Assembly (NCBI RefSeq): GCF_000507185.2
Contig: NZ_AYTM02000002.1
Span: forward strand, 519,501-583,500
Reading direction: 5' to 3'
Origin: Pseudomonas syringae KCTC 12500
GTDB lineage: Bacteria; Pseudomonadota; Gammaproteobacteria; Pseudomonadales; Pseudomonadaceae
Length of the DNA: 64,000 nt
The notes below the pieces were generated by a model. That model worked only from the letters and a program-made list of their open reading frames with translations, ran no database searches and was not told the origin of the DNA. Both the position numbers and the translations under genes were made by a program. Positions 1 to 64,000 of the stretch are shown here, in pieces. The number at the start of each line of letters is the position of its first letter. Position 1 is the stretch's first letter.

Positions 1-375
1 CACCTCGTACTGCCTCAGTTGAATTGTATGATGCTGATCATGGTCAATCTCAGCGTCCCTAAGAATGCGTGATCTCTCCTTCCACATCCATATACTGAAT
101 ACCATAAGAACAGGTGGGCATAGTAAAGACAGTGTTGCAATCAATTGTGAAAGCATGGCACTCCAAATGGCCAACGTCACCCATCCTTCCGACAGCGTGA
201 AGATAAGCTTGTGCCACAGGGCGAGGAGCACAAGTAAAAAGAATGGTACAGCCGCAGTCATAATTCCATACTTAGAAATACGATCTACGACACTTTCAAA
301 CTTAGTCAACGCTGCACGAGGGCGATAAGGTTTCATCGTCTCTAAGACATCTAAAACTGTTTTTAGATCTTGCAT
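1..375 (-). CDS. Membrane protein of unknown function, cut by the window edge
   Basis: A minus-strand frame runs open from an ATG at 375 to the window edge, 125 codons with no stop, so the C-terminus is missing. A purine-rich RBS (AGAGAG) lies about five bases before the ATG. The visible part has a charged N-terminal 40 residues, a hydrophobic helix around residues 44-62 and a second long hydrophobic stretch around 68-100, followed by a charged tail rich in His and Asp. I recognise no family. The plus-strand 87-codon frame over the same bases is a shadow. It lies at the left edge of a minus-strand accessory block, so a defence or mobile-element role is possible but unproven. Confidence 0.6.
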   Translation of the reverse strand, partial: MQDLKTVLDVLETMKPYRPRAALTKFESVVDRISKYGIMTAAVPFFLLVLLALWHKLIFTLSEGWVTLAIWSAMLSQLIATLSLLCPPVLMVFSIWMWKERSRILRDAEIDHDQHHTIQLRQYEV

Positions 376-585
376 AATTCTCTCTTAATAGTTTACGTTC
401 TGGTTCTGTTGCATGACTATACTCCTAGTCTCTTCTTGTGAGCCCTAGGCCGCTATTACTGTAGCAGCCTAGTATCTTTCGCATGGACTCTTGTGTCTAC
501 CACTACAGCGAGATGCTCTAATCGCTGCCGATGACTTGCCTAGTTCATACCGAATGCCGACGGCTGAGCCAATACAGCCGAAAGA

Positions 586-2622
586 TCAGTCGTTGGCTTG
601 AGCCGCTCTATCCGCGCCATCTGTTTCCAGCACGATGCCAGGTCTAAACCAGCGATCGTCGGGGAGGACGAATCGAACGTTGGCATCGACTTCCGGGTTC
701 AGTACCAAGGTGAGCGCCCAGCGAGGAATCGACAGGCTGGTGGAGATGTCCTCCAGAATATCTGTACTGCTATAGGTCATCCTATAGCGGGTCGACCAGC
801 TATCCTCGTCTGGCGGCGCATCCACCAGAATTTGGCGTCCATTGAGGGTAATCGAGCTCAATTGTCTTCGCTTACCGGCGTCGAGAACGTCTTCAGTTTC
901 GACTGGTTCCGACTGAACGGCCACCGTACGCTGTTGGTCGTCACCAGGGGAGAAGAAGAGGTGCGCACCAGCGAGCTCCAGCTTTGATCTGATAAATGCG
1001 CGCACATCCGGATAGTCAGCTTTGGCGAGTAGGGATAACGGTTTGGCTAAGTAGCCAGCTTTTGGCGAATCGCGCAGCGCGCCTTTGCTGTCGAAATAAA
1101 TTTCGAAAACAATACCTGCTAGGACGTATTTCGAGATGGGGTGAGGGAACCATTTAAGGCGAGTATCCAGGTTAGATATGAAATCCATAGCCTTCTGTGC
1201 GTTCCCACACGCGGCCTGATAGATATTGCGACCTAAAACAAACCAAGAAGTAGGGGGGAACTCTTCGTGGATGATCGTTCTCAGCTTTTCTATAGCGGGA
1301 TTCTGAACATACCAATTGTGTGATTGGAGAGCGCTGATTATGTCGTTGAGCTCACCAGGGGCATCCGCCTGATAGGTTGAATCTCGGTATCCTTCCAACT
1401 GGATGGCGCCTGCTATCTCATCTCCAGGGTCGGGAGCCGCATGGACGACTGGGTCTACCTGGACAGGCTGCTCTGGGGCAACATTAGGCACAATGTTAGC
1501 TGCGTCGATCCCATGATCACCGGCTGCATGTTCCGCTAGAGGATCAACTCCAGGTACTGCTTCGGGAACCGGAACCGGTGCAGGTTCGGGAGCCGGTACA
1601 GGTTCGATTTCCACTTCTGCATTTGGCAGTTCCACCACGGACGTATTTATTTCAGCCGCTAGCCCTTCGCTTGCTACCAATTCGATCTGGATCGCAGCGG
1701 CGAGCTGGGCGACAGTCGTAGGATCAGTTTTGGATAGGCCCTGCACCAAGGTAGATAGGGTGCAAATTGAGACATGCGGATGGCCGATCGTCTGTTTGAA
1801 TTCAGAAACCAGACGAGGATCGATAATCTTCAGATTAGGATTATTGTTTGGAATCGGTTTTAGGCCGGTGCGCGTTGTATCAAGTCGTTTTGCCGGCACG
1901 TATACCCAGTCCGACTTCTCATCATTAGTCAAAAAGAGCACGTGAGAAAAGTCATTTTTTCGCACACGGCTATATTCAAGAATCTCCAACCAAATGATCA
2001 AATCGCCTAAGCGGTTTTCAGGTTTCGCTTCATCCCGAAAGCCAGGAGGTAACCGATGCTCAATCCGTGAAGGCCCTTCTTTGGCCGCTCGGTCGCAGAG
2101 TTTGGCAATGGGTGATTCAAGCACAGCCGGCCCCAGATGCTCCTCAATTTCAGCGTGGATTTTGTCCGGGTCAAATTGGTGCTTGAACGCCTGGGTGTAT
2201 TGCTTGAGGCCGTCTATGGCTTCCCGGAAGCCCGCTAAATATTCGGTTCGGCTGCCGGAATAGGTGGTTGATCTGAGTACTGCGTCATCTACGAACAGTG
2301 AGGCAGTATCGAGCATCGCCTCAAGGGCCTTCCTCGGCTGGTCGTCACCCTTACTTTTTGGGGTGTAAGTGTGAAGCAGGTTTTCTCTAACTCTTGCCAG
2401 ATATTCACCTGCGCACCACGCTGGTAGATAAAGGCGCTGCTCGCTAATCGCCACCACCGCCCAGTCAAAAAACTCTTGCCTCGCAGCGGAGTGGAGCTTG
2501 AACAGGTATGACAGGATGTTGGTATCGATGAATATCAGGGTGTCTTTCGCTTTGGCCAGATTGGCAAGATCTGTGAGAAATTCGTCCTTGGTTTTCTTTA
2601 GAAGATTGAGCCCGAGCAGCAT
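586..2622 (-). CDS. PIN-like nuclease-domain protein with Pro-rich linker
   Basis: A 678-residue protein. Its N-terminal 240 residues look like the PIN-like domain of the PIN_8/DUF4935 type: an IDTN motif at 32-35 (Asp33), a GDLIIW motif with Asp207, and a TNDEKSDW motif at 232-239 with Asp234 and Asp238. These acidic residues would form the metal site of an RNase-like fold. Roughly residues 335-395 are a Pro/Glu/Val-rich linker, and the last 270 residues form a separate domain I cannot name. An AAGGA RBS sits eight bases before the ATG. It stands alone on the minus strand. PIN-like domains of this kind are common in defence islands; the target RNA and any antitoxin are not visible. Confidence 0.7.
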   Translation of the reverse strand: MLLGLNLLKKTKDEFLTDLANLAKAKDTLIFIDTNILSYLFKLHSAARQEFFDWAVVAISEQRLYLPAWCAGEYLARVRENLLHTYTPKSKGDDQPRKALEAMLDTASLFVDDAVLRSTTYSGSRTEYLAGFREAIDGLKQYTQAFKHQFDPDKIHAEIEEHLGPAVLESPIAKLCDRAAKEGPSRIEHRLPPGFRDEAKPENRLGDLIIWLEILEYSRVRKNDFSHVLFLTNDEKSDWVYVPAKRLDTTRTGLKPIPNNNPNLKIIDPRLVSEFKQTIGHPHVSICTLSTLVQGLSKTDPTTVAQLAAAIQIELVASEGLAAEINTSVVELPNAEVEIEPVPAPEPAPVPVPEAVPGVDPLAEHAAGDHGIDAANIVPNVAPEQPVQVDPVVHAAPDPGDEIAGAIQLEGYRDSTYQADAPGELNDIISALQSHNWYVQNPAIEKLRTIIHEEFPPTSWFVLGRNIYQAACGNAQKAMDFISNLDTRLKWFPHPISKYVLAGIVFEIYFDSKGALRDSPKAGYLAKPLSLLAKADYPDVRAFIRSKLELAGAHLFFSPGDDQQRTVAVQSEPVETEDVLDAGKRRQLSSITLNGRQILVDAPPDEDSWSTRYRMTYSSTDILEDISTSLSIPRWALTLVLNPEVDANVRFVLPDDRWFRPGIVLETDGADRAAQAND

Positions 2623-2956
2623 CGCTTATTCCTTGGCGTATTCATGTCCGCCCGAGCTTAACCCCACTCCCTAATCATATCCATAGAGAATCGCTGCAAC
2701 ACCCAAGAGGTACGGGTTCATAGGAGACACCATCCCCTTTGGTGTCGGGGTCAGGAAGGTGTGTTGGCCGGACGCATACCCAATTTCAGGGGCTGAGGAC
2801 TGTTCGCCTTACCTAGACTAAAGGGAAGCCCTACTCCTACCGAAAACAAACCAGCGTCTTTGCTGAATCCATCCTTTCGCTCGAGGTATTATGGATGCAC
2901 CTGTACTCCACCCTTTTGCTAGCCCTAATGCCGCTGCATGAGTTTTGGATTGATTC
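2623..2956. other. Gene-free stretch between PIN-like gene and pseudogene
   Basis: About 330 bases. I see no credible reading frame, tRNA or clear terminator here. It contains the promoter side of the PIN-like gene. Confidence 0.4.
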
Positions 2957-3506
2957 CTAGAAACCAGGACCTGAAGGTGGTGCAGAACCCGCCACTTCTT
3001 TAGAAAGGAATTTGTGAGTGTATGTCAGGCAAAGGTACTTGACGTCACCACACGGAGCCTCAAGCTTGATGGAGGAGTCCGGCTTGTTCCAACTCAGAGT
3101 GGTCGCCTTGATTTCTTGCCCTAGCCCGTTTGTTGCTGTTGAAACGATCGATTTACCAGCTCCCCATTTTTGGGTAAGACCCGCCTCGGCAATAGCGTAA
3201 TTTCTACGGTCAGCCATGAGCATAATCATGTAAAGACGAAGCTCACCGCTCTTGTCTTTGTCGAAATGATAGTCACCAAAGGCAGGGCCGTAGATTTGCC
3301 CAAATGGGTCATCGCCAACCCGGTGACAAACCAGTTTTCCCGCTCTCTGGTCACACCATCCGGCCTTGCCGTCAGGAGTCAGTTTTCCATTGATTATAAA
3401 ACTCAGTGAGCCTCATTCCTAACACAGCACCATTGAAGTCAAATTCTTGGGCTTGAGAGACAGCGCAGAAAAAAATCCCTAGAAAAGCCGCTGTAGCTTT
3501 GTTCAT
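2957..3506 (-). pseudogene. Frameshifted secreted protein of unknown function
   Basis: Read on the minus strand, an ATG at 3506 (or one at 3515, in frame) begins a typical signal peptide (MNKATAAFLGIFFCAVSQAQ) and a short mature stretch, which hits a stop near 3376. Overlapping it in another frame, from about 3405, a clean frame continues without a stop to 2957, with paired cysteines and a charged C-terminus. The two parts read naturally as one exported protein of about 180 residues broken by a single-base frameshift near 3385-3410. I do not recognise the family. A sequencing error could also explain it. Confidence 0.55.
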
Positions 3507-3564
3507 CCTTGTCATACCCCTGTTAATACCCGCTGAAAAAACGGTGATATACCCAATTACGCCA

Positions 3565-4253
3565 TCAGAGATCTAGGGGAAGCACATGCCGCCCTTGCGG
3601 CGGTATCATGGCGCCAAGCTCTTTTTTAATTCTGTAGACTGTGGCTTCGCCGACATTTGCAGCCTGGGCAATTTCTTTGATAGTCATGTTCGAGGCAGTT
3701 TGACCTTTGAGAAGCTTTTCTACCGTTGCCATTTCTCGGTGCTCTTCCGTTTCCCTACAGCCCTCCAGGAGGGATCAGCCGCCCTCTTGTTGGCGATACC
3801 CTGCCTGATCCGCTCGACACGCTTTTCTTGATCAAGGCGGGCCATCGTCGCCATCAGATCAATGAGCATGTTATTGATCACGTGCATGACAGAACCCGCA
3901 ATGTCAATGCGCCCGCTAGAGGGACTGTCCAGATGTTCCCAACTAGTGGGTAAGTCAGCCACTACTAGCCTCAAACCTTTCGAATTGATCGTTCCTTTGA
4001 GGGTTTCCCAATCCGCTTGGCTGAGCCGAGAAAGACGATCCACCGATTTAACACACAAAACTTGTCCAGACTCTGCACTGGTCAGCAGCCAGTGGAGTTC
4101 AGACCGTTGCAATTTGGTGCCGGAGAAATTGTCGGCATAGATCCCTGCCACCTCATAGTGTCGGCTGGCTGCAAAAGCCAGCAAAGCAGCGCGAGCCCGA
4201 TTCGCATCCTGATCTTGTGTTGAGGCTCGAAGATAGAGGTGTGCAAAGACCAT
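3565..4253 (-). pseudogene. Serine resolvase/invertase, frameshifted before its HTH
   Basis: The first frame (4253 down to 3720, 177 residues) is a serine recombinase catalytic domain: YLRASTQDQDA at 7-17 carries the catalytic Ser11, and VDRLSRL supplies the conserved Arg pair. It ends early just after the E-helix. In the next frame, from about 3765 to a stop at 3565, the missing DNA-binding part is plain: an AxLLKGQTASNMTIKEIAQ-type helix followed by VGEATVYRIKKEL, a classic resolvase HTH. A one-base shift between about 3725 and 3780 therefore separates the two domains. A protein lacking the HTH should not bind its site. The family resolves transposon cointegrates or inverts DNA; no transposase gene remains nearby. 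Confidence 0.8.
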
Positions 4254-4284
4254 AGAGGAAAACTCTCATTAAGACATATAAACG

Positions 4285-4390
4285 TATAGCCCAATAATAA
4301 TCTATCATTTGGAGATACGCCAATATCTATTTGATAGTCAACCTAACTACTCAATCAATTCTCGCAGCGGTAGACTTATTTGATAGTTGG
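4285..4390. promoter_or_regulatory. Possible resolvase-binding repeats (res-like)
   Basis: Directly upstream of the resolvase are repeated TATTTGATAGT blocks at 4328-4338 and 4377-4387 and an inverted relative (CTATCATTTGG) near 4302-4312. Repeated, partly palindromic blocks next to a serine resolvase gene are the usual layout of a res site. The assignment rests on position and repetition only. Confidence 0.4.
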
Positions 4391-4511
4391 AAATGGGTTA
4401 GCGACACAGCACACTGATACCGCTTGCGGTCCCTTAGGCTGTTCAGCGGCACTCTTCCAGCTCACCCACTTGGATTCATTATCCCTACTCAGCCGATCGC
4501 AAAGCCGTTCG

Positions 4512-7500
4512 TCACCTCAAAGTTCTGTGAAACACTTCAAATCTGATCTTGTCTAGAATCGAATCCCTACCTTCGATAAAAGCGCTGATTTCTTTGAGTT
4601 GCGCAAACTGCGTCCGGTTAGCTTCCGAAGAAAATATTGGGTCTACTATAGATAGAGCTTCCTCAGTGCCTTTGCTCTTTACCCACTGAAGAAGCGCAGG
4701 AAATATTTTCTCACGCTCAACCCCATTCCTAGCCTGTTTTTCAATCCATTGGCCGTGCCAAAAACGCTTACCGGCCAGAGCCTCTTCAATATCCGACATG
4801 TCTACGGCTTCACGATTCAATAGGGCTGTTGACTTAGGAGAGCGCAACGCAAACAGGATAGGGTCTAGATTTTGTTTTCGAAACTGGAGCCAGTTGTTTT
4901 TGTTGCAGGTTTCCCACAGAACAAAAATATCACTTTCCGAAAGTAAGCTTAGATGGGGGCGAAGCGCGTCTAGCTGTGCACTTCGAGTGAGTACAGGACG
5001 ATTAGACATAAACAAGCCCGCGGTAAAAGGAAAATGTTCCAAAAGTTTATGCGGGTCAGCGGCCTCCGCAATGGCCATGTTGGCGAGATTAACTAGCTTA
5101 GGTGTCGCCAAACACAGAGCTACGTGAACAAACTCTGGAATGCATTGAATTTTTGACCAAGAATTTAAGACCAATCGTTCCGCCGTTACGGAATCGAGTT
5201 GCAAGACAAGCTCCGGAAACATCCAAAGGCCATTCTCGTCTTCCTCTAACGTGGACTCTTCAAGAGCATGAAGTGATGCATCGAGCGCAGCAGTGAGCTC
5301 AACCGTCCAGATGTATCTTCCTGCCTGCCACCAATAACTTGGATCTTCTTCAATTTTCTTCAACAATTCCGGAATTACCGAAAAATCAGCTCTTCGCGCT
5401 CGAGCCCAGACCGCAGGATCGTGAAGTACATCACCGACTTTAACATTACGCGCAATATCGAGATCTCCCGGAGCAACGCAAACTTCCCAAAGGGAAAATG
5501 AGGACTTGCGGAGGTAGGGATCGTTATCGAGATTCATCGCTAAGTTAGCTAGATGCTGCTTGCTTTCAATGGACATGACCCGTCCATCTTTTTCTGTTTG
5601 ACGACGCCACTCGTCCTTCAAAAAGTGGTCAACATATCCACCAGTTCCAGCCGATTCTCGCGTACGCCCGGCAACGTATTCGACCCCGTGTTGGAGTGCA
5701 ATAGGGTCATCAACCCCGCGTAGCATGTAGGTTATGGGCCATTCTAGAGCTTCGGATTGTTTGGCTCGCAATACAAAGTACGGCAACGCGGCGCGAGGGA
5801 CATGATCACGAAACTTCCAAGAGATGCCATGAGCGGCCAATGAAGTCCGGTTCGTTTTGCCAAAAACGCTATCTTCTCGTTCCGGTAGAGCTTCCCAAGC
5901 ATCGCATACAGGGCCAAGCGTGGTAGCCACTTCATCACCACAGGTATGCGCAGCGGCCCATAAAAAAGCTTCCAAATCCCGCTCTTCAGGATCTAATTGT
6001 CGCCATGCTGTACGCACAGCAGCCGAGAGTCTTGGCTCCGCAAGATATCCGGCTAAATATAGTGCACTACTTTTCGTATTGAAAATCGACGACTCCGGAT
6101 CTACTAGGACTTTCTCAATGGCCCGCTCAAGTCCGCGGCCATATTTATTACGAACATGCTCCACGAGTTTATCTCTGTCGTTGACATTCACCCCGAAAGA
6201 GTAACTCGAGACCCAATTTAAACCTGCTGATAAGTTTCCATTGCGGAACTGAGCCTCGTACATATATGGATTAAAATCGTCCTGCGGAAACATGTACGTC
6301 AAGTCAAGAACATCTGGCGAGTCAATCTCGGAAAGGATTTGCAAGCCACGAGCTCGCCGGCTGTAGTATGCATTGGTCCGGGTGGCCGCCATGTTAATCC
6401 AAGCATCAATAACAGACGCTGTATGAGCAGTATAATCGCTCTTTCGCTGTACAGAATTCTTAAAGGCATGAAAGGCGACCAGCGGACTTTCGGACATCAA
6501 AGCATACAAACGGTTTGGGTCGAGGGCCGTAAGCGAAGCAGCAGTGCCCACGAACTCCGCAAAGTAGGGATCTGAAAGATAGGCAGCTTGATGATCAGCA
6601 TTTATTTGCGTGGCGATGAAGTTGGCGAGCAGCGTGTGTAGAATGCGTCCATGTCGCAACTCAATGACTTCTGACCCACCCGCTTTGCTTAATCGCAAAA
6701 CTCCCCCTTTGGCAACGAGATATCGCAGAGCGCTCAGATCATAGGAATTCAACCAGGCTTGTGCTTCGCGCCAAGTTGGTACCAGACAACGTTGATGCAA
6801 CATCCCAGAAAGGAGTGCATTCACGGCGTTTTCAAGGTCAGTCGCGGTCAGTTCAGATGACAAAGCCACGTTATCTAACTCACGGCTAACATACTGTGCA
6901 ATTACGTCTTGTGCCCGCGCAGAATGGGCAAAATCGTAAAGTCCAATTAGCAGAGGGTCGTGACCCAGCTCACGAGCGACTGCAGCAGCTGATAGATCGT
7001 TTTGCGGATACCCCAATACCAAACCTCGGAGCCGCACTGCTTCTAAAGCCTCTTCTGTCGAATAAAGACCTACTACATGAACCATCCCGCCGTTTGTTAG
7101 CTCTTCTTTACTTTCCAGGCCTGCTAAAAACTTTGGCCAAATTGGACAAAGTAAGCGCCATTTCCGGAGCGGGTGACTATCGGATTGAGAGCTTCCTCGC
7201 AACGCCCAAGCAACCAGCTTATTCATCAAGCTCACAGTATTCTCAGCGCGGCTTATGTCCTCTACTACAACGACAAATGGCTTCAGCTCGCTACTTAGTT
7301 CAAGTGCTTTAAAACCTGCAAGCGGCTCCAACTCAGGGAGATAGCGTCGGAGCTCGATATCGATTGCTTCTTCTATAGAACCAGCGGCACGTACTGTTTG
7401 ATCGCTCAGCACGATGCCTGGCTGCCCTTCAACTAAAGCCTGATGCAGGATTTCGAAACAGATAGTGGTTTTGCCCATACCAGAAGCGCCAGCGAGCAGT

Positions 7501-8177
7501 AAATGGCCCGCGCCTGCGAAACTTTGTTCTCGAGAAACCAAGGCATCTCTATTCGTAGCTGGCAGCCGCGCATTCAGACTTAACCTACCTATTCGAAGCA
7601 GTTCGCCCATCGACAGCAAGTTTGGCTGCACGCCAAGATAAGCACGACGTATCGCTTGCCCTTCTGATGTCGTATCCAAATACTGTGCAATTCTCGAGAC
7701 TGACCAAACATCAAGAGTGACGTTGTAATCACTGGCGAGGGCTTGAGCTTTGAGGCGGACTACCGTCGGCTCCTCCCTATTGCAAGTCAACGCTAACGTC
7801 GCCCTCAAATTAGGGTGCTGCTTCCGTAGATTTACAATCTCCGCGAGTGCCTTGACCAAATCCCCGGGGGGCTGTGTTGGTTTGCCATTTTGTTTACGGG
7901 GCTTCACGGTAGAGGGGTTGTGCAGCCACTTTCTTTCAAGATCATCTCGGCTTGATGTTGTATGTGCCCCAGCAACAAACATGGACTCTCCATCAATGGT
8001 GACCCAGCCCAAGTTATCCAACGGCGCCTTTACAGTCTTACCATTAGTATTCACCCCCTGATGCGACAGATTCGCATAGAGGTCAGGGTCAGCAGAGCGA
8101 AGCACCGATGTAGCAATGCGTTCAAACTGAGCTGCGTCAGTAATGGTCGCCAGTTGCTGAATTGTTTGGGTGGCCAT
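4512..8177 (-). CDS. Large STAND-type NTPase, probable defence sensor
   Basis: A 1221-residue protein. Residues 15-175 look like a degenerate restriction-nuclease or adaptor module: FERIATSVL at 18-26, a conserved GVNTNGKTVKAPLD stretch at 41-54 and an AHTT motif at 71-74. Next comes a P-loop NTPase with Walker A GASGMGKTT (230-238) and Walker B VVVVED (302-307), a winged-helix-like segment, and about 600 helical residues that could be a sensor array. This order (N-terminal effector, NTPase, long C-terminal array) is that of STAND/Avs-like defence proteins. GGGAG precedes the ATG by seven bases. No partner gene is close. The nuclease identity of the N-terminus is inference; the NTPase core is clear. 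Confidence 0.65.
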   Translation of the reverse strand: MATQTIQQLATITDAAQFERIATSVLRSADPDLYANLSHQGVNTNGKTVKAPLDNLGWVTIDGESMFVAGAHTTSSRDDLERKWLHNPSTVKPRKQNGKPTQPPGDLVKALAEIVNLRKQHPNLRATLALTCNREEPTVVRLKAQALASDYNVTLDVWSVSRIAQYLDTTSEGQAIRRAYLGVQPNLLSMGELLRIGRLSLNARLPATNRDALVSREQSFAGAGHLLLAGASGMGKTTICFEILHQALVEGQPGIVLSDQTVRAAGSIEEAIDIELRRYLPELEPLAGFKALELSSELKPFVVVVEDISRAENTVSLMNKLVAWALRGSSQSDSHPLRKWRLLCPIWPKFLAGLESKEELTNGGMVHVVGLYSTEEALEAVRLRGLVLGYPQNDLSAAAVARELGHDPLLIGLYDFAHSARAQDVIAQYVSRELDNVALSSELTATDLENAVNALLSGMLHQRCLVPTWREAQAWLNSYDLSALRYLVAKGGVLRLSKAGGSEVIELRHGRILHTLLANFIATQINADHQAAYLSDPYFAEFVGTAASLTALDPNRLYALMSESPLVAFHAFKNSVQRKSDYTAHTASVIDAWINMAATRTNAYYSRRARGLQILSEIDSPDVLDLTYMFPQDDFNPYMYEAQFRNGNLSAGLNWVSSYSFGVNVNDRDKLVEHVRNKYGRGLERAIEKVLVDPESSIFNTKSSALYLAGYLAEPRLSAAVRTAWRQLDPEERDLEAFLWAAAHTCGDEVATTLGPVCDAWEALPEREDSVFGKTNRTSLAAHGISWKFRDHVPRAALPYFVLRAKQSEALEWPITYMLRGVDDPIALQHGVEYVAGRTRESAGTGGYVDHFLKDEWRRQTEKDGRVMSIESKQHLANLAMNLDNDPYLRKSSFSLWEVCVAPGDLDIARNVKVGDVLHDPAVWARARRADFSVIPELLKKIEEDPSYWWQAGRYIWTVELTAALDASLHALEESTLEEDENGLWMFPELVLQLDSVTAERLVLNSWSKIQCIPEFVHVALCLATPKLVNLANMAIAEAADPHKLLEHFPFTAGLFMSNRPVLTRSAQLDALRPHLSLLSESDIFVLWETCNKNNWLQFRKQNLDPILFALRSPKSTALLNREAVDMSDIEEALAGKRFWHGQWIEKQARNGVEREKIFPALLQWVKSKGTEEALSIVDPIFSSEANRTQFAQLKEISAFIEGRDSILDKIRFEVFHRTLR

Positions 8178-8222
8178 GCCGTTCTCCCTGTATTTTTCTC
8201 GGTATAAAGCTGGTTAGCATTT

Positions 8223-8413
8223 TTATAAGCAGTTTGATGGCTTTTCTGCGTGATAGCCGACTTTGATGCTAGACATACAAGGTTTGCTGTGAACTTTATC
8301 CACGCATACAGGCCGAGCGGTGAAATGGCTACTTCGACAATGGGTAGATTGCCTTCGGGAAACTCCGTGAACGCTTCGATGTTGAATTCTCCGGGATAAT
8401 GCTGACGACTCAC
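8223..8413 (-). mobile_element. Remnant of an IS3-family OrfA
   Basis: The minus-strand frame starting at 8413 contains HYPGEFNIEAFTEF followed by LGLYAWIKF, matching the N-terminal HTH of IS3-family OrfA proteins (pattern: RYPEEFKIEAV, then SLYAWIK). A few residues are missing between the two helices, and homology is lost after about 45 residues. No OrfB, terminal repeats or target duplication are visible, so this is a scrap left by an old insertion. It lies between two large defence-like genes. Confidence 0.6.
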
Positions 8414-8535
8414 ACACGTCCTTGGGTCTCGTCATGGATCGCAGGGCACTACGAACCAGGTGCTATAAATAGCTCGTGCCGTTAAATGAGGGATACACTG
8501 GTGCAGCTTTCACTGCACCGGTGCTACTACTCCGA

Positions 8536-11187
8536 TCACCCAATTGCACTGGTAGGGGCTTTTTTTAACGCCTTGAATGCTGCATCCGCAGATTTCCTTC
8601 GAGTCGCTATATCAGCCGCGAAAACTCTCAACGCATCAATATGGTTTTTGATTTCAAGTGGAGCCGGTCTGTTTTCTGAAAGCGCCCTTGATTTATGGTG
8701 GCCATACATCCAGTTACTAGAGAGCGACATATTCGCAGTAATTTTAGTCGCATCCGTTGGTTCTATTGTGATGAGACCAATCCTGGTAGTCTGAACGCTA
8801 TTCCTTCCTCGACTGACTATATCATAGAACAGATCCTGTTCGATTGAGGCCTCCCAAGCCTCTCTTAGTAAGCAGTAGAGCATAGCGGACTTATGATTAT
8901 AGGCTAATATATCTATTTCATAGAGCCCTTTGAACGAGTTTAGTTCCTGCTCTAAGTTCTGCGCTCTATTGGCTGTGCTCATTCCTCGCCATGGTGCCTC
9001 TACATGACAAAAACCAGAGTCTCTGCCATTTCGTCTAACTGTAAAGGATGAGACGGCGGGACGATGACTAATTTCTAAAGCCATTTCGTCACACTTGCCA
9101 TCGATTTCCATGATAAGCGCTAAATCATGGGTGAATATTATCAACTGCCTTGTTAGTGCTTCCCTGCATAACCTTGAAGCAATTTTTTCACGGTAAATAT
9201 GATCAAGCGAACTAACAGGATCATCAAATACAATAGGAGCCGAATTAGAGAAAGTCTTTATCTCTGCAAGGTATGCCGCAAGAGATACTACTTTTTGCTC
9301 TCCTTCGCTGAGAACTTTCCCAGGCTTTTGTGCACCAATGGAAAAGCTGTGTGAAGTATCACTATCTCTGACGATTGGAGCTATTTGGACGTCCAACGCG
9401 ATACCGAGCTCATCCAGCTCTGCTGTAAAATTTTTTATGAAGTCAGGTGTGATTAATTGAGAGATAATTGACTTAGCTTTGCTAGAGAATCGCGTTTTTG
9501 TCTGTCGCAGAGAGTTGGTAGCAACTTCGACATCTTTGTTGCGCTTGAGGTTATCTATATAATTAATAATTTTTTCGGATGCATTTGATAAAAGTTTTTT
9601 GTTAATTTTCTTTTCATGACTTGTTTTGTCGAGCTCATGTTTTTCCGGGGCGATATTTTCTTGAAGCTCTTTCAATTTATTCTGAAGGCTTTCCGAGATA
9701 CTTTTATTTATATTTTCGCCGAAAATGGGGAGCCCTTTATATTCTATATCTGTAGTCTGGCCAGGTTTAAAAAAATCTTGTCTAGCCTTCAAGGTGCGAA
9801 AGGCTTCAGCCAGACCAAAGTCTGAGCCTAAGATCTCGACCAGTTCATTACACAAAGGCTCGTATGCCTCTGACTCGGGTAAAGCTAAATTGAAGATTTC
9901 ATCTTTTTTATTTTTTAGATTGGTGCAGGCTTGGTCATAAGTTACTTTGCTCTTGTCTTGCATAAAACGCTCAAAGCGTTCAAGACGATCTTTTGCATGT
10001 TCGTCAAGTGACTGCATGCAAAGAACGCACAGGGCGTCGTCACTGGTGTTCGGAAACTCACTACTGGTGTACGCATGGGAAATAGAAAACTCTCGAGCTG
10101 ATTTGAAGAGCTCTTTCCAAGGGTCGGAATGGACTCCTTCTAATGGATCAGCTTTGTCCAAGGTGATCAGGGAGAGGTCGTAGGTTTTTTTGGCAGCGGC
10201 TTCAGCCTCTTGTAAATCTGTAATCTCTGATGGTTTTGTTTCGTTTAATATTTTCGCAGCGGACGTTAGTTTTTGAATCGCTCTTGGTAGCCGTTCCGTT
10301 GAGATCTTATTTAGTTTAGCTATGGTTTTTACGGTCGTGCCGTTTTCGTAATCGGCGATGGAGCTAGTTAAGGTCGCTAGCTCAGTTGCGTCTTGTTGGC
10401 TCCAATTGAGGCTGTTCTTTACATCAGCAGTGTTAGTTTTGTCCGATAGACGGCCCAGCCAAGCTTGAGCTTCTACGTTATCTTCTAAACCTTTTATAGT
10501 AGGCTTACTCGCATCCCGCAGTTTCAATTGAATTTTGTTTTTTACACTTTCTACTACTTGGGATACGTGGTCAAAAACATCTGCACCTCGTGGCTTGTAT
10601 GTCACGCGGTTATTGCTATCAAGTAGGGCTTTTCCGCAATCAGTATCAAACACATTGATTGATGCTAATTCAGCGTGGTTTTTTCCTGGGGTCCAGATCC
10701 ATTCTTCCCTATTGCCATTTTTGAGAAAACTTATGCGTGCGGACTGTTTGGATGTTTTTGGCTTATAAATATTGCTGAGCAGTGATGTTTCTACATGCTT
10801 TGCGAAACAAGCGTTTTTCAGTATACGGCTGTATCCTGATTTTCCGGAGCCATTTTCTCCATATATTAATGTTATTCCAGAATGCCCAAAGGGTAGCTTG
10901 GCTTCTGAATGTATAGCGTTAATGTTCTCTACAAGGTCAATGCTACAAAGTTTTATAGGCTCGTCGGAAGTCTGGATATTTTGGCCGTCCAGCTCATAGA
11001 CGGGCGGAGAGCAATCTTTATTTTCGCCTTGGTCGTTTATCCCGAAGGCGCAAAGCGCATTTTTCGCTACTTGTTCGAGCTGATCGGGGCTTAACGCTGG
11101 GTCTTGTAAAAGCCGACGGACAAGGTCTGCCTCCCATTCCGGCAGGTCGTTTGCCGCCCACTCCACGATTGCTTGGTAAGAGTTCAT
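8536..11187 (-). CDS. SMC/RloC-like ATPase (AAA_13-type) with zinc-hook-like CxxC
   Basis: An 883-residue ABC-type ATPase split by a long helical insertion. Walker A GENGSGKS is at 110-117, signature LSEGEQ at 626-631, Walker B IVFDDP at 652-657 and the switch His at 687. Between them are coiled-coil segments with a CVLC at 387-390, possibly a zinc hook. The C-terminal 150 residues carry Arg775, Glu779 and His830/831, loosely recalling the Arg-Glu-His set of PrrC/RloC anticodon nucleases, although the spacing differs. The family senses DNA damage or phage attack and cleaves tRNA or DNA. AGGGA precedes the ATG by seven bases. Which nuclease activity it has, if any, is not shown. Confidence 0.65.
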   Translation of the reverse strand: MNSYQAIVEWAANDLPEWEADLVRRLLQDPALSPDQLEQVAKNALCAFGINDQGENKDCSPPVYELDGQNIQTSDEPIKLCSIDLVENINAIHSEAKLPFGHSGITLIYGENGSGKSGYSRILKNACFAKHVETSLLSNIYKPKTSKQSARISFLKNGNREEWIWTPGKNHAELASINVFDTDCGKALLDSNNRVTYKPRGADVFDHVSQVVESVKNKIQLKLRDASKPTIKGLEDNVEAQAWLGRLSDKTNTADVKNSLNWSQQDATELATLTSSIADYENGTTVKTIAKLNKISTERLPRAIQKLTSAAKILNETKPSEITDLQEAEAAAKKTYDLSLITLDKADPLEGVHSDPWKELFKSAREFSISHAYTSSEFPNTSDDALCVLCMQSLDEHAKDRLERFERFMQDKSKVTYDQACTNLKNKKDEIFNLALPESEAYEPLCNELVEILGSDFGLAEAFRTLKARQDFFKPGQTTDIEYKGLPIFGENINKSISESLQNKLKELQENIAPEKHELDKTSHEKKINKKLLSNASEKIINYIDNLKRNKDVEVATNSLRQTKTRFSSKAKSIISQLITPDFIKNFTAELDELGIALDVQIAPIVRDSDTSHSFSIGAQKPGKVLSEGEQKVVSLAAYLAEIKTFSNSAPIVFDDPVSSLDHIYREKIASRLCREALTRQLIIFTHDLALIMEIDGKCDEMALEISHRPAVSSFTVRRNGRDSGFCHVEAPWRGMSTANRAQNLEQELNSFKGLYEIDILAYNHKSAMLYCLLREAWEASIEQDLFYDIVSRGRNSVQTTRIGLITIEPTDATKITANMSLSSNWMYGHHKSRALSENRPAPLEIKNHIDALRVFAADIATRRKSADAAFKALKKAPTSAIG

Positions 11188-11483
11188 GCACAGTCCCTGT
11201 AGTGGCTTTTTGATACGTTGTACCTGTTGGAAGGCCCGCCGTCTAGATAGACGTAACGAGACGGCTCAAGCCTAGCAAAGAACGCTCACAGCTTTGCTCA
11301 GAATTAGATTCTGAGAGTAATGAGATTACGAACTGCAGAGACTCACAGGGCGGGTGCCCCCCCAGAAAGGCGACTCCCACGCCGCTAGTGAGTTGATGCT
11401 CCATATGGGCAAGGCTGTAGAAAAGGCGACGGCTTCAGAGGCCAGATGTGGTTGGGGTGATATTGTTGACGAGTAAAAACAAC

Positions 11484-11506
11484 AAAGCCCGCACAGGGCG
11501 GGCTTT
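11484..11506 (-). terminator. Hairpin terminator, minus-strand reading
   Basis: AAAGCCCGC pairs with GCGGGCTTT across a five-base loop. On the minus strand it is followed by a T-rich run (TTGTTGTTTTTA). It may have terminated the tRNA-Arg transcript before the 23.6-kb element split that gene. Confidence 0.55.
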
Positions 11507-11551
11507 GAGGGGCGTTTCGTAGTCATCAGGAAACAACCAGAAACTTCATTT

Positions 11552-11576
11552 TGGTGCCCCTACGGGATTCGAACCC
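11552..11576 (-). other. tRNA 3'-end-like fragment, possible attachment site
   Basis: On the minus strand this reads as a T-loop (GGTTCGAATCCC), an acceptor strand GGGGCAC and ACCA, i.e. the last part of a tRNA. No matching 5' half (GTGCCCC acceptor, D-arm, anticodon arm) lies upstream. Such scraps are usually attL/attR copies left by tyrosine-integrase islands. Confidence 0.45.
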
Positions 11577-11705
11577 ATGCCCCTTGTTTTCGGAGTGCGG
11601 ACATGAGCGGCACCTTTCTTTAGTTTTAAGCTAGCGCCTGCACCCGCTCTGCACCCATGAAGTTTATAATCACTCCATGCTAACGGCTGAAGACCTTGAA
11701 TTGTA

Positions 11706-11731
11706 TGGTGTCCCAGGCGGGGTTCGAACCT
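11706..11731 (-). pseudogene. 3' part of the split tRNA-Arg(CCT)
   Basis: On the minus strand this reads TTCGAAC (T loop), CCCGC, then acceptor CTGGGAC and ACCA. The acceptor strand pairs fully, with one G-U, with GTCTCAG at the 5' end of the truncated tRNA at 35,359. Joining the two pieces at the shared GAACCT gives a complete tRNA-Arg(CCT) with encoded CCA. The piece stops exactly where the mobile element begins. Confidence 0.75.
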
Positions 11732-11742
11732 TTATCTGTGGT
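11726..11742 (+). repeat. Left end of mobile element: 6-bp direct repeat plus 11-bp inverted end
   Basis: GAACCT (11726-11731) is followed at once by TTATCTGTGGT (11732-11742). The same six bases and the exact reverse complement of the eleven occur at 35292-35308. Similarity stops after 11 bp. Confidence 0.8.
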
Positions 11743-12311
11743 GACTAGCTTAGAATCGATCTAATTAGGCATGTATGACATTGATTTATAATGATTTTTT
11801 AACAGAAACCAATAGCGCACCTAGGTGCGCTATTGAAGGTTACGCAAGTATTCCTTCCCGTGCCGATTTGCACGTCAGTGCGTGAGGGAAATCAGACCCG
11901 AGCCGACATTGCATGGCTGAAGCTGAGAATCTCAGGAATGTCAGCATGTGAGAAAATTGAATCGTTGAGATACCTAGAAATCACAGAGGCACCACACACG
12001 ATCAGCTTTGGTTACTCTGAGAGAGCGCTATATGCTTAAGCCGCGTGAAGCCGAAGCTGACCGCCGGTGCAGGAGATGGGCTAAGAAAGACGCTAGCGCC
12101 CATTCACCTGAGCGCAGCATTAATCCACCCAACGCCTGCTCAGAGTGAGCTGCGCTGATGGGCTGATGGGCTGATGGGTTGAATAAATGTTATAGCAGGC
12201 AACGAGAGAATTACAAAACCATCAATTTGACGGAATATGGAAATGGTCAAAAGCATACTCATGAGGCTTCCGAGGAAACACTGCTTTCGGTCAGTGATCC
12301 GCAAAATTAAG
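11743..12311. other. Non-coding left end of the element, with short tandem repeat
   Basis: About 570 bases downstream of the trio operon. An 8-base unit GCTGATGG occurs three times in a row at 12154-12177. A short hairpin GCGCACCTAGGTGCGC lies at 11815-11830. A 68-codon plus frame (11833-12039) has no recognisable family and I do not call it. Confidence 0.4.
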
Positions 12312-12935
12312 CTAGCGATTCAATACTGACACCTTCCATTCTTTGTATTGATGAAGCATTTCGCTCGTCGCTATGACGCGCCGCATCGAATCCTTGCTGA
12401 CCAGCGCACCTCCTTCTAGTAGCAAAAATTCTTGAAACTCCTTGAGAAGATTTTCGACAAAGCAATAAGCATCTGAAACGGGCGCAGCGCTGCGACTCTC
12501 CACGGTCAGACTACCGTTTTCGCCCTGGTTCAGCTCAGCCTCAACCTCACGAAGCTTTTCTTTTAGCGAGTGAATGTAACTACAGGCTTCAGAGTATTTT
12601 AAAAAATAATCGTACTTTCCAAGATCATCTGATGATGTAAGTGAATTTTTTCGCCACCACTCATCTAAGTAGCTACGATAAAGGCTGCCTCGTCTTAGAA
12701 ACGTTTGATAGTGAACTGTTCTAGAGGAAGTTTTAATTTCTTCCAACCCAGAAAGCTCCTTGACTTCCGCCATTGAGACCATCTCACTATCTTGAACACG
12801 CAGCGCTATATATTTTGCAAGATCACTTATAAACTCAAACCTCATTCTTAACTGCGAGGCGTCGGCCAGCGCATGCTTAACTACCTCCTTACGTTTTAAT
12901 ACGGAATTCATTCTAGCTTGGTAATTCCTATTCAT
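12312..12935 (-). CDS. Small helical protein of recombinase trio (GmtX/TnpC-like)
   Basis: A 207-residue, strongly helical protein, last gene of the three-gene minus-strand operon. Its ATG lies inside the end of the preceding 1114-residue gene (8-bp overlap, TTATGAATAG), so the two are translationally coupled. Residues 60-95 contain a segment (TSSRTVHYQTFLRRGSLYR) resembling the winged-helix part of DUF6262/TnpC-like accessory proteins, and residues 110-135 form a coiled coil. In Tn554-like elements and Gamma-Mobile-Trio islands a third small protein of this size assists the recombinases. That role here is inferred from position and size. Confidence 0.6.
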   Translation of the reverse strand: MNRNYQARMNSVLKRKEVVKHALADASQLRMRFEFISDLAKYIALRVQDSEMVSMAEVKELSGLEEIKTSSRTVHYQTFLRRGSLYRSYLDEWWRKNSLTSSDDLGKYDYFLKYSEACSYIHSLKEKLREVEAELNQGENGSLTVESRSAAPVSDAYCFVENLLKEFQEFLLLEGGALVSKDSMRRVIATSEMLHQYKEWKVSVLNR

Positions 12936-15900
12936 AACCTAGCAACTCTTTGACGAAATCCGAGTTACATTCATCTTCAGAACGTTGACTGAGAACAGCC
13001 GTACTCCACTCTTCTTGCGGCATGTTTATAAATTTTACCAAACTTTCAATTTCAATACCTCCAAAAGATGCACGCTCCCTCATCAGCGCTGCAAGCTTCA
13101 TCTCGGGTGACACAGTAGAGGCATACATAACTGCCGCTGTCACATCGCCACTCTGGGCTAGCAAATAGCGAACGCCACGGTTAATTTTGTCTCGAAAATC
13201 CTCTGACATGGTCAACGGATTATCACAAACTTGCTCAAAGCGGTACATAAAAGCTTCCACACTGTCAGTCCTCACAACGTGGTTTGTTATTTCCATTAAA
13301 GCTTTTTCACGATCAGAGACTAAGTAGCTTGCAGAATTGAGGTTTTTTTGTTTATTTCGAATAAACATGTCTAGTGTTTTTTCGACTACATACCAACCCA
13401 ACACGTCCTCGGCCATAGTTTTAGTCGTTTGAGACAGCATCTCCATCTCAGCAGCAGCTACTCGTTTTGTTGTCCTGTAATCGTCTAGCTTGCGTGTCAC
13501 CCGGTATAACTCCTCAGCTAGATAATGGCGCTTGGCGGACACCTCGAATATTAGGTCAGTTGAAAAAATTGCATACGGGCACCACGAGCATCGAAACTTA
13601 CCTCCTAAAATTGAAACAACATCAGCGCTGCAATTCATATTCAGAGAGCATAAATGAGTGTTCGCAACGCCAAGGCTTGAACTTTTCTCTCTGGCTATTA
13701 TATGTATCCCCTCCTCACCCGAACGTGCAGGATCTGGATGAGGAAGAGATAGAAGAGAAAAATCATCAATTAGGTTCTGTACTGAGCCATGCACTTGTGC
13801 CTGTAAAATTTTATCAGATATATTTTTAGCCTGTGCACTTGGGAGAGTGGGGCCTGTCAACTGCCAGCCAGAATCGTTTTTGTTTAGCACTCCTTCGAGC
13901 TTACGAATGAGCGAAACCTCACCACGGTCATAATAGTCGGTCATATCTGCACTCTGACCAGTGGTCAAGCAAACTGAAGCCGCATCCGCGTGTTCTCTTA
14001 ACAATGTTATATGAGTTACCCTTCCAGAATGCGGGGTTATCTTCGCACGCAAATTTACAGGGCAAAATGGCACAGCACCATCAGGATGATCCTTTGTATC
14101 GATTTTAACTGAACTCAGCGGAAAATCTTTTTTCTCCCAATCGTTCCAATTGAAGGATGTACGACGAGAATTGCTGCCTGTTTTAACTGGCATATAAGCA
14201 ACAAAAGTCTCAGCGGCTAGCCCATTAAACTTCAACCAATTTTGAAAATCCAACAGAGTATAGACCCAAAGATTTGTATAAACTTTATCACTAATAGGAG
14301 CACCGCTACGAACATTGTTAGCAAAGAGACATTTTATTTGGCCCCAGCGCGTCCCTTTCTTACCTTCATAGTTCACACGTTTACTAAAAGCATCGCACCC
14401 CAACTCTAACAGGTGATCTCGCCAATCACGTTGTATATCTAACATATTCATAACGCTGGGCCGCACATAAGCGCAAAATGCTTTCTTTTGTATTTTATCT
14501 GTGTTCACCCAACACCAGTCAAGTTCTCGGGCATGCCTATTACTAGGTTCAGACATGCTGTCGTAGGTATCTGCGTCAAGCCATTGCAAATTTTGCCCCC
14601 TAAATCCACCTCGCAATAAACAAAATGGAAATACATAGGTAGCCGGATTGAAGTATATCTGATCTTCATAAGACGTAAATAGAAGTGACTCTACATGGAA
14701 TTTTGATACAGGATAACTATGATTTTCATGATGAACTTCGACAACCGACCCTAGTTCACGCAGATCAATTTCAAATACTCTTCGACCGACACTTCTGACC
14801 TTCTTTCTTATCTCTGCCCAAACAATCTCTACATTCTCATTGATAAATTCAGCCTGTGACTGTTTCGCCAACAAATACTTGTGAAACAAGTTTTCTAACG
14901 GCCTGGATAAGGCGTGTTTTACTGTCTTGTCAGGACTAGTTTCCCTAGGAGTTCTATGGACAGGTTGCTTAACTGGCTTCTCATCACCAATGAGAATGTG
15001 CATCTTAACTAGGTGATCGAAAAACGTTCTAGCATTTCTCGCAACCGTGGCTGAGTAAGTGAACCCAGCGTACTCATAAAACTGTACAAGTGTTAACGGC
15101 CGGTCCGGAGAGGGGCCTTGTATACCTTCATAGAACAACGCACCCTCAAATTTAGAAGGAGTATCGGGGTACTCGATATTTGACTCAGGATTAGAATTAA
15201 ACCAAAGTGGTAAGTATATAAAAACGTACATATTGAAACGCCCAAACAGCGTACCCCACGATTTTTCATTCGTGTACTGCTGAAATCGCATGAAAAGCTT
15301 CTGCGCTTCAAGCCAGCAACTATAGGAGTTGGAGATATCAACACCTAAAGATAGCAGTGCGCTTACGATATCGTACTCTGAAATATCTTTACTTGAAAAC
15401 GACGCCATACCTCGGAGCGGGGATGCGAGTAGTTCATCAATTACAGCTAACGGGCTGGTTGTGTTCTCAAATATCCGAGGAAGATATTCGACTACAGAAT
15501 GAGGTGCGACGCGAATTGTAGTGTTTATCTCTAACCTAACCTTTGAAACGTTAAAGCGTAGGCGCTCTCCAAAAGTGTTCTGAAGAAAATCAAGCAAATC
15601 GTTCATCGGAATGGGAGTAGTTTGGTGCGTTCCCCCGTCTCGTGATTCGACAACTTTAATGTCACGCCAAGCTAGAATGTCAGATGCGGTGATGTCTTCA
15701 GGAACAACCCAACCGGATGCAAACGCGACCTTTGTTGCTGTGGTAAAAAGTCGCCGATTGGTTTTCTCCTCCGCAGAATATGACCCACCTCTACTGGGGT
15801 CGGGCCATTTTTCGGTGTCGAGGCTTCTGAATGCTAATATCACTTCGGAATAACAGCTATCAGAATCTTTTAACTCACCTATCCAGGTAGATAAAGGTCG

Positions 15901-16272
15901 AGAAAACTCATACGGCAACATCAAAACCCCTGCCTTATGCAACCCCGCTAGTAAATATTTAAGAGCAGGTAGCAGCGACTTAATAGCGTCTTGACCTGGG
16001 GATTTGTAGCCTAGAAATTCAAATAGTTTGTTTACATTACTGTTTGCCGCCTTTCCGCTCAGGCATGCTCCTAATATCAAACTCAAAAAAACGTCTAGGT
16101 CTGACGAGCGCAGTACCATGCCAGATATATAAGCCAAAAATGGATGTTTTTTACGGCCACCTGCAAAAAGCTGCGGGACAAGACCTGTAGTTTTTTGTAT
16201 TAAGTCTTTGGTAGACTTCAAAACAAATTCCTGATCTTTCAAATAGATTAATTTATTACTTCTATTTATCAC
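12928..16272 (-). CDS. Large recombinase-like protein of trio (GmtZ-like)
   Basis: A 1114-residue protein beginning at a GTG (16272) with GGAG five to six bases upstream; the ORF is in operon with the 466-residue recombinase (30-bp gap). Around residues 730-770 it has a tyrosine-recombinase-like active-site stretch: PHSGRVTHITLL in place of the usual HxLRH, then TTGQSADMTDYYDRGE in place of the LGH...Y box. A CSWCPYAIF motif about 130 residues further on looks like a zinc knuckle. The N-terminal 600 residues are unlike normal integrases. The order 466-residue recombinase, very large second protein, small third protein matches GmtY-GmtZ-GmtX. Whether the atypical site is active is unknown. Confidence 0.6.
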   Translation of the reverse strand: MINRSNKLIYLKDQEFVLKSTKDLIQKTTGLVPQLFAGGRKKHPFLAYISGMVLRSSDLDVFLSLILGACLSGKAANSNVNKLFEFLGYKSPGQDAIKSLLPALKYLLAGLHKAGVLMLPYEFSRPLSTWIGELKDSDSCYSEVILAFRSLDTEKWPDPSRGGSYSAEEKTNRRLFTTATKVAFASGWVVPEDITASDILAWRDIKVVESRDGGTHQTTPIPMNDLLDFLQNTFGERLRFNVSKVRLEINTTIRVAPHSVVEYLPRIFENTTSPLAVIDELLASPLRGMASFSSKDISEYDIVSALLSLGVDISNSYSCWLEAQKLFMRFQQYTNEKSWGTLFGRFNMYVFIYLPLWFNSNPESNIEYPDTPSKFEGALFYEGIQGPSPDRPLTLVQFYEYAGFTYSATVARNARTFFDHLVKMHILIGDEKPVKQPVHRTPRETSPDKTVKHALSRPLENLFHKYLLAKQSQAEFINENVEIVWAEIRKKVRSVGRRVFEIDLRELGSVVEVHHENHSYPVSKFHVESLLFTSYEDQIYFNPATYVFPFCLLRGGFRGQNLQWLDADTYDSMSEPSNRHARELDWCWVNTDKIQKKAFCAYVRPSVMNMLDIQRDWRDHLLELGCDAFSKRVNYEGKKGTRWGQIKCLFANNVRSGAPISDKVYTNLWVYTLLDFQNWLKFNGLAAETFVAYMPVKTGSNSRRTSFNWNDWEKKDFPLSSVKIDTKDHPDGAVPFCPVNLRAKITPHSGRVTHITLLREHADAASVCLTTGQSADMTDYYDRGEVSLIRKLEGVLNKNDSGWQLTGPTLPSAQAKNISDKILQAQVHGSVQNLIDDFSLLSLPHPDPARSGEEGIHIIAREKSSSLGVANTHLCSLNMNCSADVVSILGGKFRCSWCPYAIFSTDLIFEVSAKRHYLAEELYRVTRKLDDYRTTKRVAAAEMEMLSQTTKTMAEDVLGWYVVEKTLDMFIRNKQKNLNSASYLVSDREKALMEITNHVVRTDSVEAFMYRFEQVCDNPLTMSEDFRDKINRGVRYLLAQSGDVTAAVMYASTVSPEMKLAALMRERASFGGIEIESLVKFINMPQEEWSTAVLSQRSEDECNSDFVKELLGYE

Positions 16273-16302
16273 GACATCTCCAAAGCCAGATGACCCGGCT
16301 AA

Positions 16303-17703
16303 TCAGGCAGCAGCTTTCTCGTTTGCAACTTCATTCATCGTCAGATCATATTCTCTTTCAAGAAAACCTAACTTAAGCTCGTTAAAACTTTTCGAAAAGT
16401 CATCTGCCCTAACAAATGCAAATGCAATCTTAAGTTCTAATAGATAACGCATCATAACGGCGTAACGCTCGACGGCTTTGTCAGTTTTTTGCCCCGTTAA
16501 CGCTTTGATCTCACTATTTCGCAAGCCAACCCCCTCAGTATGTTCCACAAAGTTTTTAAAGAACACACAGAAGCTATGCCTTAGGCTATGAGGCGTGTAG
16601 CTAAAACGTTCAAATTCAGTATTAGCCAATACGCGTCGAGACGACTGCCTAAAGGGTTCGAAAACCACACTACTGTAGTCAGAAAAGCATAGAGGATCAC
16701 CATTACCAGTCTGAAAAATAAAATTGTGATAGGTCGGTTTATATTCATGCTTGAGATACAATGAATAATACTTAAAAAACATCGATCCATAAGGTTCAAG
16801 TAAAAGGGTGTGCTCCGTTGTGCGCCCCTTCCATGCCAGTTTATTGAAGCTTACTTCGTCTATCCCTCGGTAAGACTTGGAACAACGAGCGCTGGAGCGC
16901 GGACCTCTGGCATAGACTTTTCGATTTTGGATATCCACATCTTCCAAGAGGAACTGCATAGCTTCGGAAACGCGTATTGAGGTCGCGGCAAGAAGTGCCC
17001 ACAAGGCGGAATTTCGATACGACGTTGCGCTCTCAATTAATGCAGCTATCTTATGGAGGGGAAAGAAGCTTTCTTTCGTAATTGGCGCATCTGAAAAATC
17101 TAGTGTAGGCACATGGCCCAGGAGGCTATTGGAATTTTTTCGATTGGGATAAGGACCATGATTGTGCCGAGATATCCACTTTCCGGCATTGTCGAGCAGT
17201 GCTGCCGCAGGGACGAGACTGAGTGCAAGAAAATCATCCACTTTTTTATCATGCTTTAAATTGTCTGACTCTAGGACTTGCTCCTCAGCATGATGGTCTC
17301 GGACGCTTTGAATGAATCTATTAATAGCAGCGTGATAGAGAGCTGCGGATCGAGGAGAGACAGTAGCTCTTGGTTTTACTATTGATATTTTCTGAACAGC
17401 GGAATCGTTAGAGTCTTCACCATGAACTAAATAACTGTAATATTCGCGAACAAGCAATGTTGCAGCCTGAGGAGTTATTTCGCCTTGAACTTCGAAACCA
17501 ACGACTAGATAGTCCAATAGCTGTGAAACTGCATAAGCGTATGTACGACGAGTGTTGTATTTGAACTTATTCAGCACAAGTGCTTCCATGAAGGAGCGGA
17601 ATGCTAGATTCTCCTCACCATCAGCCCCATACATTAAAAATGACTCATGCCCGCAATAAACGGTGGAGCGCATCTGAAATCTGACCAAACCTGGTTTTTT
17701 CAT
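16303..17703 (-). CDS. Tyrosine recombinase, first gene of trio (GmtY-like)
   Basis: A 466-residue site-specific recombinase. The N-terminal SAM-like core-binding region spans about residues 35-140; the catalytic domain follows with Arg244 in SIRVSEAMQ, HSLRH at 372-376 (His372, Arg375), a GQK at 404-406 where most relatives have GH, and the nucleophile Tyr414 in VERYAV. It should cut and rejoin the element ends. It is the first gene of the operon and starts at an ATG after an A-rich stretch with only a weak RBS. Integrases of prophages are usually 330-400 residues, so the extra length agrees with trio-type enzymes. Confidence 0.75.
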   Translation of the reverse strand: MKKPGLVRFQMRSTVYCGHESFLMYGADGEENLAFRSFMEALVLNKFKYNTRRTYAYAVSQLLDYLVVGFEVQGEITPQAATLLVREYYSYLVHGEDSNDSAVQKISIVKPRATVSPRSAALYHAAINRFIQSVRDHHAEEQVLESDNLKHDKKVDDFLALSLVPAAALLDNAGKWISRHNHGPYPNRKNSNSLLGHVPTLDFSDAPITKESFFPLHKIAALIESATSYRNSALWALLAATSIRVSEAMQFLLEDVDIQNRKVYARGPRSSARCSKSYRGIDEVSFNKLAWKGRTTEHTLLLEPYGSMFFKYYSLYLKHEYKPTYHNFIFQTGNGDPLCFSDYSSVVFEPFRQSSRRVLANTEFERFSYTPHSLRHSFCVFFKNFVEHTEGVGLRNSEIKALTGQKTDKAVERYAVMMRYLLELKIAFAFVRADDFSKSFNELKLGFLEREYDLTMNEVANEKAAA

Positions 17704-19038
17704 GTTTTTTCGCGATAGTAGCTATATCTAAAGGTTCTATATAGCTCATTCACTTAATTGCAGTCAAAACTCATTTCTTTTCCCGACTAATAATTCCCAT
17801 ACATTAATATCACGTAAAGTATCGTGAATGTTTTTTCCTGTAGAAGCTCTAGATTAAAAAAATAGCTCATGACAATCAGTTGGAGCGTCCAGCCTTCCAA
17901 TGGTCAAAGCATTGTGCGATCAAAAAGACCGGCAATCGTGCATGGCTAATTAGTCAATGTGATAAACCCAACAAAATTGTATAAGAGATTTTTTATAAAA
18001 ATAAGCGCCCCCTGCCAGGTTTTTTATAACCAATCAGTCTAAATGGAGTGCAACCTATTTAGTGACTCCCTTGATTGGGCTTTCGGCCGATTCGACCATA
18101 TCGCGAAGCTGAGCATCAGCTAATGCTTCATGGATATTGATTTGCAATGTGCGAATTTTGCACATTGCCTTTCAGAATTTATTTATGCTGGTCGAAAGCG
18201 CTCTTAGCGACCGAGTAGTATGAACCTCAATCGCGCTTGCACTCCTCACGAAGGAGCCTAGATCAGCAAAAACTAATCCCGTCGGGGATGGATCAGAATT
18301 GGAGTAACCGGACTTCTTGACTCAGAGCTGTCAGGATACTCCGAAGAAGGGCAGCAATAGGGCGATTCTGTTGAAAACAGTCGGTCCTTCCAGGCTGGCT
18401 ACGTGCTGACAGCCGAAAACGCGTTTTCTGCGTGCAGCTCCACAAATTCAGCGTCTGGAGACCTCTGCTCAAATTAAAGTGTTCAATCTCAAGCGCGTAT
18501 TTTTTCGCTATGAGAACCATGGCGGTTTTTTTCAACAGTACGGTCAAAAGCGGACATTACAATAAAGTGGTATCACCTTAAACGCCACTGGGATCGGCTT
18601 CTTAAAGCGATAAGTACTAAGCATTGGTTGCTTCGATCTCAGACAAGCTCGCATTCATTACGTTTCGTACTGTAGCACTCTCGAAGTGCCCCTCATGTAT
18701 GCGCTCATTATCTCGCATCCGCTCCTATCGGCTTGTGTCGTTCGTGACACGCTTAGATATCCGCAGCGTGCGCCTTGATTGGGGCCGTTCCATTAGCGAT
18801 GTTGTCAGCACCTATAACACTGCTAGTAACTGAGACAATCCACTGTACACCGTCACGTCGCTTCGAGGTCCGCGCCTTAGAAACCAAGCCCAAGAAGAGA
18901 GAATCTGAATGGTCTTGAAAGCCTGCCTGATGAGATGGTTTTTTCGATCTGACTTGGTTCTAAACCGGCTAAGAATCAAATCAGAGTCTGCTCTGGAGGC
19001 GTTATGAACGGGTCAAAGAACCGTTCATTTAACAGTCA
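17704..19038. other. 1.3-kb gene-poor stretch upstream of recombinase trio
   Basis: I see no gene I would defend. It must hold the trio promoter. A perfect 9-bp inverted repeat (GCAATGTGC / GCACATTGC, 7-base loop) lies at 18144-18168 and could be an operator or hairpin. Minus-strand frames at 18293-18547 and around 18600-18830 have no recognisable family and contain stops or odd composition, suggesting decayed sequence. Confidence 0.4.
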
Positions 19039-19515
19039 CTAGTAATTATTGTTGAGCTGTTGCAGCAAGGCGTCATTTGCTTGATTAATCAAAGTCATCA
19101 AAAAGCCGCTACCTTCCTTGTCAGGATGAACTCTCTGAGAAAGCAGTTTCACTTTTTTCTTGAGTTCTTCCTTGGTAGGTATATTACTGAATCCTAATAC
19201 ATCCAATGGATTAAAATGACTGGCTTGTGGAAAGTTACCGAATTGGCTGCTGAATTTTAGATTATTATTTTCATTCAAAACTTTTTGATGCTCGATTCTC
19301 AAAGCTGTAAGCTCTGCTTGCAGGCGGCCAATCTCCGAGTTTATATTTTGTTTCGCTATTTCTACTGCTCCGTTAGCATTGAAAGCGGAAACATACATCA
19401 GAAAGATATAACCTTGCTCGTGATAGTGACCCTTTTCCCATTCTGTGTTCTGGTTAGCGAATACAGCCAAGAATTCATCATCTTTCTTAAAAATAGCAAA
19501 GTGATAGTACTGCAC
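19039..19515 (-). CDS. Small J-domain (DnaJ-like) protein
   Basis: A 158-residue protein that begins at a GTG (19515) with a full AGGAGG six bases upstream, which decides the start. Residues 50-90 form a coiled coil. Residues 102-155 are a J domain: NPLDVLGFSN, a Lys-rich helix II and the diagnostic HPDK at 130-133, then helix III (LINQANDALLQQL). J domains stimulate the ATPase of DnaK-type chaperones. Here the domain is C-terminal and lacks Gly/Phe and zinc regions, so it is a class C co-chaperone. The N-terminal 50 residues are of unknown fold and probably bind the client. Confidence 0.8.
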   Translation of the reverse strand: MQYYHFAIFKKDDEFLAVFANQNTEWEKGHYHEQGYIFLMYVSAFNANGAVEIAKQNINSEIGRLQAELTALRIEHQKVLNENNNLKFSSQFGNFPQASHFNPLDVLGFSNIPTKEELKKKVKLLSQRVHPDKEGSGFLMTLINQANDALLQQLNNNY

Positions 19516-19718
19516 TCCAACCTCCTAGTGATCTGCCCTTTGATTTTTACTCCATCCCTGAGCTTTATGCTTGGCTTCGGTAACGGATTAACCTTTCCTA
19601 CTCAACGTTTTTGCGGGTAGTTCGTGTCATGTACCACTATGTCACTTGGTCATCGTTCTAGGCAAGACACCATTGTGGTTGGTGGCGTAGCAGCTAGCTG
19701 AGAACGTTATGAACACGT

Positions 19719-20345
19719 TCAGAATGTAGTACGAGGCTCGTTCTTACGATTGGCCTCGGCCTGCTGGTACGTCGCGAGGCTCGATTTGCGTGTGCTCTTG
19801 ATAAATATCGCGGGTCCGCCAAAGCGCATAGCGATCTCGAACAGCTCTGACGTGCGGGTGAGATCGCCCAGCGTCCGATTCCGTAATCGGCTGATGTGAA
19901 CGAACAATTATAGAGGATGAACTCCTCTAACCGGCTGAGATGCTACCACCCGACATAGTCTGCTATTTTTCTCTGCTGCTGTACTAAGCAATCTGACAAG
20001 GGACGTGCGCTGAGCAGCTCGTTCCAGATCCGATTCTTGGATTGTGGTGGCTCGCCCTCAGCAGCTTCTCTTGATAGACATCCACGAATGATTTAGAAGT
20101 CTTCCTCTCGCCAAAGCCATAACCCATAAGCCGCTTTCAAGCAGTCGCAGCCCAAGAGGAGTGAAGTCGCTGCCGCTGGCCATAAGTGCGAGGGCATCGA
20201 GATTCTTGCTGTATTGCAAATCCATTGCGTCAAAGGCCAGTACAGAGTCAATGCCGTGCTTGCCTTACGTCAAAGCGAACTGCTGCATAGGTCGAATAGC
20301 TGATGGGGCCAATGCTCAACAGGCTATCTTTTGTCCGGCCTAACC
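19719..20345 (-). pseudogene. Decayed NYN/OST-HTH (LabA-like) protein gene
   Basis: Fragments on the minus strand align in order with LabA-like NYN proteins, but stops and frameshifts break them. Near 20300-20160: a QQFALT segment, an in-frame TAA, then GKHGIDSVLAFDAMDL and LMASGSDFTPLGLRL, the NYN nuclease core with its acidic residues. Near 20120: a YGFGERKT segment in another frame. Near 19950-19900: a GW-stop-HLSRL segment, then the OST-HTH end TLGDLTRTSELFEI and GGPAIFIK in a third frame. At least one stop in each domain and two or more shifts mean no product. The family binds and cuts RNA. The N-terminal half is not recognisable. Confidence 0.7.
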
Positions 20346-20455
20346 CACGTGCTTGCAGATATCAAAATGCCAGCCTATGCTATCTGGTTTAGGTGGGCGA
20401 CTATCCTCGCACGTCCGTTTGCGACACCATGGATTCTAAAGCATAGGGATTGAAG

Positions 20456-21529
20456 ATGGCGGATGGCTACGATGAGGGCCAGATGGCCTCAGACTGCGTG
20501 CTCGATAACGAGATCGTCAACGTTATTGTTCATACCGTGAGTAAAAGCGACGGCGGCTTCGTCGTCGATGATCGAAAAGAAGTGTTGGAGGTCGGCGAGA
20601 CCGTCCAGCGTCTGATTGATCAGCTGGCGAAAGTCTATGCGGCCAAAACTGGTAAGTCGCACGGCCGTTTTGAAGAGGACACTGATAATTACCCGGTGTC
20701 TAAATTTTTAGAAAGCTACTTTCAAGCCAGTACCAGCGACTTCGTAACTACGACCCTACACATGGTGCAGAGCTTAAGAAAGTCGGTGCAAGGTACAGCG
20801 TCTACTGGTGGCCACGTATTTTTCGCCCATTTCAGACGCACCTCTGACAAAACTGACTTTTTCATCGTTACTATTTTGAACGATGAGCTAGGTGCTGCAC
20901 TCAACAAGTCCAAGGAAGTGGTGGACGCTCTGCACCTTGATATCAAAGGCTTCCGTTTGGCTGGGCGAGTGAATCTGACCAACTGGGCTGAGGGCGGCGA
21001 CAAGTACCTGAGCTTCATTAAAGGGCGCGGACAAGATAAAGTCTCAGACTTCTTCAAGCTGTTTTTGGGGTGCAATAACTCTGTGGCCGCTGTATTGGAG
21101 ACCCAAAAAATTGGAAAAGCCCTAGAGCAATTTTCCCAGTCCAAAGAGATGAGCGAAGAGCAGCGCGAAGAGTTCCTTAGGAACGCCTACTCTATATGCA
21201 AGCGCTACGCAGACAAGGACGTACCATTCGAAGTTAATGCGTTTACAAATGAGCTGTGGCCGGAGTCGCCTGAGGACTTGAGCGGCTTGTTTGAAAGCTC
21301 TGGGCTGGACATTTCGGATGGATTCATTCCGGATAAGCGCTCGCTGCGCAGCCTTATTAAATTCACTGGTGGTTCTAAGAACTGGCGCATAACTTTTGAC
21401 CGTGCAGCCCTCAGTAATGGGGAGATCGAGTTCGACCTGGAGTCTGAGGCACTTGTTATAAAGCAACTGCCGACAGAATTGCTTGCACGCTTAAGAATGG
21501 AAGTTAGTCAAGATGGTAAAGAGGATTAA
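20456..21529 (+). CDS. Nucleoid-associated protein, NdpA/YejK family
   Basis: About 357 residues, matching the 37-kDa nucleoid-associated protein family (PF04245) over its length: FEEDTDNYPVSKFLESYF, STGGHVFFAHFRR, then LDIKGFRLAGRVNLTNW and SFIKGRGQDKVSDFF with FLGC. I prefer ATG 20456, with AGGG about eight bases upstream, over a TTG two codons earlier. The next gene starts 17 bp before this one ends, so they are coupled. Housekeeping copies of this family are solitary chromosomal genes; an island copy tied to a membrane protein is unusual and suggests a two-gene unit. Function beyond DNA association is unknown. Confidence 0.8.
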   Translation: MADGYDEGQMASDCVLDNEIVNVIVHTVSKSDGGFVVDDRKEVLEVGETVQRLIDQLAKVYAAKTGKSHGRFEEDTDNYPVSKFLESYFQASTSDFVTTTLHMVQSLRKSVQGTASTGGHVFFAHFRRTSDKTDFFIVTILNDELGAALNKSKEVVDALHLDIKGFRLAGRVNLTNWAEGGDKYLSFIKGRGQDKVSDFFKLFLGCNNSVAAVLETQKIGKALEQFSQSKEMSEEQREEFLRNAYSICKRYADKDVPFEVNAFTNELWPESPEDLSGLFESSGLDISDGFIPDKRSLRSLIKFTGGSKNWRITFDRAALSNGEIEFDLESEALVIKQLPTELLARLRMEVSQDGKED

Positions 21530-22697
21530 GTTTTCTGATCTGGTTCCTATCTACAGGGCGGTTGAGAGTACCGCAGGTGGCAAACACAGCATCAGAGTGA
21601 CAAATGAATTGTTGCGGGACTCCCTCGTGCAGGCGGTGGATGAGCAAAACGCCGACGAATCAGGTATCACTGTTCTTCAGGGAGACTATAACCACATTAG
21701 CGTGGGTGATGCCTTCGTATTGGATGTTTCACAGCCTCGCGTTGGCCTGGGCATCCTAGCCCCCAATTTCGCAACCTATGTGACGGCCACGACTGGCGCG
21801 CGCGTGAAAGAAAGGGACAACTATTACTTACTCGCAGAGCGTTTTTGCTCAACTGATCAGCCTGCGCTCGTGGTCGTCAATCGGTACCGCCAGGTACTAC
21901 GCTTGGTCAGGCTGCTAGTCGATTCAGCACATTACCTAGACACGCAAAAGGAAGAACTTATTTTCTATAAGGACGGGCGCTTTCTCGTACCGGTCATTTA
22001 CGGTGAGGAAGAAGTAAATTTCCTGAATATCTCAGCATTCGAGCGGCTAGAGAATTTTGTACTGGATCACTATCATCATGAGCAGAAAGTACAAATGCTG
22101 GGTGATAATCTGATCGAGATGTTGGCGTTGACTCCGGAAAAGGAACGCTTCTCTTATTTGGTCAAAAATTTAAGCGAGCTACATCAGCGCATGCAGGCAA
22201 GTTATAATATATTTGCCTCTGATTACACCTACGATAAAGCGATTGCCGAAGTTCATACGTTCAAAGTCGACGCTATTACTAAGGCACACAAAGCCATTTC
22301 CGACATTCAGGCTCAAGTACTCGGCATACCAATAGCGACATTTATTGCCCTTAGTCAGTTAAAAGTAACTTATTACTTGAATGCGCAGTTTGCAGCCAAC
22401 ACCGCAATTTTTGCTGGAGTGATAATTTTTTGCATTTTGCTTGTGGGGTTTCTCGTCAACCAACATGCGACATTACGTACGATAAAATCCGAGGTAAACC
22501 GGCAGCGAAAAATTTTCGAAAAACGTTTTGAAGGTAACCAAGCCGCATACTCAGAAGAACTAAATTCGATTGATAATAGAATATGGTGGCAGTTCTTCGC
22601 TATAGGAACTATTTTTGTACTGGATGCTGCGATGTTGTGTTGGTGCGCTATCTATTATGTGGTTCATACTCGTCCAATTTTTAACTGGCTGTTCTGA
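21513..22697 (+). CDS. Membrane protein paired with the NdpA-like gene
   Basis: A 394-residue protein whose ATG lies 17 bp inside the preceding NdpA-like gene. About 250 soluble N-terminal residues (mixed alpha/beta to about 160) are followed by a helical region (190-290). Transmembrane helices then lie at about 308-330 (NTAIFAGVIIFCILLVGFLV) and 363-385, with a charged coiled-coil loop of about 35 residues between them. I recognise no family. The arrangement, a soluble sensor-like part with two C-terminal membrane helices next to a DNA-associated protein, is reminiscent of abortive-infection pairs in which one subunit senses and the other damages the membrane, but that is inference. Confidence 0.6.
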   Translation: MVKRIKFSDLVPIYRAVESTAGGKHSIRVTNELLRDSLVQAVDEQNADESGITVLQGDYNHISVGDAFVLDVSQPRVGLGILAPNFATYVTATTGARVKERDNYYLLAERFCSTDQPALVVVNRYRQVLRLVRLLVDSAHYLDTQKEELIFYKDGRFLVPVIYGEEEVNFLNISAFERLENFVLDHYHHEQKVQMLGDNLIEMLALTPEKERFSYLVKNLSELHQRMQASYNIFASDYTYDKAIAEVHTFKVDAITKAHKAISDIQAQVLGIPIATFIALSQLKVTYYLNAQFAANTAIFAGVIIFCILLVGFLVNQHATLRTIKSEVNRQRKIFEKRFEGNQAAYSEELNSIDNRIWWQFFAIGTIFVLDAAMLCWCAIYYVVHTRPIFNWLF

Positions 22698-22984
22698 CGT
22701 AAACATATTAACTCTCTCCACTGCTTTGGCGTGTAATACGTAGGATTTTTCTATCCACTAATCAAGGACTAGAACAGCGTAACTCTTCAACTGCTGTAAA
22801 CTACTCAGGACAGATCTGACCAGGCCGGGACCTCCCTTCTAGGGATCGGCAGAGATATGTATCTTCCCGCCATTTGAGCCATCGCCTCATGGGAATGAAG
22901 TTCAGATAGGTAACTATCGACGATGAGGTTATCGGCAATGATCACCTACCAGCCGCTTTCGCAGGTCATCAGAGGAAAAGCAGC

Positions 22985-23235
22985 GCCCAAAGAAATGTGA
23001 AACCCCGAACTTCTCCAGGGCAGAGACTTTGTTGCGTACAAAGGGCTGCGCAGCCTTCAGTCACGCCGATGTGGCTGAAGAGATCGGCATCAAAAAGGCA
23101 AGTATTCATCAACACTTCCCCACCAAAGAAGGTTTGGCGATTTCCATCGTCGAGAGCTATTTATTCCGATTCAAGGGTCAGCTCGAATCCATAAATGTCG
23201 AAAATACCGACGCTTCTCTCGTAACCGGCAGTGCA
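22985..23235 (+). pseudogene. TetR-family regulator, N-terminal fragment
   Basis: A plus-strand frame reads NFSRAETLLRTKGCAAFSHADVAEEIG, then KKASIHQHFPTKEGLAISIVESY: the complete TetR DNA-binding helix-turn-helix. No proper start is present upstream, and TetR-like sequence stops after about 75 residues, where normal proteins run to 190-200. The frame then runs into the 3' end of the convergent gene. It is a remnant. The 280 bases before it hold no gene I can support. Confidence 0.65.
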
Positions 23236-23269
23236 ATAATAGCCGCTGCCGACACGAAGCTATTAATTT

Positions 23270-23965
23270 TCAATCCCAAAAACGCAGGCTGTGGTTATTC
23301 AATCCTCCACCGTACGTGCTTAGCTTCGCGTTGAACTGAGCTGGAATGTCATAGCCACTCCCGCCCTGCTTGAAAAAATCTTTCACCGAATGTAGAGCCA
23401 ATCGGCGAAGGTGATCCCACTCACTGTAAAGTTCCATCTCCCTCTTCCTAGCCTCAGATGCTAGGCTCTGCTTCCTTTTAGGTGGATAAGAAAGGTCGGA
23501 GGATGTAGTCGAGTATTGGTGAATGAATTTAACGCCGCCATAGATCCAAGGATCGCTGATCTCTACACGCCAGCGGTAGCTGATCGACATTGACAGATTA
23601 CTGCTAGAGCCGAAAGGCTGCATGACATAATCGTCTATAAAAAAGAACAAGCCTTCTTTCTCTTCCCTTTCGACTCTTTGTTGCATCTGTTGTACAGATG
23701 AAATCAATGCACCTCCTGCACGACGCACATCCATTTCCGTGTTTGCCCGTTTCTTTACTGACTTGGCTTTTGCATGTCCTGACAGCGCTCGTTCGAAAGC
23801 TCTCAGCTGCGTGGCTACGTAATCCCCACAAGCTTCCAGGTGTAACTCTCTCAGAGCGCTTGGATCTTCGTTATACAAGCTTTGATCGACCAGTTTATAC
23901 AAGCTGTCGATACCCACAGCTTTTATGCACTCCTGCTGTTCAGGAGGGAGATTGATCTCACTCAT
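23270..23965 (-). CDS. Hypothetical protein
   Basis: A 231-residue protein I do not recognise. I place the start at the second ATG (23965), which has AAGGA five bases upstream; another ATG is two codons earlier. Residues 1-120 are helical and charged, including a Lys/Arg-rich stretch near 70. Residues 110-165 look like a beta-rich segment with many aromatic residues, and the end is Gly/Asn-rich. There is no signal peptide or membrane helix. It lies on the same strand as and downstream of the Septu-like pair, about 150 bp away, and may be an accessory gene of that unit or unrelated cargo. Confidence 0.5.
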   Translation of the reverse strand: MSEINLPPEQQECIKAVGIDSLYKLVDQSLYNEDPSALRELHLEACGDYVATQLRAFERALSGHAKAKSVKKRANTEMDVRRAGGALISSVQQMQQRVEREEKEGLFFFIDDYVMQPFGSSSNLSMSISYRWRVEISDPWIYGGVKFIHQYSTTSSDLSYPPKRKQSLASEARKREMELYSEWDHLRRLALHSVKDFFKQGGSGYDIPAQFNAKLSTYGGGLNNHSLRFWD

Positions 23966-24113
23966 TTTCATCCTTGTTCAGCCATCCACGACCTGGCTGG
24001 TAGTTTTTTGGATCAAAGGCTTGCTATTAATTGTCCGAACTGAGCCTTACAAATGGCAGGCTTGGTGCATTCAGTACTAGCACTTGACCAGTCGCTTCAC
24101 CGATTTTATCAAA

Positions 24114-24986
24114 TCAGTACGCGTTCGCTGGAAGGCGGTTGCGAATCAAGCGATAGCCTTCTACACAGAACCAATCCGAGTCTCTCAGCCCTTCATGCAA
24201 CGCTGTTCTCCACGAATTTGAGTCTCGCGCCTGGCATGACTGAAACTGGATCTCTAAATGCTGGCGAACCCCATCGGGCCCTGCTGCGGCGCCTAATAAT
24301 TCCAGCCCATAAGACATATCGGCCAGTTCACTAGCAGCTTGGGCGACATATAGCTCAGCTAAGCCCATCACGGCGAAATGATTTATTACTCGCGCTGTGA
24401 GCACCTCATCCCAAGCTCTCGCGGCGCGAATATCAAATGACACTGTAGGAGGAGTAGAGGGTTGGATATCAGCAATTAGCCAGCGCTCATTGCCGAGGTC
24501 ATCGAAGTATGGGTGTAGAGTCTGATCCTCCGCCTTTGTAGGAACGCTGGCCAGCTTACGTTTGTTGCAGTCCGAGCAGGCGGGAATAAGGTTGGCAGGC
24601 GTGAGATTGAGCGCAGGAAAACGAGACTGGGGGAGATAGTGGTCAACCGTCGCGACAATTCGTTGCCCGCATAGCGGGCAGAGGCCGAATTCAGGAGCCA
24701 TCCTGATACGGTCATAGAAAGTCCGTGACAGCGTGCCCTGACGCGCAAAATGACTTTTATAGATAACGCCCATGAGTGCAGCATCAATCGCTGGGGTCAC
24801 ACCGAGGCTTGGGAGTATCCGGTATAGCTGGCCGGGAGGGCCAAGCTCCAGATACTCGGCTTCGCATCTCTGTATCGTCGGTAGAGCTTCAGTGAGAGCT
24901 TGGGCACGTTGAGGGATGGTAATACCCTCAACACAGGCGTGAACCGTATCAGTCGCATGCATAGCGGGTGGTCGAAGTCTTTTCAT
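24114..24986 (-). CDS. ptuB: HNH endonuclease, Septu PtuB-like
   Basis: A 290-residue protein with an HNH/zinc-finger nuclease core: CPLC at 103-106, VDHYLP at 114-119 with the catalytic His, and ACSDCNKRK at 136-144. Its ATG overlaps the stop of the ATPase gene by one base (TGATG), so the two proteins are made together. In the Septu defence system PtuB is an HNH nuclease that assembles with the PtuA ATPase and cuts phage or tRNA/DNA targets when triggered. Size and order match Septu. Retron-linked versions also exist, but no reverse transcriptase is near. Confidence 0.75.
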   Translation of the reverse strand: MKRLRPPAMHATDTVHACVEGITIPQRAQALTEALPTIQRCEAEYLELGPPGQLYRILPSLGVTPAIDAALMGVIYKSHFARQGTLSRTFYDRIRMAPEFGLCPLCGQRIVATVDHYLPQSRFPALNLTPANLIPACSDCNKRKLASVPTKAEDQTLHPYFDDLGNERWLIADIQPSTPPTVSFDIRAARAWDEVLTARVINHFAVMGLAELYVAQAASELADMSYGLELLGAAAGPDGVRQHLEIQFQSCQARDSNSWRTALHEGLRDSDWFCVEGYRLIRNRLPANAY

Positions 24987-26551
24987 CAGTTGCCCCTACC
25001 CGCGACCAAACTCCGTGCCAGCGCTTGCGCTTCTACCCCTAGCTGACCTCCAAAGTGATGGTCAACGCCCGCATAGGTAATACCGGGTCGTCGAGCAGCA
25101 GCAGCTACCAGCTTATGGAAGCCAGATTGACTTACTTCCAGGCCGAATACCTCCCGAGTCAGTACCCCTGCGCTCTCCCCAAACGTTTCAATAGAAGGCC
25201 GCTCAACCGTAGATTGGGTGCGCGTCCTGCGGAGCATCCAAACGCAGCTTCGGGGGACCTCCTGTAACACCACAGGTGAGTGAGTCGAAAGCAGAGCAAC
25301 GCCATTTCGTGCTACCAACAGATCGGCGACTGTACGTATGAATGCAGCGAGCAAAGGCGGATGCAGATGCCCCTCAGGCTCGTCTAAAACGACCAGAGTT
25401 CGCTCATCCACCAACTCGACGAGGCGCGTCGCAGTGAGCAGCACTATTGCATGGCCAGAGCTTAACAAACCGAAAAAGCGGGTTGCTCGCTCTTTCCATT
25501 CAAAACCGCCTTCGATCAGCTGCTCCACGCCTGTTTCGCCAAAAAGCGGGTCCGTAGACAGCGTTGCCACAGCGGTGAGCCAGCGTGAGCGACGAGGTTC
25601 GGCTTGGCAGCGCTCAAGGCTTGCAACGAAATCCTGAGCCAGATCAGCAGCGCTCTTGAGCACATCGACAACATTTCCTTGGTCGTCTGTTCTCTGAGAC
25701 CGCAGCCCTACAAAAGTCGCTGGCGTTCGCTGGAATGCAATAGATGGCAGTTCGAACGAGTCGAAAGCGCTAAAGGATACAGAGACCAAGCCTGAGAAGG
25801 TCCACTCGTCTTGATTCACACCGAGCCGCTGCAAAATCCCCCTAGGTGCACCTTGGCTATCCCGTTCCAATAGTGTGTTGATGATGCCCTGAATACATCG
25901 TGTTTTGCCAACGCCGTTGCGCCCCACCAGAACATGCAGGTTCGTTGGAGGCACAGCATCTGGGATGACCTGGAATTGCATTACGGCGGGTGCCAGCGGC
26001 GGTAGCCCGTTCGCCTCCGCAGGTGCTGACGGGAAAGTGTACTGAAACTCGAACCGAGTCAACTCGGGGTTTCCATGCGCGAGTCGATTCAAACGGTTTC
26101 GAACGTTGGGTTCATGGATGGATCGCAAGATCGACTCAGACATAACCAGCTCAGCCAGATGTCGCTCAAGGATCTCAAGGTTGAAGGCACAGTCGCACAG
26201 TGCTCTTAGAATCGTGATGCCCAGGCCATTGGGTAAAGATCGAAGTGTCGAGTAGTAGTCTTCATCTTGGCCAAGGGAAAAGAACTGGCGCTCATCCAGC
26301 TCAACAAAGGCGTTGGGAATCCCTGGGGTCCGGTTGCCGGGAGGAATATCTGCACCGGCAGGAGCGGGAAGCAAGCCTGCTTGGCCTATTTTAACGGAAC
26401 CCACCCTGTGGCGAATGGAGCGAACATCAAACACGAACAGCGTGAACATCGTCCGAAACTTAAACCAGTCATCCCAATGATCGACGACCAAGTAAGCGCA
26501 GTTCGTCCCATGCTGAGGTAGCTGCTGCCCTGCGCCCAATACAGTAAACAT
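24986..26551 (-). CDS. ptuA: AAA/ABC ATPase, Septu PtuA-like
   Basis: A 521-residue ATPase. Walker A GRNGVGKT is at 210-217, a LLSSGHAIV signature at 362-370, Walker B TLVVLDEPEGHLHP at 385-398 and the switch His in STHSP at 422-426. The long N-terminal 200 residues before the P-loop are a feature of PtuA. It starts at an ATG with GAGG about nine bases upstream and directly precedes the HNH gene. PtuA binds ATP as the sensor of the Septu complex and keeps PtuB silent until ATP falls. All nucleotide-binding motifs look intact. Confidence 0.75.
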   Translation of the reverse strand: MFTVLGAGQQLPQHGTNCAYLVVDHWDDWFKFRTMFTLFVFDVRSIRHRVGSVKIGQAGLLPAPAGADIPPGNRTPGIPNAFVELDERQFFSLGQDEDYYSTLRSLPNGLGITILRALCDCAFNLEILERHLAELVMSESILRSIHEPNVRNRLNRLAHGNPELTRFEFQYTFPSAPAEANGLPPLAPAVMQFQVIPDAVPPTNLHVLVGRNGVGKTRCIQGIINTLLERDSQGAPRGILQRLGVNQDEWTFSGLVSVSFSAFDSFELPSIAFQRTPATFVGLRSQRTDDQGNVVDVLKSAADLAQDFVASLERCQAEPRRSRWLTAVATLSTDPLFGETGVEQLIEGGFEWKERATRFFGLLSSGHAIVLLTATRLVELVDERTLVVLDEPEGHLHPPLLAAFIRTVADLLVARNGVALLSTHSPVVLQEVPRSCVWMLRRTRTQSTVERPSIETFGESAGVLTREVFGLEVSQSGFHKLVAAAARRPGITYAGVDHHFGGQLGVEAQALARSLVAGRGN

Positions 26552-27187
26552 CCGTTTTTACCTCACACAGTCCACAGGTCTTACGCCGATCCAGCGCTAG
26601 GGCAAATGCCTTAAGCAGCACAACAAAACCACCCGCTAGCCGACCTCCGCACAGCGGCTCAGTAGACTGAGGAAACCGGAGCGTTAAACGTGCTAGGAGT
26701 TGGGTTGCTTTGGCCGCATCAAGGCTGTTGGCGCTTCAAAAAAGGCTTTTTGCCACCACTTCCATATTAAGCAGCATTCGACCACATTTAACAACTCTGG
26801 GAAGCCCCTTTGCAAAAGGTTCTGACCTGCATTCGGAGTGGCGCCTGAGCCGTCCGACTAACTCGGTTTGTCGCTCCAAAGCCGCGTCTAAAATGCAGAA
26901 ACTTAGCACTAGTGCCGATCAACAGATTTGGTGGCGATAGCGTATCTCTGACGACTGGCTGCTTTCGGCCAAGGGTGTTAAAAACGCGCAGATGCACTGC
27001 CGGCGCGCAGTGCCTGTGGCCGCTGATGCAGAATTGAGCTAGGTGTCGGAATTTCACTGCCCCGAGCTTCCACTTCTTAAAGCGTTAGCCGTTTTGACTT
27101 TGGGCTGAATGCTCATGAGCAACGCTAACTGGGCAGCAGGGTCAGTTCTGCATCAGCGATAACATCCAGACTTAATAATGGTCGGCA
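26552..27187. other. Gene-free stretch upstream of Septu-like operon
   Basis: About 640 bases. It must contain the ptuA promoter. An 89-codon minus frame (26788-27057) has no recognisable family and I do not call it. I see no tRNA, terminator or clear repeat. Confidence 0.4.
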
Positions 27188-27454
27188 CTACCCTCTTGCA
27201 TCTCTTCCTGGTTCGTCCTCATCGACACGGACTCGCCAGTAGCGATCAGGCCTGACCCACACAACAGTAGCATCTGTGAGCTTTCGAAATGAGGTCAGCA
27301 CATGCCTTCCCAGAACCTGATTCCCGTCAGCATTTTCTACCAAAAGGCCTTCCTGATTATTTTTAACCAAAAAGTCTACGACGTCGTCTTGGTAGACACA
27401 TGACTCATTTCGAATCTTTTCCAGCATCCAAAGCGCAACGGAATCTGGAGTCAT
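27188..27454 (-). CDS. Small conserved protein, DUF6953-like
   Basis: An 88-residue protein beginning at an ATG with GAGGAG about eight bases upstream, five bases after the stop of the preceding gene. The pattern VALWMLEKI, YQDDVVDFLV, VLTSFRKLT and VVWVRPDRYWR fits a small winged-helix-like family (DUF6953) common near mobile elements. The role is unknown. It forms a two-gene unit with the YodC-like gene. Confidence 0.65.
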   Translation of the reverse strand: MTPDSVALWMLEKIRNESCVYQDDVVDFLVKNNQEGLLVENADGNQVLGRHVLTSFRKLTDATVVWVRPDRYWRVRVDEDEPGRDARG

Positions 27455-27459
27455 CGCCG

Positions 27460-27639
27460 CTACTCCTCTTTAGGTTTAATTAACTCCAAGGTTTCAGCGC
27501 GAAAGCGGCCACTGTCCAGCTTCTTGCCAGCAAACCATTGACAGTTGATCCACTTGCCATCTACGTAAGAGACGACCATGTCAGGGCCACCGACGGTTAA
27601 TCGCACCTGCGCACCTGTTACCGCGTCCTCTATTTGCAT
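27460..27639 (-). CDS. YodC-like small protein (DUF2158)
   Basis: About 59 residues: VRLTVGGPDMVVSYVDGKWINCQWF and then KKLDSGRFRAETLEL, an SH3-like beta barrel of the YodC/DUF2158 family (pattern: LKSGGPxMTV, then CxWFxxxKLxxxxF). I chose ATG 27639, which has GGAG eight bases upstream; ATG 27654 is in frame. Family function is unknown. It is the first gene of a pair. Confidence 0.65.
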   Translation of the reverse strand: MQIEDAVTGAQVRLTVGGPDMVVSYVDGKWINCQWFAGKKLDSGRFRAETLELIKPKEE

Positions 27640-28123
27640 GAGCTGCTTCTCCATCGTGCCTGGGTTTACTTCCCAAGGTAGCGAAATGATGGCAAAAAAG
27701 CTACTTCCGACCGGGTGGGCAGGCAAACGGGCCTCGCTTTTGGCTGACGGCTGCCGATTGCGGGGCCGCCACAGGCTGGTGACCGACAGTCGCCCATCGA
27801 AATTGCAGGGCAAGGAACGTGCCGTTCACAGCGAAGTGTTATTATCTTCTGTCAGTAGCAAACCCGATAACAAACGGCCATGATTGGGCCGAGCTGGCCC
27901 GAAAGCCCATGAGGGATGGGGCGAAGCGGTGAAGCAAATGGTCAGACTCGTAAAATCAAGGAAGCTATGCACCTTTCTCCCCACTTAGCATACATCCAAG
28001 CTTTTGTCTCGATGGCAGCCCCCCTTTCGATTTGCGAAGCGGCTAGGACAAAAGATTGTTATGGCAAAAATCATAGAATTTTGCCCCCTGCGCATATACA
28101 TCACAGCATTATCGGAGTGTCAG
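27640..28123. other. Divergent intergenic region before the methyltransferase operon
   Basis: About 480 bases between the minus-strand YodC-like gene and the plus-strand operon. It should hold both promoters. In-frame upstream extensions of the methyltransferase exist (TTG 28004, ATG 28061) but lack good RBSs and conserved-looking sequence. Confidence 0.4.
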
Positions 28124-29323
28124 GTGCTTAACCCTCTTTCATGCGAGCTTGCGACAGGCAGAGAACAGAAAGCTCAGAGTTCACAAGCGCACTCATCCGA
28201 CTTAATGAAATCCAGCTCCGAATGTATTAATAATACTGCCATCGATTCATTCCAGGCCAAATCTGTTGAGTTTTCGCCCACTCAGACAAGTACTGTTTAT
28301 CTTCCGCAAACACGGTATTACGGAAGTAAACGCAGGCTCGCTCAGTGGATGTTTAGTGAATTCACTAAATATAATTTCAATACCGCACTAGATGTGTTCG
28401 GTGGCACATCCACAGTTTCCCTAGCCTTAAAACATCTGAGAAAAAAAGTAACTTACAATGACTTATTAGAGTCAAATAGGATTATTGCAACAGCACTGAT
28501 GTCAAACGAGCCTTGTGCAACTACACACCTAGACTTAAACAATTTTTTTGAGACGGTACAACCCCTACATGGTTTTATATCAAAAAACTATGAAGGAATA
28601 TATTATACAAACTCCGAAAACATGTGGCTTGATGGTGCAGTCGAAGCATTAGGAAAAATCGAAAATCTTCTTCAGAAGGCAGAAATTCTATATTGCTTGA
28701 TGCAAGCTTGCCTGCAAAAAAGACCTTTCAATCTCTTCCATAGAAAAAATCTTTACTTAAGAGAAAACAACGAAAAGAACACAAAGTTCGGGAACTGGGC
28801 GACGTGGGAAAGACCTTTTTCGGTATTGATGAGTCGTGCGCTGAGCGAAATACATAAAACCAGATGGGCTTCGGAGCTAACACCTACCATTCTCCCATGC
28901 ACTGACGCAATCGATATACCGTCAGGGTACGATTTTGTTTATTTAGATCCACCTTATGTGCCAATAAAAAAACAAGATATTTCATACATGGACAGATATC
29001 ATTTTCTTGAGGGAATATGCATGCCTGAAAAATGGAGCGAAATGATTGATCTTTCAAAACGAAATCATCCGATTCCTAGCCCGGAAAGCATGCTCAAATG
29101 GACCGACAAGAAGCATTTTAAAGAAAATCTTTTTATGCTAGTTGAGAAACATAAAAAGTCGATTGTTTGCCTTTCTTACGTTCATGGTGCTTTTCCCGAA
29201 ATTGAAACTATATTTAAATTTTTCCAGACTCAGTTCAAAGGTGTGACCTTACTTGAGCATGACATGCCACACGCATTGAGCAGAACACCTAAAAAAGAAG
29301 TTATCGTTATAGGTACGCCATAA
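28124..29323 (+). CDS. D12-class N6-adenine DNA methyltransferase
   Basis: About 399 residues from a GTG at 28124 with GGAG seven bases upstream; longer starts at 28004 (TTG) and 28061 (ATG) are possible. In GTG numbering, TRYYGSKRRL at 63-72 and DVFGGTSTVS at 90-99 form the AdoMet-binding motif, and YLDPPY at 273-278 is the catalytic motif IV, the order of MethyltransfD12/Dam-like enzymes. The first 60 residues are low in conservation. No restriction enzyme gene adjoins. The stop overlaps the next ATG (TAATG), so it is first gene of a coupled four-gene operon. Base use is A+T-rich compared with core genes. Confidence 0.8.
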   Translation: MLNPLSCELATGREQKAQSSQAHSSDLMKSSSECINNTAIDSFQAKSVEFSPTQTSTVYLPQTRYYGSKRRLAQWMFSEFTKYNFNTALDVFGGTSTVSLALKHLRKKVTYNDLLESNRIIATALMSNEPCATTHLDLNNFFETVQPLHGFISKNYEGIYYTNSENMWLDGAVEALGKIENLLQKAEILYCLMQACLQKRPFNLFHRKNLYLRENNEKNTKFGNWATWERPFSVLMSRALSEIHKTRWASELTPTILPCTDAIDIPSGYDFVYLDPPYVPIKKQDISYMDRYHFLEGICMPEKWSEMIDLSKRNHPIPSPESMLKWTDKKHFKENLFMLVEKHKKSIVCLSYVHGAFPEIETIFKFFQTQFKGVTLLEHDMPHALSRTPKKEVIVIGTP

Positions 29324-30048
29324 TGGACATGTTGAAATTAAACTTTGTCGTGCAAGCACCTCGCATATATCTTGGGTTTCTCATCGCGCTGACGTTGACC
29401 TTAATGGTAATTCTGATGTATGCCGATCCAGCTGCGGACAGTCGATGGGTTGGCGTTTTAAGCGGGTTGGTGTCTGGTATTGGCATCGCTGCGCTCCAGT
29501 TTTTCACACAATATCTTGAGCAAAAGAGACTTGCTGAATATAAAAAGCACGGTCTTGTTGAGTTTCTCACAAATCGAAAAGACCCTGAGTATTATCGACA
29601 GCTGATCAAGACAACGAAGGTAAGCGACAAGATCATTGTCGTAGGCGTTACCTGCAATAGGTTGCTAGATGACTTTGCAAACCCAGATGTATACGAATCC
29701 CAAGACCTTTTAGAAGCGCTGGCCAGAGGAGTTGAAGTTACATTACTCGTCCCAAAATCCAAGTATTTAGATGATGACGATCGCGCAGACTTTACACATA
29801 AAACTCTTCCGAAATCTTCAAAAATCTCACAACAATATCCTGAACTATTTAAAATAAAATACTATGATTTCGAGCCCTCCCATAGCATATTCTTAGCAGG
29901 CTCCAACTGCGTGGTCGGACCTATATTTAAAAACAAGAAAAGCAAAGATACTCCGGCAATCAACTTTAACAAGGACGGCTTATATACTAGACTATATCTC
30001 GAACATATCAATGAGACCTTAGCCAAAGCGACCACTGACCATGTTTAA
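29323..30048 (+). CDS. Two-TM protein with PLD-like domain
   Basis: A 241-residue protein. Two membrane helices lie at about 15-33 and 42-62, then a short coiled-coil neck, then a soluble domain from about 100: KIIVVGVTCNRLLDDF, a GVEVTLLVPK strand, and HSIFLAGSNCVVGPIF at 187-202, which resembles one degenerate HKD half of the phospholipase D superfamily. A full HKD (HxK...D) is not present, so catalysis is doubtful or the site is altered. The start overlaps the methyltransferase stop by one base and its end overlaps the GHMP gene by 8 bp. It could be the membrane effector of the operon. Identification is tentative. Confidence 0.55.
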   Translation: MDMLKLNFVVQAPRIYLGFLIALTLTLMVILMYADPAADSRWVGVLSGLVSGIGIAALQFFTQYLEQKRLAEYKKHGLVEFLTNRKDPEYYRQLIKTTKVSDKIIVVGVTCNRLLDDFANPDVYESQDLLEALARGVEVTLLVPKSKYLDDDDRADFTHKTLPKSSKISQQYPELFKIKYYDFEPSHSIFLAGSNCVVGPIFKNKKSKDTPAINFNKDGLYTRLYLEHINETLAKATTDHV

Positions 30049-31024
30049 AAAAATAAAAATATCTGCACCTGCTCGAATACACGTAAATTTATTCGACATG
30101 AGCAACAACGGCTATAGGCAAAACGGCGGGATAGGTTTTTGTCTCAATGGGTTGGACACAGTGATTGAGTTCTATCCCGACCACGAGTTTCAAATCATTG
30201 ACAATCGTTCGATCCCTTATACCAATGAAGAAGAGAAGCTCCTTACCGCGTTCTTGCAACAGATGTATGCTTCGCGTCAATTTCGACAAAAAATGAAGAT
30301 AACCTTTCAAGCGGGTCCTCCTCCCCATAGCGGATTTGGCACGGGGACTGCGACGAAATTAGCTTGTGCTGAAGCTGCAAGCATCCTTAACGATACCAGA
30401 CCTGATCAAGCAGAGTTAATAGCTGCATCGGGTCGAGGTGGCACCTCAGGCGTAGGTATTAGTACCTATTTCAAAGGAGGTTTGAATGTTGATCTTGGGG
30501 TGAAACAAGCAGGGTTAGCATTGGGCCCGTCTTCGGCGAGACAAGGACCAAAAAAGCCACCTGTCAGTCTAATCAATATCCATCTCCCGGAAAGTTGGTT
30601 TATCGGCGTCATAATTCTTCTAAACGAAAAGCGTATATCCTCAGATGAGGAAAAATATTTTTTTAATAAAACATGCCCTATAGATTCTGTTTCAGTTCAC
30701 GGATCAATGTACCAAGCGTTATCAGGCCTTGCCTGCGCGGCTATCGAAAATGACATCTTTACTTTTTGCTCTGCGATCAATGCGACCCAAACCTCTCAAT
30801 GGAAGATGGCGGAATGGATGACACAATCAAGTGACATCAGAAGCTTGAGAAATGATCTACACAAGGCAGGCGCTTCATGCATCGGCCTGTCGAGCTTGGG
30901 GCCTGCAATCTACTTCATGGCGCCAAATATCGATGATTTAGTAGGAAAACTAAACATCATGGATGATCATATCTTCGTTAAATCTTCACCAAACAACTCA
31001 GGCCGAGTAGTAGAAATTGATTAA
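30041..31024 (+). CDS. GHMP-family kinase, beta-RFAP synthase-like
   Basis: A 327-residue protein of the GHMP fold. APARIHVNLFDM at 9-20 and GGIGF at 29-33 match the N-terminus of the archaeal beta-ribofuranosylaminobenzene 5'-phosphate synthase branch; PPHSGFGTGTATKLA at 94-108 is the ATP-binding P-x3-G-x-G-T motif, and GRGGTSGVGI at 131-140 the second conserved loop. GHMP enzymes phosphorylate small alcohols; this branch acts on ribose or pterin-like substrates. The substrate here is unknown. It overlaps both neighbours by 8 bp, so the four proteins are made together. It is far from any pterin or cell-wall pathway genes. Confidence 0.75.
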   Translation: MFKKIKISAPARIHVNLFDMSNNGYRQNGGIGFCLNGLDTVIEFYPDHEFQIIDNRSIPYTNEEEKLLTAFLQQMYASRQFRQKMKITFQAGPPPHSGFGTGTATKLACAEAASILNDTRPDQAELIAASGRGGTSGVGISTYFKGGLNVDLGVKQAGLALGPSSARQGPKKPPVSLINIHLPESWFIGVIILLNEKRISSDEEKYFFNKTCPIDSVSVHGSMYQALSGLACAAIENDIFTFCSAINATQTSQWKMAEWMTQSSDIRSLRNDLHKAGASCIGLSSLGPAIYFMAPNIDDLVGKLNIMDDHIFVKSSPNNSGRVVEID

Positions 31025-32702
31025 AATCGTCTTCCTCTCATCCAACTTAACGAAGATAGCACACTTTGAATATCTGCTACGTGAGCAGCCAATTCTGCTA
31101 CTGCCGCCGCCTAACTATGGAAAACCTTACGATGAGCCTCGGATTGAAGATAGAGACACTCTTCTTAAAAAAAGCATCCAAAGTGCAAATTTAAGGTTAG
31201 CTAAAACGTTAAGTGGTAATGACGAGGGACGTCAACCAGCCTTCTTTACAGACACAGAGAGTGAAGCTGAAAACGCCAATGAAAATACCTCTTTACTGGC
31301 ACGCTTTGTCTCTAGGCATCAGCATAAGATTTTTTTTATCGAAGACACTTCCATTGCGATTGAAGCACTGAGTACGGAGCGAGAGTTCCCTGGAGTAGAC
31401 GTAAAATACTGGATGCGAGAAACTTCCTTCTCAGATCTCGACAATCGACTAAAAGAGCTTGGAAATAACAGAAAGGTAATAGTGCGCTCTGATATAGTTT
31501 TGTATCTTCCGCCCAACCTTCGTAGCGCACCCGACGAAACTTATAAGATTTTTGTTGGAAAGTCTGAAGGTACTATAGTAGATATTGAAGTACCGTTTGA
31601 GACCAATAAATTATATCCTTGGCTGGACAACAAGACGTTCAATAAATGGTTTGTACCCAAAGGTGCGAAAAAACCTATAAGCCAGCTATCTTTGAACTCC
31701 AGCCTAAAGTACGACTTTAGAAATCTGGCACTACAACAACTTATTGAGTTCCTGAAAGAAAAAGATCTCCTCGAAGCTAAACATCTGTATGAAAAACCAC
31801 TACAGGGTGAACTTTTTCCAAGACGCAATTATATAATTTGCGGGGCAACTTGTGCTGGCAAAACTGTCCTCGCTACTGCCCTAGCTAGGCTGCATGCTTA
31901 CCGACATATCGAAGCTAGCGACTTTATGCGGTGCGCGCTTTATACTCGGCATGGCTATTCAAGTACAATGAAAATCCAAGATTTTGCTAAAGATGCCTTA
32001 AAAAAAGATCCTGGTATTGTCGCCCGGCAGATCTCTCAGTATGTTAAAAACTCATCCACCACGGGGCTAGTAATAACCGGCTTCCGCTCTCCTCAAGAAA
32101 TTCAGATTTTACGGGAAGAACTGTCAGGAATTGATCTAGAGGTATTATATATTGATAGTAGCTTGAATATAAGATTTCAAAGAAATAAAACAAGAAACAG
32201 ATCTGATGCCCTTATTAGCATTTCAGATTTTGAAAGAAAAAATGAAACACAGAACTCTATGGGGCTGGATGGCATTCGCCAGCTCGCGAAAATTATATCT
32301 AATGAGCAATCATTATTCAGATACATAAAAGACACCGTTAGCACCCTAACCAACAATGCACAGCTAATTCCTTTTAATTGCGATATTTCAAAGATGGTAG
32401 ATTTCCTACCTCTTGAGCAAGCACTCCTAGTCTCTATGTTGATTGACAACAGAAAAAGATCACCAGCACTTACTACTACCCAAATTGCGAATAATGCACG
32501 TGCAAACATTCCTAACCTTCGCAAAAAAGGCAAGAAAACACTAGCCGTAGATAAAAACAATGTGAGCAGATTCTTTAATCAACGTTTCAGCCCTCATTTC
32601 GAAGCAAAATTTGAAAACGGAAAATATTATTACAGCCTATCGCACACAGGAATAAGTGCAGCTCTATCTCTCATCAGGAGGCTGGCTAATGAGACACCTT
32701 AA
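31017..32702 (+). CDS. Ham1-like NTP pyrophosphatase fused to P-loop nucleotide kinase
   Basis: A 561-residue fusion. Residues 1-250 follow the Ham1/RdgB fold: IVFLSSNLTKI at the N-terminus, FFIEDTSIAIEAL at 106-118 and FPGVDVKYW at 124-132. Such enzymes hydrolyse non-canonical purine NTPs. Residues 270-420 are a P-loop kinase: Walker A GATCAGKT at 276-283, ITGFRSPQEIQILR at 353-366 and an Arg-rich lid, resembling the kinase-like domain found in dephospho-CoA kinase relatives and in phage-defence deoxycytidylate deaminases. The end (450-561) looks like a winged helix. It starts at a TTG (31017) inside the GHMP gene. I have seen no standard housekeeping protein with this architecture. Confidence 0.7.
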   Translation: MIKIVFLSSNLTKIAHFEYLLREQPILLLPPPNYGKPYDEPRIEDRDTLLKKSIQSANLRLAKTLSGNDEGRQPAFFTDTESEAENANENTSLLARFVSRHQHKIFFIEDTSIAIEALSTEREFPGVDVKYWMRETSFSDLDNRLKELGNNRKVIVRSDIVLYLPPNLRSAPDETYKIFVGKSEGTIVDIEVPFETNKLYPWLDNKTFNKWFVPKGAKKPISQLSLNSSLKYDFRNLALQQLIEFLKEKDLLEAKHLYEKPLQGELFPRRNYIICGATCAGKTVLATALARLHAYRHIEASDFMRCALYTRHGYSSTMKIQDFAKDALKKDPGIVARQISQYVKNSSTTGLVITGFRSPQEIQILREELSGIDLEVLYIDSSLNIRFQRNKTRNRSDALISISDFERKNETQNSMGLDGIRQLAKIISNEQSLFRYIKDTVSTLTNNAQLIPFNCDISKMVDFLPLEQALLVSMLIDNRKRSPALTTTQIANNARANIPNLRKKGKKTLAVDKNNVSRFFNQRFSPHFEAKFENGKYYYSLSHTGISAALSLIRRLANETP

Positions 32703-32740
32703 AGGAGCGTAGTCATGAAATTTTATGGCTACGACATGTT

Positions 32741-32980
32741 TTACTTTTTCAACCGATACCTTTTCGACTTCCCGAACTGCGCTGTTACTTTATCGTAAAC
32801 TTCAGCAAATTTTTTGGCAATTATTAAGCGCTCCTCTTCACTTAAAGATGCATATGATAACCTCAATACTTCTAAGTCACGCTGACTTTCGTTTTGATTA
32901 TGTGCTTTAAGCGCAACAACATCTACAAAAGCCGCGCGCCGCTTTTGTGTTTCTTCGTCATCCAACGGCACGTCAGTCAT
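32741..32980 (-). CDS. Small hypothetical protein
   Basis: A 79-residue, highly charged helical protein with an AGG about eight bases before its ATG. It is the last gene of a minus-strand set of three, 21 bp after the 175-residue gene, and converges on the four-gene plus-strand operon. I do not recognise it. The C-terminus is strongly basic (KSKRYRLKK). Confidence 0.5.
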   Translation of the reverse strand: MTDVPLDDEETQKRRAAFVDVVALKAHNQNESQRDLEVLRLSYASLSEEERLIIAKKFAEVYDKVTAQFGKSKRYRLKK

Positions 32981-33001
32981 TTCAATTACCTAATCAAAGT
33001 A

Positions 33002-33529
33002 TTATCGGCTTAAAGGGTCGGCGTCTACGTTATAAGTAGATAGTAATTCATATATGGCTCCGCACAACCTGGAGTCTCGCATAAGCTCAATTTCATTGTA
33101 GCTAACTGCGACCGCAACTTTAAGCTGTGGAAGATTCAATTTATATGGATTGAAAGGCCATACCTGAATTTTGATTACTGACCCATCTCTCAAAGCGTAG
33201 GACTCAACCTTTTCAAACATTGACTCATTTTTCTTCCACTCACCAAGTTCAATCGCTAGAGTTTTTTGCGGCCCATCTGCAAGCATGGTGTGCTTGCTGA
33301 GGAAGGTATCACCGACTGCACACAGACCATGCTTCCCTCGCTCACGCACATGGTATTCAGCTAGTCGCGGTGAAGATATTAGTGACCGAAAATGGAGCAA
33401 AGGCGTCCGACCGTCGTTGAGCACATAGTCGTTAGTAAGGTGAACTTTTAATTTTGGCAAAAGATCAGGATCATCCGCCATAATGATTTTTGGCTTATAG
33501 TCCGAACCCAAGTCTACTAATGAGATCAT
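33002..33529 (-). CDS. Hypothetical protein, possible toxin partner
   Basis: A 175-residue protein with no recognised family. It has mixed alpha/beta composition and no signal peptide or membrane helix. Its ATG follows the stop of the upstream gene by three bases, so the two are co-translated. A gene directly after one with an MbcA/ParS-like C-terminus is often a toxin (usually RES type), but I see no RES residues here, so this remains a positional guess. Confidence 0.5.
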   Translation of the reverse strand: MISLVDLGSDYKPKIIMADDPDLLPKLKVHLTNDYVLNDGRTPLLHFRSLISSPRLAEYHVRERGKHGLCAVGDTFLSKHTMLADGPQKTLAIELGEWKKNESMFEKVESYALRDGSVIKIQVWPFNPYKLNLPQLKVAVAVSYNEIELMRDSRLCGAIYELLSTYNVDADPLSR

Positions 33530-33532
33530 TGA

Positions 33533-34168
33533 CTATCGTCCAAATAAATTCTGGAGTCTCTCAAATTGCTCATCACTTAGCATGTCGTGCGGCGCTAGGT
33601 CATGCAGTGATAGAAGCGGTGTCTTTACCCACGCCTTGGCGTCCTCGTAACATCCGTCGAATAATTTCACGGCAAAATCCATCACCCTTTCGTATCGCCT
33701 CAGGCACTCATCATCTAATTTCTCACCAACGTTGAAATTCGTTCGATAAACTTCTCTCGCATTTCCCCTTTCCCAAATACCGTCAGGAGGAACTGAGAAC
33801 ACGTACGTAGATACAGTTTCGAGAGCATAACGGTGCGGCTCACCGCCCTCGGGTCGATACTCATTGATTGCAACCAGCGGATGCATTTCCCAGTCCCTAG
33901 TTTGCTCATTTTTGCGGTGGACTGGCGTCACAAGGAAGACTTTCCCGAGCACAGAATCTTTCAAGGGACTGCGGACAAGCATCAGAAACTCCTGGATGTC
34001 ACTGATCATGATCATCCGATCCGCCAATGCTTCGCCATCGGCGATAGATGTCTGTGTAACGTAAAACCAGCTGTCCAACCCTCGAAATGTAACGAATCGC
34101 CAAGGCGTCGCCTCGCTCGTGAAATCCGAACACGTTCGGATCTGAGCATCTGGCATCGTTTCAAACAT
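33533..34168 (-). CDS. Protein with MbcA/ParS/Xre-like C-terminal domain
   Basis: A 211-residue protein. I place its ATG at 34168 because AGGAGG lies nine bases upstream; a 23-codon longer reading lacks this. Residues 1-150 are an unrecognised alpha/beta region. The last 45 residues (KLFDGCYEDAKAWVKTPLLS, then LAPHDMLS and LQNLFGR) follow the MbcA/ParS/Xre antitoxin toxin-binding pattern: L-F-x5-A-x2-W-x3-P, then P-x-D-M-L. It is first of three minus-strand genes and divergent from an XRE gene. If the match is right, this is an antitoxin-like protein with an enlarged N-terminus. The match is by eye. Confidence 0.5.
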   Translation of the reverse strand: MFETMPDAQIRTCSDFTSEATPWRFVTFRGLDSWFYVTQTSIADGEALADRMIMISDIQEFLMLVRSPLKDSVLGKVFLVTPVHRKNEQTRDWEMHPLVAINEYRPEGGEPHRYALETVSTYVFSVPPDGIWERGNAREVYRTNFNVGEKLDDECLRRYERVMDFAVKLFDGCYEDAKAWVKTPLLSLHDLAPHDMLSDEQFERLQNLFGR

Positions 34169-34293
34169 TCTATTCTCCTCCTGTCGGCAGGAACGCCTCT
34201 CCGCTAATGCACCAGCTTCCGTGCCGCGAACACGCACCGTGACTGATTAGGGAATTAATAAAATCTGAAGGTTGGTAATTTTTTCACCGAACC

Positions 34294-34307
34294 GGAACTT
34301 TAGTTCC
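34294..34307. promoter_or_regulatory. Palindrome between divergent genes, likely XRE operator
   Basis: GGAACTTTAGTTCC is a perfect 6-bp inverted repeat with a 2-bp spacer, midway between the minus-strand three-gene operon and the plus-strand XRE gene. A second hairpin (TGCCAG/CTGGCA) lies at 34336-34352. Such palindromes are typical HTH operators. Confidence 0.45.
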
Positions 34308-34360
34308 TGTTAATCTATTCCAATGCGAGATCAAATGCCAGCTTTTCTGGCACTCAACCG

Positions 34361-34657
34361 ATGGATCTTACGCAAAGCTTCGGATTGGTATTCAAGCGAC
34401 TACGTCTGGCGAGAGGCCTGTCTCAAGAATTTTTTTCGCCGGTAGTGACGGACCGGTATCTACGAAAATTAGAGAAGGGTGGAGCATCACCCACGCTCGA
34501 TACCCTTGCGCGCCTAGCCGAGCTATTGGAAATTCACCCCTCTACCCTGATCGCGCTCTGTGAAGCAGACAGAATTAGCGATACGGATCTGGAATCATTT
34601 CTTGCGAGCATTAGTGAAGAAATTCGGATAGCTCGCGGTCTGAACGCCCCGCCATAA
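34361..34657 (+). CDS. XRE-family transcriptional regulator
   Basis: A 98-residue protein made almost wholly of a Cro/CI-type HTH: FKRLRLARGLSQEFFS, then RYLRKLEKGGASPTLDTLARL and ALCEAD. It should bind the palindrome just upstream and control itself and the divergent three-gene operon. The RBS is weak. It is the last protein gene before the right end of the mobile element. Confidence 0.8.
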   Translation: MDLTQSFGLVFKRLRLARGLSQEFFSPVVTDRYLRKLEKGGASPTLDTLARLAELLEIHPSTLIALCEADRISDTDLESFLASISEEIRIARGLNAPP

Positions 34658-34920
34658 ACCTCAGTACGCCCCAACGCGCCTAGCTGATCTAGGCGAGCGG
34701 ACTAGGACGCTGACCGTGGTACGTAGGCATCTCTAGACGAAAGCATCCGTACGAAGCTGTAAGGCGTGCAGAAAACTACAGGGATGTGAGTCAGCCAGAC
34801 ATTATTGGAAACGGACGTTTCGCGATGGCAATCTGGCCTGGCAGGGGCGGCAGAAAAGGTTCCGTGGGGTAAAAAATTACAGGCCTGTAACCTAAAGTCG
34901 ATCACTCGCCGGAAGGGTAT

Positions 34921-34992
34921 TGCTCTCTGCTGGAGTCGAACCAGCATCTAACCCTTAGGAGGGGCTTGTTCTATCCATTGAACTAAGAGAGC
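34921..34992 (-). tRNA. tRNA-Arg(CCT), carried by the element
   Basis: A full cloverleaf: acceptor GCTCTCT/AGAGAGC, D stem GTTC/GAAC, anticodon loop CTCCTAA (anticodon CCT), T stem GCTGG/CCAGC. The 3' CCA is not encoded, unlike most tRNA genes here. It lies 310 bp inside the right end of the mobile element, whose insertion destroyed the native tRNA-Arg(CCT), so it is a candidate replacement for reading AGG codons. Confidence 0.9.
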
Positions 34993-35134
34993 ACATGCGC
35001 AGACATTTTCCGGTTTTCAGGCGCAGCTATCAAGCATTTTTCAAATTTATCATTGGCTTACACTCCTCATCAGACTCAGTCTCCTGCCTTGAGCTGTCTG
35101 AAGCGGTCTTCCTCTGCGGATGGTGAAGCAAAAA

Positions 35135-35209
35135 TGGTGTCCCTTGCTGGATTCGAACCAGCATCTAACCCTTAGAAGGGGTCTGTTCTATCCCTTGAAC
35201 TAAAAGGAC
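35135..35209 (-). tRNA. tRNA-Arg(TCT), carried by the element
   Basis: A full cloverleaf with encoded CCA: acceptor GTCCTTT/AAGGGAC (one G-U pair), D stem GTTC/GAAC, anticodon loop CTTCTAA (anticodon TCT), T stem GCTGG/CCAGC. It is closely similar to the CCT copy at 34921, so the two probably arose by duplication. It lies inside the mobile element, 93 bp from its right end. Confidence 0.9.
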
Positions 35210-35291
35210 ATGGCATCACTAGGGCTTCGCTTTATCGGTGGTTAGGTCCACTGCAAAGTAGAAGCAGTGCAGGGTTGCGCACCCAATACGT

Positions 35292-35308
35292 ACCACAGAT
35301 AAGAACCT
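35292..35308 (+). repeat. Right end of mobile element: 11-bp inverted end plus 6-bp direct repeat
   Basis: ACCACAGATAA (35292-35302) is the exact reverse complement of the left end, followed by GAACCT (35303-35308), the same six bases that precede the left end. Confidence 0.8.
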
Positions 35309-35359
35309 GCAACCTTCCCCTTAGGAGGGGGATGCTCTATCCAATTGAGCTACTGAGAC
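35303..35359 (-). pseudogene. 5' part of the split tRNA-Arg(CCT)
   Basis: From 35359 the minus strand reads GTCTCAG, a D arm, anticodon arm TCCCC-CTCCTAA-GGGGA (anticodon CCT), variable loop, T-stem GCAGG and TTC, then leaves tRNA sequence at the element end. The 3' remainder is at 11706-11731. The rejoined T stem has one A-C mismatch (GCAGG vs CCCGC; G expected), which fits drift after inactivation. Confidence 0.8.
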
Positions 35360-35676
35360 ACTGCGTGCCGACACACCGATCGGTGCCAGCGAGGACGGCG
35401 TGCATCTTAGCGGCATGTGGCGCTTTTGTCATGTCGTCATTGCCCTTCGACCCTGTAGCCGATGTCGCCTGGAAACACGGTCTCATAAACTGATCATGCA
35501 ATTTGCAATACCCCAAAAAGCCATCATTGCAAAACGCACTGTAGAGCACTTTTTTTAATTTAATAAGCCATTGATTTTAAAGGATTTTTTATCATTTTCT
35601 GATTGGCATGCAGACTGCATTATTGATATCTGTGGAACACATCTCATCCCAAACGGTCGGGCACAGGTACTGGAAA
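35360..35676. other. Intergenic region at the core/island junction
   Basis: About 320 bases between the broken tRNA and the first core gene. It holds the former tRNA promoter. I see no gene; short frames here have no recognisable family. Confidence 0.4.
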
Positions 35677-35916
35677 ATGAACAAGACTCTCTCAGTGTTG
35701 AATGCGGCAGCTCTGGTGGCTCTGGTGGCATTTCATTTCCAGGATTCTGGTATCAAGGACGCTCAGGCCGCTATGCCTGCTCCAGTCCACCACCAGATCA
35801 GTCAGGCGCCAAAACTGGCAATCATGACTGAACGCGTTGCAAGCGCAGCAATGCTGGCCAATGACGATGATGAGTCACTTCAGTTTCCACGCGCCGAACA
35901 GCGCTGGGTTTTCTGA
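35677..35916 (+). CDS. Small exported protein, conserved in Pseudomonas
   Basis: About 79 residues from ATG 35677. The N-terminus MNKTLSVLNAAALVALVAFH is hydrophobic, then comes a signal-peptidase-like DAQAAMPA, and the rest is polar and acidic (ANDDDES). It looks like a small periplasmic or anchored protein. Function unknown. A longer in-frame reading from 35608 has no better RBS. It precedes another small membrane protein by 36 bp. Confidence 0.55.
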   Translation: MNKTLSVLNAAALVALVAFHFQDSGIKDAQAAMPAPVHHQISQAPKLAIMTERVASAAMLANDDDESLQFPRAEQRWVF

Positions 35917-35952
35917 TAACGCCCGCAACGACCCTTTCAAGAGAGAGTAGCC

Positions 35953-36138
35953 ATGTCAAAATCCGCGTTGTCGTTTCTGGTCCTGGCGATCATGGCTTTC
36001 GTCGTCGACCTTTTGCTTCCTGTTAATGCACAAGCTATGAGTATCGCTGCAAACATCGCCGCCGGTGTGTTCGCCAGTCTGTTTGTCGTTGCGTTGTTCG
36101 TCGGTCGTCGCTTCAAATTCGACCCAGTGCTGCGCTGA
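35953..36138 (+). CDS. Small two-helix membrane protein
   Basis: A 61-residue protein with AGAGAG before the ATG. Two hydrophobic segments (about 6-23 and 33-50) are followed by a basic tail (GRRFKFD). Probably an inner-membrane miniprotein; no family recognised. Likely co-transcribed with the gene before it. Confidence 0.6.
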   Translation: MSKSALSFLVLAIMAFVVDLLLPVNAQAMSIAANIAAGVFASLFVVALFVGRRFKFDPVLR

Positions 36139-36566
36139 CAGCGAAGCTACTTGCAGCAATTTGCCCGGTCGTCTGACCGTTCGTATCCAGAATCTCCCCT
36201 CCTCCAAAAGAACCTTCCTGCATCGCAGCCAACCCTTTGTCGGCTAACCTCGCTCACGCTGAATTTCGACGCATACTTGGAGTCAAATGGCCATGACAGG
36301 AAAAAGCTCGGTGGCGTGCCCTTTTATCCCGGGACAAATGCGATGACTTTGCAAATTCGCTCGCATTTCTGATAATTGGTGCTGGCAATACGCCTCTACC
36401 TGAGTCAATATTTGTCACAGAATTGACGCCAAGGATTCGACGGAATGCGGCATTATGTCGGCCCCTTGGAACCCCGGTTGAACATTTGGCCAAAATGACT
36501 GTCTGACTGTGACAATCTTGCGGCCACTTGCTAGAACCGCTTCCCCTGAACTAACCGGTTAAATAT
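36139..36566. other. amrZ upstream region
   Basis: About 430 bases without a supported gene. In P. aeruginosa AmrZ represses its own promoter, so operator sites are expected here, but I cannot pick them with confidence. Confidence 0.35.
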
Positions 36567-36893
36567 ATGAGCCCTATGAAACAGGCTACTTATTCCAGCC
36601 GCACGGCTGACAAGTTCGTCGTTCGCCTACCAGACGGCATGCGTAATCGCGTGCAAGAGGTAGCCAAGAATCATCACCGCAGCATGAACTCGGAAATCAT
36701 CGCTCGTCTCGAACAAAGCCTGATTCAGGAAGGCGCTCTTGGTGATGAACCAAGCCTGCGTCTCGATAGTCCTGAGCTGTCCTTGCACGAACGCGAGCTG
36801 CTGCAGCGCTTTCGTCAGCTTTCACATCGTCAACAGAACGCTCTTGTTTCGCTGATTGCTCATGACACGGAACTCGCTTCCGAAGAGTCCTGA
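36567..36893 (+). CDS. amrZ: AmrZ, ribbon-helix-helix regulator of alginate and motility
   Basis: A 108-residue Arc-type regulator, the same length as P. aeruginosa AmrZ and nearly identical in its core: [17 protein letters not shown] (RHH beta strand that enters the DNA groove), [17 protein letters not shown] (helices), then the C-terminal tetramerisation part ([14 protein letters not shown]). It activates alginate genes and represses flagellar ones and itself. A strong terminator follows 18 bp after the stop, so it is a single-gene unit. Confidence 0.93.
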
Positions 36894-36910
36894 GATTTCA
36901 CTTAACAGAC

Positions 36911-36938
36911 AAAGGCCAGCGAAAGCTGGCCTTTTTCG
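36911..36938 (+). terminator. amrZ terminator
   Basis: AAAGGCCAGC-GAAA-GCTGGCCTTTTT: a 10-bp stem with a GNRA loop and T tract directly after amrZ. Confidence 0.9.
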
Positions 36939-37020
36939 TTATAGCCTTCTTGTAGTCTTTTTCTTTATTAGTCGTCGGCTTATCGCGTTACACAACGAGA
37001 TGAAGACCTGGCCGAAGCAT

Positions 37021-37051
37021 AAAAAAACCGCCTGATCACGGCGGTTTTTTT
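37021..37051. terminator. mgtE terminator, bidirectional form
   Basis: A-tract, ACCGCC-TGATCAC-GGCGGT, T-tract. It lies 30 bp past the mgtE stop on the minus strand and could also stop read-through from amrZ. Confidence 0.85.
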
Positions 37052-37080
37052 ATTTCAAAAGACTGTAAGAGTCGCGAGGC

Positions 37081-38523
37081 TTAGAGCAGAAAGATCGTCG
37101 CCAGTCCAAGGAAGATGAAGAAGCCGCCGCTGTCGGTCATCGCCGTAATCATGACGCTTGCCCCCATCGCGGGATCTCGTCCCAGGCGAGCAAGCGCCAT
37201 GGGAATGGAAACGCCCATCAGCGCTGCCAGCAACAGGTTGAGCGTCATGGCTGCGGTCATGACCACACCTAATGACCAACTGCCATACAGCATGTAGGCG
37301 ACCACGCCGATCACCCCCCCCCAGAGCAGCCCGTTGATCAGGCCGACAGCCAGCTCCTTGCGCAGCAAGCGCGCCGTATTACCGGTATTGACCTGATCCA
37401 GCGCCATCGCGCGCACGATCATGGTGATGGTCTGATTACCGGAGTTGCCACCGATACCGGCCACGATAGGCATCAGCGCAGCGAGCGCCACCAGCTTCTC
37501 GATGGAGCCTTCGAACAGACCGATCACGCGCGAGGCCAGGAACGCAGTTACCAGGTTGACTGCCAGCCAGGCCCAACGGTTGCGCAGCGAACGCCATACC
37601 GACGCGAAGATGTCTTCTTCTTCACGCAGCCCCGCCATGTTGAGGACTTCGCTTTCGCTTTCCTCACGGATCAGGTCGACCATTTCATCGATGGTCAGAC
37701 GGCCGATCAGCTTGCCGTTCTTGTCCACGACCGGCGTGGAAATAAGGTCGTAACGCTCGAACGCCTGTGCCGCATCGTAGGCATCGTCTTCCGGGTGAAA
37801 GCTGACCGGGTCGTTGGCCATGACTTCGCCAACCTGCTTCTCCGGATCATTGACCAGCAGACGCTTGATCGGCAGCACGCCCTTGAGCACGCCCTCGGAA
37901 TCGACTACGAACAGTTTGTCGGTGTGACCGGGCAGCTCTTTGAGCCTGCGCAGGTAGCGCAGTACGACTTCAAGGCTGACATCCTCACGGATCGTCACCA
38001 TCTCGAAGTCCATCAGCGCACCGACCTGATCCTCGTCATAGGACAGGGCCGACCGCACGCGCTCACGCTGCTGTGAATCCAGTGTTTCCATGAGTTCGTG
38101 GACGACGTCGCGGGGCAACTCGGGAGCAAGGTCGGCCAGTTCGTCGGCGTCCATGTCCCGTGCCGCCGCGAGCAACTCATGATCGTCCATGTCGGCGATC
38201 AGGGTTTCACGAACGGAATCGGATACTTCGAGAAGAATATCGCCGTCGCGATCGGCCTTGACCAGCTGCCAGACGGTCAGACGGTCTTCCAGGGGCAAGG
38301 CTTCAAGGATATAAGCGACGTCGGCAGAGTGAAGGTCTTCGAGCTTGCGTTGCAACTCGACGAGGTTCTGCCGGTGAACCAGGTTTTCTACACGGTCCTG
38401 ATGCTGACCTTCCTGACGATGGGTCAGGTCCTCAACAATACGCTGGCGCTGCAGCAGATCGACGACCTGAGCCAGGCGATCCTGCAAGCTTTCCTGCGTT
38501 TTTTTTACTTCTCTTTCGGTCAT
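37081..38523 (-). CDS. mgtE: Magnesium transporter MgtE
   Basis: About 480 residues from MTEREVKK (38523), preceded by GGAG; ten extra in-frame codons upstream are unlikely. Domains in order: MgtE_N superhelix (about 40-150: DVAYILEALPLEDRL, then ELADLAPELP), two CBS domains (about 155-270, with VDSEGVLKGVLPIKRL and DKNGKLIGRLTIDEM), then five membrane helices from about 300, including PIVAGIGGNSGNQ, the pore-lining signature. It is a Mg2+-gated inner-membrane channel; the N-terminal and CBS parts close it when Mg2+ is plentiful. Confidence 0.93.
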   Translation of the reverse strand: MTEREVKKTQESLQDRLAQVVDLLQRQRIVEDLTHRQEGQHQDRVENLVHRQNLVELQRKLEDLHSADVAYILEALPLEDRLTVWQLVKADRDGDILLEVSDSVRETLIADMDDHELLAAARDMDADELADLAPELPRDVVHELMETLDSQQRERVRSALSYDEDQVGALMDFEMVTIREDVSLEVVLRYLRRLKELPGHTDKLFVVDSEGVLKGVLPIKRLLVNDPEKQVGEVMANDPVSFHPEDDAYDAAQAFERYDLISTPVVDKNGKLIGRLTIDEMVDLIREESESEVLNMAGLREEEDIFASVWRSLRNRWAWLAVNLVTAFLASRVIGLFEGSIEKLVALAALMPIVAGIGGNSGNQTITMIVRAMALDQVNTGNTARLLRKELAVGLINGLLWGGVIGVVAYMLYGSWSLGVVMTAAMTLNLLLAALMGVSIPMALARLGRDPAMGASVMITAMTDSGGFFIFLGLATIFLL

Positions 38524-38848
38524 AGGCGAACTCCACTCCCAGCAGCGGAGCACGCCGGGAGATCAATCAGTTAATTCATGATTGTTGAAAAACATTATTG
38601 AGTAACGACTGGGTATGTCCATGGAGGTGTTCCACAAGCCCCGGCGGAGCTGACGGGCGCAATGATACACCGCTTTGAGCGAAGCGCACGCGAGAAAATT
38701 CAGCTCAGAACAACCGTTTGCAGTGCAAACCTGCACAACTCCGTAAGCCAGCCAAGGTTCGACGTCACATTCAGCCAACAAAACACGCTCGCCCCTTGCA
38801 AAGGCGGGAGTTAGCCTTTGCTGACACCCGTCACGGAGGACCTTGGGC
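38524..38848. other. Divergent promoter region, mgtE and DUF4124 gene
   Basis: About 325 bases. I see no gene. Both flanking genes start here. Confidence 0.4.
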
Positions 38849-39340
38849 ATGCGACCTGCCAATCACCTGCTGCTGTGGAGCACCCTGCTCTGCCTGCCTG
38901 CGACTGCAACCGCCAGCAACGTTCATCGCTGCGAGGATGCATCCGGAAAGATTACGTTTACCACCCTGGGATGCCCGGATGGGCACAGCACCCGCCTGCA
39001 GAGCGCCTTCAACGCACCGCCGGGAACCCGTATCGATGTGCTGCCGCCCTCTAACACAGCGCAAACCGCGCGTGGAAAATCGGCAGAACAGACAGTTGTC
39101 GTGGTGGGCACACGCGATGATGGCTGCGGCAACCGCTTGAGCGCCGAACAGCGCCGGGCTGCGATCATCAACCAGCGCACCCCTCCCGGCATGACGCAGC
39201 GTGATGTCGAGAGCCTGCTGGGGCGTCCCGACAAGGTCATCAACCGTAACGGGGAATTGCATTACGTGTACAACCAGAAAAAAGGCCGCAGCAATAAGGT
39301 GACATTCGACGAGCACGGATGCGTTAAAGGAAAACGCTAG
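38849..39340 (+). CDS. Exported DUF4124 / SmpA-OmlA-like protein
   Basis: About 163 residues from ATG 38849, which has GGAGG nine bases upstream; a TTG two codons earlier is too close to it. A signal peptide (LLLWSTLLCLPATATAS) is followed by a DUF4124 strand (VHRCEDASGKITFTTLGCP) and a C-terminal SmpA/BamE-like segment (IINQRTPPGMTQRDVESLLG, then LHYVYNQKKG and VTFDEHGCV). Probably periplasmic; envelope-related role inferred. Confidence 0.75.
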   Translation: MRPANHLLLWSTLLCLPATATASNVHRCEDASGKITFTTLGCPDGHSTRLQSAFNAPPGTRIDVLPPSNTAQTARGKSAEQTVVVVGTRDDGCGNRLSAEQRRAAIINQRTPPGMTQRDVESLLGRPDKVINRNGELHYVYNQKKGRSNKVTFDEHGCVKGKR

Positions 39341-39345
39341 AAAGC

Positions 39346-39377
39346 AAAAAGCCCACATCTTTCGATGTGGGCTTTTT
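39346..39377. terminator. Bidirectional terminator
   Basis: AAAAAGCCCACATC-TTTC-GATGTGGGCTTTTT. It ends the DUF4124 gene on the plus strand and the tRNA operon on the minus strand. Confidence 0.9.
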
Positions 39378-39384
39378 GTTTGTA

Positions 39385-39461
39385 TGGTGCACTCGACAGG
39401 ATTCGAACCTGTGACCGCTCGGTTCGTAGCCGAGTACTCTATCCAGCTGAGCTACGAGTGC
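39385..39461 (-). tRNA. tRNA-Arg(ACG), copy 1
   Basis: Cloverleaf with acceptor GCACTCG/CGAGTGC, anticodon loop CTACGAA (anticodon ACG), T arm ACAGG/CCTGT and encoded CCA. It is identical to the second copy at 39549 and last in a three-tRNA minus-strand cluster. Confidence 0.95.
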
Positions 39462-39548
39462 ATTGGTGTTTTTAGACCAGATCACCTCTGGTTGGAGCCA
39501 GTTATCGGAAACCTTGTAATTGCTTACAACACTTCAAACAACTTTAAA

Positions 39549-39625
39549 TGGTGCACTCGACAGGATTCGAACCTGTGACCGCTCGGTTCGTAGCCGAGTA
39601 CTCTATCCAGCTGAGCTACGAGTGC
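39549..39625 (-). tRNA. tRNA-Arg(ACG), copy 2
   Basis: Identical to the copy at 39385, with encoded CCA. Tandem gene copies reflect demand for CGN codons. Confidence 0.95.
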
Positions 39626-39734
39626 ATGTGTTGGTGCCGCGCATTATAGGTCGTAAAACTGTTTAGTCAAGCACTTTTTCTAGTAAATTCAACAACTTAC
39701 AGATCAAGCCCAGTTTTACGCACTACATAAATAA

Positions 39735-39825
39735 TGGCGGAGAACGGGGGATTCGAACCCCCGACACCCTTTTGAGGTGTACTCCCTTAGCAGGGGAGCG
39801 CCTTCGGCCACTCGGCCAGCTCTCC
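39735..39825 (-). tRNA. tRNA-Ser(GCT)
   Basis: A 91-nt class II tRNA: acceptor GGAGAGC/GTTCTCC, anticodon loop CTGCTAA (anticodon GCT), a long variable arm (TACACCTCAAAAGGGTGTC) and encoded CCA. It lies between csrA and the tRNA-Arg pair, in the same orientation. Confidence 0.95.
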
Positions 39826-39887
39826 GCAACACGGGGCGTATAATAACCACCCTTTTCCCCGTTTGCAAACCAAAAATTCAATAAAAA

Positions 39888-40076
39888 TTAATGGCTTGGT
39901 TCTTCGTCCTTCTCTTTCTTGATACGCAGGTAAATCTCTTCACGGTGGACAGCGACTTCCTTGGGCGCATTGACACCAATACGCACCTGATTACCCTTCA
40001 CTCCGAGCACGGTGACGGTGATTTCACCATCCCCAATGATCAGGCTTTCCGCGCACCGACGAGTCAGAATCAGCAT
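39888..40076 (-). CDS. csrA: Carbon storage regulator CsrA/RsmA
   Basis: A 62-residue RNA-binding protein: [16 protein letters not shown], then [19 protein letters not shown] and HREEIY. It forms a strand-swapped dimer that binds GGA motifs in mRNA leaders and represses translation of secondary-metabolism and biofilm genes; RsmY/RsmZ RNAs sequester it. It lies between tRNA-Ser and lysC, the standard Pseudomonas order. Confidence 0.95.
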
Positions 40077-40245
40077 ACTTTTCTCCTTACGCCTTTATTC
40101 AGGGACAACAGTCTGCAACCTATAGGCAGTGACACTAGCAAAACGCCATGACCACTACCTGTATATCGACTAACGCAAAGAAAACAAAAGCCCTTCTGCG
40201 CAGCACCCGAAAGACGCGGTCACGCCGCGCCCTTCGATGACAGGG

Positions 40246-41478
40246 TCATTCACCCTGCCGCGGAGCATCCAGCTCAAAGGCCGTGTGCAATGCGCGCACA
40301 GCCAACTCCAGGTATTTCTCTTCGATGACCACGGAAACCTTGATTTCCGATGTGGAGATCATCTGGATATTGATGCTCTCCTTGGCCAGCGCTTCGAACA
40401 TGCGACTGGCAACGCCGGCATGCGAGCGCATGCCGACGCCAACGATCGACACCTTGGCGATCTTGGTATCGCCGGAGACTTCACGCGCGCTGATTTCACG
40501 TGCGGTAGCTTCGAGCACCTGCAAGGCCGCCTGATAGTCGTTGCGATGGATCGTGAAGGTGAAATCGGTGGTGTTATCGTGCGAGACGTTCTGCACGATC
40601 ATGTCCACTTCGATATTGGCCGCGCTGATCGGGCCGAGAATCTTGAACGCCACGCCGGGGGTGTCTGGCACGCCACGGATGGTCAGCTTGGCTTCATCGC
40701 GGTTGAAGGCGATGCCGGAAATGATCGGCTGTTCCATGGATTCCTCTTCATCGATTGTAATAAGGGTGCCCGGCCCCTCTTTGAAGCTGTGCAGAACGCG
40801 CAGCGGGACATTGTATTTGCCGGCGAATTCGACCGCACGGATCTGCAGCACCTTGGAACCGAGGCTGGCCATTTCCAGCATCTCTTCAAAGGTGATCTTG
40901 TCGAGGCGCTGGGCCTGCGACACGACGCGCGGATCAGTGGTGTAGACGCCATCGACGTCGGTGTAGATCTGGCACTCGTCCGCTTTCAGCGCCGCCGCCA
41001 GGGCAACACCGGTCGTGTCCGAGCCACCACGCCCGAGGGTCGTGATGTTGCCGTGTTCATCGACACCCTGGAAGCCGGCGACCACCACCACGCGACCCGC
41101 TTTCAGGTCGGAGCGGATCTTCTGGTCGTCGATCTGCAGGATGCGCGCCTTGTTGTGCGCGCTGTCGGTGAGAATACGCACCTGATTGCCGGTGTAGGAC
41201 ACCGCCGGAACGCCACGCTTCATCAAGGCCATCGCCAGCAGCGCGATGGTGACCTGCTCGCCCGTGGAGACAATGACATCCAGTTCACGGGGAACCGGCT
41301 GATCACTGATCTGCCTGGCCAGCTCGATCAGACGATTGGTTTCACCACTCATGGCCGACAGCACGACCACCAGGTCGTCACCCGCCTCACGGAATTTCTT
41401 GACCTTGTCGGCCACCTGCTCGATGCGCTCTACAGAGCCCACGGAGGTGCCGCCAAATTTCTGTACGATTAAAGCCAT
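40246..41478 (-). CDS. lysC: Aspartate kinase
   Basis: A 410-residue aspartokinase. The N-terminal kinase domain opens with the invariant KFGGTSVG at 7-14 and contains GRGGSDTTGVALAAAL; the C-terminal third holds two ACT domains (RGVPDTPGVAFKIL; VSIVGVGMRSHAGVASRMFEAL) that bind lysine and threonine as feedback inhibitors. It phosphorylates aspartate, the first step to lysine, threonine and methionine. The long plus-strand frame over it is a codon-bias shadow. An internal start that would make a beta subunit is possible but not marked by a strong RBS. Confidence 0.95.
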   Translation of the reverse strand: MALIVQKFGGTSVGSVERIEQVADKVKKFREAGDDLVVVLSAMSGETNRLIELARQISDQPVPRELDVIVSTGEQVTIALLAMALMKRGVPAVSYTGNQVRILTDSAHNKARILQIDDQKIRSDLKAGRVVVVAGFQGVDEHGNITTLGRGGSDTTGVALAAALKADECQIYTDVDGVYTTDPRVVSQAQRLDKITFEEMLEMASLGSKVLQIRAVEFAGKYNVPLRVLHSFKEGPGTLITIDEEESMEQPIISGIAFNRDEAKLTIRGVPDTPGVAFKILGPISAANIEVDMIVQNVSHDNTTDFTFTIHRNDYQAALQVLEATAREISAREVSGDTKIAKVSIVGVGMRSHAGVASRMFEALAKESINIQMISTSEIKVSVVIEEKYLELAVRALHTAFELDAPRQGE

Positions 41479-41569
41479 CTCAAAGCCGCCTCAAATCCCG
41501 TTAAGAGCACCCATTAACATTCGAGTCCCAGTACGGCCTGCCGGTGTGCGGCAGGCACGCTGACCCGAC

Positions 41570-44194
41570 TCAGATACCCTGCTCTACAAAAGGAACGGCC
41601 AGTGCCAGCGCTGAATCCAGCGCGCCGGCATCGACACCACCGCCTTGAGCCATATCAGGACGGCCACCACCTTTACCACCTACGGCGGCAGCTGCCTGCT
41701 TCATCAAATCACCGGCTTTGAGTTGGCCAGTCAGGTCCTTGGTCACGCCTGCGACCAAGACAACCTTGTCCTCATGAACACTGCCGAGCAGGATCACTGC
41801 GCGGCCGAGCTTGTTCTTCAACTGATCGACAAGCGCCAACAGCGCCTTGCCGTCCTGACCATCCAGGCGCGTGGCCAGAACCTTGACCCCTTTGACATCC
41901 AGCGCAGCTGACGACAGGTCGTCACCGGCGGCACTGGCTGCCTTGGCTTGCAGTTGTTCCAGTTGTTTTTCCAGCAGACGGTTGCGTTCAATCACCGCCG
42001 TCAGCTTGTCCAGCAGGTTGTCGCGATTGCCTTTGACCAGCGTCGCAGCTTCCTTGAGTTGATCTTCGGCCGAATTCAGCCAGGCCAGCGCCGCAGCGCC
42101 AGTGACGGCCTCGATACGGCGCACGCCTGCTGCAACACCGCCTTCACTGACGATCTTGAACAACGCGATGTCACCGGTGCGGCTGGCGTGAATGCCACCA
42201 CACAGCTCGACGGAAAACTCGCCGCCCATGCTCAGTACGCGAACGCTGTCGCCGTACTTTTCGCCGAACAGCGCCATGGCGCCCTTCTTCTTCGCCGTGT
42301 CGATATCGGTTTCTTCGGTCATTACCTCGGTGTTCTTGCGAATCTCGGCGTTGACGATATCTTCCAGCGCGCGCAGTTGCTCGGGCTTGATCGCTTCGAA
42401 ATGGCTGAAGTCGAAGCGCAGACGCTGACTGTCGACCAGCGAGCCTTTCTGCTGAACGTGCTCACCCAGCACCTGACGCAATGCGGCGTGCAGCAAGTGA
42501 GTGGCCGAATGGTTCAATTTGGTTGCATCGCGAACTTCATCAGCCACTTGTGTTTCAACCTGCGCGCCAACGCTCAGGCTGCCGGACGCCACAACGCCGT
42601 GGTGCAGGAACGCACCACCGGTCTTGGTGGTATCACTGACGTCAAAGCGCGCGTCACCGGCCTGCAGGAAACCACTGTCACCGATCTGACCGCCCGACTC
42701 GGCGTAGAACGGGGTGATGTCGAGAATCACCACGCCCTCTTCGCCTTCATTCAGGTGAGAAACCGACTGGCCTTCCTTATAGAGCGCCACGACGCTTGCG
42801 CTGCCAGTGGTCGCCGAGTAACCGGTGAACTGCGTGGCCACATCGACCTTCACCAGGCTGTTGTAATCCATGCCGAACGAGCTGGCCGAACGGGCGCGCA
42901 CGCGCTGGGCGTCCATTTCACGCTCGAAGCCTGCTTCGTCCAGGGTCAGGTTGCGCTCGCGGGCGATGTCGCCGGTCAGGTCCATCGGGAAACCGTAGGT
43001 GTCGTACAGCTTGAACACCACTTCGCCCGGAACCACGGTGCCTTTGAGGTCGGCCAGATCCTGCTCGAGGATTTTCAGACCTTGCTCGAGGGTCTTGGCG
43101 AACTGCTCTTCTTCGCCTTTGAGTACGCGTTCGATGTGCGACTGCTGCTGCACCAGCTCAGGGAACGCAGACCCCATCTCGGCGACCAGCGCGGCAACGA
43201 TCTGGTAGAAGAAGCTGCCCTTGGCACCCAGTTTGTTGCCGTGACGGCAGGCGCGACGAATGATGCGGCGCAGCACATAACCACGCCCTTCGTTGGACGG
43301 CAGCACGCCGTCGGCGATCAGGAAGCCGCACGAGCGAATGTGGTCAGCCACGACTTTCAGCGAAGCCTGGTTGTCATTGCTGCAACCAATGGCCTTGGCC
43401 GACGCAGCCAGCAGGCTCTGGAACAAGTCGATTTCATAGTTGGAATGCACGTGCTGCAGGACCGCACTGACACGCTCCAGGCCCATGCCGGTATCGACCG
43501 ACGGCGCTGGCAGCGGGTGCAGCACGCCATCTGCAGTCCGGTTGAACTGCATGAATACGTTGTTCCAGATCTCGATGTAACGGTCGCCGTCTTCTTCCGG
43601 CGAGCCTGGCGGGCCGCCCCAGATTTCCGGGCCGTGATCGAAGAAAATCTCGCTGCAAGGGCCGCATGGGCCGGTGTCGCCCATGGTCCAGAAGTTATCG
43701 GAGGCGTACGGTGCGCCTTTGTTGTCGCCAATACGGACCATGCGCTCGGCAGGTACGCCGATCTCCTTGGTCCAGATGTCGTAGGCTTCGTCGTCAGTGG
43801 CGTACACCGTGACCCAGAGCTTTTCCTTGGGCAGGTTGAGCCATTTTTCGGAGGTCAGGAAGGTCCAGGCGTAGGTGATGGCATCACGCTTGAAATAGTC
43901 ACCGAAGCTGAAGTTGCCCAGCATTTCGAAAAAAGTATGGTGACGAGCGGTATAGCCGACGTTTTCCAGGTCGTTGTGCTTGCCACCGGCACGCACGCAT
44001 TTCTGACTGGTAACGGCGCGGGTGTAGGCGCGCTTTTCCTGGCCCAGGAAGCAATCCTTGAACTGGTTCATGCCTGCGTTGGTGAACAGCAGGGTTGGGT
44101 CATTGCCCGGAATCAAGGAGCTTGAAGCGACACGGGTGTGGCCTTGCTCTTCGAAGAAGCCAAGGAAGGCTTCACGGATTTCTGCGCTTTTCAT
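41570..44194 (-). CDS. alaS: Alanyl-tRNA synthetase
   Basis: A 874-residue protein from [10 protein letters not shown] (44194), with GGAAG before it; 25 extra upstream codons are spurious. The N-terminal class II catalytic core includes [15 protein letters not shown] and [17 protein letters not shown]. The editing domain has the zinc motif [11 protein letters not shown] and, later, [12 protein letters not shown]. The C-Ala domain ends with [15 protein letters not shown]. All modules of the full-length family are present. It charges tRNA-Ala and clears mischarged Ser/Gly. Confidence 0.96.
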
Positions 44195-44338
44195 AGGTTC
44201 TTCCACGGAGACTGCGGCCAGAGGCAAGTGCAAAACGTCAAATGACGTAGCGACGGCAAAGGGCCGCATTATATAGGCGTTGCGCCCTCGGTACAGTGTG
44301 TTTGTGCGATAGAAACAAGTAACTGGATTATCGGCATG

Positions 44339-45343
44339 TCATGAGTGTTCAAAGGCTGCGAATGCGGCGATGACCTGTTCGATCTGAGCGCGCGACACGT
44401 TCAGGTGGGTCACCATGCGCAGCCGCGACGAGGCCGTGAGTACGATGCCACGCTCGGCGCAGAACGCTTTGAGCGATGCCGCGCGCTCGCCGATCTGCAC
44501 ATAGACCATATTGGTCTGCACCGGCTCGACAGCGTAGCCGAGCCCGCTCAGGCCTTCAGCCAGAAACGCCGCGTTGGCATGGTCGTCTGCCAACCGCTCG
44601 ACCTGATGATCCAGCGCGTAGAGCCCTGCCGCCGCCAGCCCTCCAGCCTGACGCATGCCACCGCCGAGCATCTTGCGCAAGCGGCGGGCCTTGGCGATCA
44701 ATGGCTGCGAACCGCACAGCACCGAGCCGATCGGCGCGCCCAGCCCCTTGGAAAGGCAGACCGAAACCGAATCGAAGTGCCGGGTGATCTCGCGGACATC
44801 GACACCCAGCCTGACCGAGGCGTTGTACAGCCGTGCGCCGTCCAGATGGAGGGCGAGCCCCTTTTCCAGAGTCAGGGTACGCGCGGCAGCCAGGTAGTCC
44901 AAGGGCAGCACTTTGCCCTGCATGGTGTTTTCCAGGGCCAGCAGGCGCGTGCGGGCAAAATGAAAATCATCGGGCTTGATGGCGTCGAGCACCTGCTGCA
45001 GGTCCAGAGAACCGTCGGCCTGTACCTCCAGCGGCTGTGGCTGAATGGAGCCCAGCACTGCCGCACCGCCACCTTCGTATTTATAGGTGTGGGCCTGCTG
45101 ACCGACGATGTACTCGTCGCCGCGTTCACAGTGCGCCATCAGCGCCAGCAGATTGCTCATGGTGCCCGACGGCACGAACAGCGCGGCATCAAACCCGAGG
45201 CGTCCGGCAAGCGTCGCTTCGAGCAGATTGACGGTAGGGTCCTCGCCGTAGACGTCATCGCCAACGGGCGCACGTGCCATGGCATCAAGCATGCCGGCCG
45301 TGGGCAGAGTCACTGTGTCGCTGCGCAGATCGATGACAGTCAC
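44339..45343 (-). CDS. ltaE: Low-specificity L-threonine aldolase
   Basis: A 334-residue PLP enzyme. I place the start at a GTG (45343) with GGGAG eight bases upstream; the longer frame runs into the FMN riboswitch region and is not coding. [12 protein letters not shown] opens the protein, [11 protein letters not shown] carries the PLP-binding Asp and [13 protein letters not shown] the Schiff-base Lys. It cleaves threonine or allo-threonine to glycine and acetaldehyde. Confidence 0.9.
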
Positions 45344-45555
45344 GAAAAAGCTCCCTGAAGTTGAAGATCGATAATGCATGCAACCTTTGGCTTGCAACAA
45401 GGCATTACTGACGACGCGGTACATGATAATCAAGCGCGGCCGCTCTCGATACTCCGACTCCTTATAAGAAAAAGGCAGGTATACCGTACGAAAGTGTCCA
45501 TGCATGATCCAGCGAACTATGATAAAAATCTCGCGCCGGCCACGTAAAGTGACGG

Positions 45556-45720
45556 CAACGTTCTCAGGGCGGGGTGTAATTCCCCACCGGCGGTAATGAC
45601 GCGCAATGCGTCTAGCCCGCGAGCGCTTGGGGGTCGTGGCGTTGGCCGCGATCTGCAAGGTCAGCAGACCCGGTGTGATTCCGGGGCCGACGGTCATAGT
45701 CCGGATGAAGAGAGAGCGGG
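45556..45720 (+). ncRNA. FMN riboswitch (RFN element)
   Basis: The conserved RFN boxes occur in order: ACGTTCTCAGGGCGGGG, TTCCCCACCGGCGGTAA, AGCCCGCGAGCG, then GTCAGCAGACCCGGTG, TCCGGGGCCGACGGT and AGTCCGGATGAAGAGAG. The aptamer closes about 130 bases before the lumazine synthase GTG. FMN binding lowers expression, here most likely by early termination or RBS masking. Confidence 0.95.
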
Positions 45721-45847
45721 ATTGGTGTCAGCAAGAACGTCTGTAAAACCTATCCATGAACGACATCGTTCAGGAGGCTTTCCTACGCAGCTTGAATCCC
45801 TTTCGATCCAAATGCCCTGTTTTTTCCATAAACAGGAGTCAGAACAC

Positions 45848-46360
45848 GTGCAACCAACCGCAATCGACAGCAAAAGCAAAAGCCACGCAAACGAGCGTGT
45901 CGCGTTCATCCAGGCCTGCTGGCACAAGGATATCGTCGACCAGAGCCGCAAAGGTTTTATCGCCGAGATGGCCAATCAGGGCTACGCCGAAAGCGATATC
46001 GACATCTTTGAAGTGGGCGGCGCCTTTGAAATCCCGCTGCATGCAAAACTGCTGGCCAACACCGGCCGCTACGCTGGCATCGTCGGCGCCGCACTGGTAG
46101 TGGACGGCGGCATCTATCGTCACGAATTCGTCGCGCAGTCAGTGGTCAGTGCGCTGATGCAGGTCCAGCTGGAAACCGAAGTACCGGTGTTCTCCGTGGT
46201 CCTGACACCGCATCACTTCCATGCCGGCGAAGAGCATCAGAAGTTCTTCTTCGATCACTTCGTGCACAAGGGCGAAGAAGCAGCCAAGACCTGCGCTGAC
46301 ACTCTGAACAAGGTACGCAGCCTGCGCCGTCTGGATGCACAGCAGAAAGCGGCCTGCTGA
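45848..46360 (+). CDS. ribH: 6,7-dimethyl-8-ribityllumazine synthase (RibH2-type)
   Basis: A 170-residue enzyme starting at a GTG (45848) after AGGAG. VAFIQACWHKDIVDQSRKGF, GGAFEIPLHAKLLA and VVDGGIYRHEFVA carry the substrate-binding loops, and TPHHFH holds the active-site His. It condenses the pyrimidinedione with dihydroxybutanone phosphate, the penultimate riboflavin step. Its length and sequence are of the decameric RibH2 type, a second copy in addition to the one in the usual rib operon. It stands alone behind an FMN riboswitch. Confidence 0.9.
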   Translation: MQPTAIDSKSKSHANERVAFIQACWHKDIVDQSRKGFIAEMANQGYAESDIDIFEVGGAFEIPLHAKLLANTGRYAGIVGAALVVDGGIYRHEFVAQSVVSALMQVQLETEVPVFSVVLTPHHFHAGEEHQKFFFDHFVHKGEEAAKTCADTLNKVRSLRRLDAQQKAAC

Positions 46361-46438
46361 GACGCAGCATCGGTAGGTGTTCTCCCGGACACCTATCGTT
46401 CTGGACGCTTTGCGTCCGATCCTGAGGGTGCCGAGCGA

Positions 46439-47446
46439 TCAGCCGAGGCTATCCGCATCAGTGGGTACGATCAGAATCCCCGCCCGCAGGCCGTTTTTGA
46501 CCTTGGGGTTGGGGAAGATGATCCTCGCGCCCTCTTCTTCCACTACCCAGCGTGAACCACCCGCGTCTTCGGCCAGCACGTAGCCCTTTTCCAGCGGGGA
46601 GAAGTTCTCGACGTCATCGGCCAGGTTGAAGGTGAACGCATCGGTGCGCTTGATCACTTCCCGCGCCACGCTGAACAGTTGCAACCCTTCAAGATTGTCA
46701 TCCCGCTCGGGCTCGGTGCCCTCGATGAGCTGCTCGAGACACACGCGCAGCGGCCCAAGATTGACCTGCTGGTTCTGCCCGAACGGCCGCGCCTTGCCCA
46801 GTTCCAGAGTGAAAGCCTCGGCCCCCAATTGATCGTAGGTGTAGGCGCTGAACACAATGGACGGCTTGTTCTGCAGCAGCACCGCACTCATGCCCGCGGC
46901 CCGCAGCCGGGCCAGCTCAAGCCGGGAATGCTGACGTCCTTCCTTCCACGGGTACAGCGCGAACTGTTCGATCGTCGAGCCGCGAATGGCGGTGTGCAGA
47001 TCGTAATGCAGCCGATAACGCTCCGGCAGACTGAAAAAGCTGGCGGCCAGTCGTTCCAGCTCGCAGGCCCGCAACGCCTCGGCGCCACCGCTTTGCAGAT
47101 GACGGCCGTTGAACAGCCGATTGACGTCCTGCTCGACAAAACGCGCCCCGCGTCGCATAGCGTCGGGATTGCCGAACAGGAACAGAATTCGTGCGCGCGG
47201 TTTCAGGTCGCTGCGCGCAATGCTGCGGATCAATTCATCCAGCAGCTCGATGGGCGCAGTCTCGTTGCCATGGATACCGGCAGACAGCAGCAGGTCAGTG
47301 CCATTGTCACGAGCCTGTGGCGGGCGGACTTCCAGTGCGCCCTCGCCCATCCAGCGCATGCGCACGCCTTCGACGGTCAGTTGAGTCTTTTCCGCCGGCT
47401 CACGTCCAGCCAGGGTCAGTTCAAGCAGTTTGCCGAGGGCGAGCAT
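46439..47446 (-). CDS. astE: Succinylglutamate desuccinylase
   Basis: A 335-residue zinc hydrolase (AruE). [16 protein letters not shown] holds the first His and Glu ligands, [13 protein letters not shown] the second His, and [13 protein letters not shown] a catalytic Glu. It splits N-succinylglutamate to succinate and glutamate, the last step of the arginine succinyltransferase pathway, and is the last gene of the minus-strand aru run. Confidence 0.93.
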
Positions 47447-47457
47447 GGCGCGCTTCC

Positions 47458-47745
47458 TTAGTGGTTGCAGTCAGGACCGTGAACGTGACCGTCTTCCTCG
47501 ACGCCCATGTCGGCCGGCTCCATTTCCAGTTGCAGGCTGACCAGGTTGGTCGCCAACGGACGCAGCAGCAGGTTGGCGTATTCGGCATCGTCCTCTTCGA
47601 CGTCAACGCCGATCAGCAACTGGCCACGGCCATCCTGCTGAATCCACAATTCCTTGCCCTGCCAGATGACGGCAACGCGGGTGCAGGACGTTTCCAGCTG
47701 GGTGCCATCAGTGTCTTCAAGGATCAGTTGCAGGGCGTCGCTCAT
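47458..47745 (-). CDS. Small conserved protein between astB and astE
   Basis: A 95-residue, acidic protein, conserved within the Pseudomonas aru cluster and sometimes mislabelled as a topoisomerase. It ends in a His/Cys-rich HVHGPDCNH tail that could bind metal. Twelve bases separate it from astE, so it is in the operon. The function is unknown. Confidence 0.7.
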
Positions 47746-47806
47746 ATAAAAATGCTCTCTACAAAGGAAATAGTGCGCCGGACAGTGGCCCGACGCGCAG
47801 GATGCT

Positions 47807-49153
47807 TCAATTCAGTTGGAACGGATAAACCGCGCCCAGTTTAAGGATTTGCGTCAGTTCATCCAATGCCGCGCGGCATTCGTTGAGCAATCGAGGGTCG
47901 GCCAGATCGCTTTCACTCATGCGGTCCCGGTAGTGCCTGTCGACCCACTGCGTCAACGTTTCGTACAACGGCGCAGTCATGATCACCCCCGGATTCACCG
48001 CAGCCAGCTCGGTGTCGTTGAGCGCCACCCGCAAGCGCAGGCAGGCTGGACCACCACCGTTCTGCATGCTTTGTTTGAGGTCGAACACCTTGACCTCGGC
48101 AACCGGGCTGTCATCGGCGATCAATCGTTGCAGATAAGCCCAGACATTCGCGTTCGCCTGGCACTCCTGCGGCACGATCAACAACATCGAGCCATCGGGC
48201 CGCGACAACAGCTGGCTATTGAACAGGTAGGAGCGCACGGCATCCTGAACCGAGACCTCGGCATGCGGTACGCAAATCGCCCGCAACTGCCCGCCGACAC
48301 GACTGAGTTTGTCGCGCAGCTCATCGAGCATCGGCTCGGTATTGAGGAATGCGTCCTGGTGATAGAACAGCACCTCACCGTTGCCGACCGCAATCACATC
48401 GTTGTGGAACACCCCCTGATCAATGACCGCCGGGTTCTGCTGACTATAGACCACGCCGGCTTCGCTCAGACCGTGCAGCCGCGCAACGGCGCGTGACGCC
48501 TCCAGGGTCTGACGCGCCGGATACTTCTGCGGCGCCGGGTAGCGCGTGTCGAAGGCACTGCGGCCAAACACGAAAAACTCGACACCGGCCTCTCCGTAAT
48601 CACGACAGAAACGGGTGTGGTTGGCAGCGCCTTCATCGCCAAACTGCGCGACAGGCGGTAGCGCAGGGTGATGAGCGAAATGCTTTGCATCCGCGAACAT
48701 CGCGCCGAGCACGCGGGTGGTGGTCGGATGCTCGATGCTGCGGTGGTATTTGCAGTTGAGGTTGGCCGCCGTGAAATGCACGCGCCCATCGGCAGTGTCG
48801 GCACTGGGGCTGACCGTGGCCGCGTTGGCCACCCACATGCTGGATGCCGAGCAACTGGCGACCAGCAACGGCATGTCCTGACGGGCCGCTTTTTCAATCA
48901 CCTGCTCATCGCTGCCGGTGAAGCCCAGACGGCGCAGGCCGGACACATCAGGACGTTCCTGCGGTGCCAGCACGCCTTGGGTAAAACCCAGGTCCATCAG
49001 CGCTTTCATTTTCGCCAGGCCTTGCAGCGCCGCCTCACGCGGGTTAGCACTTTGCTGGCTGTTACTCTGGGAGGCAACGTTACCGTAGGACAACCCGCCG
49101 TAGTTGTGGGTTGGCCCGACCAGACCGTCAAAATTCACTTCACAGGACTTCAT
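47807..49153 (-). CDS. astB: N-succinylarginine dihydrolase
   Basis: A 448-residue enzyme (AruB), the length of the E. coli protein. ATG 49153 has GGAG eight bases upstream; the TTG two codons before it is not needed. [16 protein letters not shown] is the N-terminal signature of this guanidino-modifying family, HNDVIAVGN holds a catalytic His and [12 protein letters not shown] the catalytic Cys. It converts succinylarginine to succinylornithine, CO2 and ammonia. Confidence 0.95.
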
Positions 49154-49199
49154 CGGCAAGGCTCCGTGGATCTGTTTTTATAAGCAATCGTGCGCACTG

Positions 49200-51691
<2,492 letters not shown>

Positions 51692-51754
51692 GTTATCTCC
51701 TCAGCGGCTCATCAAGAGCCTTGAAACTCGCTAATCAGCTATCGAACGTCCGGT

Positions 51755-52786
51755 TCAGACCGCGACAATCCGTACACTGGCACCTTCACCAACACCCAGG
51801 GCATCGGCAGCCTGGAGGCTCAGCACCACCGGCCTGCCGGGCGCCCAGTCCAGTTCCAGCAGCACCGCGCGGTAGTCCTGCAACAGGCCATTGGCGATCA
51901 GATACAGACGCCCACCCTTGCCGACATCGCTGCCTTGCCCGGGCTCGACCTTGACCGGAACCAGACGGCTCTGGGCAATCGAACGAATTCCGGACACCCG
52001 AGCGTGCAGCGTTGGTCCACCGTCGAAAATGTCGATGTAGTGATCGGTTTCAAAGCCCTCGCGCATCAGGATGTCGAAGGTGATCTGCGCGCGCGGATGC
52101 ACCTGCCCCATGGCTTCCTGCGCTGCGTCGGGCAGCAGTGGCACGTAGATCGGGTAATGCGGCATCAGCTCGGCGAGGAAGGTCCGGCTTTTCAGCCCGC
52201 ACAGGCGTTCGGCAGCGGCGTAATTGATATCGAAGAAGTTGCGCCCGATGGCATCCCAGAACGGTGAGTCGCCCTGCTCATCGCTGTAACCGACGATCTC
52301 GGTCACCACCGAATCGGCAAAGCGCTCGGGGTGACTGGCGACAAACAGCAGCCGACCGCGCGAATTGAGCTCCGACCATGCCGTGCCGACCAGCTCCGGG
52401 ACCACGTAGAAACTGGTCAACAAACTGTTGCCGGTCAGGTCATGACACTGCGACAGCACGTGAATCTTGTTATGGATCTTCAGTTCGCGGGAAGCATGCA
52501 CGAAGGTTTCGTTGCGAAAACTGTAGAACGGCTCGGAGTAGCCCGCCGAGGCCACGATGCCCGAGCAGCCCACCAGCTTGCCGCTTTCGCTGTCTTCGAG
52601 CACGAAGAAGTAGGTTTCTTCGCCGTTGAAGCTGACTTCGGCGGCAAACGACGCCTCCGACGAGCCGATCTTGTCGGTCAGGCGGCCAGCATCGTCGGGC
52701 AAGGACGTGACACCGATAGGGCTGTCGGCAGCGAGGCGTTGAACCTCGGCCAGGTCAGCCATTTGCGCAGGGCGCATTACCAGCAT
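51755..52786 (-). CDS. aruF: Arginine N-succinyltransferase, alpha subunit
   Basis: A 343-residue AstA-family protein from MLVMRPAQMADL (52786), with GGAG seven bases upstream; the 19 codons before it are spurious. It is similar to AruG along its length (GDSPFWDAIGRNFF, AELMPHYPIYVPLLP). The two form a heterotetramer. It is downstream of aruC in the operon. Confidence 0.93.
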   Translation of the reverse strand: MLVMRPAQMADLAEVQRLAADSPIGVTSLPDDAGRLTDKIGSSEASFAAEVSFNGEETYFFVLEDSESGKLVGCSGIVASAGYSEPFYSFRNETFVHASRELKIHNKIHVLSQCHDLTGNSLLTSFYVVPELVGTAWSELNSRGRLLFVASHPERFADSVVTEIVGYSDEQGDSPFWDAIGRNFFDINYAAAERLCGLKSRTFLAELMPHYPIYVPLLPDAAQEAMGQVHPRAQITFDILMREGFETDHYIDIFDGGPTLHARVSGIRSIAQSRLVPVKVEPGQGSDVGKGGRLYLIANGLLQDYRAVLLELDWAPGRPVVLSLQAADALGVGEGASVRIVAV

Positions 52787-52919
52787 GGTGCCACTCCTTG
52801 TAGATCGACCAGCCTTTACGACCGGCGCTAGTAAAAGCACCACATGGCGTCAGGCCGCATGGCGCAGGAAACAGGTGCGGCGTCCGCCATCAAGCGGACA
52901 CCGCAAGGCTGCCATCGAA

Positions 52920-54282
<1,363 letters not shown>

Positions 54283-54372
54283 ATTTGCGTCACAAAGGCG
54301 CAGTTTAAACGGATTGAAGCCGGCCTGTCTGGACCTGAGCTATCGCGGCAGCACTTTATCGCGACAAGACAA

Positions 54373-55365
54373 TCAACCGCGTTCGGCAGGCACAGGGGAA
54401 AGTTCGAACGGGCTGCTACTGCGTCGCTGATTGCGGTCTTCGCGCGGCGTGGCACCGAAGAAATTGCGGTAGGCGCTGGAGAAGTGCGGCCCCGAGGAAA
54501 AACCGCACGAAAGGCCGATCTGAATGATCGACTTGCTGGTCTGCATCAGCATCTGGCGCGCCTTGTTCAGGCGCAGCTCCAGGTAGTACTGGCTGGGCAC
54601 ACGGTTGAGGTACTGCTTGAAGATCCGTTCCAACTGACGACGAGACACGCACACATGCTGAGCGATTTCGTCGGTGGTCAATGGCTCTTCGATGTTGGCT
54701 TCCATCAGTAGCACCGCCTGGGTCAGCTTGGGATGGCTGGAGCCCAGACGGTTCTGCAGCGGAATGCGCTGACGCTCGCCGCCTTCGCGAATGCGCTCGA
54801 CCACCAGCTCTTCGGAAACCGCCCCGGCCAGTTCGGCCCCATGATCACGGGACAGCACCGCCAGCAGCAGGTCGAGCACCGACATACCACCACAGGCGGT
54901 CAGGCGATCCCGATCCCAATCGAACAAATGGCTGGTGGCAATGACCTTGGGGAAACGCTCGGCAAAGTCGTCCTGCCAGCGCCAGTGCACGGCGGCACGG
55001 TAGCCATCCAGCAGGCCCAGTTGCGCAAGCGGATAGACGCCCGCCGACAGCCCGCCAATCGAACAGCCGGCACGCACCAGTTGCTTGAGCGCGCTGCCCA
55101 GCGCCGGGGCCACACCTGCAGGAGGCTCGTCAGCCAGCAAAAACAGCTTCTGAAAGCCTTCCAGCCGGCCGGCCCAGGGCTCACCCGGCAATTGCCACGC
55201 GCCGGCGAGCGCCGAAGGCTCCGTGGCCTCGGCCTGCAGGAACGACAGCTCATAGACCACTTCAGGGTGAACGCGCTGCGCTACGCGCAAGGCTTCCTCG
55301 GCCAGTGCCAGGGTCAGGGCTTTGGTGCCAGGCCAGACGAGGAAACCTATTCGATGGGCAGTCAT
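54373..55365 (-). CDS. argR: ArgR, AraC-family arginine regulator
   Basis: About 330 residues from MTAHRIGFLVWPG (55365), the size of P. aeruginosa ArgR. The N-terminal two thirds are a DJ-1/PfpI-like amidotransferase fold (FLVWPGTKALTLAL; IGGLSAGVYPLA); the end is a double AraC HTH (TTDEIAQHVCVSRRQLERIF; IQIGLSCGFSSGPHFSSAY). With arginine it activates aru and aot and represses biosynthetic genes. It closes the aot operon. Confidence 0.93.
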   Translation of the reverse strand: MTAHRIGFLVWPGTKALTLALAEEALRVAQRVHPEVVYELSFLQAEATEPSALAGAWQLPGEPWAGRLEGFQKLFLLADEPPAGVAPALGSALKQLVRAGCSIGGLSAGVYPLAQLGLLDGYRAAVHWRWQDDFAERFPKVIATSHLFDWDRDRLTACGGMSVLDLLLAVLSRDHGAELAGAVSEELVVERIREGGERQRIPLQNRLGSSHPKLTQAVLLMEANIEEPLTTDEIAQHVCVSRRQLERIFKQYLNRVPSQYYLELRLNKARQMLMQTSKSIIQIGLSCGFSSGPHFSSAYRNFFGATPREDRNQRRSSSPFELSPVPAERG

Positions 55366-55500
55366 TGGGACATCCGATACGTATTGCCGCAAAAGCCGAG
55401 CCTTGGAAGATAGCTCGATCTGGAACATCCAGGTCGTGTCGCGCGTCGCGCAGCATGCCCTGTTCTGCCATAAAAAGGCATCGTCATGCGCTGCCGATCG

Positions 55501-56265
55501 TCACTTCAGGCTGCCGGACAGGAATTGCTGCAAACGCTCGGTCTGCGGATTGGCCAGCACTTCGCGCGGGGCACCACGCTCCAGAACGACACCCTGATGC
55601 AGGAAAACCAGCTGATTGGAGACCTCACGGGCGAAACCCATTTCGTGAGTCACCACCACCATGGTGCGGCCTTCCTGAGCCAAGCCCTGCATGACCTTGA
55701 GCACATCACCGACCAGCTCCGGGTCCAGCGCCGAGGTCGGCTCATCGAACAGCATGACCTCGGGCTCCATCGCCAGTGCGCGGGCAATCGCCACACGCTG
55801 CTGCTCACCGCCGGACATGTGCCCAGGGTAAGCGTCTTTGCGATGGGACACGCCGACTTTGGCCAGATAATGTTCAGCCTTTTCCAGCGCTTCCTTTTTC
55901 GACACACCCAGCACATGGACCGGCGCTTCGATGATGTTCTGCAGTGCCGTCATGTGCGACCACAGGTTGAAGTGCTGAAACACCATCGACAGGCGTGAAC
56001 GCATACGCTGCAACTGCTTGGCGTCGGCAGCTTTCAAACCGCCTTCCTTGTTCGGCACCAGCTTCAGCTCTTCGTTGTTGAGCAGGATCTTGCCGGCATG
56101 GGGCTGTTCGAGCAGGTTGATGCAGCGCAGAAAGGTGCTTTTGCCAGAGCCGCTGGAGCCGATGATGCTGATGACATCGCCGGCCCTGGCGGTCATGGAC
56201 ACACCCTTGATCACTTCGTGACTGCCGTAGCGCTTGTGCAGGTCCTGCACTTCCAGTTTGTTCAT
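55501..56265 (-). CDS. aotP: Arginine/ornithine ABC transporter ATPase AotP
   Basis: A 254-residue ABC ATPase from [14 protein letters not shown]. Walker [10 protein letters not shown], signature MSGGEQQRV and Walker [14 protein letters not shown] are intact. It drives the AotQM permease. The longer reading upstream of the ATG overlaps the aotO end and is not coding. Confidence 0.95.
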
Positions 56266-56287
56266 GCTTTGGGTTTCCACAGAACGG

Positions 56288-57400
56288 TCAATCACTGAGC
56301 AGACGTCCGTGACGCAGCGCCGTGCGCCCCGCCACCTTGGCCAGCCAGAAACCGGGTTGAGCGTAACGAAGCCGCTCGATGGCGAACAACACCCCGGCAG
56401 TATTCGCACAAATGGTACTGACCTGATCGGACAGCGGGTCGATCACTTCGAACAGCGGATCGCCCACCTCGACCCTGTCGCCTGCCGCGCGCAGGAACGT
56501 CACCACGCCAGGGTGCGGCGCATAGAGCAATTCGGTGCCCTCGAACGGCAAGCCTTCGCAGGCTTCATGCGCCGGCTGCGGCCAGTCGCCGCTGATGAAG
56601 CCCTGTTCGGCGAGGAACGCCAGGATACCCTCGGCGTGCGCGAGGGCCTGCGGCTTGCCAGTATCGGCCTGACCGCCCAGTTCAAGGGTAGTCGCGAGGC
56701 AGGCCAGCGGGATCTGCGCCTGCGGGAAAATCCGCGAAAGGCGCAACCATGGCAGCGAGCAGGCTTCATCGAAGGAGCTGCCACCGGAATCCTCGGCGAG
56801 CAGCGCCACCTGGATATTCAGATGCGCCGACAGCGAACGCCATTGTGGCCAGTGCTGCGGCAAGGCGTACATGTGCAACGCGGCATCAGCATCACAATGC
56901 AGATCGAGCACCACATCAGCGACGCAGGCGTGACTGAGCAGGATGCGTTGCATGCCTTGCAATTCGCTCTGCGGCGCGGGCAGACCTTCGAGCGCAGCGC
57001 TCATTGCCTGGCGAATCAGCCGGGTATTGGCGCGCGGATCATCGCCCAGCTGACCTTCCAGCAACTCGGCGACCGGCTCGCTCAGCTCGGTGAAGTCACG
57101 GTTGAAATTCTTGCCACTGCCGAACTCGAAACGGCCCTGATGCGCACCTTGCAGCAACTGCCCCAGGCCCAGTGGATTGGCCACCGGCACCAGTTCGACA
57201 ACACCTTTGAGGAGGCCCTGCTGCTCCAGCTCTGTGAGGCGTTTTTTCAGCTCCCAGGCCGTGCGCATGCCGGGCAGTTCGTCGGCATGCAGGCTGGCCT
57301 GGATGTAGGCCTTGCGCTCACCGGTGCCGAAGCGAAAGACGCTCAGCGTGCGTTGGGTGCCGAGGGTGCTCCACGGCAATACATGATTGGTTCTTTGCAT
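56288..57400 (-). CDS. aotO: AotO, succinylglutamate desuccinylase/aspartoacylase-like
   Basis: A 370-residue zinc hydrolase of the AstE/AspA type: QASLHADELPGMRTAWEL (His/Glu ligands), DVVLDLHCDAD (second His) and a C-terminal barrel with YAPHPGVVTFLRAAGD. In P. aeruginosa aotO lies between aotM and aotP as here and is not needed for transport. The substrate is unknown. Confidence 0.88.
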   Translation of the reverse strand: MQRTNHVLPWSTLGTQRTLSVFRFGTGERKAYIQASLHADELPGMRTAWELKKRLTELEQQGLLKGVVELVPVANPLGLGQLLQGAHQGRFEFGSGKNFNRDFTELSEPVAELLEGQLGDDPRANTRLIRQAMSAALEGLPAPQSELQGMQRILLSHACVADVVLDLHCDADAALHMYALPQHWPQWRSLSAHLNIQVALLAEDSGGSSFDEACSLPWLRLSRIFPQAQIPLACLATTLELGGQADTGKPQALAHAEGILAFLAEQGFISGDWPQPAHEACEGLPFEGTELLYAPHPGVVTFLRAAGDRVEVGDPLFEVIDPLSDQVSTICANTAGVLFAIERLRYAQPGFWLAKVAGRTALRHGRLLSD

Positions 57401-57401
57401 T

Positions 57402-58100
57402 TCAGACCTTCCGTGGGGCGAGGTAGCCCAGCCAGCGGCGTTCGGCGATCTTGAACAGCCGCACCAGAATGAATGTCAGGCAAAGATAGAAAACGCCTGC
57501 GGTGATGTAAGCCTCGAAAGGCAGGTAGAACTGCGCGTTGACCGTACGGGCCGCGCCGGTGATGTCGATCAGGGTCACGATGGACGCCAGACTGGTGGTC
57601 TGCAGCATCATGATGACCTCGTTGCTGTACTGCGGCAGCGCCCGGCGCAAGGCCGAGGGCAGCAGAATGCGCCGGTACATCTTGGCTTTCGACATGCCCA
57701 TGGCCCGCGCGGCCTCGATTTCACCGGCCGGTGTGGACTTGAGGCTGCCGGCGATGATCTCCGCCGTGTAGGCGCTGGTGTTGATGGTGAACGCCAGGCA
57801 GGCACAGAAGGTGGCACTGGACAGCCAGGGCCACAAAAAGCTTTCGCGCACCGCATCGAACTGGGCCAGCCCGTAATAGATCAGAAACAGCTGCACCAGC
57901 ATCGGCGTGCCGCGAATCACGTAGGTGTACAGCCAGGCAGGGATGTTCACCCAAGGGTTTTTCGAGACCCGCATCAGGCCCAGCGGCAATGCCGCCAGCA
58001 GCCCGAACGCGAGTGAAATCGCCAGCAGCTTCAGGGTGGTCAGCAGGCCGCCGAAGTACAGCGGCAGACTGTCCCAGATCACGTTGTAGTCAAAGATCAT
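57402..58100 (-). CDS. aotM: Arginine/ornithine ABC permease AotM
   Basis: A 232-residue HisM-type permease with about five membrane helices and the EAA loop AARAMGMSKAKMYRRILLP. It overlaps the aotQ gene by 4 bp. It forms a heterodimeric channel with AotQ. Confidence 0.93.
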   Translation of the reverse strand: MIFDYNVIWDSLPLYFGGLLTTLKLLAISLAFGLLAALPLGLMRVSKNPWVNIPAWLYTYVIRGTPMLVQLFLIYYGLAQFDAVRESFLWPWLSSATFCACLAFTINTSAYTAEIIAGSLKSTPAGEIEAARAMGMSKAKMYRRILLPSALRRALPQYSNEVIMMLQTTSLASIVTLIDITGAARTVNAQFYLPFEAYITAGVFYLCLTFILVRLFKIAERRWLGYLAPRKV

Positions 58101-58786
58101 AGGTCAGCCGCCCTCACGCCCACCGAGTAGCGTTTTTCGAGGTAACGCAAGGCGAGCAGCGACACGCTGGTGATCACCAGGTACATCGCCGCAACCGCCA
58201 GAAAGAAGGTGAAAGGCTCGCGGGTGGCATCGGCCGCCTGCTTGGCCTTGAACATCATGTCCTGTAGACCGACCACGGAAATCAGCGCGGTGGCCTTGGT
58301 CAGCACCAGCCAGTTGTTGGTGAAACCGGGAATCGCCAGACGAATCATCTGCGGCACCAGAATACGGAAGAACACCTTGCCGCTACTCAGGCCATACGCC
58401 ATGCCCGCCTCGGCCTGCCCCTTGGGAATGGCCATGAACGCACCGCGAAAGGTTTCCGAAAGATACGCGCCGAAGATGAAGCCCAGCGTGCAGATGCCTG
58501 CCATCAACGGATCAAGGTCGATGTAGTCGTCAAACCCCAGCAACGGGGCGACGCGGTTGAGCAGGTCCTGGCCGCCGTAGAAGATCAGCAGAATCAGGAC
58601 CAGATCGGGAATACCACGAACCACCGTGCTGTACAGGTCGCCCAGCCAGGCGATCCAGCGTACCGGAGACAGCCTCAGCGCCACGCCGATCAGACCGAGA
58701 ACGATCGCCAGAGCCATCGACGACAGGGCCAGCTGCAACGTCAGCCAGGCACCTTCGAGGATGACAGCTCCGTAACCTTTCAACAT
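58097..58786 (-). CDS. aotQ: Arginine/ornithine ABC permease AotQ
   Basis: A 229-residue HisQ-type permease, with the EAA loop AGMAYGLSSGKVFFRILVP and five predicted membrane helices. It partners AotM and sits directly after aotJ. Confidence 0.93.
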   Translation of the reverse strand: MLKGYGAVILEGAWLTLQLALSSMALAIVLGLIGVALRLSPVRWIAWLGDLYSTVVRGIPDLVLILLIFYGGQDLLNRVAPLLGFDDYIDLDPLMAGICTLGFIFGAYLSETFRGAFMAIPKGQAEAGMAYGLSSGKVFFRILVPQMIRLAIPGFTNNWLVLTKATALISVVGLQDMMFKAKQAADATREPFTFFLAVAAMYLVITSVSLLALRYLEKRYSVGVRAADL

Positions 58787-58870
58787 GATGTGCGGTCCTC
58801 AAGCGTGGAATAAAAATGGCGCAATCCAGGCAATTCTGTTTGCGCCATTGGTCAGGGTAAGGACGACGAC

Positions 58871-59647
58871 TTATTTGCCGTAGATATCGAAATCGAAATA
58901 CTTGTCCTGGATAGCCTTGTACTTGCCGTTGGCACGGATCGCGGCGATGGCGGCGTTGAGACGGTCAAGGTCGGCCTTGTCGCCCTTGCGCACGGCAATG
59001 CCGATGCCGTCACCGAAGTATTTCGGATCGACGAACGACGGACCTACGAACGCATAGCCTTTGCCTGCGTCGGTTTTCAGGAAGCCGTCCTGCAACAGCG
59101 TGGCGTCGGCGACAGTACCGTCCAGGCGGCCTGCACCGATGTCCAGGTAGATTTCGTTCTGCGAACCGTACGGCGTCACTTCGACACCTTTGGGAGCGAG
59201 GACTTCACGGGCGAAACGCTCGTGGATCGAGCCACGCTGCACGCCGATCTTCTTGCCCTTGAGTTCAGCCAGGCTGTCGCTGATCGTAGTGCCGTCCTTC
59301 ATGACCAGACGCGCCGGGGAATTGTAATACTTGCCGGTGAAATCAACGGACTTCTTACGGTCGTCAGTGATGGACATCGACGACAGGATCGCGTCGATCT
59401 TGCGCACTTTCAGCGCCGGGATAAGGCCGTCGAATTCCTGCTCGACCCAGGTGCACTTGACCTTCATTTCTTCACACAGCGCATTGCCGATGTCGTAGTC
59501 AAAGCCGACGATGCTGCCATCCGGGGCCTTGGACGCGAACGGAGGGTAAGCCGCTTCGATACCGATTTTCAGTGGTTTTTCATCAGCAAAGATCGGCTGG
59601 GCGAGCACGGACAACGCCATCGCGCCAATAAGCATGAGCTTTTTCAT
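58871..59647 (-). CDS. aotJ: Arginine/ornithine-binding protein AotJ
   Basis: About 258 residues from [16 protein letters not shown] (59647), with a signal peptide cut near IFA-DEK. The mature part is SBP family 3: [52 protein letters not shown]. It is the periplasmic receptor of the Aot system and first gene of the operon. An ArgR box lies upstream. Confidence 0.93.
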
Positions 59648-60129
59648 TTCCAGGGACTCCATCGGTAAAGCACGACAAGTGGCAAAGTGAGCAAGCGCCC
59701 AATGTGCGAAAGGACAATCTCGGGGAAAAGCGACGCCGGATACGTGACACCGCGCTGGCGGCTCACAGCCCTTCGGCGAATGAGGGGCATTTTAACGACA
59801 GGCTCGAAGTCGATATTTCTTCAATGCGACAACTAGTTACAGAAGCGCTTGAAAACCCACCACACGGTATTGACGGGGCCCGTTTCTGCTGATCCAGCAG
59901 CGCAGACTAAACCTGTCATAACAGCAAAAAGCGCGCCCATTATTGGCAAACCCTTTTAATCCGGCAAGCCCAGCGTGCCACATGGCGATTTAAAAGCCTT
60001 GCTGCGTCGTACTTTCCTACACAGAAACCCCAGACATGTCCCACAACGAAGCGCTGCGCGACAACGCCGTGTAAACCGGTAACAACCCGATATATATCCC
60101 TTTTCCCGTACCAGACGCCGAAAACGAAG
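59648..60129. other. aotJ promoter region
   Basis: About 480 bases between acsA and aotJ. It holds the ArgR site below. No gene is supported; a 62-codon plus frame at 59704 has no recognisable family. Confidence 0.45.
59816..59831 (-). promoter_or_regulatory. ArgR box before aotJ
   Basis: TGTCGCATTGAAGAAA on the minus strand fits TGTCGC-N8-AA, 168 bp upstream of the aotJ start. The first ten bases equal one of the aruC boxes. A weaker TGTCGT half-site lies nearer the gene at about 59795-59800. Confidence 0.65.
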
Positions 60130-60161
60130 GCGCCCCGTTCGGCTCTCACCAAACGGGGCGC
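60130..60161 (-). terminator. acsA terminator
   Basis: GCGCCCCGTT pairs with AACGGGGCGC over a 12-base loop, 18 bp past the acsA stop, with a short T-rich tail on the minus strand. Confidence 0.7.
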
Positions 60162-60178
60162 TTCAGTCACAGGATCAC

Positions 60179-62134
60179 TCAAGCAGCGTTCATGGCCTTG
60201 TGCGTGTCGATCAGATGCTGCACCACGCCCGGGTCGGCCAGGGTAGAGATGTCACCCAGCGCATCGTACTCGGCGGTCGCAATCTTGCGCAGGATGCGGC
60301 GCATGATCTTGCCCGAACGGGTCTTCGGCAGGCCGGGCGCCCACTGAATGAAGTCAGGCGAGGCAATCGGACCGATCTCCTTGCGCACCCAGTTGCGCAA
60401 TTCGGTGCGCAGCGCGTCGCTCGGTTCTTCACCGCCATTGAGGGTCACATAAACGTAAATGCCCTGCCCTTTCAGGTCATGCGGCACACCGACCACAGCA
60501 GCCTCGGCGACTTTCGGGTGCGCAACCATTGCGCTTTCGATTTCAGCCGTGCCCATGCGGTGGCCGGAAACGTTGAGCACGTCATCCACACGCCCGGTGA
60601 TCCAGAAATAACCGTCCTCGTCACGACGGGCACCGTCACCGGTGAAGTACATGCCACGGAACGTCTTGAAGTAGGTGTCGACGAAACGGTCATGATCGCC
60701 GTACAGCGAGCGCGACTGGCCCGGCCACGAATCGAGGATCACCAGATTGCCCTCGGCAGCGCCCTCGATGAGGTTGCCCAGGTTATCCACCAGCGCCGGA
60801 ATCACACCGAAGAACGGACGTGTCGCCGAGCCCGGTTTCAGGGCGGTCGCGCCTGGCAACGGGCTGATCAGGATGCCGCCGGTTTCAGTCTGCCACCAGG
60901 TATCGACAATCGGGCAGTTCTGCTTGCCGACCGTGTTGTAGTACCAGGCCCAGGCTTCCGGGTTGATCGGCTCGCCCACCGAACCCAGCAGGCGCAGGCT
61001 GGAACCGTCGGCGCCTTCAACGGACTTGGTGCCTTCAGCCATCATGGCGCGAATCGCGGTCGGCGCGGTGTAGAGGATATTGACCTTGTGCTTGTCGATG
61101 ATCTTCGACACGCGGGTGATGTCCGGATAGTTCGGCACGCCTTCGAACAGCAGCGTGGTCGCACCATTGGCCAGAGGGCCGTAGACAATGTAACTGTGCC
61201 CGGTGACCCAGCCGACGTCGGCGGTGCACCAATAGACTTCACCTGGTTTGTAGTCGAACACGCGTTCGTGGGTCAGCGCGGCATACAGCAGGTAACCTGC
61301 GGTGGTGTGCAACACGCCCTTGGGTTTGCCGGTCGAGCCCGAGGTGTAGAGAATGAACAGCGACTCTTCAGCACCCATCTCTTTCGGCGCGCAGGTGCTG
61401 GACGCCACTTCCAGAAGCGAGTGGTACCAGATATCACGGTGACGGTTCCATTCGATCTCGCCCCCGGTGCGCTTGCAGACGATGACCTTCTGCACGCTGC
61501 TGGTTTCCGGGTTGGTCAGGGCGCGGTCGACGTTGGCCTTGAGCGCTGTCTTCTTGCCGCCACGCAGACCTTCGTCGGCAGTGATGACCACTTTGGAACT
61601 GCAATCGATAATCCGGCCAGCCAGCGCTTCGGGCGAGAAGCCGCCGAACACCACCGAGTGAATCGCACCGATCCGCGCGCACGCCAGCATGGCGACCACA
61701 GCCTCGGGGATCATCGGCATGTAGATGGTCACGACGTCACCACGGTGCACGTCCTGGCCACGCAGCGCGTTGGCGAACTTGCACACTTCGGCGTGCAGTT
61801 CGCGGTAGGTGATTTCCCGGTGCTCGGAAGGGTCATCGCCCTCCCAGATGATGGCGATGCTGTCGCCGCGTTCTTCCAGATGGCGATCCAGGCAGTTGTA
61901 GGCAACGTTCAGCGTGCCGTCGGCGAACCATTTGATATCGACACGGTGATCATCGAACGAGGTCTGTTTGACCACGGTGAAAGGTTTGATCCAGTCGAGG
62001 CGCTGAGCCTGTTCACGCCAGAAACCATCAGGGTTGACCACCGACTGCTGGTACATGGCCTTGTAGGTCGCTTCATCCGTCAGCGTAGTCGCTGCGACTT
62101 CTGGGCGGACGGGGTACAGGGAAGCTGCACTCAT
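60179..62134 (-). CDS. acsA: Acetyl-CoA synthetase
   Basis: A 651-residue AMP-forming enzyme from [13 protein letters not shown] (62134); upstream in-frame codons are spurious. [20 protein letters not shown] is the ATP-binding motif, WWQTETGG the core, [20 protein letters not shown] the hinge, and [15 protein letters not shown] carries the Lys that is acetylated to switch the enzyme off. It activates acetate to acetyl-CoA via acetyl-AMP. Confidence 0.96.
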
Positions 62135-62233
62135 CTTGGTTACCTCGGTGGATAGTTGTTGTTTTATGCCCCTGTTGTATCCCGCCCCACCCGCAGGGGC
62201 CATTCGACGTTGGTCTTACCGGGCGGGGCCGGA

Positions 62234-62353
62234 GCTGCAAGCCATAAGCTGCAAGCCATAAGCTGCAAGCCGCAAGCATTAAGCCCGAAAGCTTGAAGCT
62301 TGAAGCTTGAAGCTTGAAGCTTGCAGCTTGCAGCTTGCAGCTTGCAGCTTGCA
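62234..62353. repeat. Heptad tandem repeat tract upstream of acsA
   Basis: Seventeen 7-base units that start with GC: eight variable ones (GCTGCAA, GCCATAA, GCCGCAA, GCATTAA, GCCCGAA), one extra A at 62290, then GCTTGAA four times and GCTTGCA five times. The left units (GCAAGC-type) are roughly complementary to the right (GCTTGC), so the tract can fold into a long imperfect hairpin. It lies 100 bp before the acsA start. Confidence 0.85.
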
Positions 62354-62570
62354 CCTGCCCTCAAGATTATTACCATTTTGATAAAAGCGCTTATCCAAAG
62401 TCTTTATATATGCACTGTCGCAACAGGCATAGAATTCGATCCGCCAACAAGGCAGACATCAACTGCCCCCACGCAGTGTTGTTCCAACTCGAAAAACGTA
62501 TCAGACCGCCTTAGCCCATGATGTCAAAAACGTGATGCGACGGCGCTCACTTTGAAAAAGGTAAACGACA

Positions 62571-62837
62571 ATGAAAGCTTTATTAGTGGCATTGGCCCTG
62601 TGCGGTATCAGCAGTTTCGCCATGGCCGAAGAATCGCAGACCAAAGTGGCTGCGCAACAGGCGCGTGTCGAGCAATATACCTACGGCACTCATCTGGATA
62701 TCGCCCGGGTTATTTCCATCAGCCAGATCCCTAACGTCTGCGCAGTGGTCCCGGCGCGCATGGTGTATGAAGATTCGCAAGGCGCGCGCCACACCATGGG
62801 CTATCAGGTGATGGGCAACGGCTGCAGCAACGGTTGA
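62571..62837 (+). CDS. Small exported DUF2790 protein
   Basis: An 88-residue protein with a signal peptide (MKALLVALALCGISSFAMAE) and a DUF2790 domain: YTYGTHLDIARVISISQIPN, then CAVVPARMVYEDSQG and MGYQVMGNGC. The family is nearly confined to Pseudomonas, often in several copies, and its role is unknown; two Cys may form a disulfide. Confidence 0.85.
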   Translation: MKALLVALALCGISSFAMAEESQTKVAAQQARVEQYTYGTHLDIARVISISQIPNVCAVVPARMVYEDSQGARHTMGYQVMGNGCSNG

Positions 62838-62934
62838 GGCTTCTTGCCGTTGCAACCTGTGCACGACGCCTCGCCGCTATATTAAGGTGCGAGGCGCATG
62901 CACGAAGTGGCTGACACGACTAGCAATGAGCGAG

Positions 62935-64000
62935 TTATTTATCGACAGGATGCGGATCTGATTCGCGCCCTAATTCATAGTCGCGCAACTTGTTGGCAAT
63001 CGTTGTATGAGACACCTCCAGGCGTTTACCTAATTGGCGACTGCTGGGATATTGCGCATACAGTTGTTCCAGCACCGACTTTTCAAAGCGCCCGATAATA
63101 GCGCCCAGCCCGCCCTCCAGCGACACTTCACTCAATCCTTGTCGCACGCCGTAATCCGGCAAACGAATGTGCTCGGCCTGCACCTTGCCGCCATCACACA
63201 GCGATACGGCCTGAAACAATACGTTTTCCAGTTGCCGCACATTGCCGGGCCAGTGGTACTGACTCAGACGCTTGATGGCCGCAGGTGATATGCCGGGCAG
63301 CGGACAGCCTATCTGCCGGCTGGCCTGATCGATAAAATGCTCCACCAGAGGCTCAAGACCGTCCAGACAGTCGCGCAGTGGCGGTATATGCAGCGACAGC
63401 ACGTTAAGGCGATGATAAAGGTCCTGCCTGAACATGCCTTTGGCGCACAGCTCCGAAAGATCGACCTGGGTCGAACACATCACTCGCACATCAAGAAACA
63501 TGTCCTCGTCACTGCCGACCCGGCGAAAGCTGCCGTCCTGAATGAAGCGCAGCAGTTTGGCCTGCATACGGGCGCTCAGCTCACCTACACCATCGAGAAA
63601 CAGCGTGCCGCCCGCGGTCAGTTCCAACAGCCCCAGCCGCCCTTCCGCACGCGCGCCTTCGAACGCACCAGGGTCATAACCGAACAGCTCGATCTCGGCC
63701 ATGGACTCCGACAACCCGGCACAGTTGAGTGCCATCAGCGGTGACTGGCCGCGCGGGCTTGCCAGGTGACAGGCGCGGGCCAGCAACTCCTTGCCGGTGC
63801 CGGTTTCGCCCTCGATCAGCAGCGGCGCATCGAGGGGCGCCATGCGCCGCGCCTCTCGAACCACAGCAGCCATGACCTTCGAGCTCTGAAAGATGCTGTC
63901 GAAGCCACGCAGCTCCTGCTTGCGCACATGGTAGATGCGCTCGCCGACCCGATCCGCGCGGTGCAGCGTCAGCACGGCCCCGGCCATGGCTTCGCTGTCG
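62935..64000 (-). CDS. phhR: PhhR/TyrR-like regulator, N-terminus beyond window
   Basis: The frame runs open to the window edge, so the start (ACT and PAS domains of the TyrR family) is missing. Visible are the AAA+ domain, Walker A GETGTGKE, GTLFLDGVGEL, HWPGNVRQLENVL, and a C-terminal HTH (GKRLEVSHTTIANKLRDY). The sigma54-contact loop reads GAFEGA rather than GAFTGA, as in TyrR-like proteins that do not need sigma54. Family members sense aromatic amino acids; PhhR controls phenylalanine/tyrosine catabolism. The symbol is a likely but unproven match. Confidence 0.7.
   Translation of the reverse strand, partial: DSEAMAGAVLTLHRADRVGERIYHVRKQELRGFDSIFQSSKVMAAVVREARRMAPLDAPLLIEGETGTGKELLARACHLASPRGQSPLMALNCAGLSESMAEIELFGYDPGAFEGARAEGRLGLLELTAGGTLFLDGVGELSARMQAKLLRFIQDGSFRRVGSDEDMFLDVRVMCSTQVDLSELCAKGMFRQDLYHRLNVLSLHIPPLRDCLDGLEPLVEHFIDQASRQIGCPLPGISPAAIKRLSQYHWPGNVRQLENVLFQAVSLCDGGKVQAEHIRLPDYGVRQGLSEVSLEGGLGAIIGRFEKSVLEQLYAQYPSSRQLGKRLEVSHTTIANKLRDYELGRESDPHPVDK

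What the first reader, a model, noticed from the sequence alone, without database searches (positions are those of the whole stretch)
28124..32702. Candidate new system: methyltransferase, membrane PLD-like protein, GHMP kinase and Ham1-kinase fusion in one coupled operon
Four genes overlap by 1-8 bp: D12 adenine methyltransferase, a two-TM PLD-like protein, a GHMP kinase of the beta-RFAP synthase branch, and an NTP pyrophosphatase fused to a P-loop kinase. It is A+T-rich cargo in a defence-laden element. Two nucleotide/sugar-phosphate enzymes next to a DNA modifier and a membrane effector suggest either nucleotide-pool control or a small-molecule signal during infection. I know of no named system with this set.
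Basis: partly seen in the sequence, partly recalled or inferred. Interest (0 to 1): 0.9.

Follow-up and report, generated by a model that had tools for sequence, protein, structure and literature searches.

The report
Mobile four-gene nucleotide-and-methylase cassette
Four tightly joined bacterial genes, found together in very different bacteria, look like an unnamed, horizontally spreading (possibly anti-virus) system built around an enzyme of the kind that makes unusual "C-nucleotides", which would be a new idea in bacterial immunity if it is proved.

Summary
The operon is real: four + strand genes at 28124-32702 overlap by 1, 8 and 8 bp. They encode a D12 adenine-DNA methyltransferase (MT), a two-TM protein with a degenerate PLD fold (PLD), a ForT/RFAP-synthase-like enzyme (RFAP), and a Ham1 / AdkA-like kinase fusion with a winged-helix-like C-terminus (HAMK). 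RFAP keeps the PRPP-binding residues of the C-nucleotide synthase ForT, so it is probably not a kinase. The set is a conserved unit: of 26 genome loci found through HAMK, 26 have RFAP beside it, 22 have all four genes, 21 of those in the same order. It is rare: 3 of 398 genomes of the genus. PADLOC, Pfam and NCBIfam do not name the set, and six literature searches aimed at it showed no description. Best model, largely inferred: RFAP makes a non-canonical C-nucleotide, HAMK phosphorylates and reads or erases it, the membrane pseudo-PLD is the effector, MT marks self DNA. Nearest precedent: Kongming, whose KomBC complex contains a Ham1-fold chain. Defence function and chemistry are untested; defence-island association is suggestive only.

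The parts
28124..29323 (+). MT: D12-class N6-adenine DNA methyltransferase, first gene (GTG 28124; the frame is open from TTG 28004)
   Evidence: PF02086 E 1.7e-12; DPPY, TRYYGSKR and KRPFNLFHR motifs in the alignment of 23; start-site sequence
29323..30048 (+). PLD: two N-terminal TM helices plus a degenerate (pseudo-)PLD domain, about aa 78-240
30041..31024 (+). RFAP: beta-RFAP synthase/ForT-like, predicted PRPP-dependent C-glycoside synthase (GHMP fold)
   Evidence: TIGR00144 124.8 bits, cut-off 113.5; ForT 6yqq E 2.7e-20, profile 1e-60; PRPP and catalytic residues conserved in 143 sequences
31017..32702 (+). HAMK: Ham1 - NMP-kinase-like - winged-helix-like fusion, 561 aa, TTG start
   Evidence: PF01725 9.7e-15, PF13207 6e-07; model pLDDT 79.7, pTM 0.55; relatives
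31017..31766 (+). HAMK aa 1-250: Ham1/ITPase domain, EDT and PG...K motifs kept, SHR motif changed to DFR
31824..32360 (+). HAMK aa 270-448: P-loop kinase domain like AdkA/UPF0200
32412..32693 (+). HAMK aa 466-559: winged-helix-like C-terminal region (inferred from predicted helices and a two-strand wing)
   Evidence: DSSP of model H487-497, H513-522, E528-533, E536-541, H543-559; N515, R518 and F520 each in 142 of 143, one gap; fold search did not cover this region
32708..32733 (+). terminator-like hairpin 5 bp after the HAMK stop
   Evidence: 11-pair stem; consensus scan only, 8 such sites found in the region against 5.0 (sd 2.5) in shuffles

Best explanation
A self-contained, horizontally moving four-gene cassette, most likely anti-phage, that works through a non-canonical C-nucleotide. 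Steps: (1) MT methylates adenines in a host target (activity inferred from intact motifs) so that self DNA is marked. (2) RFAP joins PRPP to an aromatic carboxylic acid (p-aminobenzoate or 4-hydroxybenzoate are the obvious cellular candidates), releasing CO2 and PPi, to give an aryl C-ribonucleotide 5'-phosphate (chemistry inferred from conserved residues; substrate not shown). (3) The AdkA-like kinase domain of HAMK raises it to a higher phosphate, and the Ham1 domain, whose base-recognition motif has changed, reads or destroys the triphosphate; the winged-helix-like region ties this to DNA, either sensing unmodified DNA or repressing the operon (inferred). (4) The compound, or HAMK loaded with it, acts on the membrane pseudo-PLD protein, which stops growth or kills the infected cell (inferred).
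For: Unit: RFAP next to HAMK in 26 of 26 loci (loci were chosen by HAMK); all four genes in 22 of 26; order MT-PLD-RFAP-HAMK in 21 of these 22; all four present on two Rhizobium plasmids among unrelated neighbours, and on Cupriavidus replicon L032. Mirror-tree r 0.49-0.81, 0 of 2000 permutations reaching it for each of 6 gene pairs. 8-bp RFAP/HAMK overlap in 18 of 26 loci. RFAP: residues matching ForT R135, S139, E211, K263 identical in 143 of 143 sequences and R19 in 129 of 129 letters (14 gaps); H99 in 141 of 143; T106 T in 126 and S in 17; S174 in 142 of 143; RFAP-synthase R26 (pABA binding, passages of PMC6787355) corresponds to R26, 142 of 143. HAMK: Walker-A K282 143 of 143, E109/D110 142 of 143 with one gap; Ham1 fold shared with a chain of the dITP-KomBC complex. 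PLD: best fold matches TrmBL2 (a chromatin protein) and TrmB (sugar-binding domain) as well as PLD nucleases; HKD degenerate. The own genome holds a chorismate lyase (PF04345, 156.5 bits), so 4-hydroxybenzoate should be available. In L004 and L014 an MT stump and an alternative TM-PLD replace MT-PLD while RFAP-HAMK stay; in L016 MT and PLD are lost together. Rare and patchy: 3 of 398, 2 of 398 and 1 of 395 genomes, each count including the genome searched from.
Against: No biochemistry and no phage test. Defence context is uneven: 12 of 40 scanned neighbours hit PADLOC at E<=1e-10, of which 3 are the generic AAA_14/DUF4143 family and 2 are marginal; no background rate was measured; Rhizobium and Cupriavidus copies lie among genes that look metabolic. 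Copies with broken or missing MT and PLD but open RFAP-HAMK also fit simple decay. The Ham1 residues look catalytic, so it may only clean pools. The aromatic-binding positions differ from ForT (S21 to H14, Q266 to E258), so the substrate is open. Mirror-trees also rise from shared descent. Many loci are MAG contigs.
Confidence: 0.35

Rival explanations
1. Antiviral nucleotide rather than signal: RFAP and the kinase make a C-nucleoside triphosphate that poisons phage polymerases, and the Ham1 domain keeps it off the host's pool; PLD and MT limit toxicity or localise the process.
For: Same enzyme evidence; ForT makes a C-nucleotide on the way to formycin A 5'-phosphate (PMC8183095, parts 1 and 2 of 3 read).
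Against: Does not explain a conserved DNA methyltransferase and a membrane pseudo-PLD; no exporter or heterocycle-forming family among the four proteins.
Confidence: 0.17
2. Nucleotide-pool control: HAMK hydrolyses or rephosphorylates phage-modified or deaminated (d)NTPs, MT is an orphan methylase, RFAP a scavenging enzyme.
For: Ham1 catalytic residues and Walker A kept; inosine triphosphate pyrophosphatases are house-cleaning enzymes (start of abstract of PMC9016069 in the listing).
Against: A predicted C-glycoside synthase next to HAMK in 26 of 26 loci is unexplained; the SHR motif is DFR, D and R in 143 of 143 and F in 141.
Confidence: 0.14
3. Restriction-modification-like or DNA-hypermodification system: MT marks DNA, the PLD-fold protein cuts unmarked DNA, or the C-ribosyl product is used to modify DNA.
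Against: HKD lysine absent in 143 of 143, GS changed to GP in 143 of 143; the protein has TM helices; a variant without a whole MT exists (L004, L014).
Confidence: 0.13
4. A small metabolic or cofactor pathway (methanopterin-like or a C-nucleoside natural product), unrelated to defence.
For: RFAP subfamily membership; Methylomonas, Methylobacter and Methylovulum among the hosts (methanotrophs, recalled); Rhizobium copies lie beside ABC-transport operons.
Against: Rare and patchy; the methanopterin-type equivalog cut-off is not met (168.7 of 328 bits); a DNA methyltransferase and pseudo-PLD do not fit; apart from the four core families no neighbour family is shared by more than 4 of the 27 regions compared (26 loci and the window).
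Confidence: 0.14
5. Chance neighbours carried together on islands.
For: The island holds many unrelated cargo genes.
Against: Same set and order in distant bacteria, with window HAMK only 42-47% identical to its three nearest members of the 22 four-gene loci.
Confidence: 0.01

Closest known systems
ForT (C-nucleotide synthase of formycin biosynthesis) and archaeal beta-RFAP synthase
   Same: RFAP shares the family (E 2.7e-20 by sequence, 1e-60 by profile to ForT), the PRPP-binding loop and catalytic residues
   Different: Two aromatic-binding positions differ; here fixed beside a DNA methyltransferase, a membrane pseudo-PLD and HAMK, and below the methanopterin equivalog cut-off
Kongming (KomABC)
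   Different: No deaminase- or SIR2-like domain among the four proteins (that KomA is a deaminase and KomC a SIR2 protein is recalled); the Ham1 domain is fused to a kinase; the nucleotide would be a C-nucleotide
Restriction-modification and BREX-type systems
   Same: Adenine methyltransferase in a mobile operon
   Different: No restriction enzyme family found among the four proteins; BREX core genes recalled, none seen
TrmB/TrmBL2 and FAM83 PLD-fold domains
   Same: PLD fold; that these lack HKD catalysis is recalled
   Different: Two TM helices instead of an HTH or scaffold region
NadR-type kinase-regulator fusions (recalled, not searched)
   Same: Nucleotide kinase fused to a DNA-binding region
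   Different: Ham1 instead of an adenylyltransferase

Membership tests
beta-RFAP synthase family | NCBIfam subfamily cut-off TIGR00144 (113.5 bits) | tested here: met
   124.8 bits
beta-RFAP synthase of methanopterin synthesis | equivalog cut-off NF040726 (328 bits) | tested here: not met
   168.7 bits
ForT-type C-nucleotide synthase | PRPP-binding R19, H99, T106, R135, S139 | tested here: met
   R12, H96, T103, R132, S136, conserved in the 143-sequence alignment (T103 is S in 17, H96 is N in 2)
ForT-type C-nucleotide synthase | aromatic-acid contacts S21, Q266, S174, E211, K263 | tested here: inconclusive
   S164, E204, K255 kept; S21 is H14 and Q266 is E258
ForT-type C-nucleotide synthase | PRPP-dependent C-C bond formation | not testable with these tools
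   needs an enzyme assay
Ham1/ITPase | Pfam gathering score PF01725 (22.5 bits) and fold | tested here: met
Ham1/ITPase | SHR base-recognition motif (function recalled; SHR seen in the aligned PH1917, MJ0226 and TM0159) | tested here: not met
   D233 and R235 in 143 of 143, F234 in 141
D12 adenine methyltransferase | PF02086 cut-off (22 bits) and DPPY motif | tested here: met
   48.1 bits; D315, P317, Y318 invariant in 23
PLD/HKD phosphodiesterase | HxK(x)4D(x)6GS motif (recalled) | tested here: not met
   lysine position F/I/L/M/V and GP instead of GS in 143 of 143; H kept in 139
PLD/HKD phosphodiesterase | PLD fold | tested here: met
Kongming | Ham1-fold nucleotide receptor | tested here: met
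Kongming | KomA (deaminase, recalled) and KomC (SIR2, recalled) partners | tested here: not met
   no such family in the four proteins
Type II restriction-modification | cognate restriction endonuclease in the operon | tested here: not met
   no endonuclease family among the four; PLD motif degenerate
Anti-phage defence system | protects against phage | not testable with these tools
   needs a plating experiment
Gamma-mobile-trio element (for the surrounding island) | GmtY cut-off NF040693 (340 bits) | tested here: not met
   22.3 bits

The most novel reading that the evidence does not exclude
A new class of bacterial immunity that makes its own unnatural base: an aryl or heteroaryl C-nucleotide, built from PRPP and an aromatic acid, serves as immune signal, with one protein carrying its kinase, its Ham1 reader/eraser and a DNA-binding region, a membrane pseudo-PLD as receptor-effector and a DNA methylase as the self mark. 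In some Bacteroidota/Chlorobi copies a fifth gene may be a divergent chorismate-lyase-like enzyme that supplies the aromatic acid.
Probability: 0.27. Interest if true: 0.95.

Novelty: categorically new. Interest (0 to 1): 0.8.

Why it matters
If right, it would add a signal chemistry to immune nucleotides that I did not see reported in the listings of the searches made here: a C-C-bonded nucleotide instead of cyclic, ADP-ribose or dITP signals. It would give bacterial 'beta-RFAP synthase' genes of this kind a role, show what a Ham1-kinase fusion is for, and offer a source of new C-nucleotide enzymes. Even if the defence role fails, a rare, order-conserved set joining a predicted C-glycoside synthase to a DNA methylase is unexplained biochemistry that can be tested directly.

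Tried and rejected
Rejected: methanopterin synthesis (equivalog cut-off missed; hosts such as Pseudomonas and Rhizobium); active HKD phosphodiesterase (motif lost); Kongming membership (no KomA- or KomC-like domain); gamma-mobile-trio membership of the island, although the 466/1114/207-aa trio at 12312-17703 has that look (the look is recalled; GmtY 22.3 of 340 bits); chance linkage.

Inconclusive: fam4, a 164-182-aa gene in 4 of 26 loci (L002, L005, L007, L015), looked to me like a chorismate lyase (invariant R29 and E131 in the four; the matching catalytic R and E of UbiC are recalled). HHalign local scores: 16.5 against 24 UbiC proteins (24 of 26 loci gave one), 23.0 against one DUF98 protein, seven negative controls 9.4-15.4, the UbiC-DUF98 comparison 27.2; all probabilities were low (0.57 and 5.6 for fam4). 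A global alignment of fam4 to UbiC gave nothing (score 1.28), and HMM searches in both directions gave no significant cross-match. Pfam gave nothing for the two members scanned, L002 and L015; PF04345 and PF01947 gave nothing over the cut-offs in the four genomes. The L010 genome, whose cassette lacks fam4, has a PF01947 match over the cut-off elsewhere (E 1.8e-9, with a stop); 0 of 198 genomes of the phylum of the L007 genome had one at E<=1e-6. So unproved.

No match in 50,697 phage records at E<=1e-5; one IMG/VR contig holds a HAMK fragment. PADLOC census: 40 of the 45 nearest neighbours of at least 250 aa (list) were scanned; left out were L019 upstream, L020 and L024 downstream, L025 and L026 upstream; no background control. 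The PDB sequence search with the MT alignment found nothing at E<=0.01, with the PLD alignment nothing convincing at E<=1. The fold search of HAMK did not test the C-terminal region (note), so 'winged helix' rests on predicted secondary structure.

Literature: ten searches; six were aimed at the gene set and four at ForT, Kongming, Ham1/dITP and the gamma-mobile-trio. One search held no paper; the other five held more papers than, or as many as, were listed (93, 29, 16, 1,807 and 230 held; 20, 20, 16, 20 and 15 listed), so absence is judged on the listed titles and abstract starts only. Term look-ups in PMC12419801, PMC10853773, PMC12839542 and PMC12458937 showed one GHMP kinase mention (isoprenoid context) and nothing on this set. 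Subscription papers and most preprints are not held.
Full report
What is there. MT can start at GTG 28124, with GGAG six bases upstream, and ends at 29323; PLD 29323-30048, RFAP 30041-31024, HAMK 31017-32702; overlaps 1, 8 and 8 bp. A terminator-like hairpin follows at 32708-32733 (a consensus match, such sites are not clearly above shuffles). GC is 40-43% here and about 60% in the right half of the window. The window lies in a 6.15 Mb genome; the closest named relatives of HAMK and RFAP are Pseudomonas (P0001, 86% identity; P0122, 68%).

Unit of selection. Profile A1 of HAMK found 26 loci in a collection with one genome per species (60 stretches matched a peptide pattern, 26 were confirmed, so the list is not exhaustive): gamma-, beta- and alphaproteobacteria, Bacteroidota, and MAGs labelled Chlorobiaceae, Stygiobacter and Oligoflexus. 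HAMK is present by construction. RFAP is next to it in 26 of 26; a whole MT in 22 and PLD in 23 (L018 recovered by tblastn; L023 begins inside MT at the contig end; HAMK of L026 is cut by the contig end). All four occur in 22, and in 21 of these the order is MT-PLD-RFAP-HAMK; in L005 MT follows HAMK. RFAP and HAMK overlap by exactly 8 bp in 18 of 26 loci, the others by 0 to 13. Distances of the four families over 23 members (22 loci and the window) correlate with r 0.49-0.81, and 0 of 2000 permutations reached the observed value for each of six pairs; shared descent contributes to this. Window HAMK is only 42-47% identical to its three nearest members of that set. Two Rhizobium plasmids carry the four genes among unrelated metabolic genes; in one of them (L031) a further gene, DUF5677-like below its cut-off, overlaps the end of HAMK. 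Of two Cupriavidus replicons, L032 has all four, and in L034 HAMK matches over 76% only and was not recovered as one open frame.

Rarity and mobility. HAMK occurs in 3 of 398 genomes of the genus, 2 of 398 of the phylum (both counts include the own genome), 8 of 251 of the order of the L014 genome (seven or more of them hosts of loci already known or new to this list were not sorted apart) and 1 of 395 of the class of the L007 genome (the one is that genome itself). The two other Pseudomonas-genus copies (L037, L038) lie in different surroundings, share about 67% of DNA over the operon, and L037 has RFAP split into two frames. No phage record matched; one IMG/VR contig (L030) has a HAMK fragment near genes that look to me like phage structural genes.

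RFAP. It passes the beta-RFAP subfamily cut-off but not that of the equivalog. The best solved relative is ForT with bound PRPP (profile E 1e-60). I read parts 1 and 2 of 3 of PMC8183095 and passages of PMC9832568 and PMC6787355. Mapped through the alignment, the PRPP ligands R19, H99, T106, R135 and S139 are R12, H96, T103, R132 and S136 here; in 143 sequences (window, 22 loci, 120 database proteins, some of them near-duplicates) they are R in 129 with 14 gaps, H in 141, T in 126 and S in 17, R in 143 and S in 143. ForT S174, E211 and K263 correspond to S164 (142), E204 (143) and K255 (143); S21 is H14 and Q266 is E258 (142). RFAP-synthase R26, needed for pABA binding, corresponds to R26 (142 of 143). 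So PRPP chemistry is well supported and the second substrate is open. ForT shares the GHMP kinase fold but does other chemistry; 'kinase' is therefore probably a wrong label.

PLD. The model (pLDDT 90.2) has two TM helices and a PLD fold; VIA-align ranks TrmBL2 (14.4), SauUSI (13.3), FAM83B (13.2) and TrmB (12.9), values mostly too close to separate. The lysine position of HKD is hydrophobic in 143 of 143 and GS is GP in 143 of 143; histidine remains in 139. R85, Y91, G108, F118 and G199 are invariant. This suggests a ligand-binding or scaffold domain, not an HKD enzyme. The search for relatives returned 128 proteins; the 120 listed are 224-244 aa and, where named, hypothetical (candidates longer than 1.75 times the query cannot appear).

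Module swaps. L003 and L004 are 90.8% identical in DNA over RFAP-HAMK and 89% in the upstream flank, but L004 has a stump of MT followed by another TM-PLD-like protein, present intact in L014 and with one stop in L004; it lacks the HKD histidine. In the order sampled it occurs in these two genomes only (2 of 251 at E<=1e-10). L016 is 92% identical to L019 from the end of PLD onward and has lost MT and nearly all of PLD. MT and PLD thus go or change together while RFAP and HAMK stay open in L004 and L016; HAMK is split in L014. With three cases this hints that MT restrains what PLD does, and does not exclude plain decay.

Defence context. In the window: a PDC-M01/PtuA-like pair 24114-26551, a PDC-S06-like ATPase 8536-11187, a DS1-like gene 21513-22697 far below its cut-off (51 of 315 bits), a resolvase and a tyrosine recombinase, and tRNA-Arg genes at 34920-35361. 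Elsewhere, of 45 nearest neighbours of at least 250 aa I scanned 40, from 23 loci: 12 hit PADLOC at E<=1e-10. Seven, at six loci, are strong (type I or IIG restriction-modification genes at L001, L002 and twice at L015; RTasSbcB at L019; PDC-M29A at L020; SoFic at L022), three are AAA_14/DUF4143 proteins (a common family, recalled) and two are marginal (L012 RecD-like, L017 HIT). An AbiV-family gene lies about 165 bp after HAMK in L012. No background was measured, so I claim examples, not enrichment.

Verdict. A real four-gene unit, unnamed as far as these libraries and the listed papers show; the C-nucleotide model explains the enzymes best, but no step of it has been measured.

Noticed in passing
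L004:8125-9013 and L014:7827-8968: Truncated MT followed by an alternative TM plus PLD-like protein in place of MT-PLD, with RFAP-HAMK kept: a possible second subtype.
   Followed up: partly
L002:7770-8306, L005:7770-8318, L007:7800-8294, L015:7775-8299: A fifth gene of 164-182 aa beside PLD in Bacteroidota/Chlorobi copies, possibly a divergent chorismate-lyase fold; evidence inconclusive.
   Followed up: partly
window 12312-17703: Three-gene recombinase-like module (466-aa tyrosine recombinase, 1114 aa, 207 aa) that resembles in layout the gamma-mobile-trio (recalled) but misses its GmtY cut-off.
   Followed up: partly
window 24114-26551: HNH plus AAA ATPase pair matching PDC-M01A/B and one PtuA model strongly.
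   Followed up: no
window 20450-22697: NA37 nucleoid-associated-like gene overlapping a gene with a below-cut-off match to the DS1_2 anti-phage family.
   Followed up: no
L030:2230-2940: HAMK fragment (query residues 335-559) on an IMG/VR contig beside genes that look phage-structural.
   Followed up: no
L015:3885-12745: The cassette sits between hsdR-like and hsdM-like genes, i.e. apparently inside a type I restriction-modification locus.
   Followed up: no
L031:9199-13611 and L033:9199-13611: Two Rhizobium plasmids carry the cassette next to the same kind of ABC-transport/arabinofuranosidase operon but in opposite orientation to it, suggesting an insertion hot spot.
   Followed up: no
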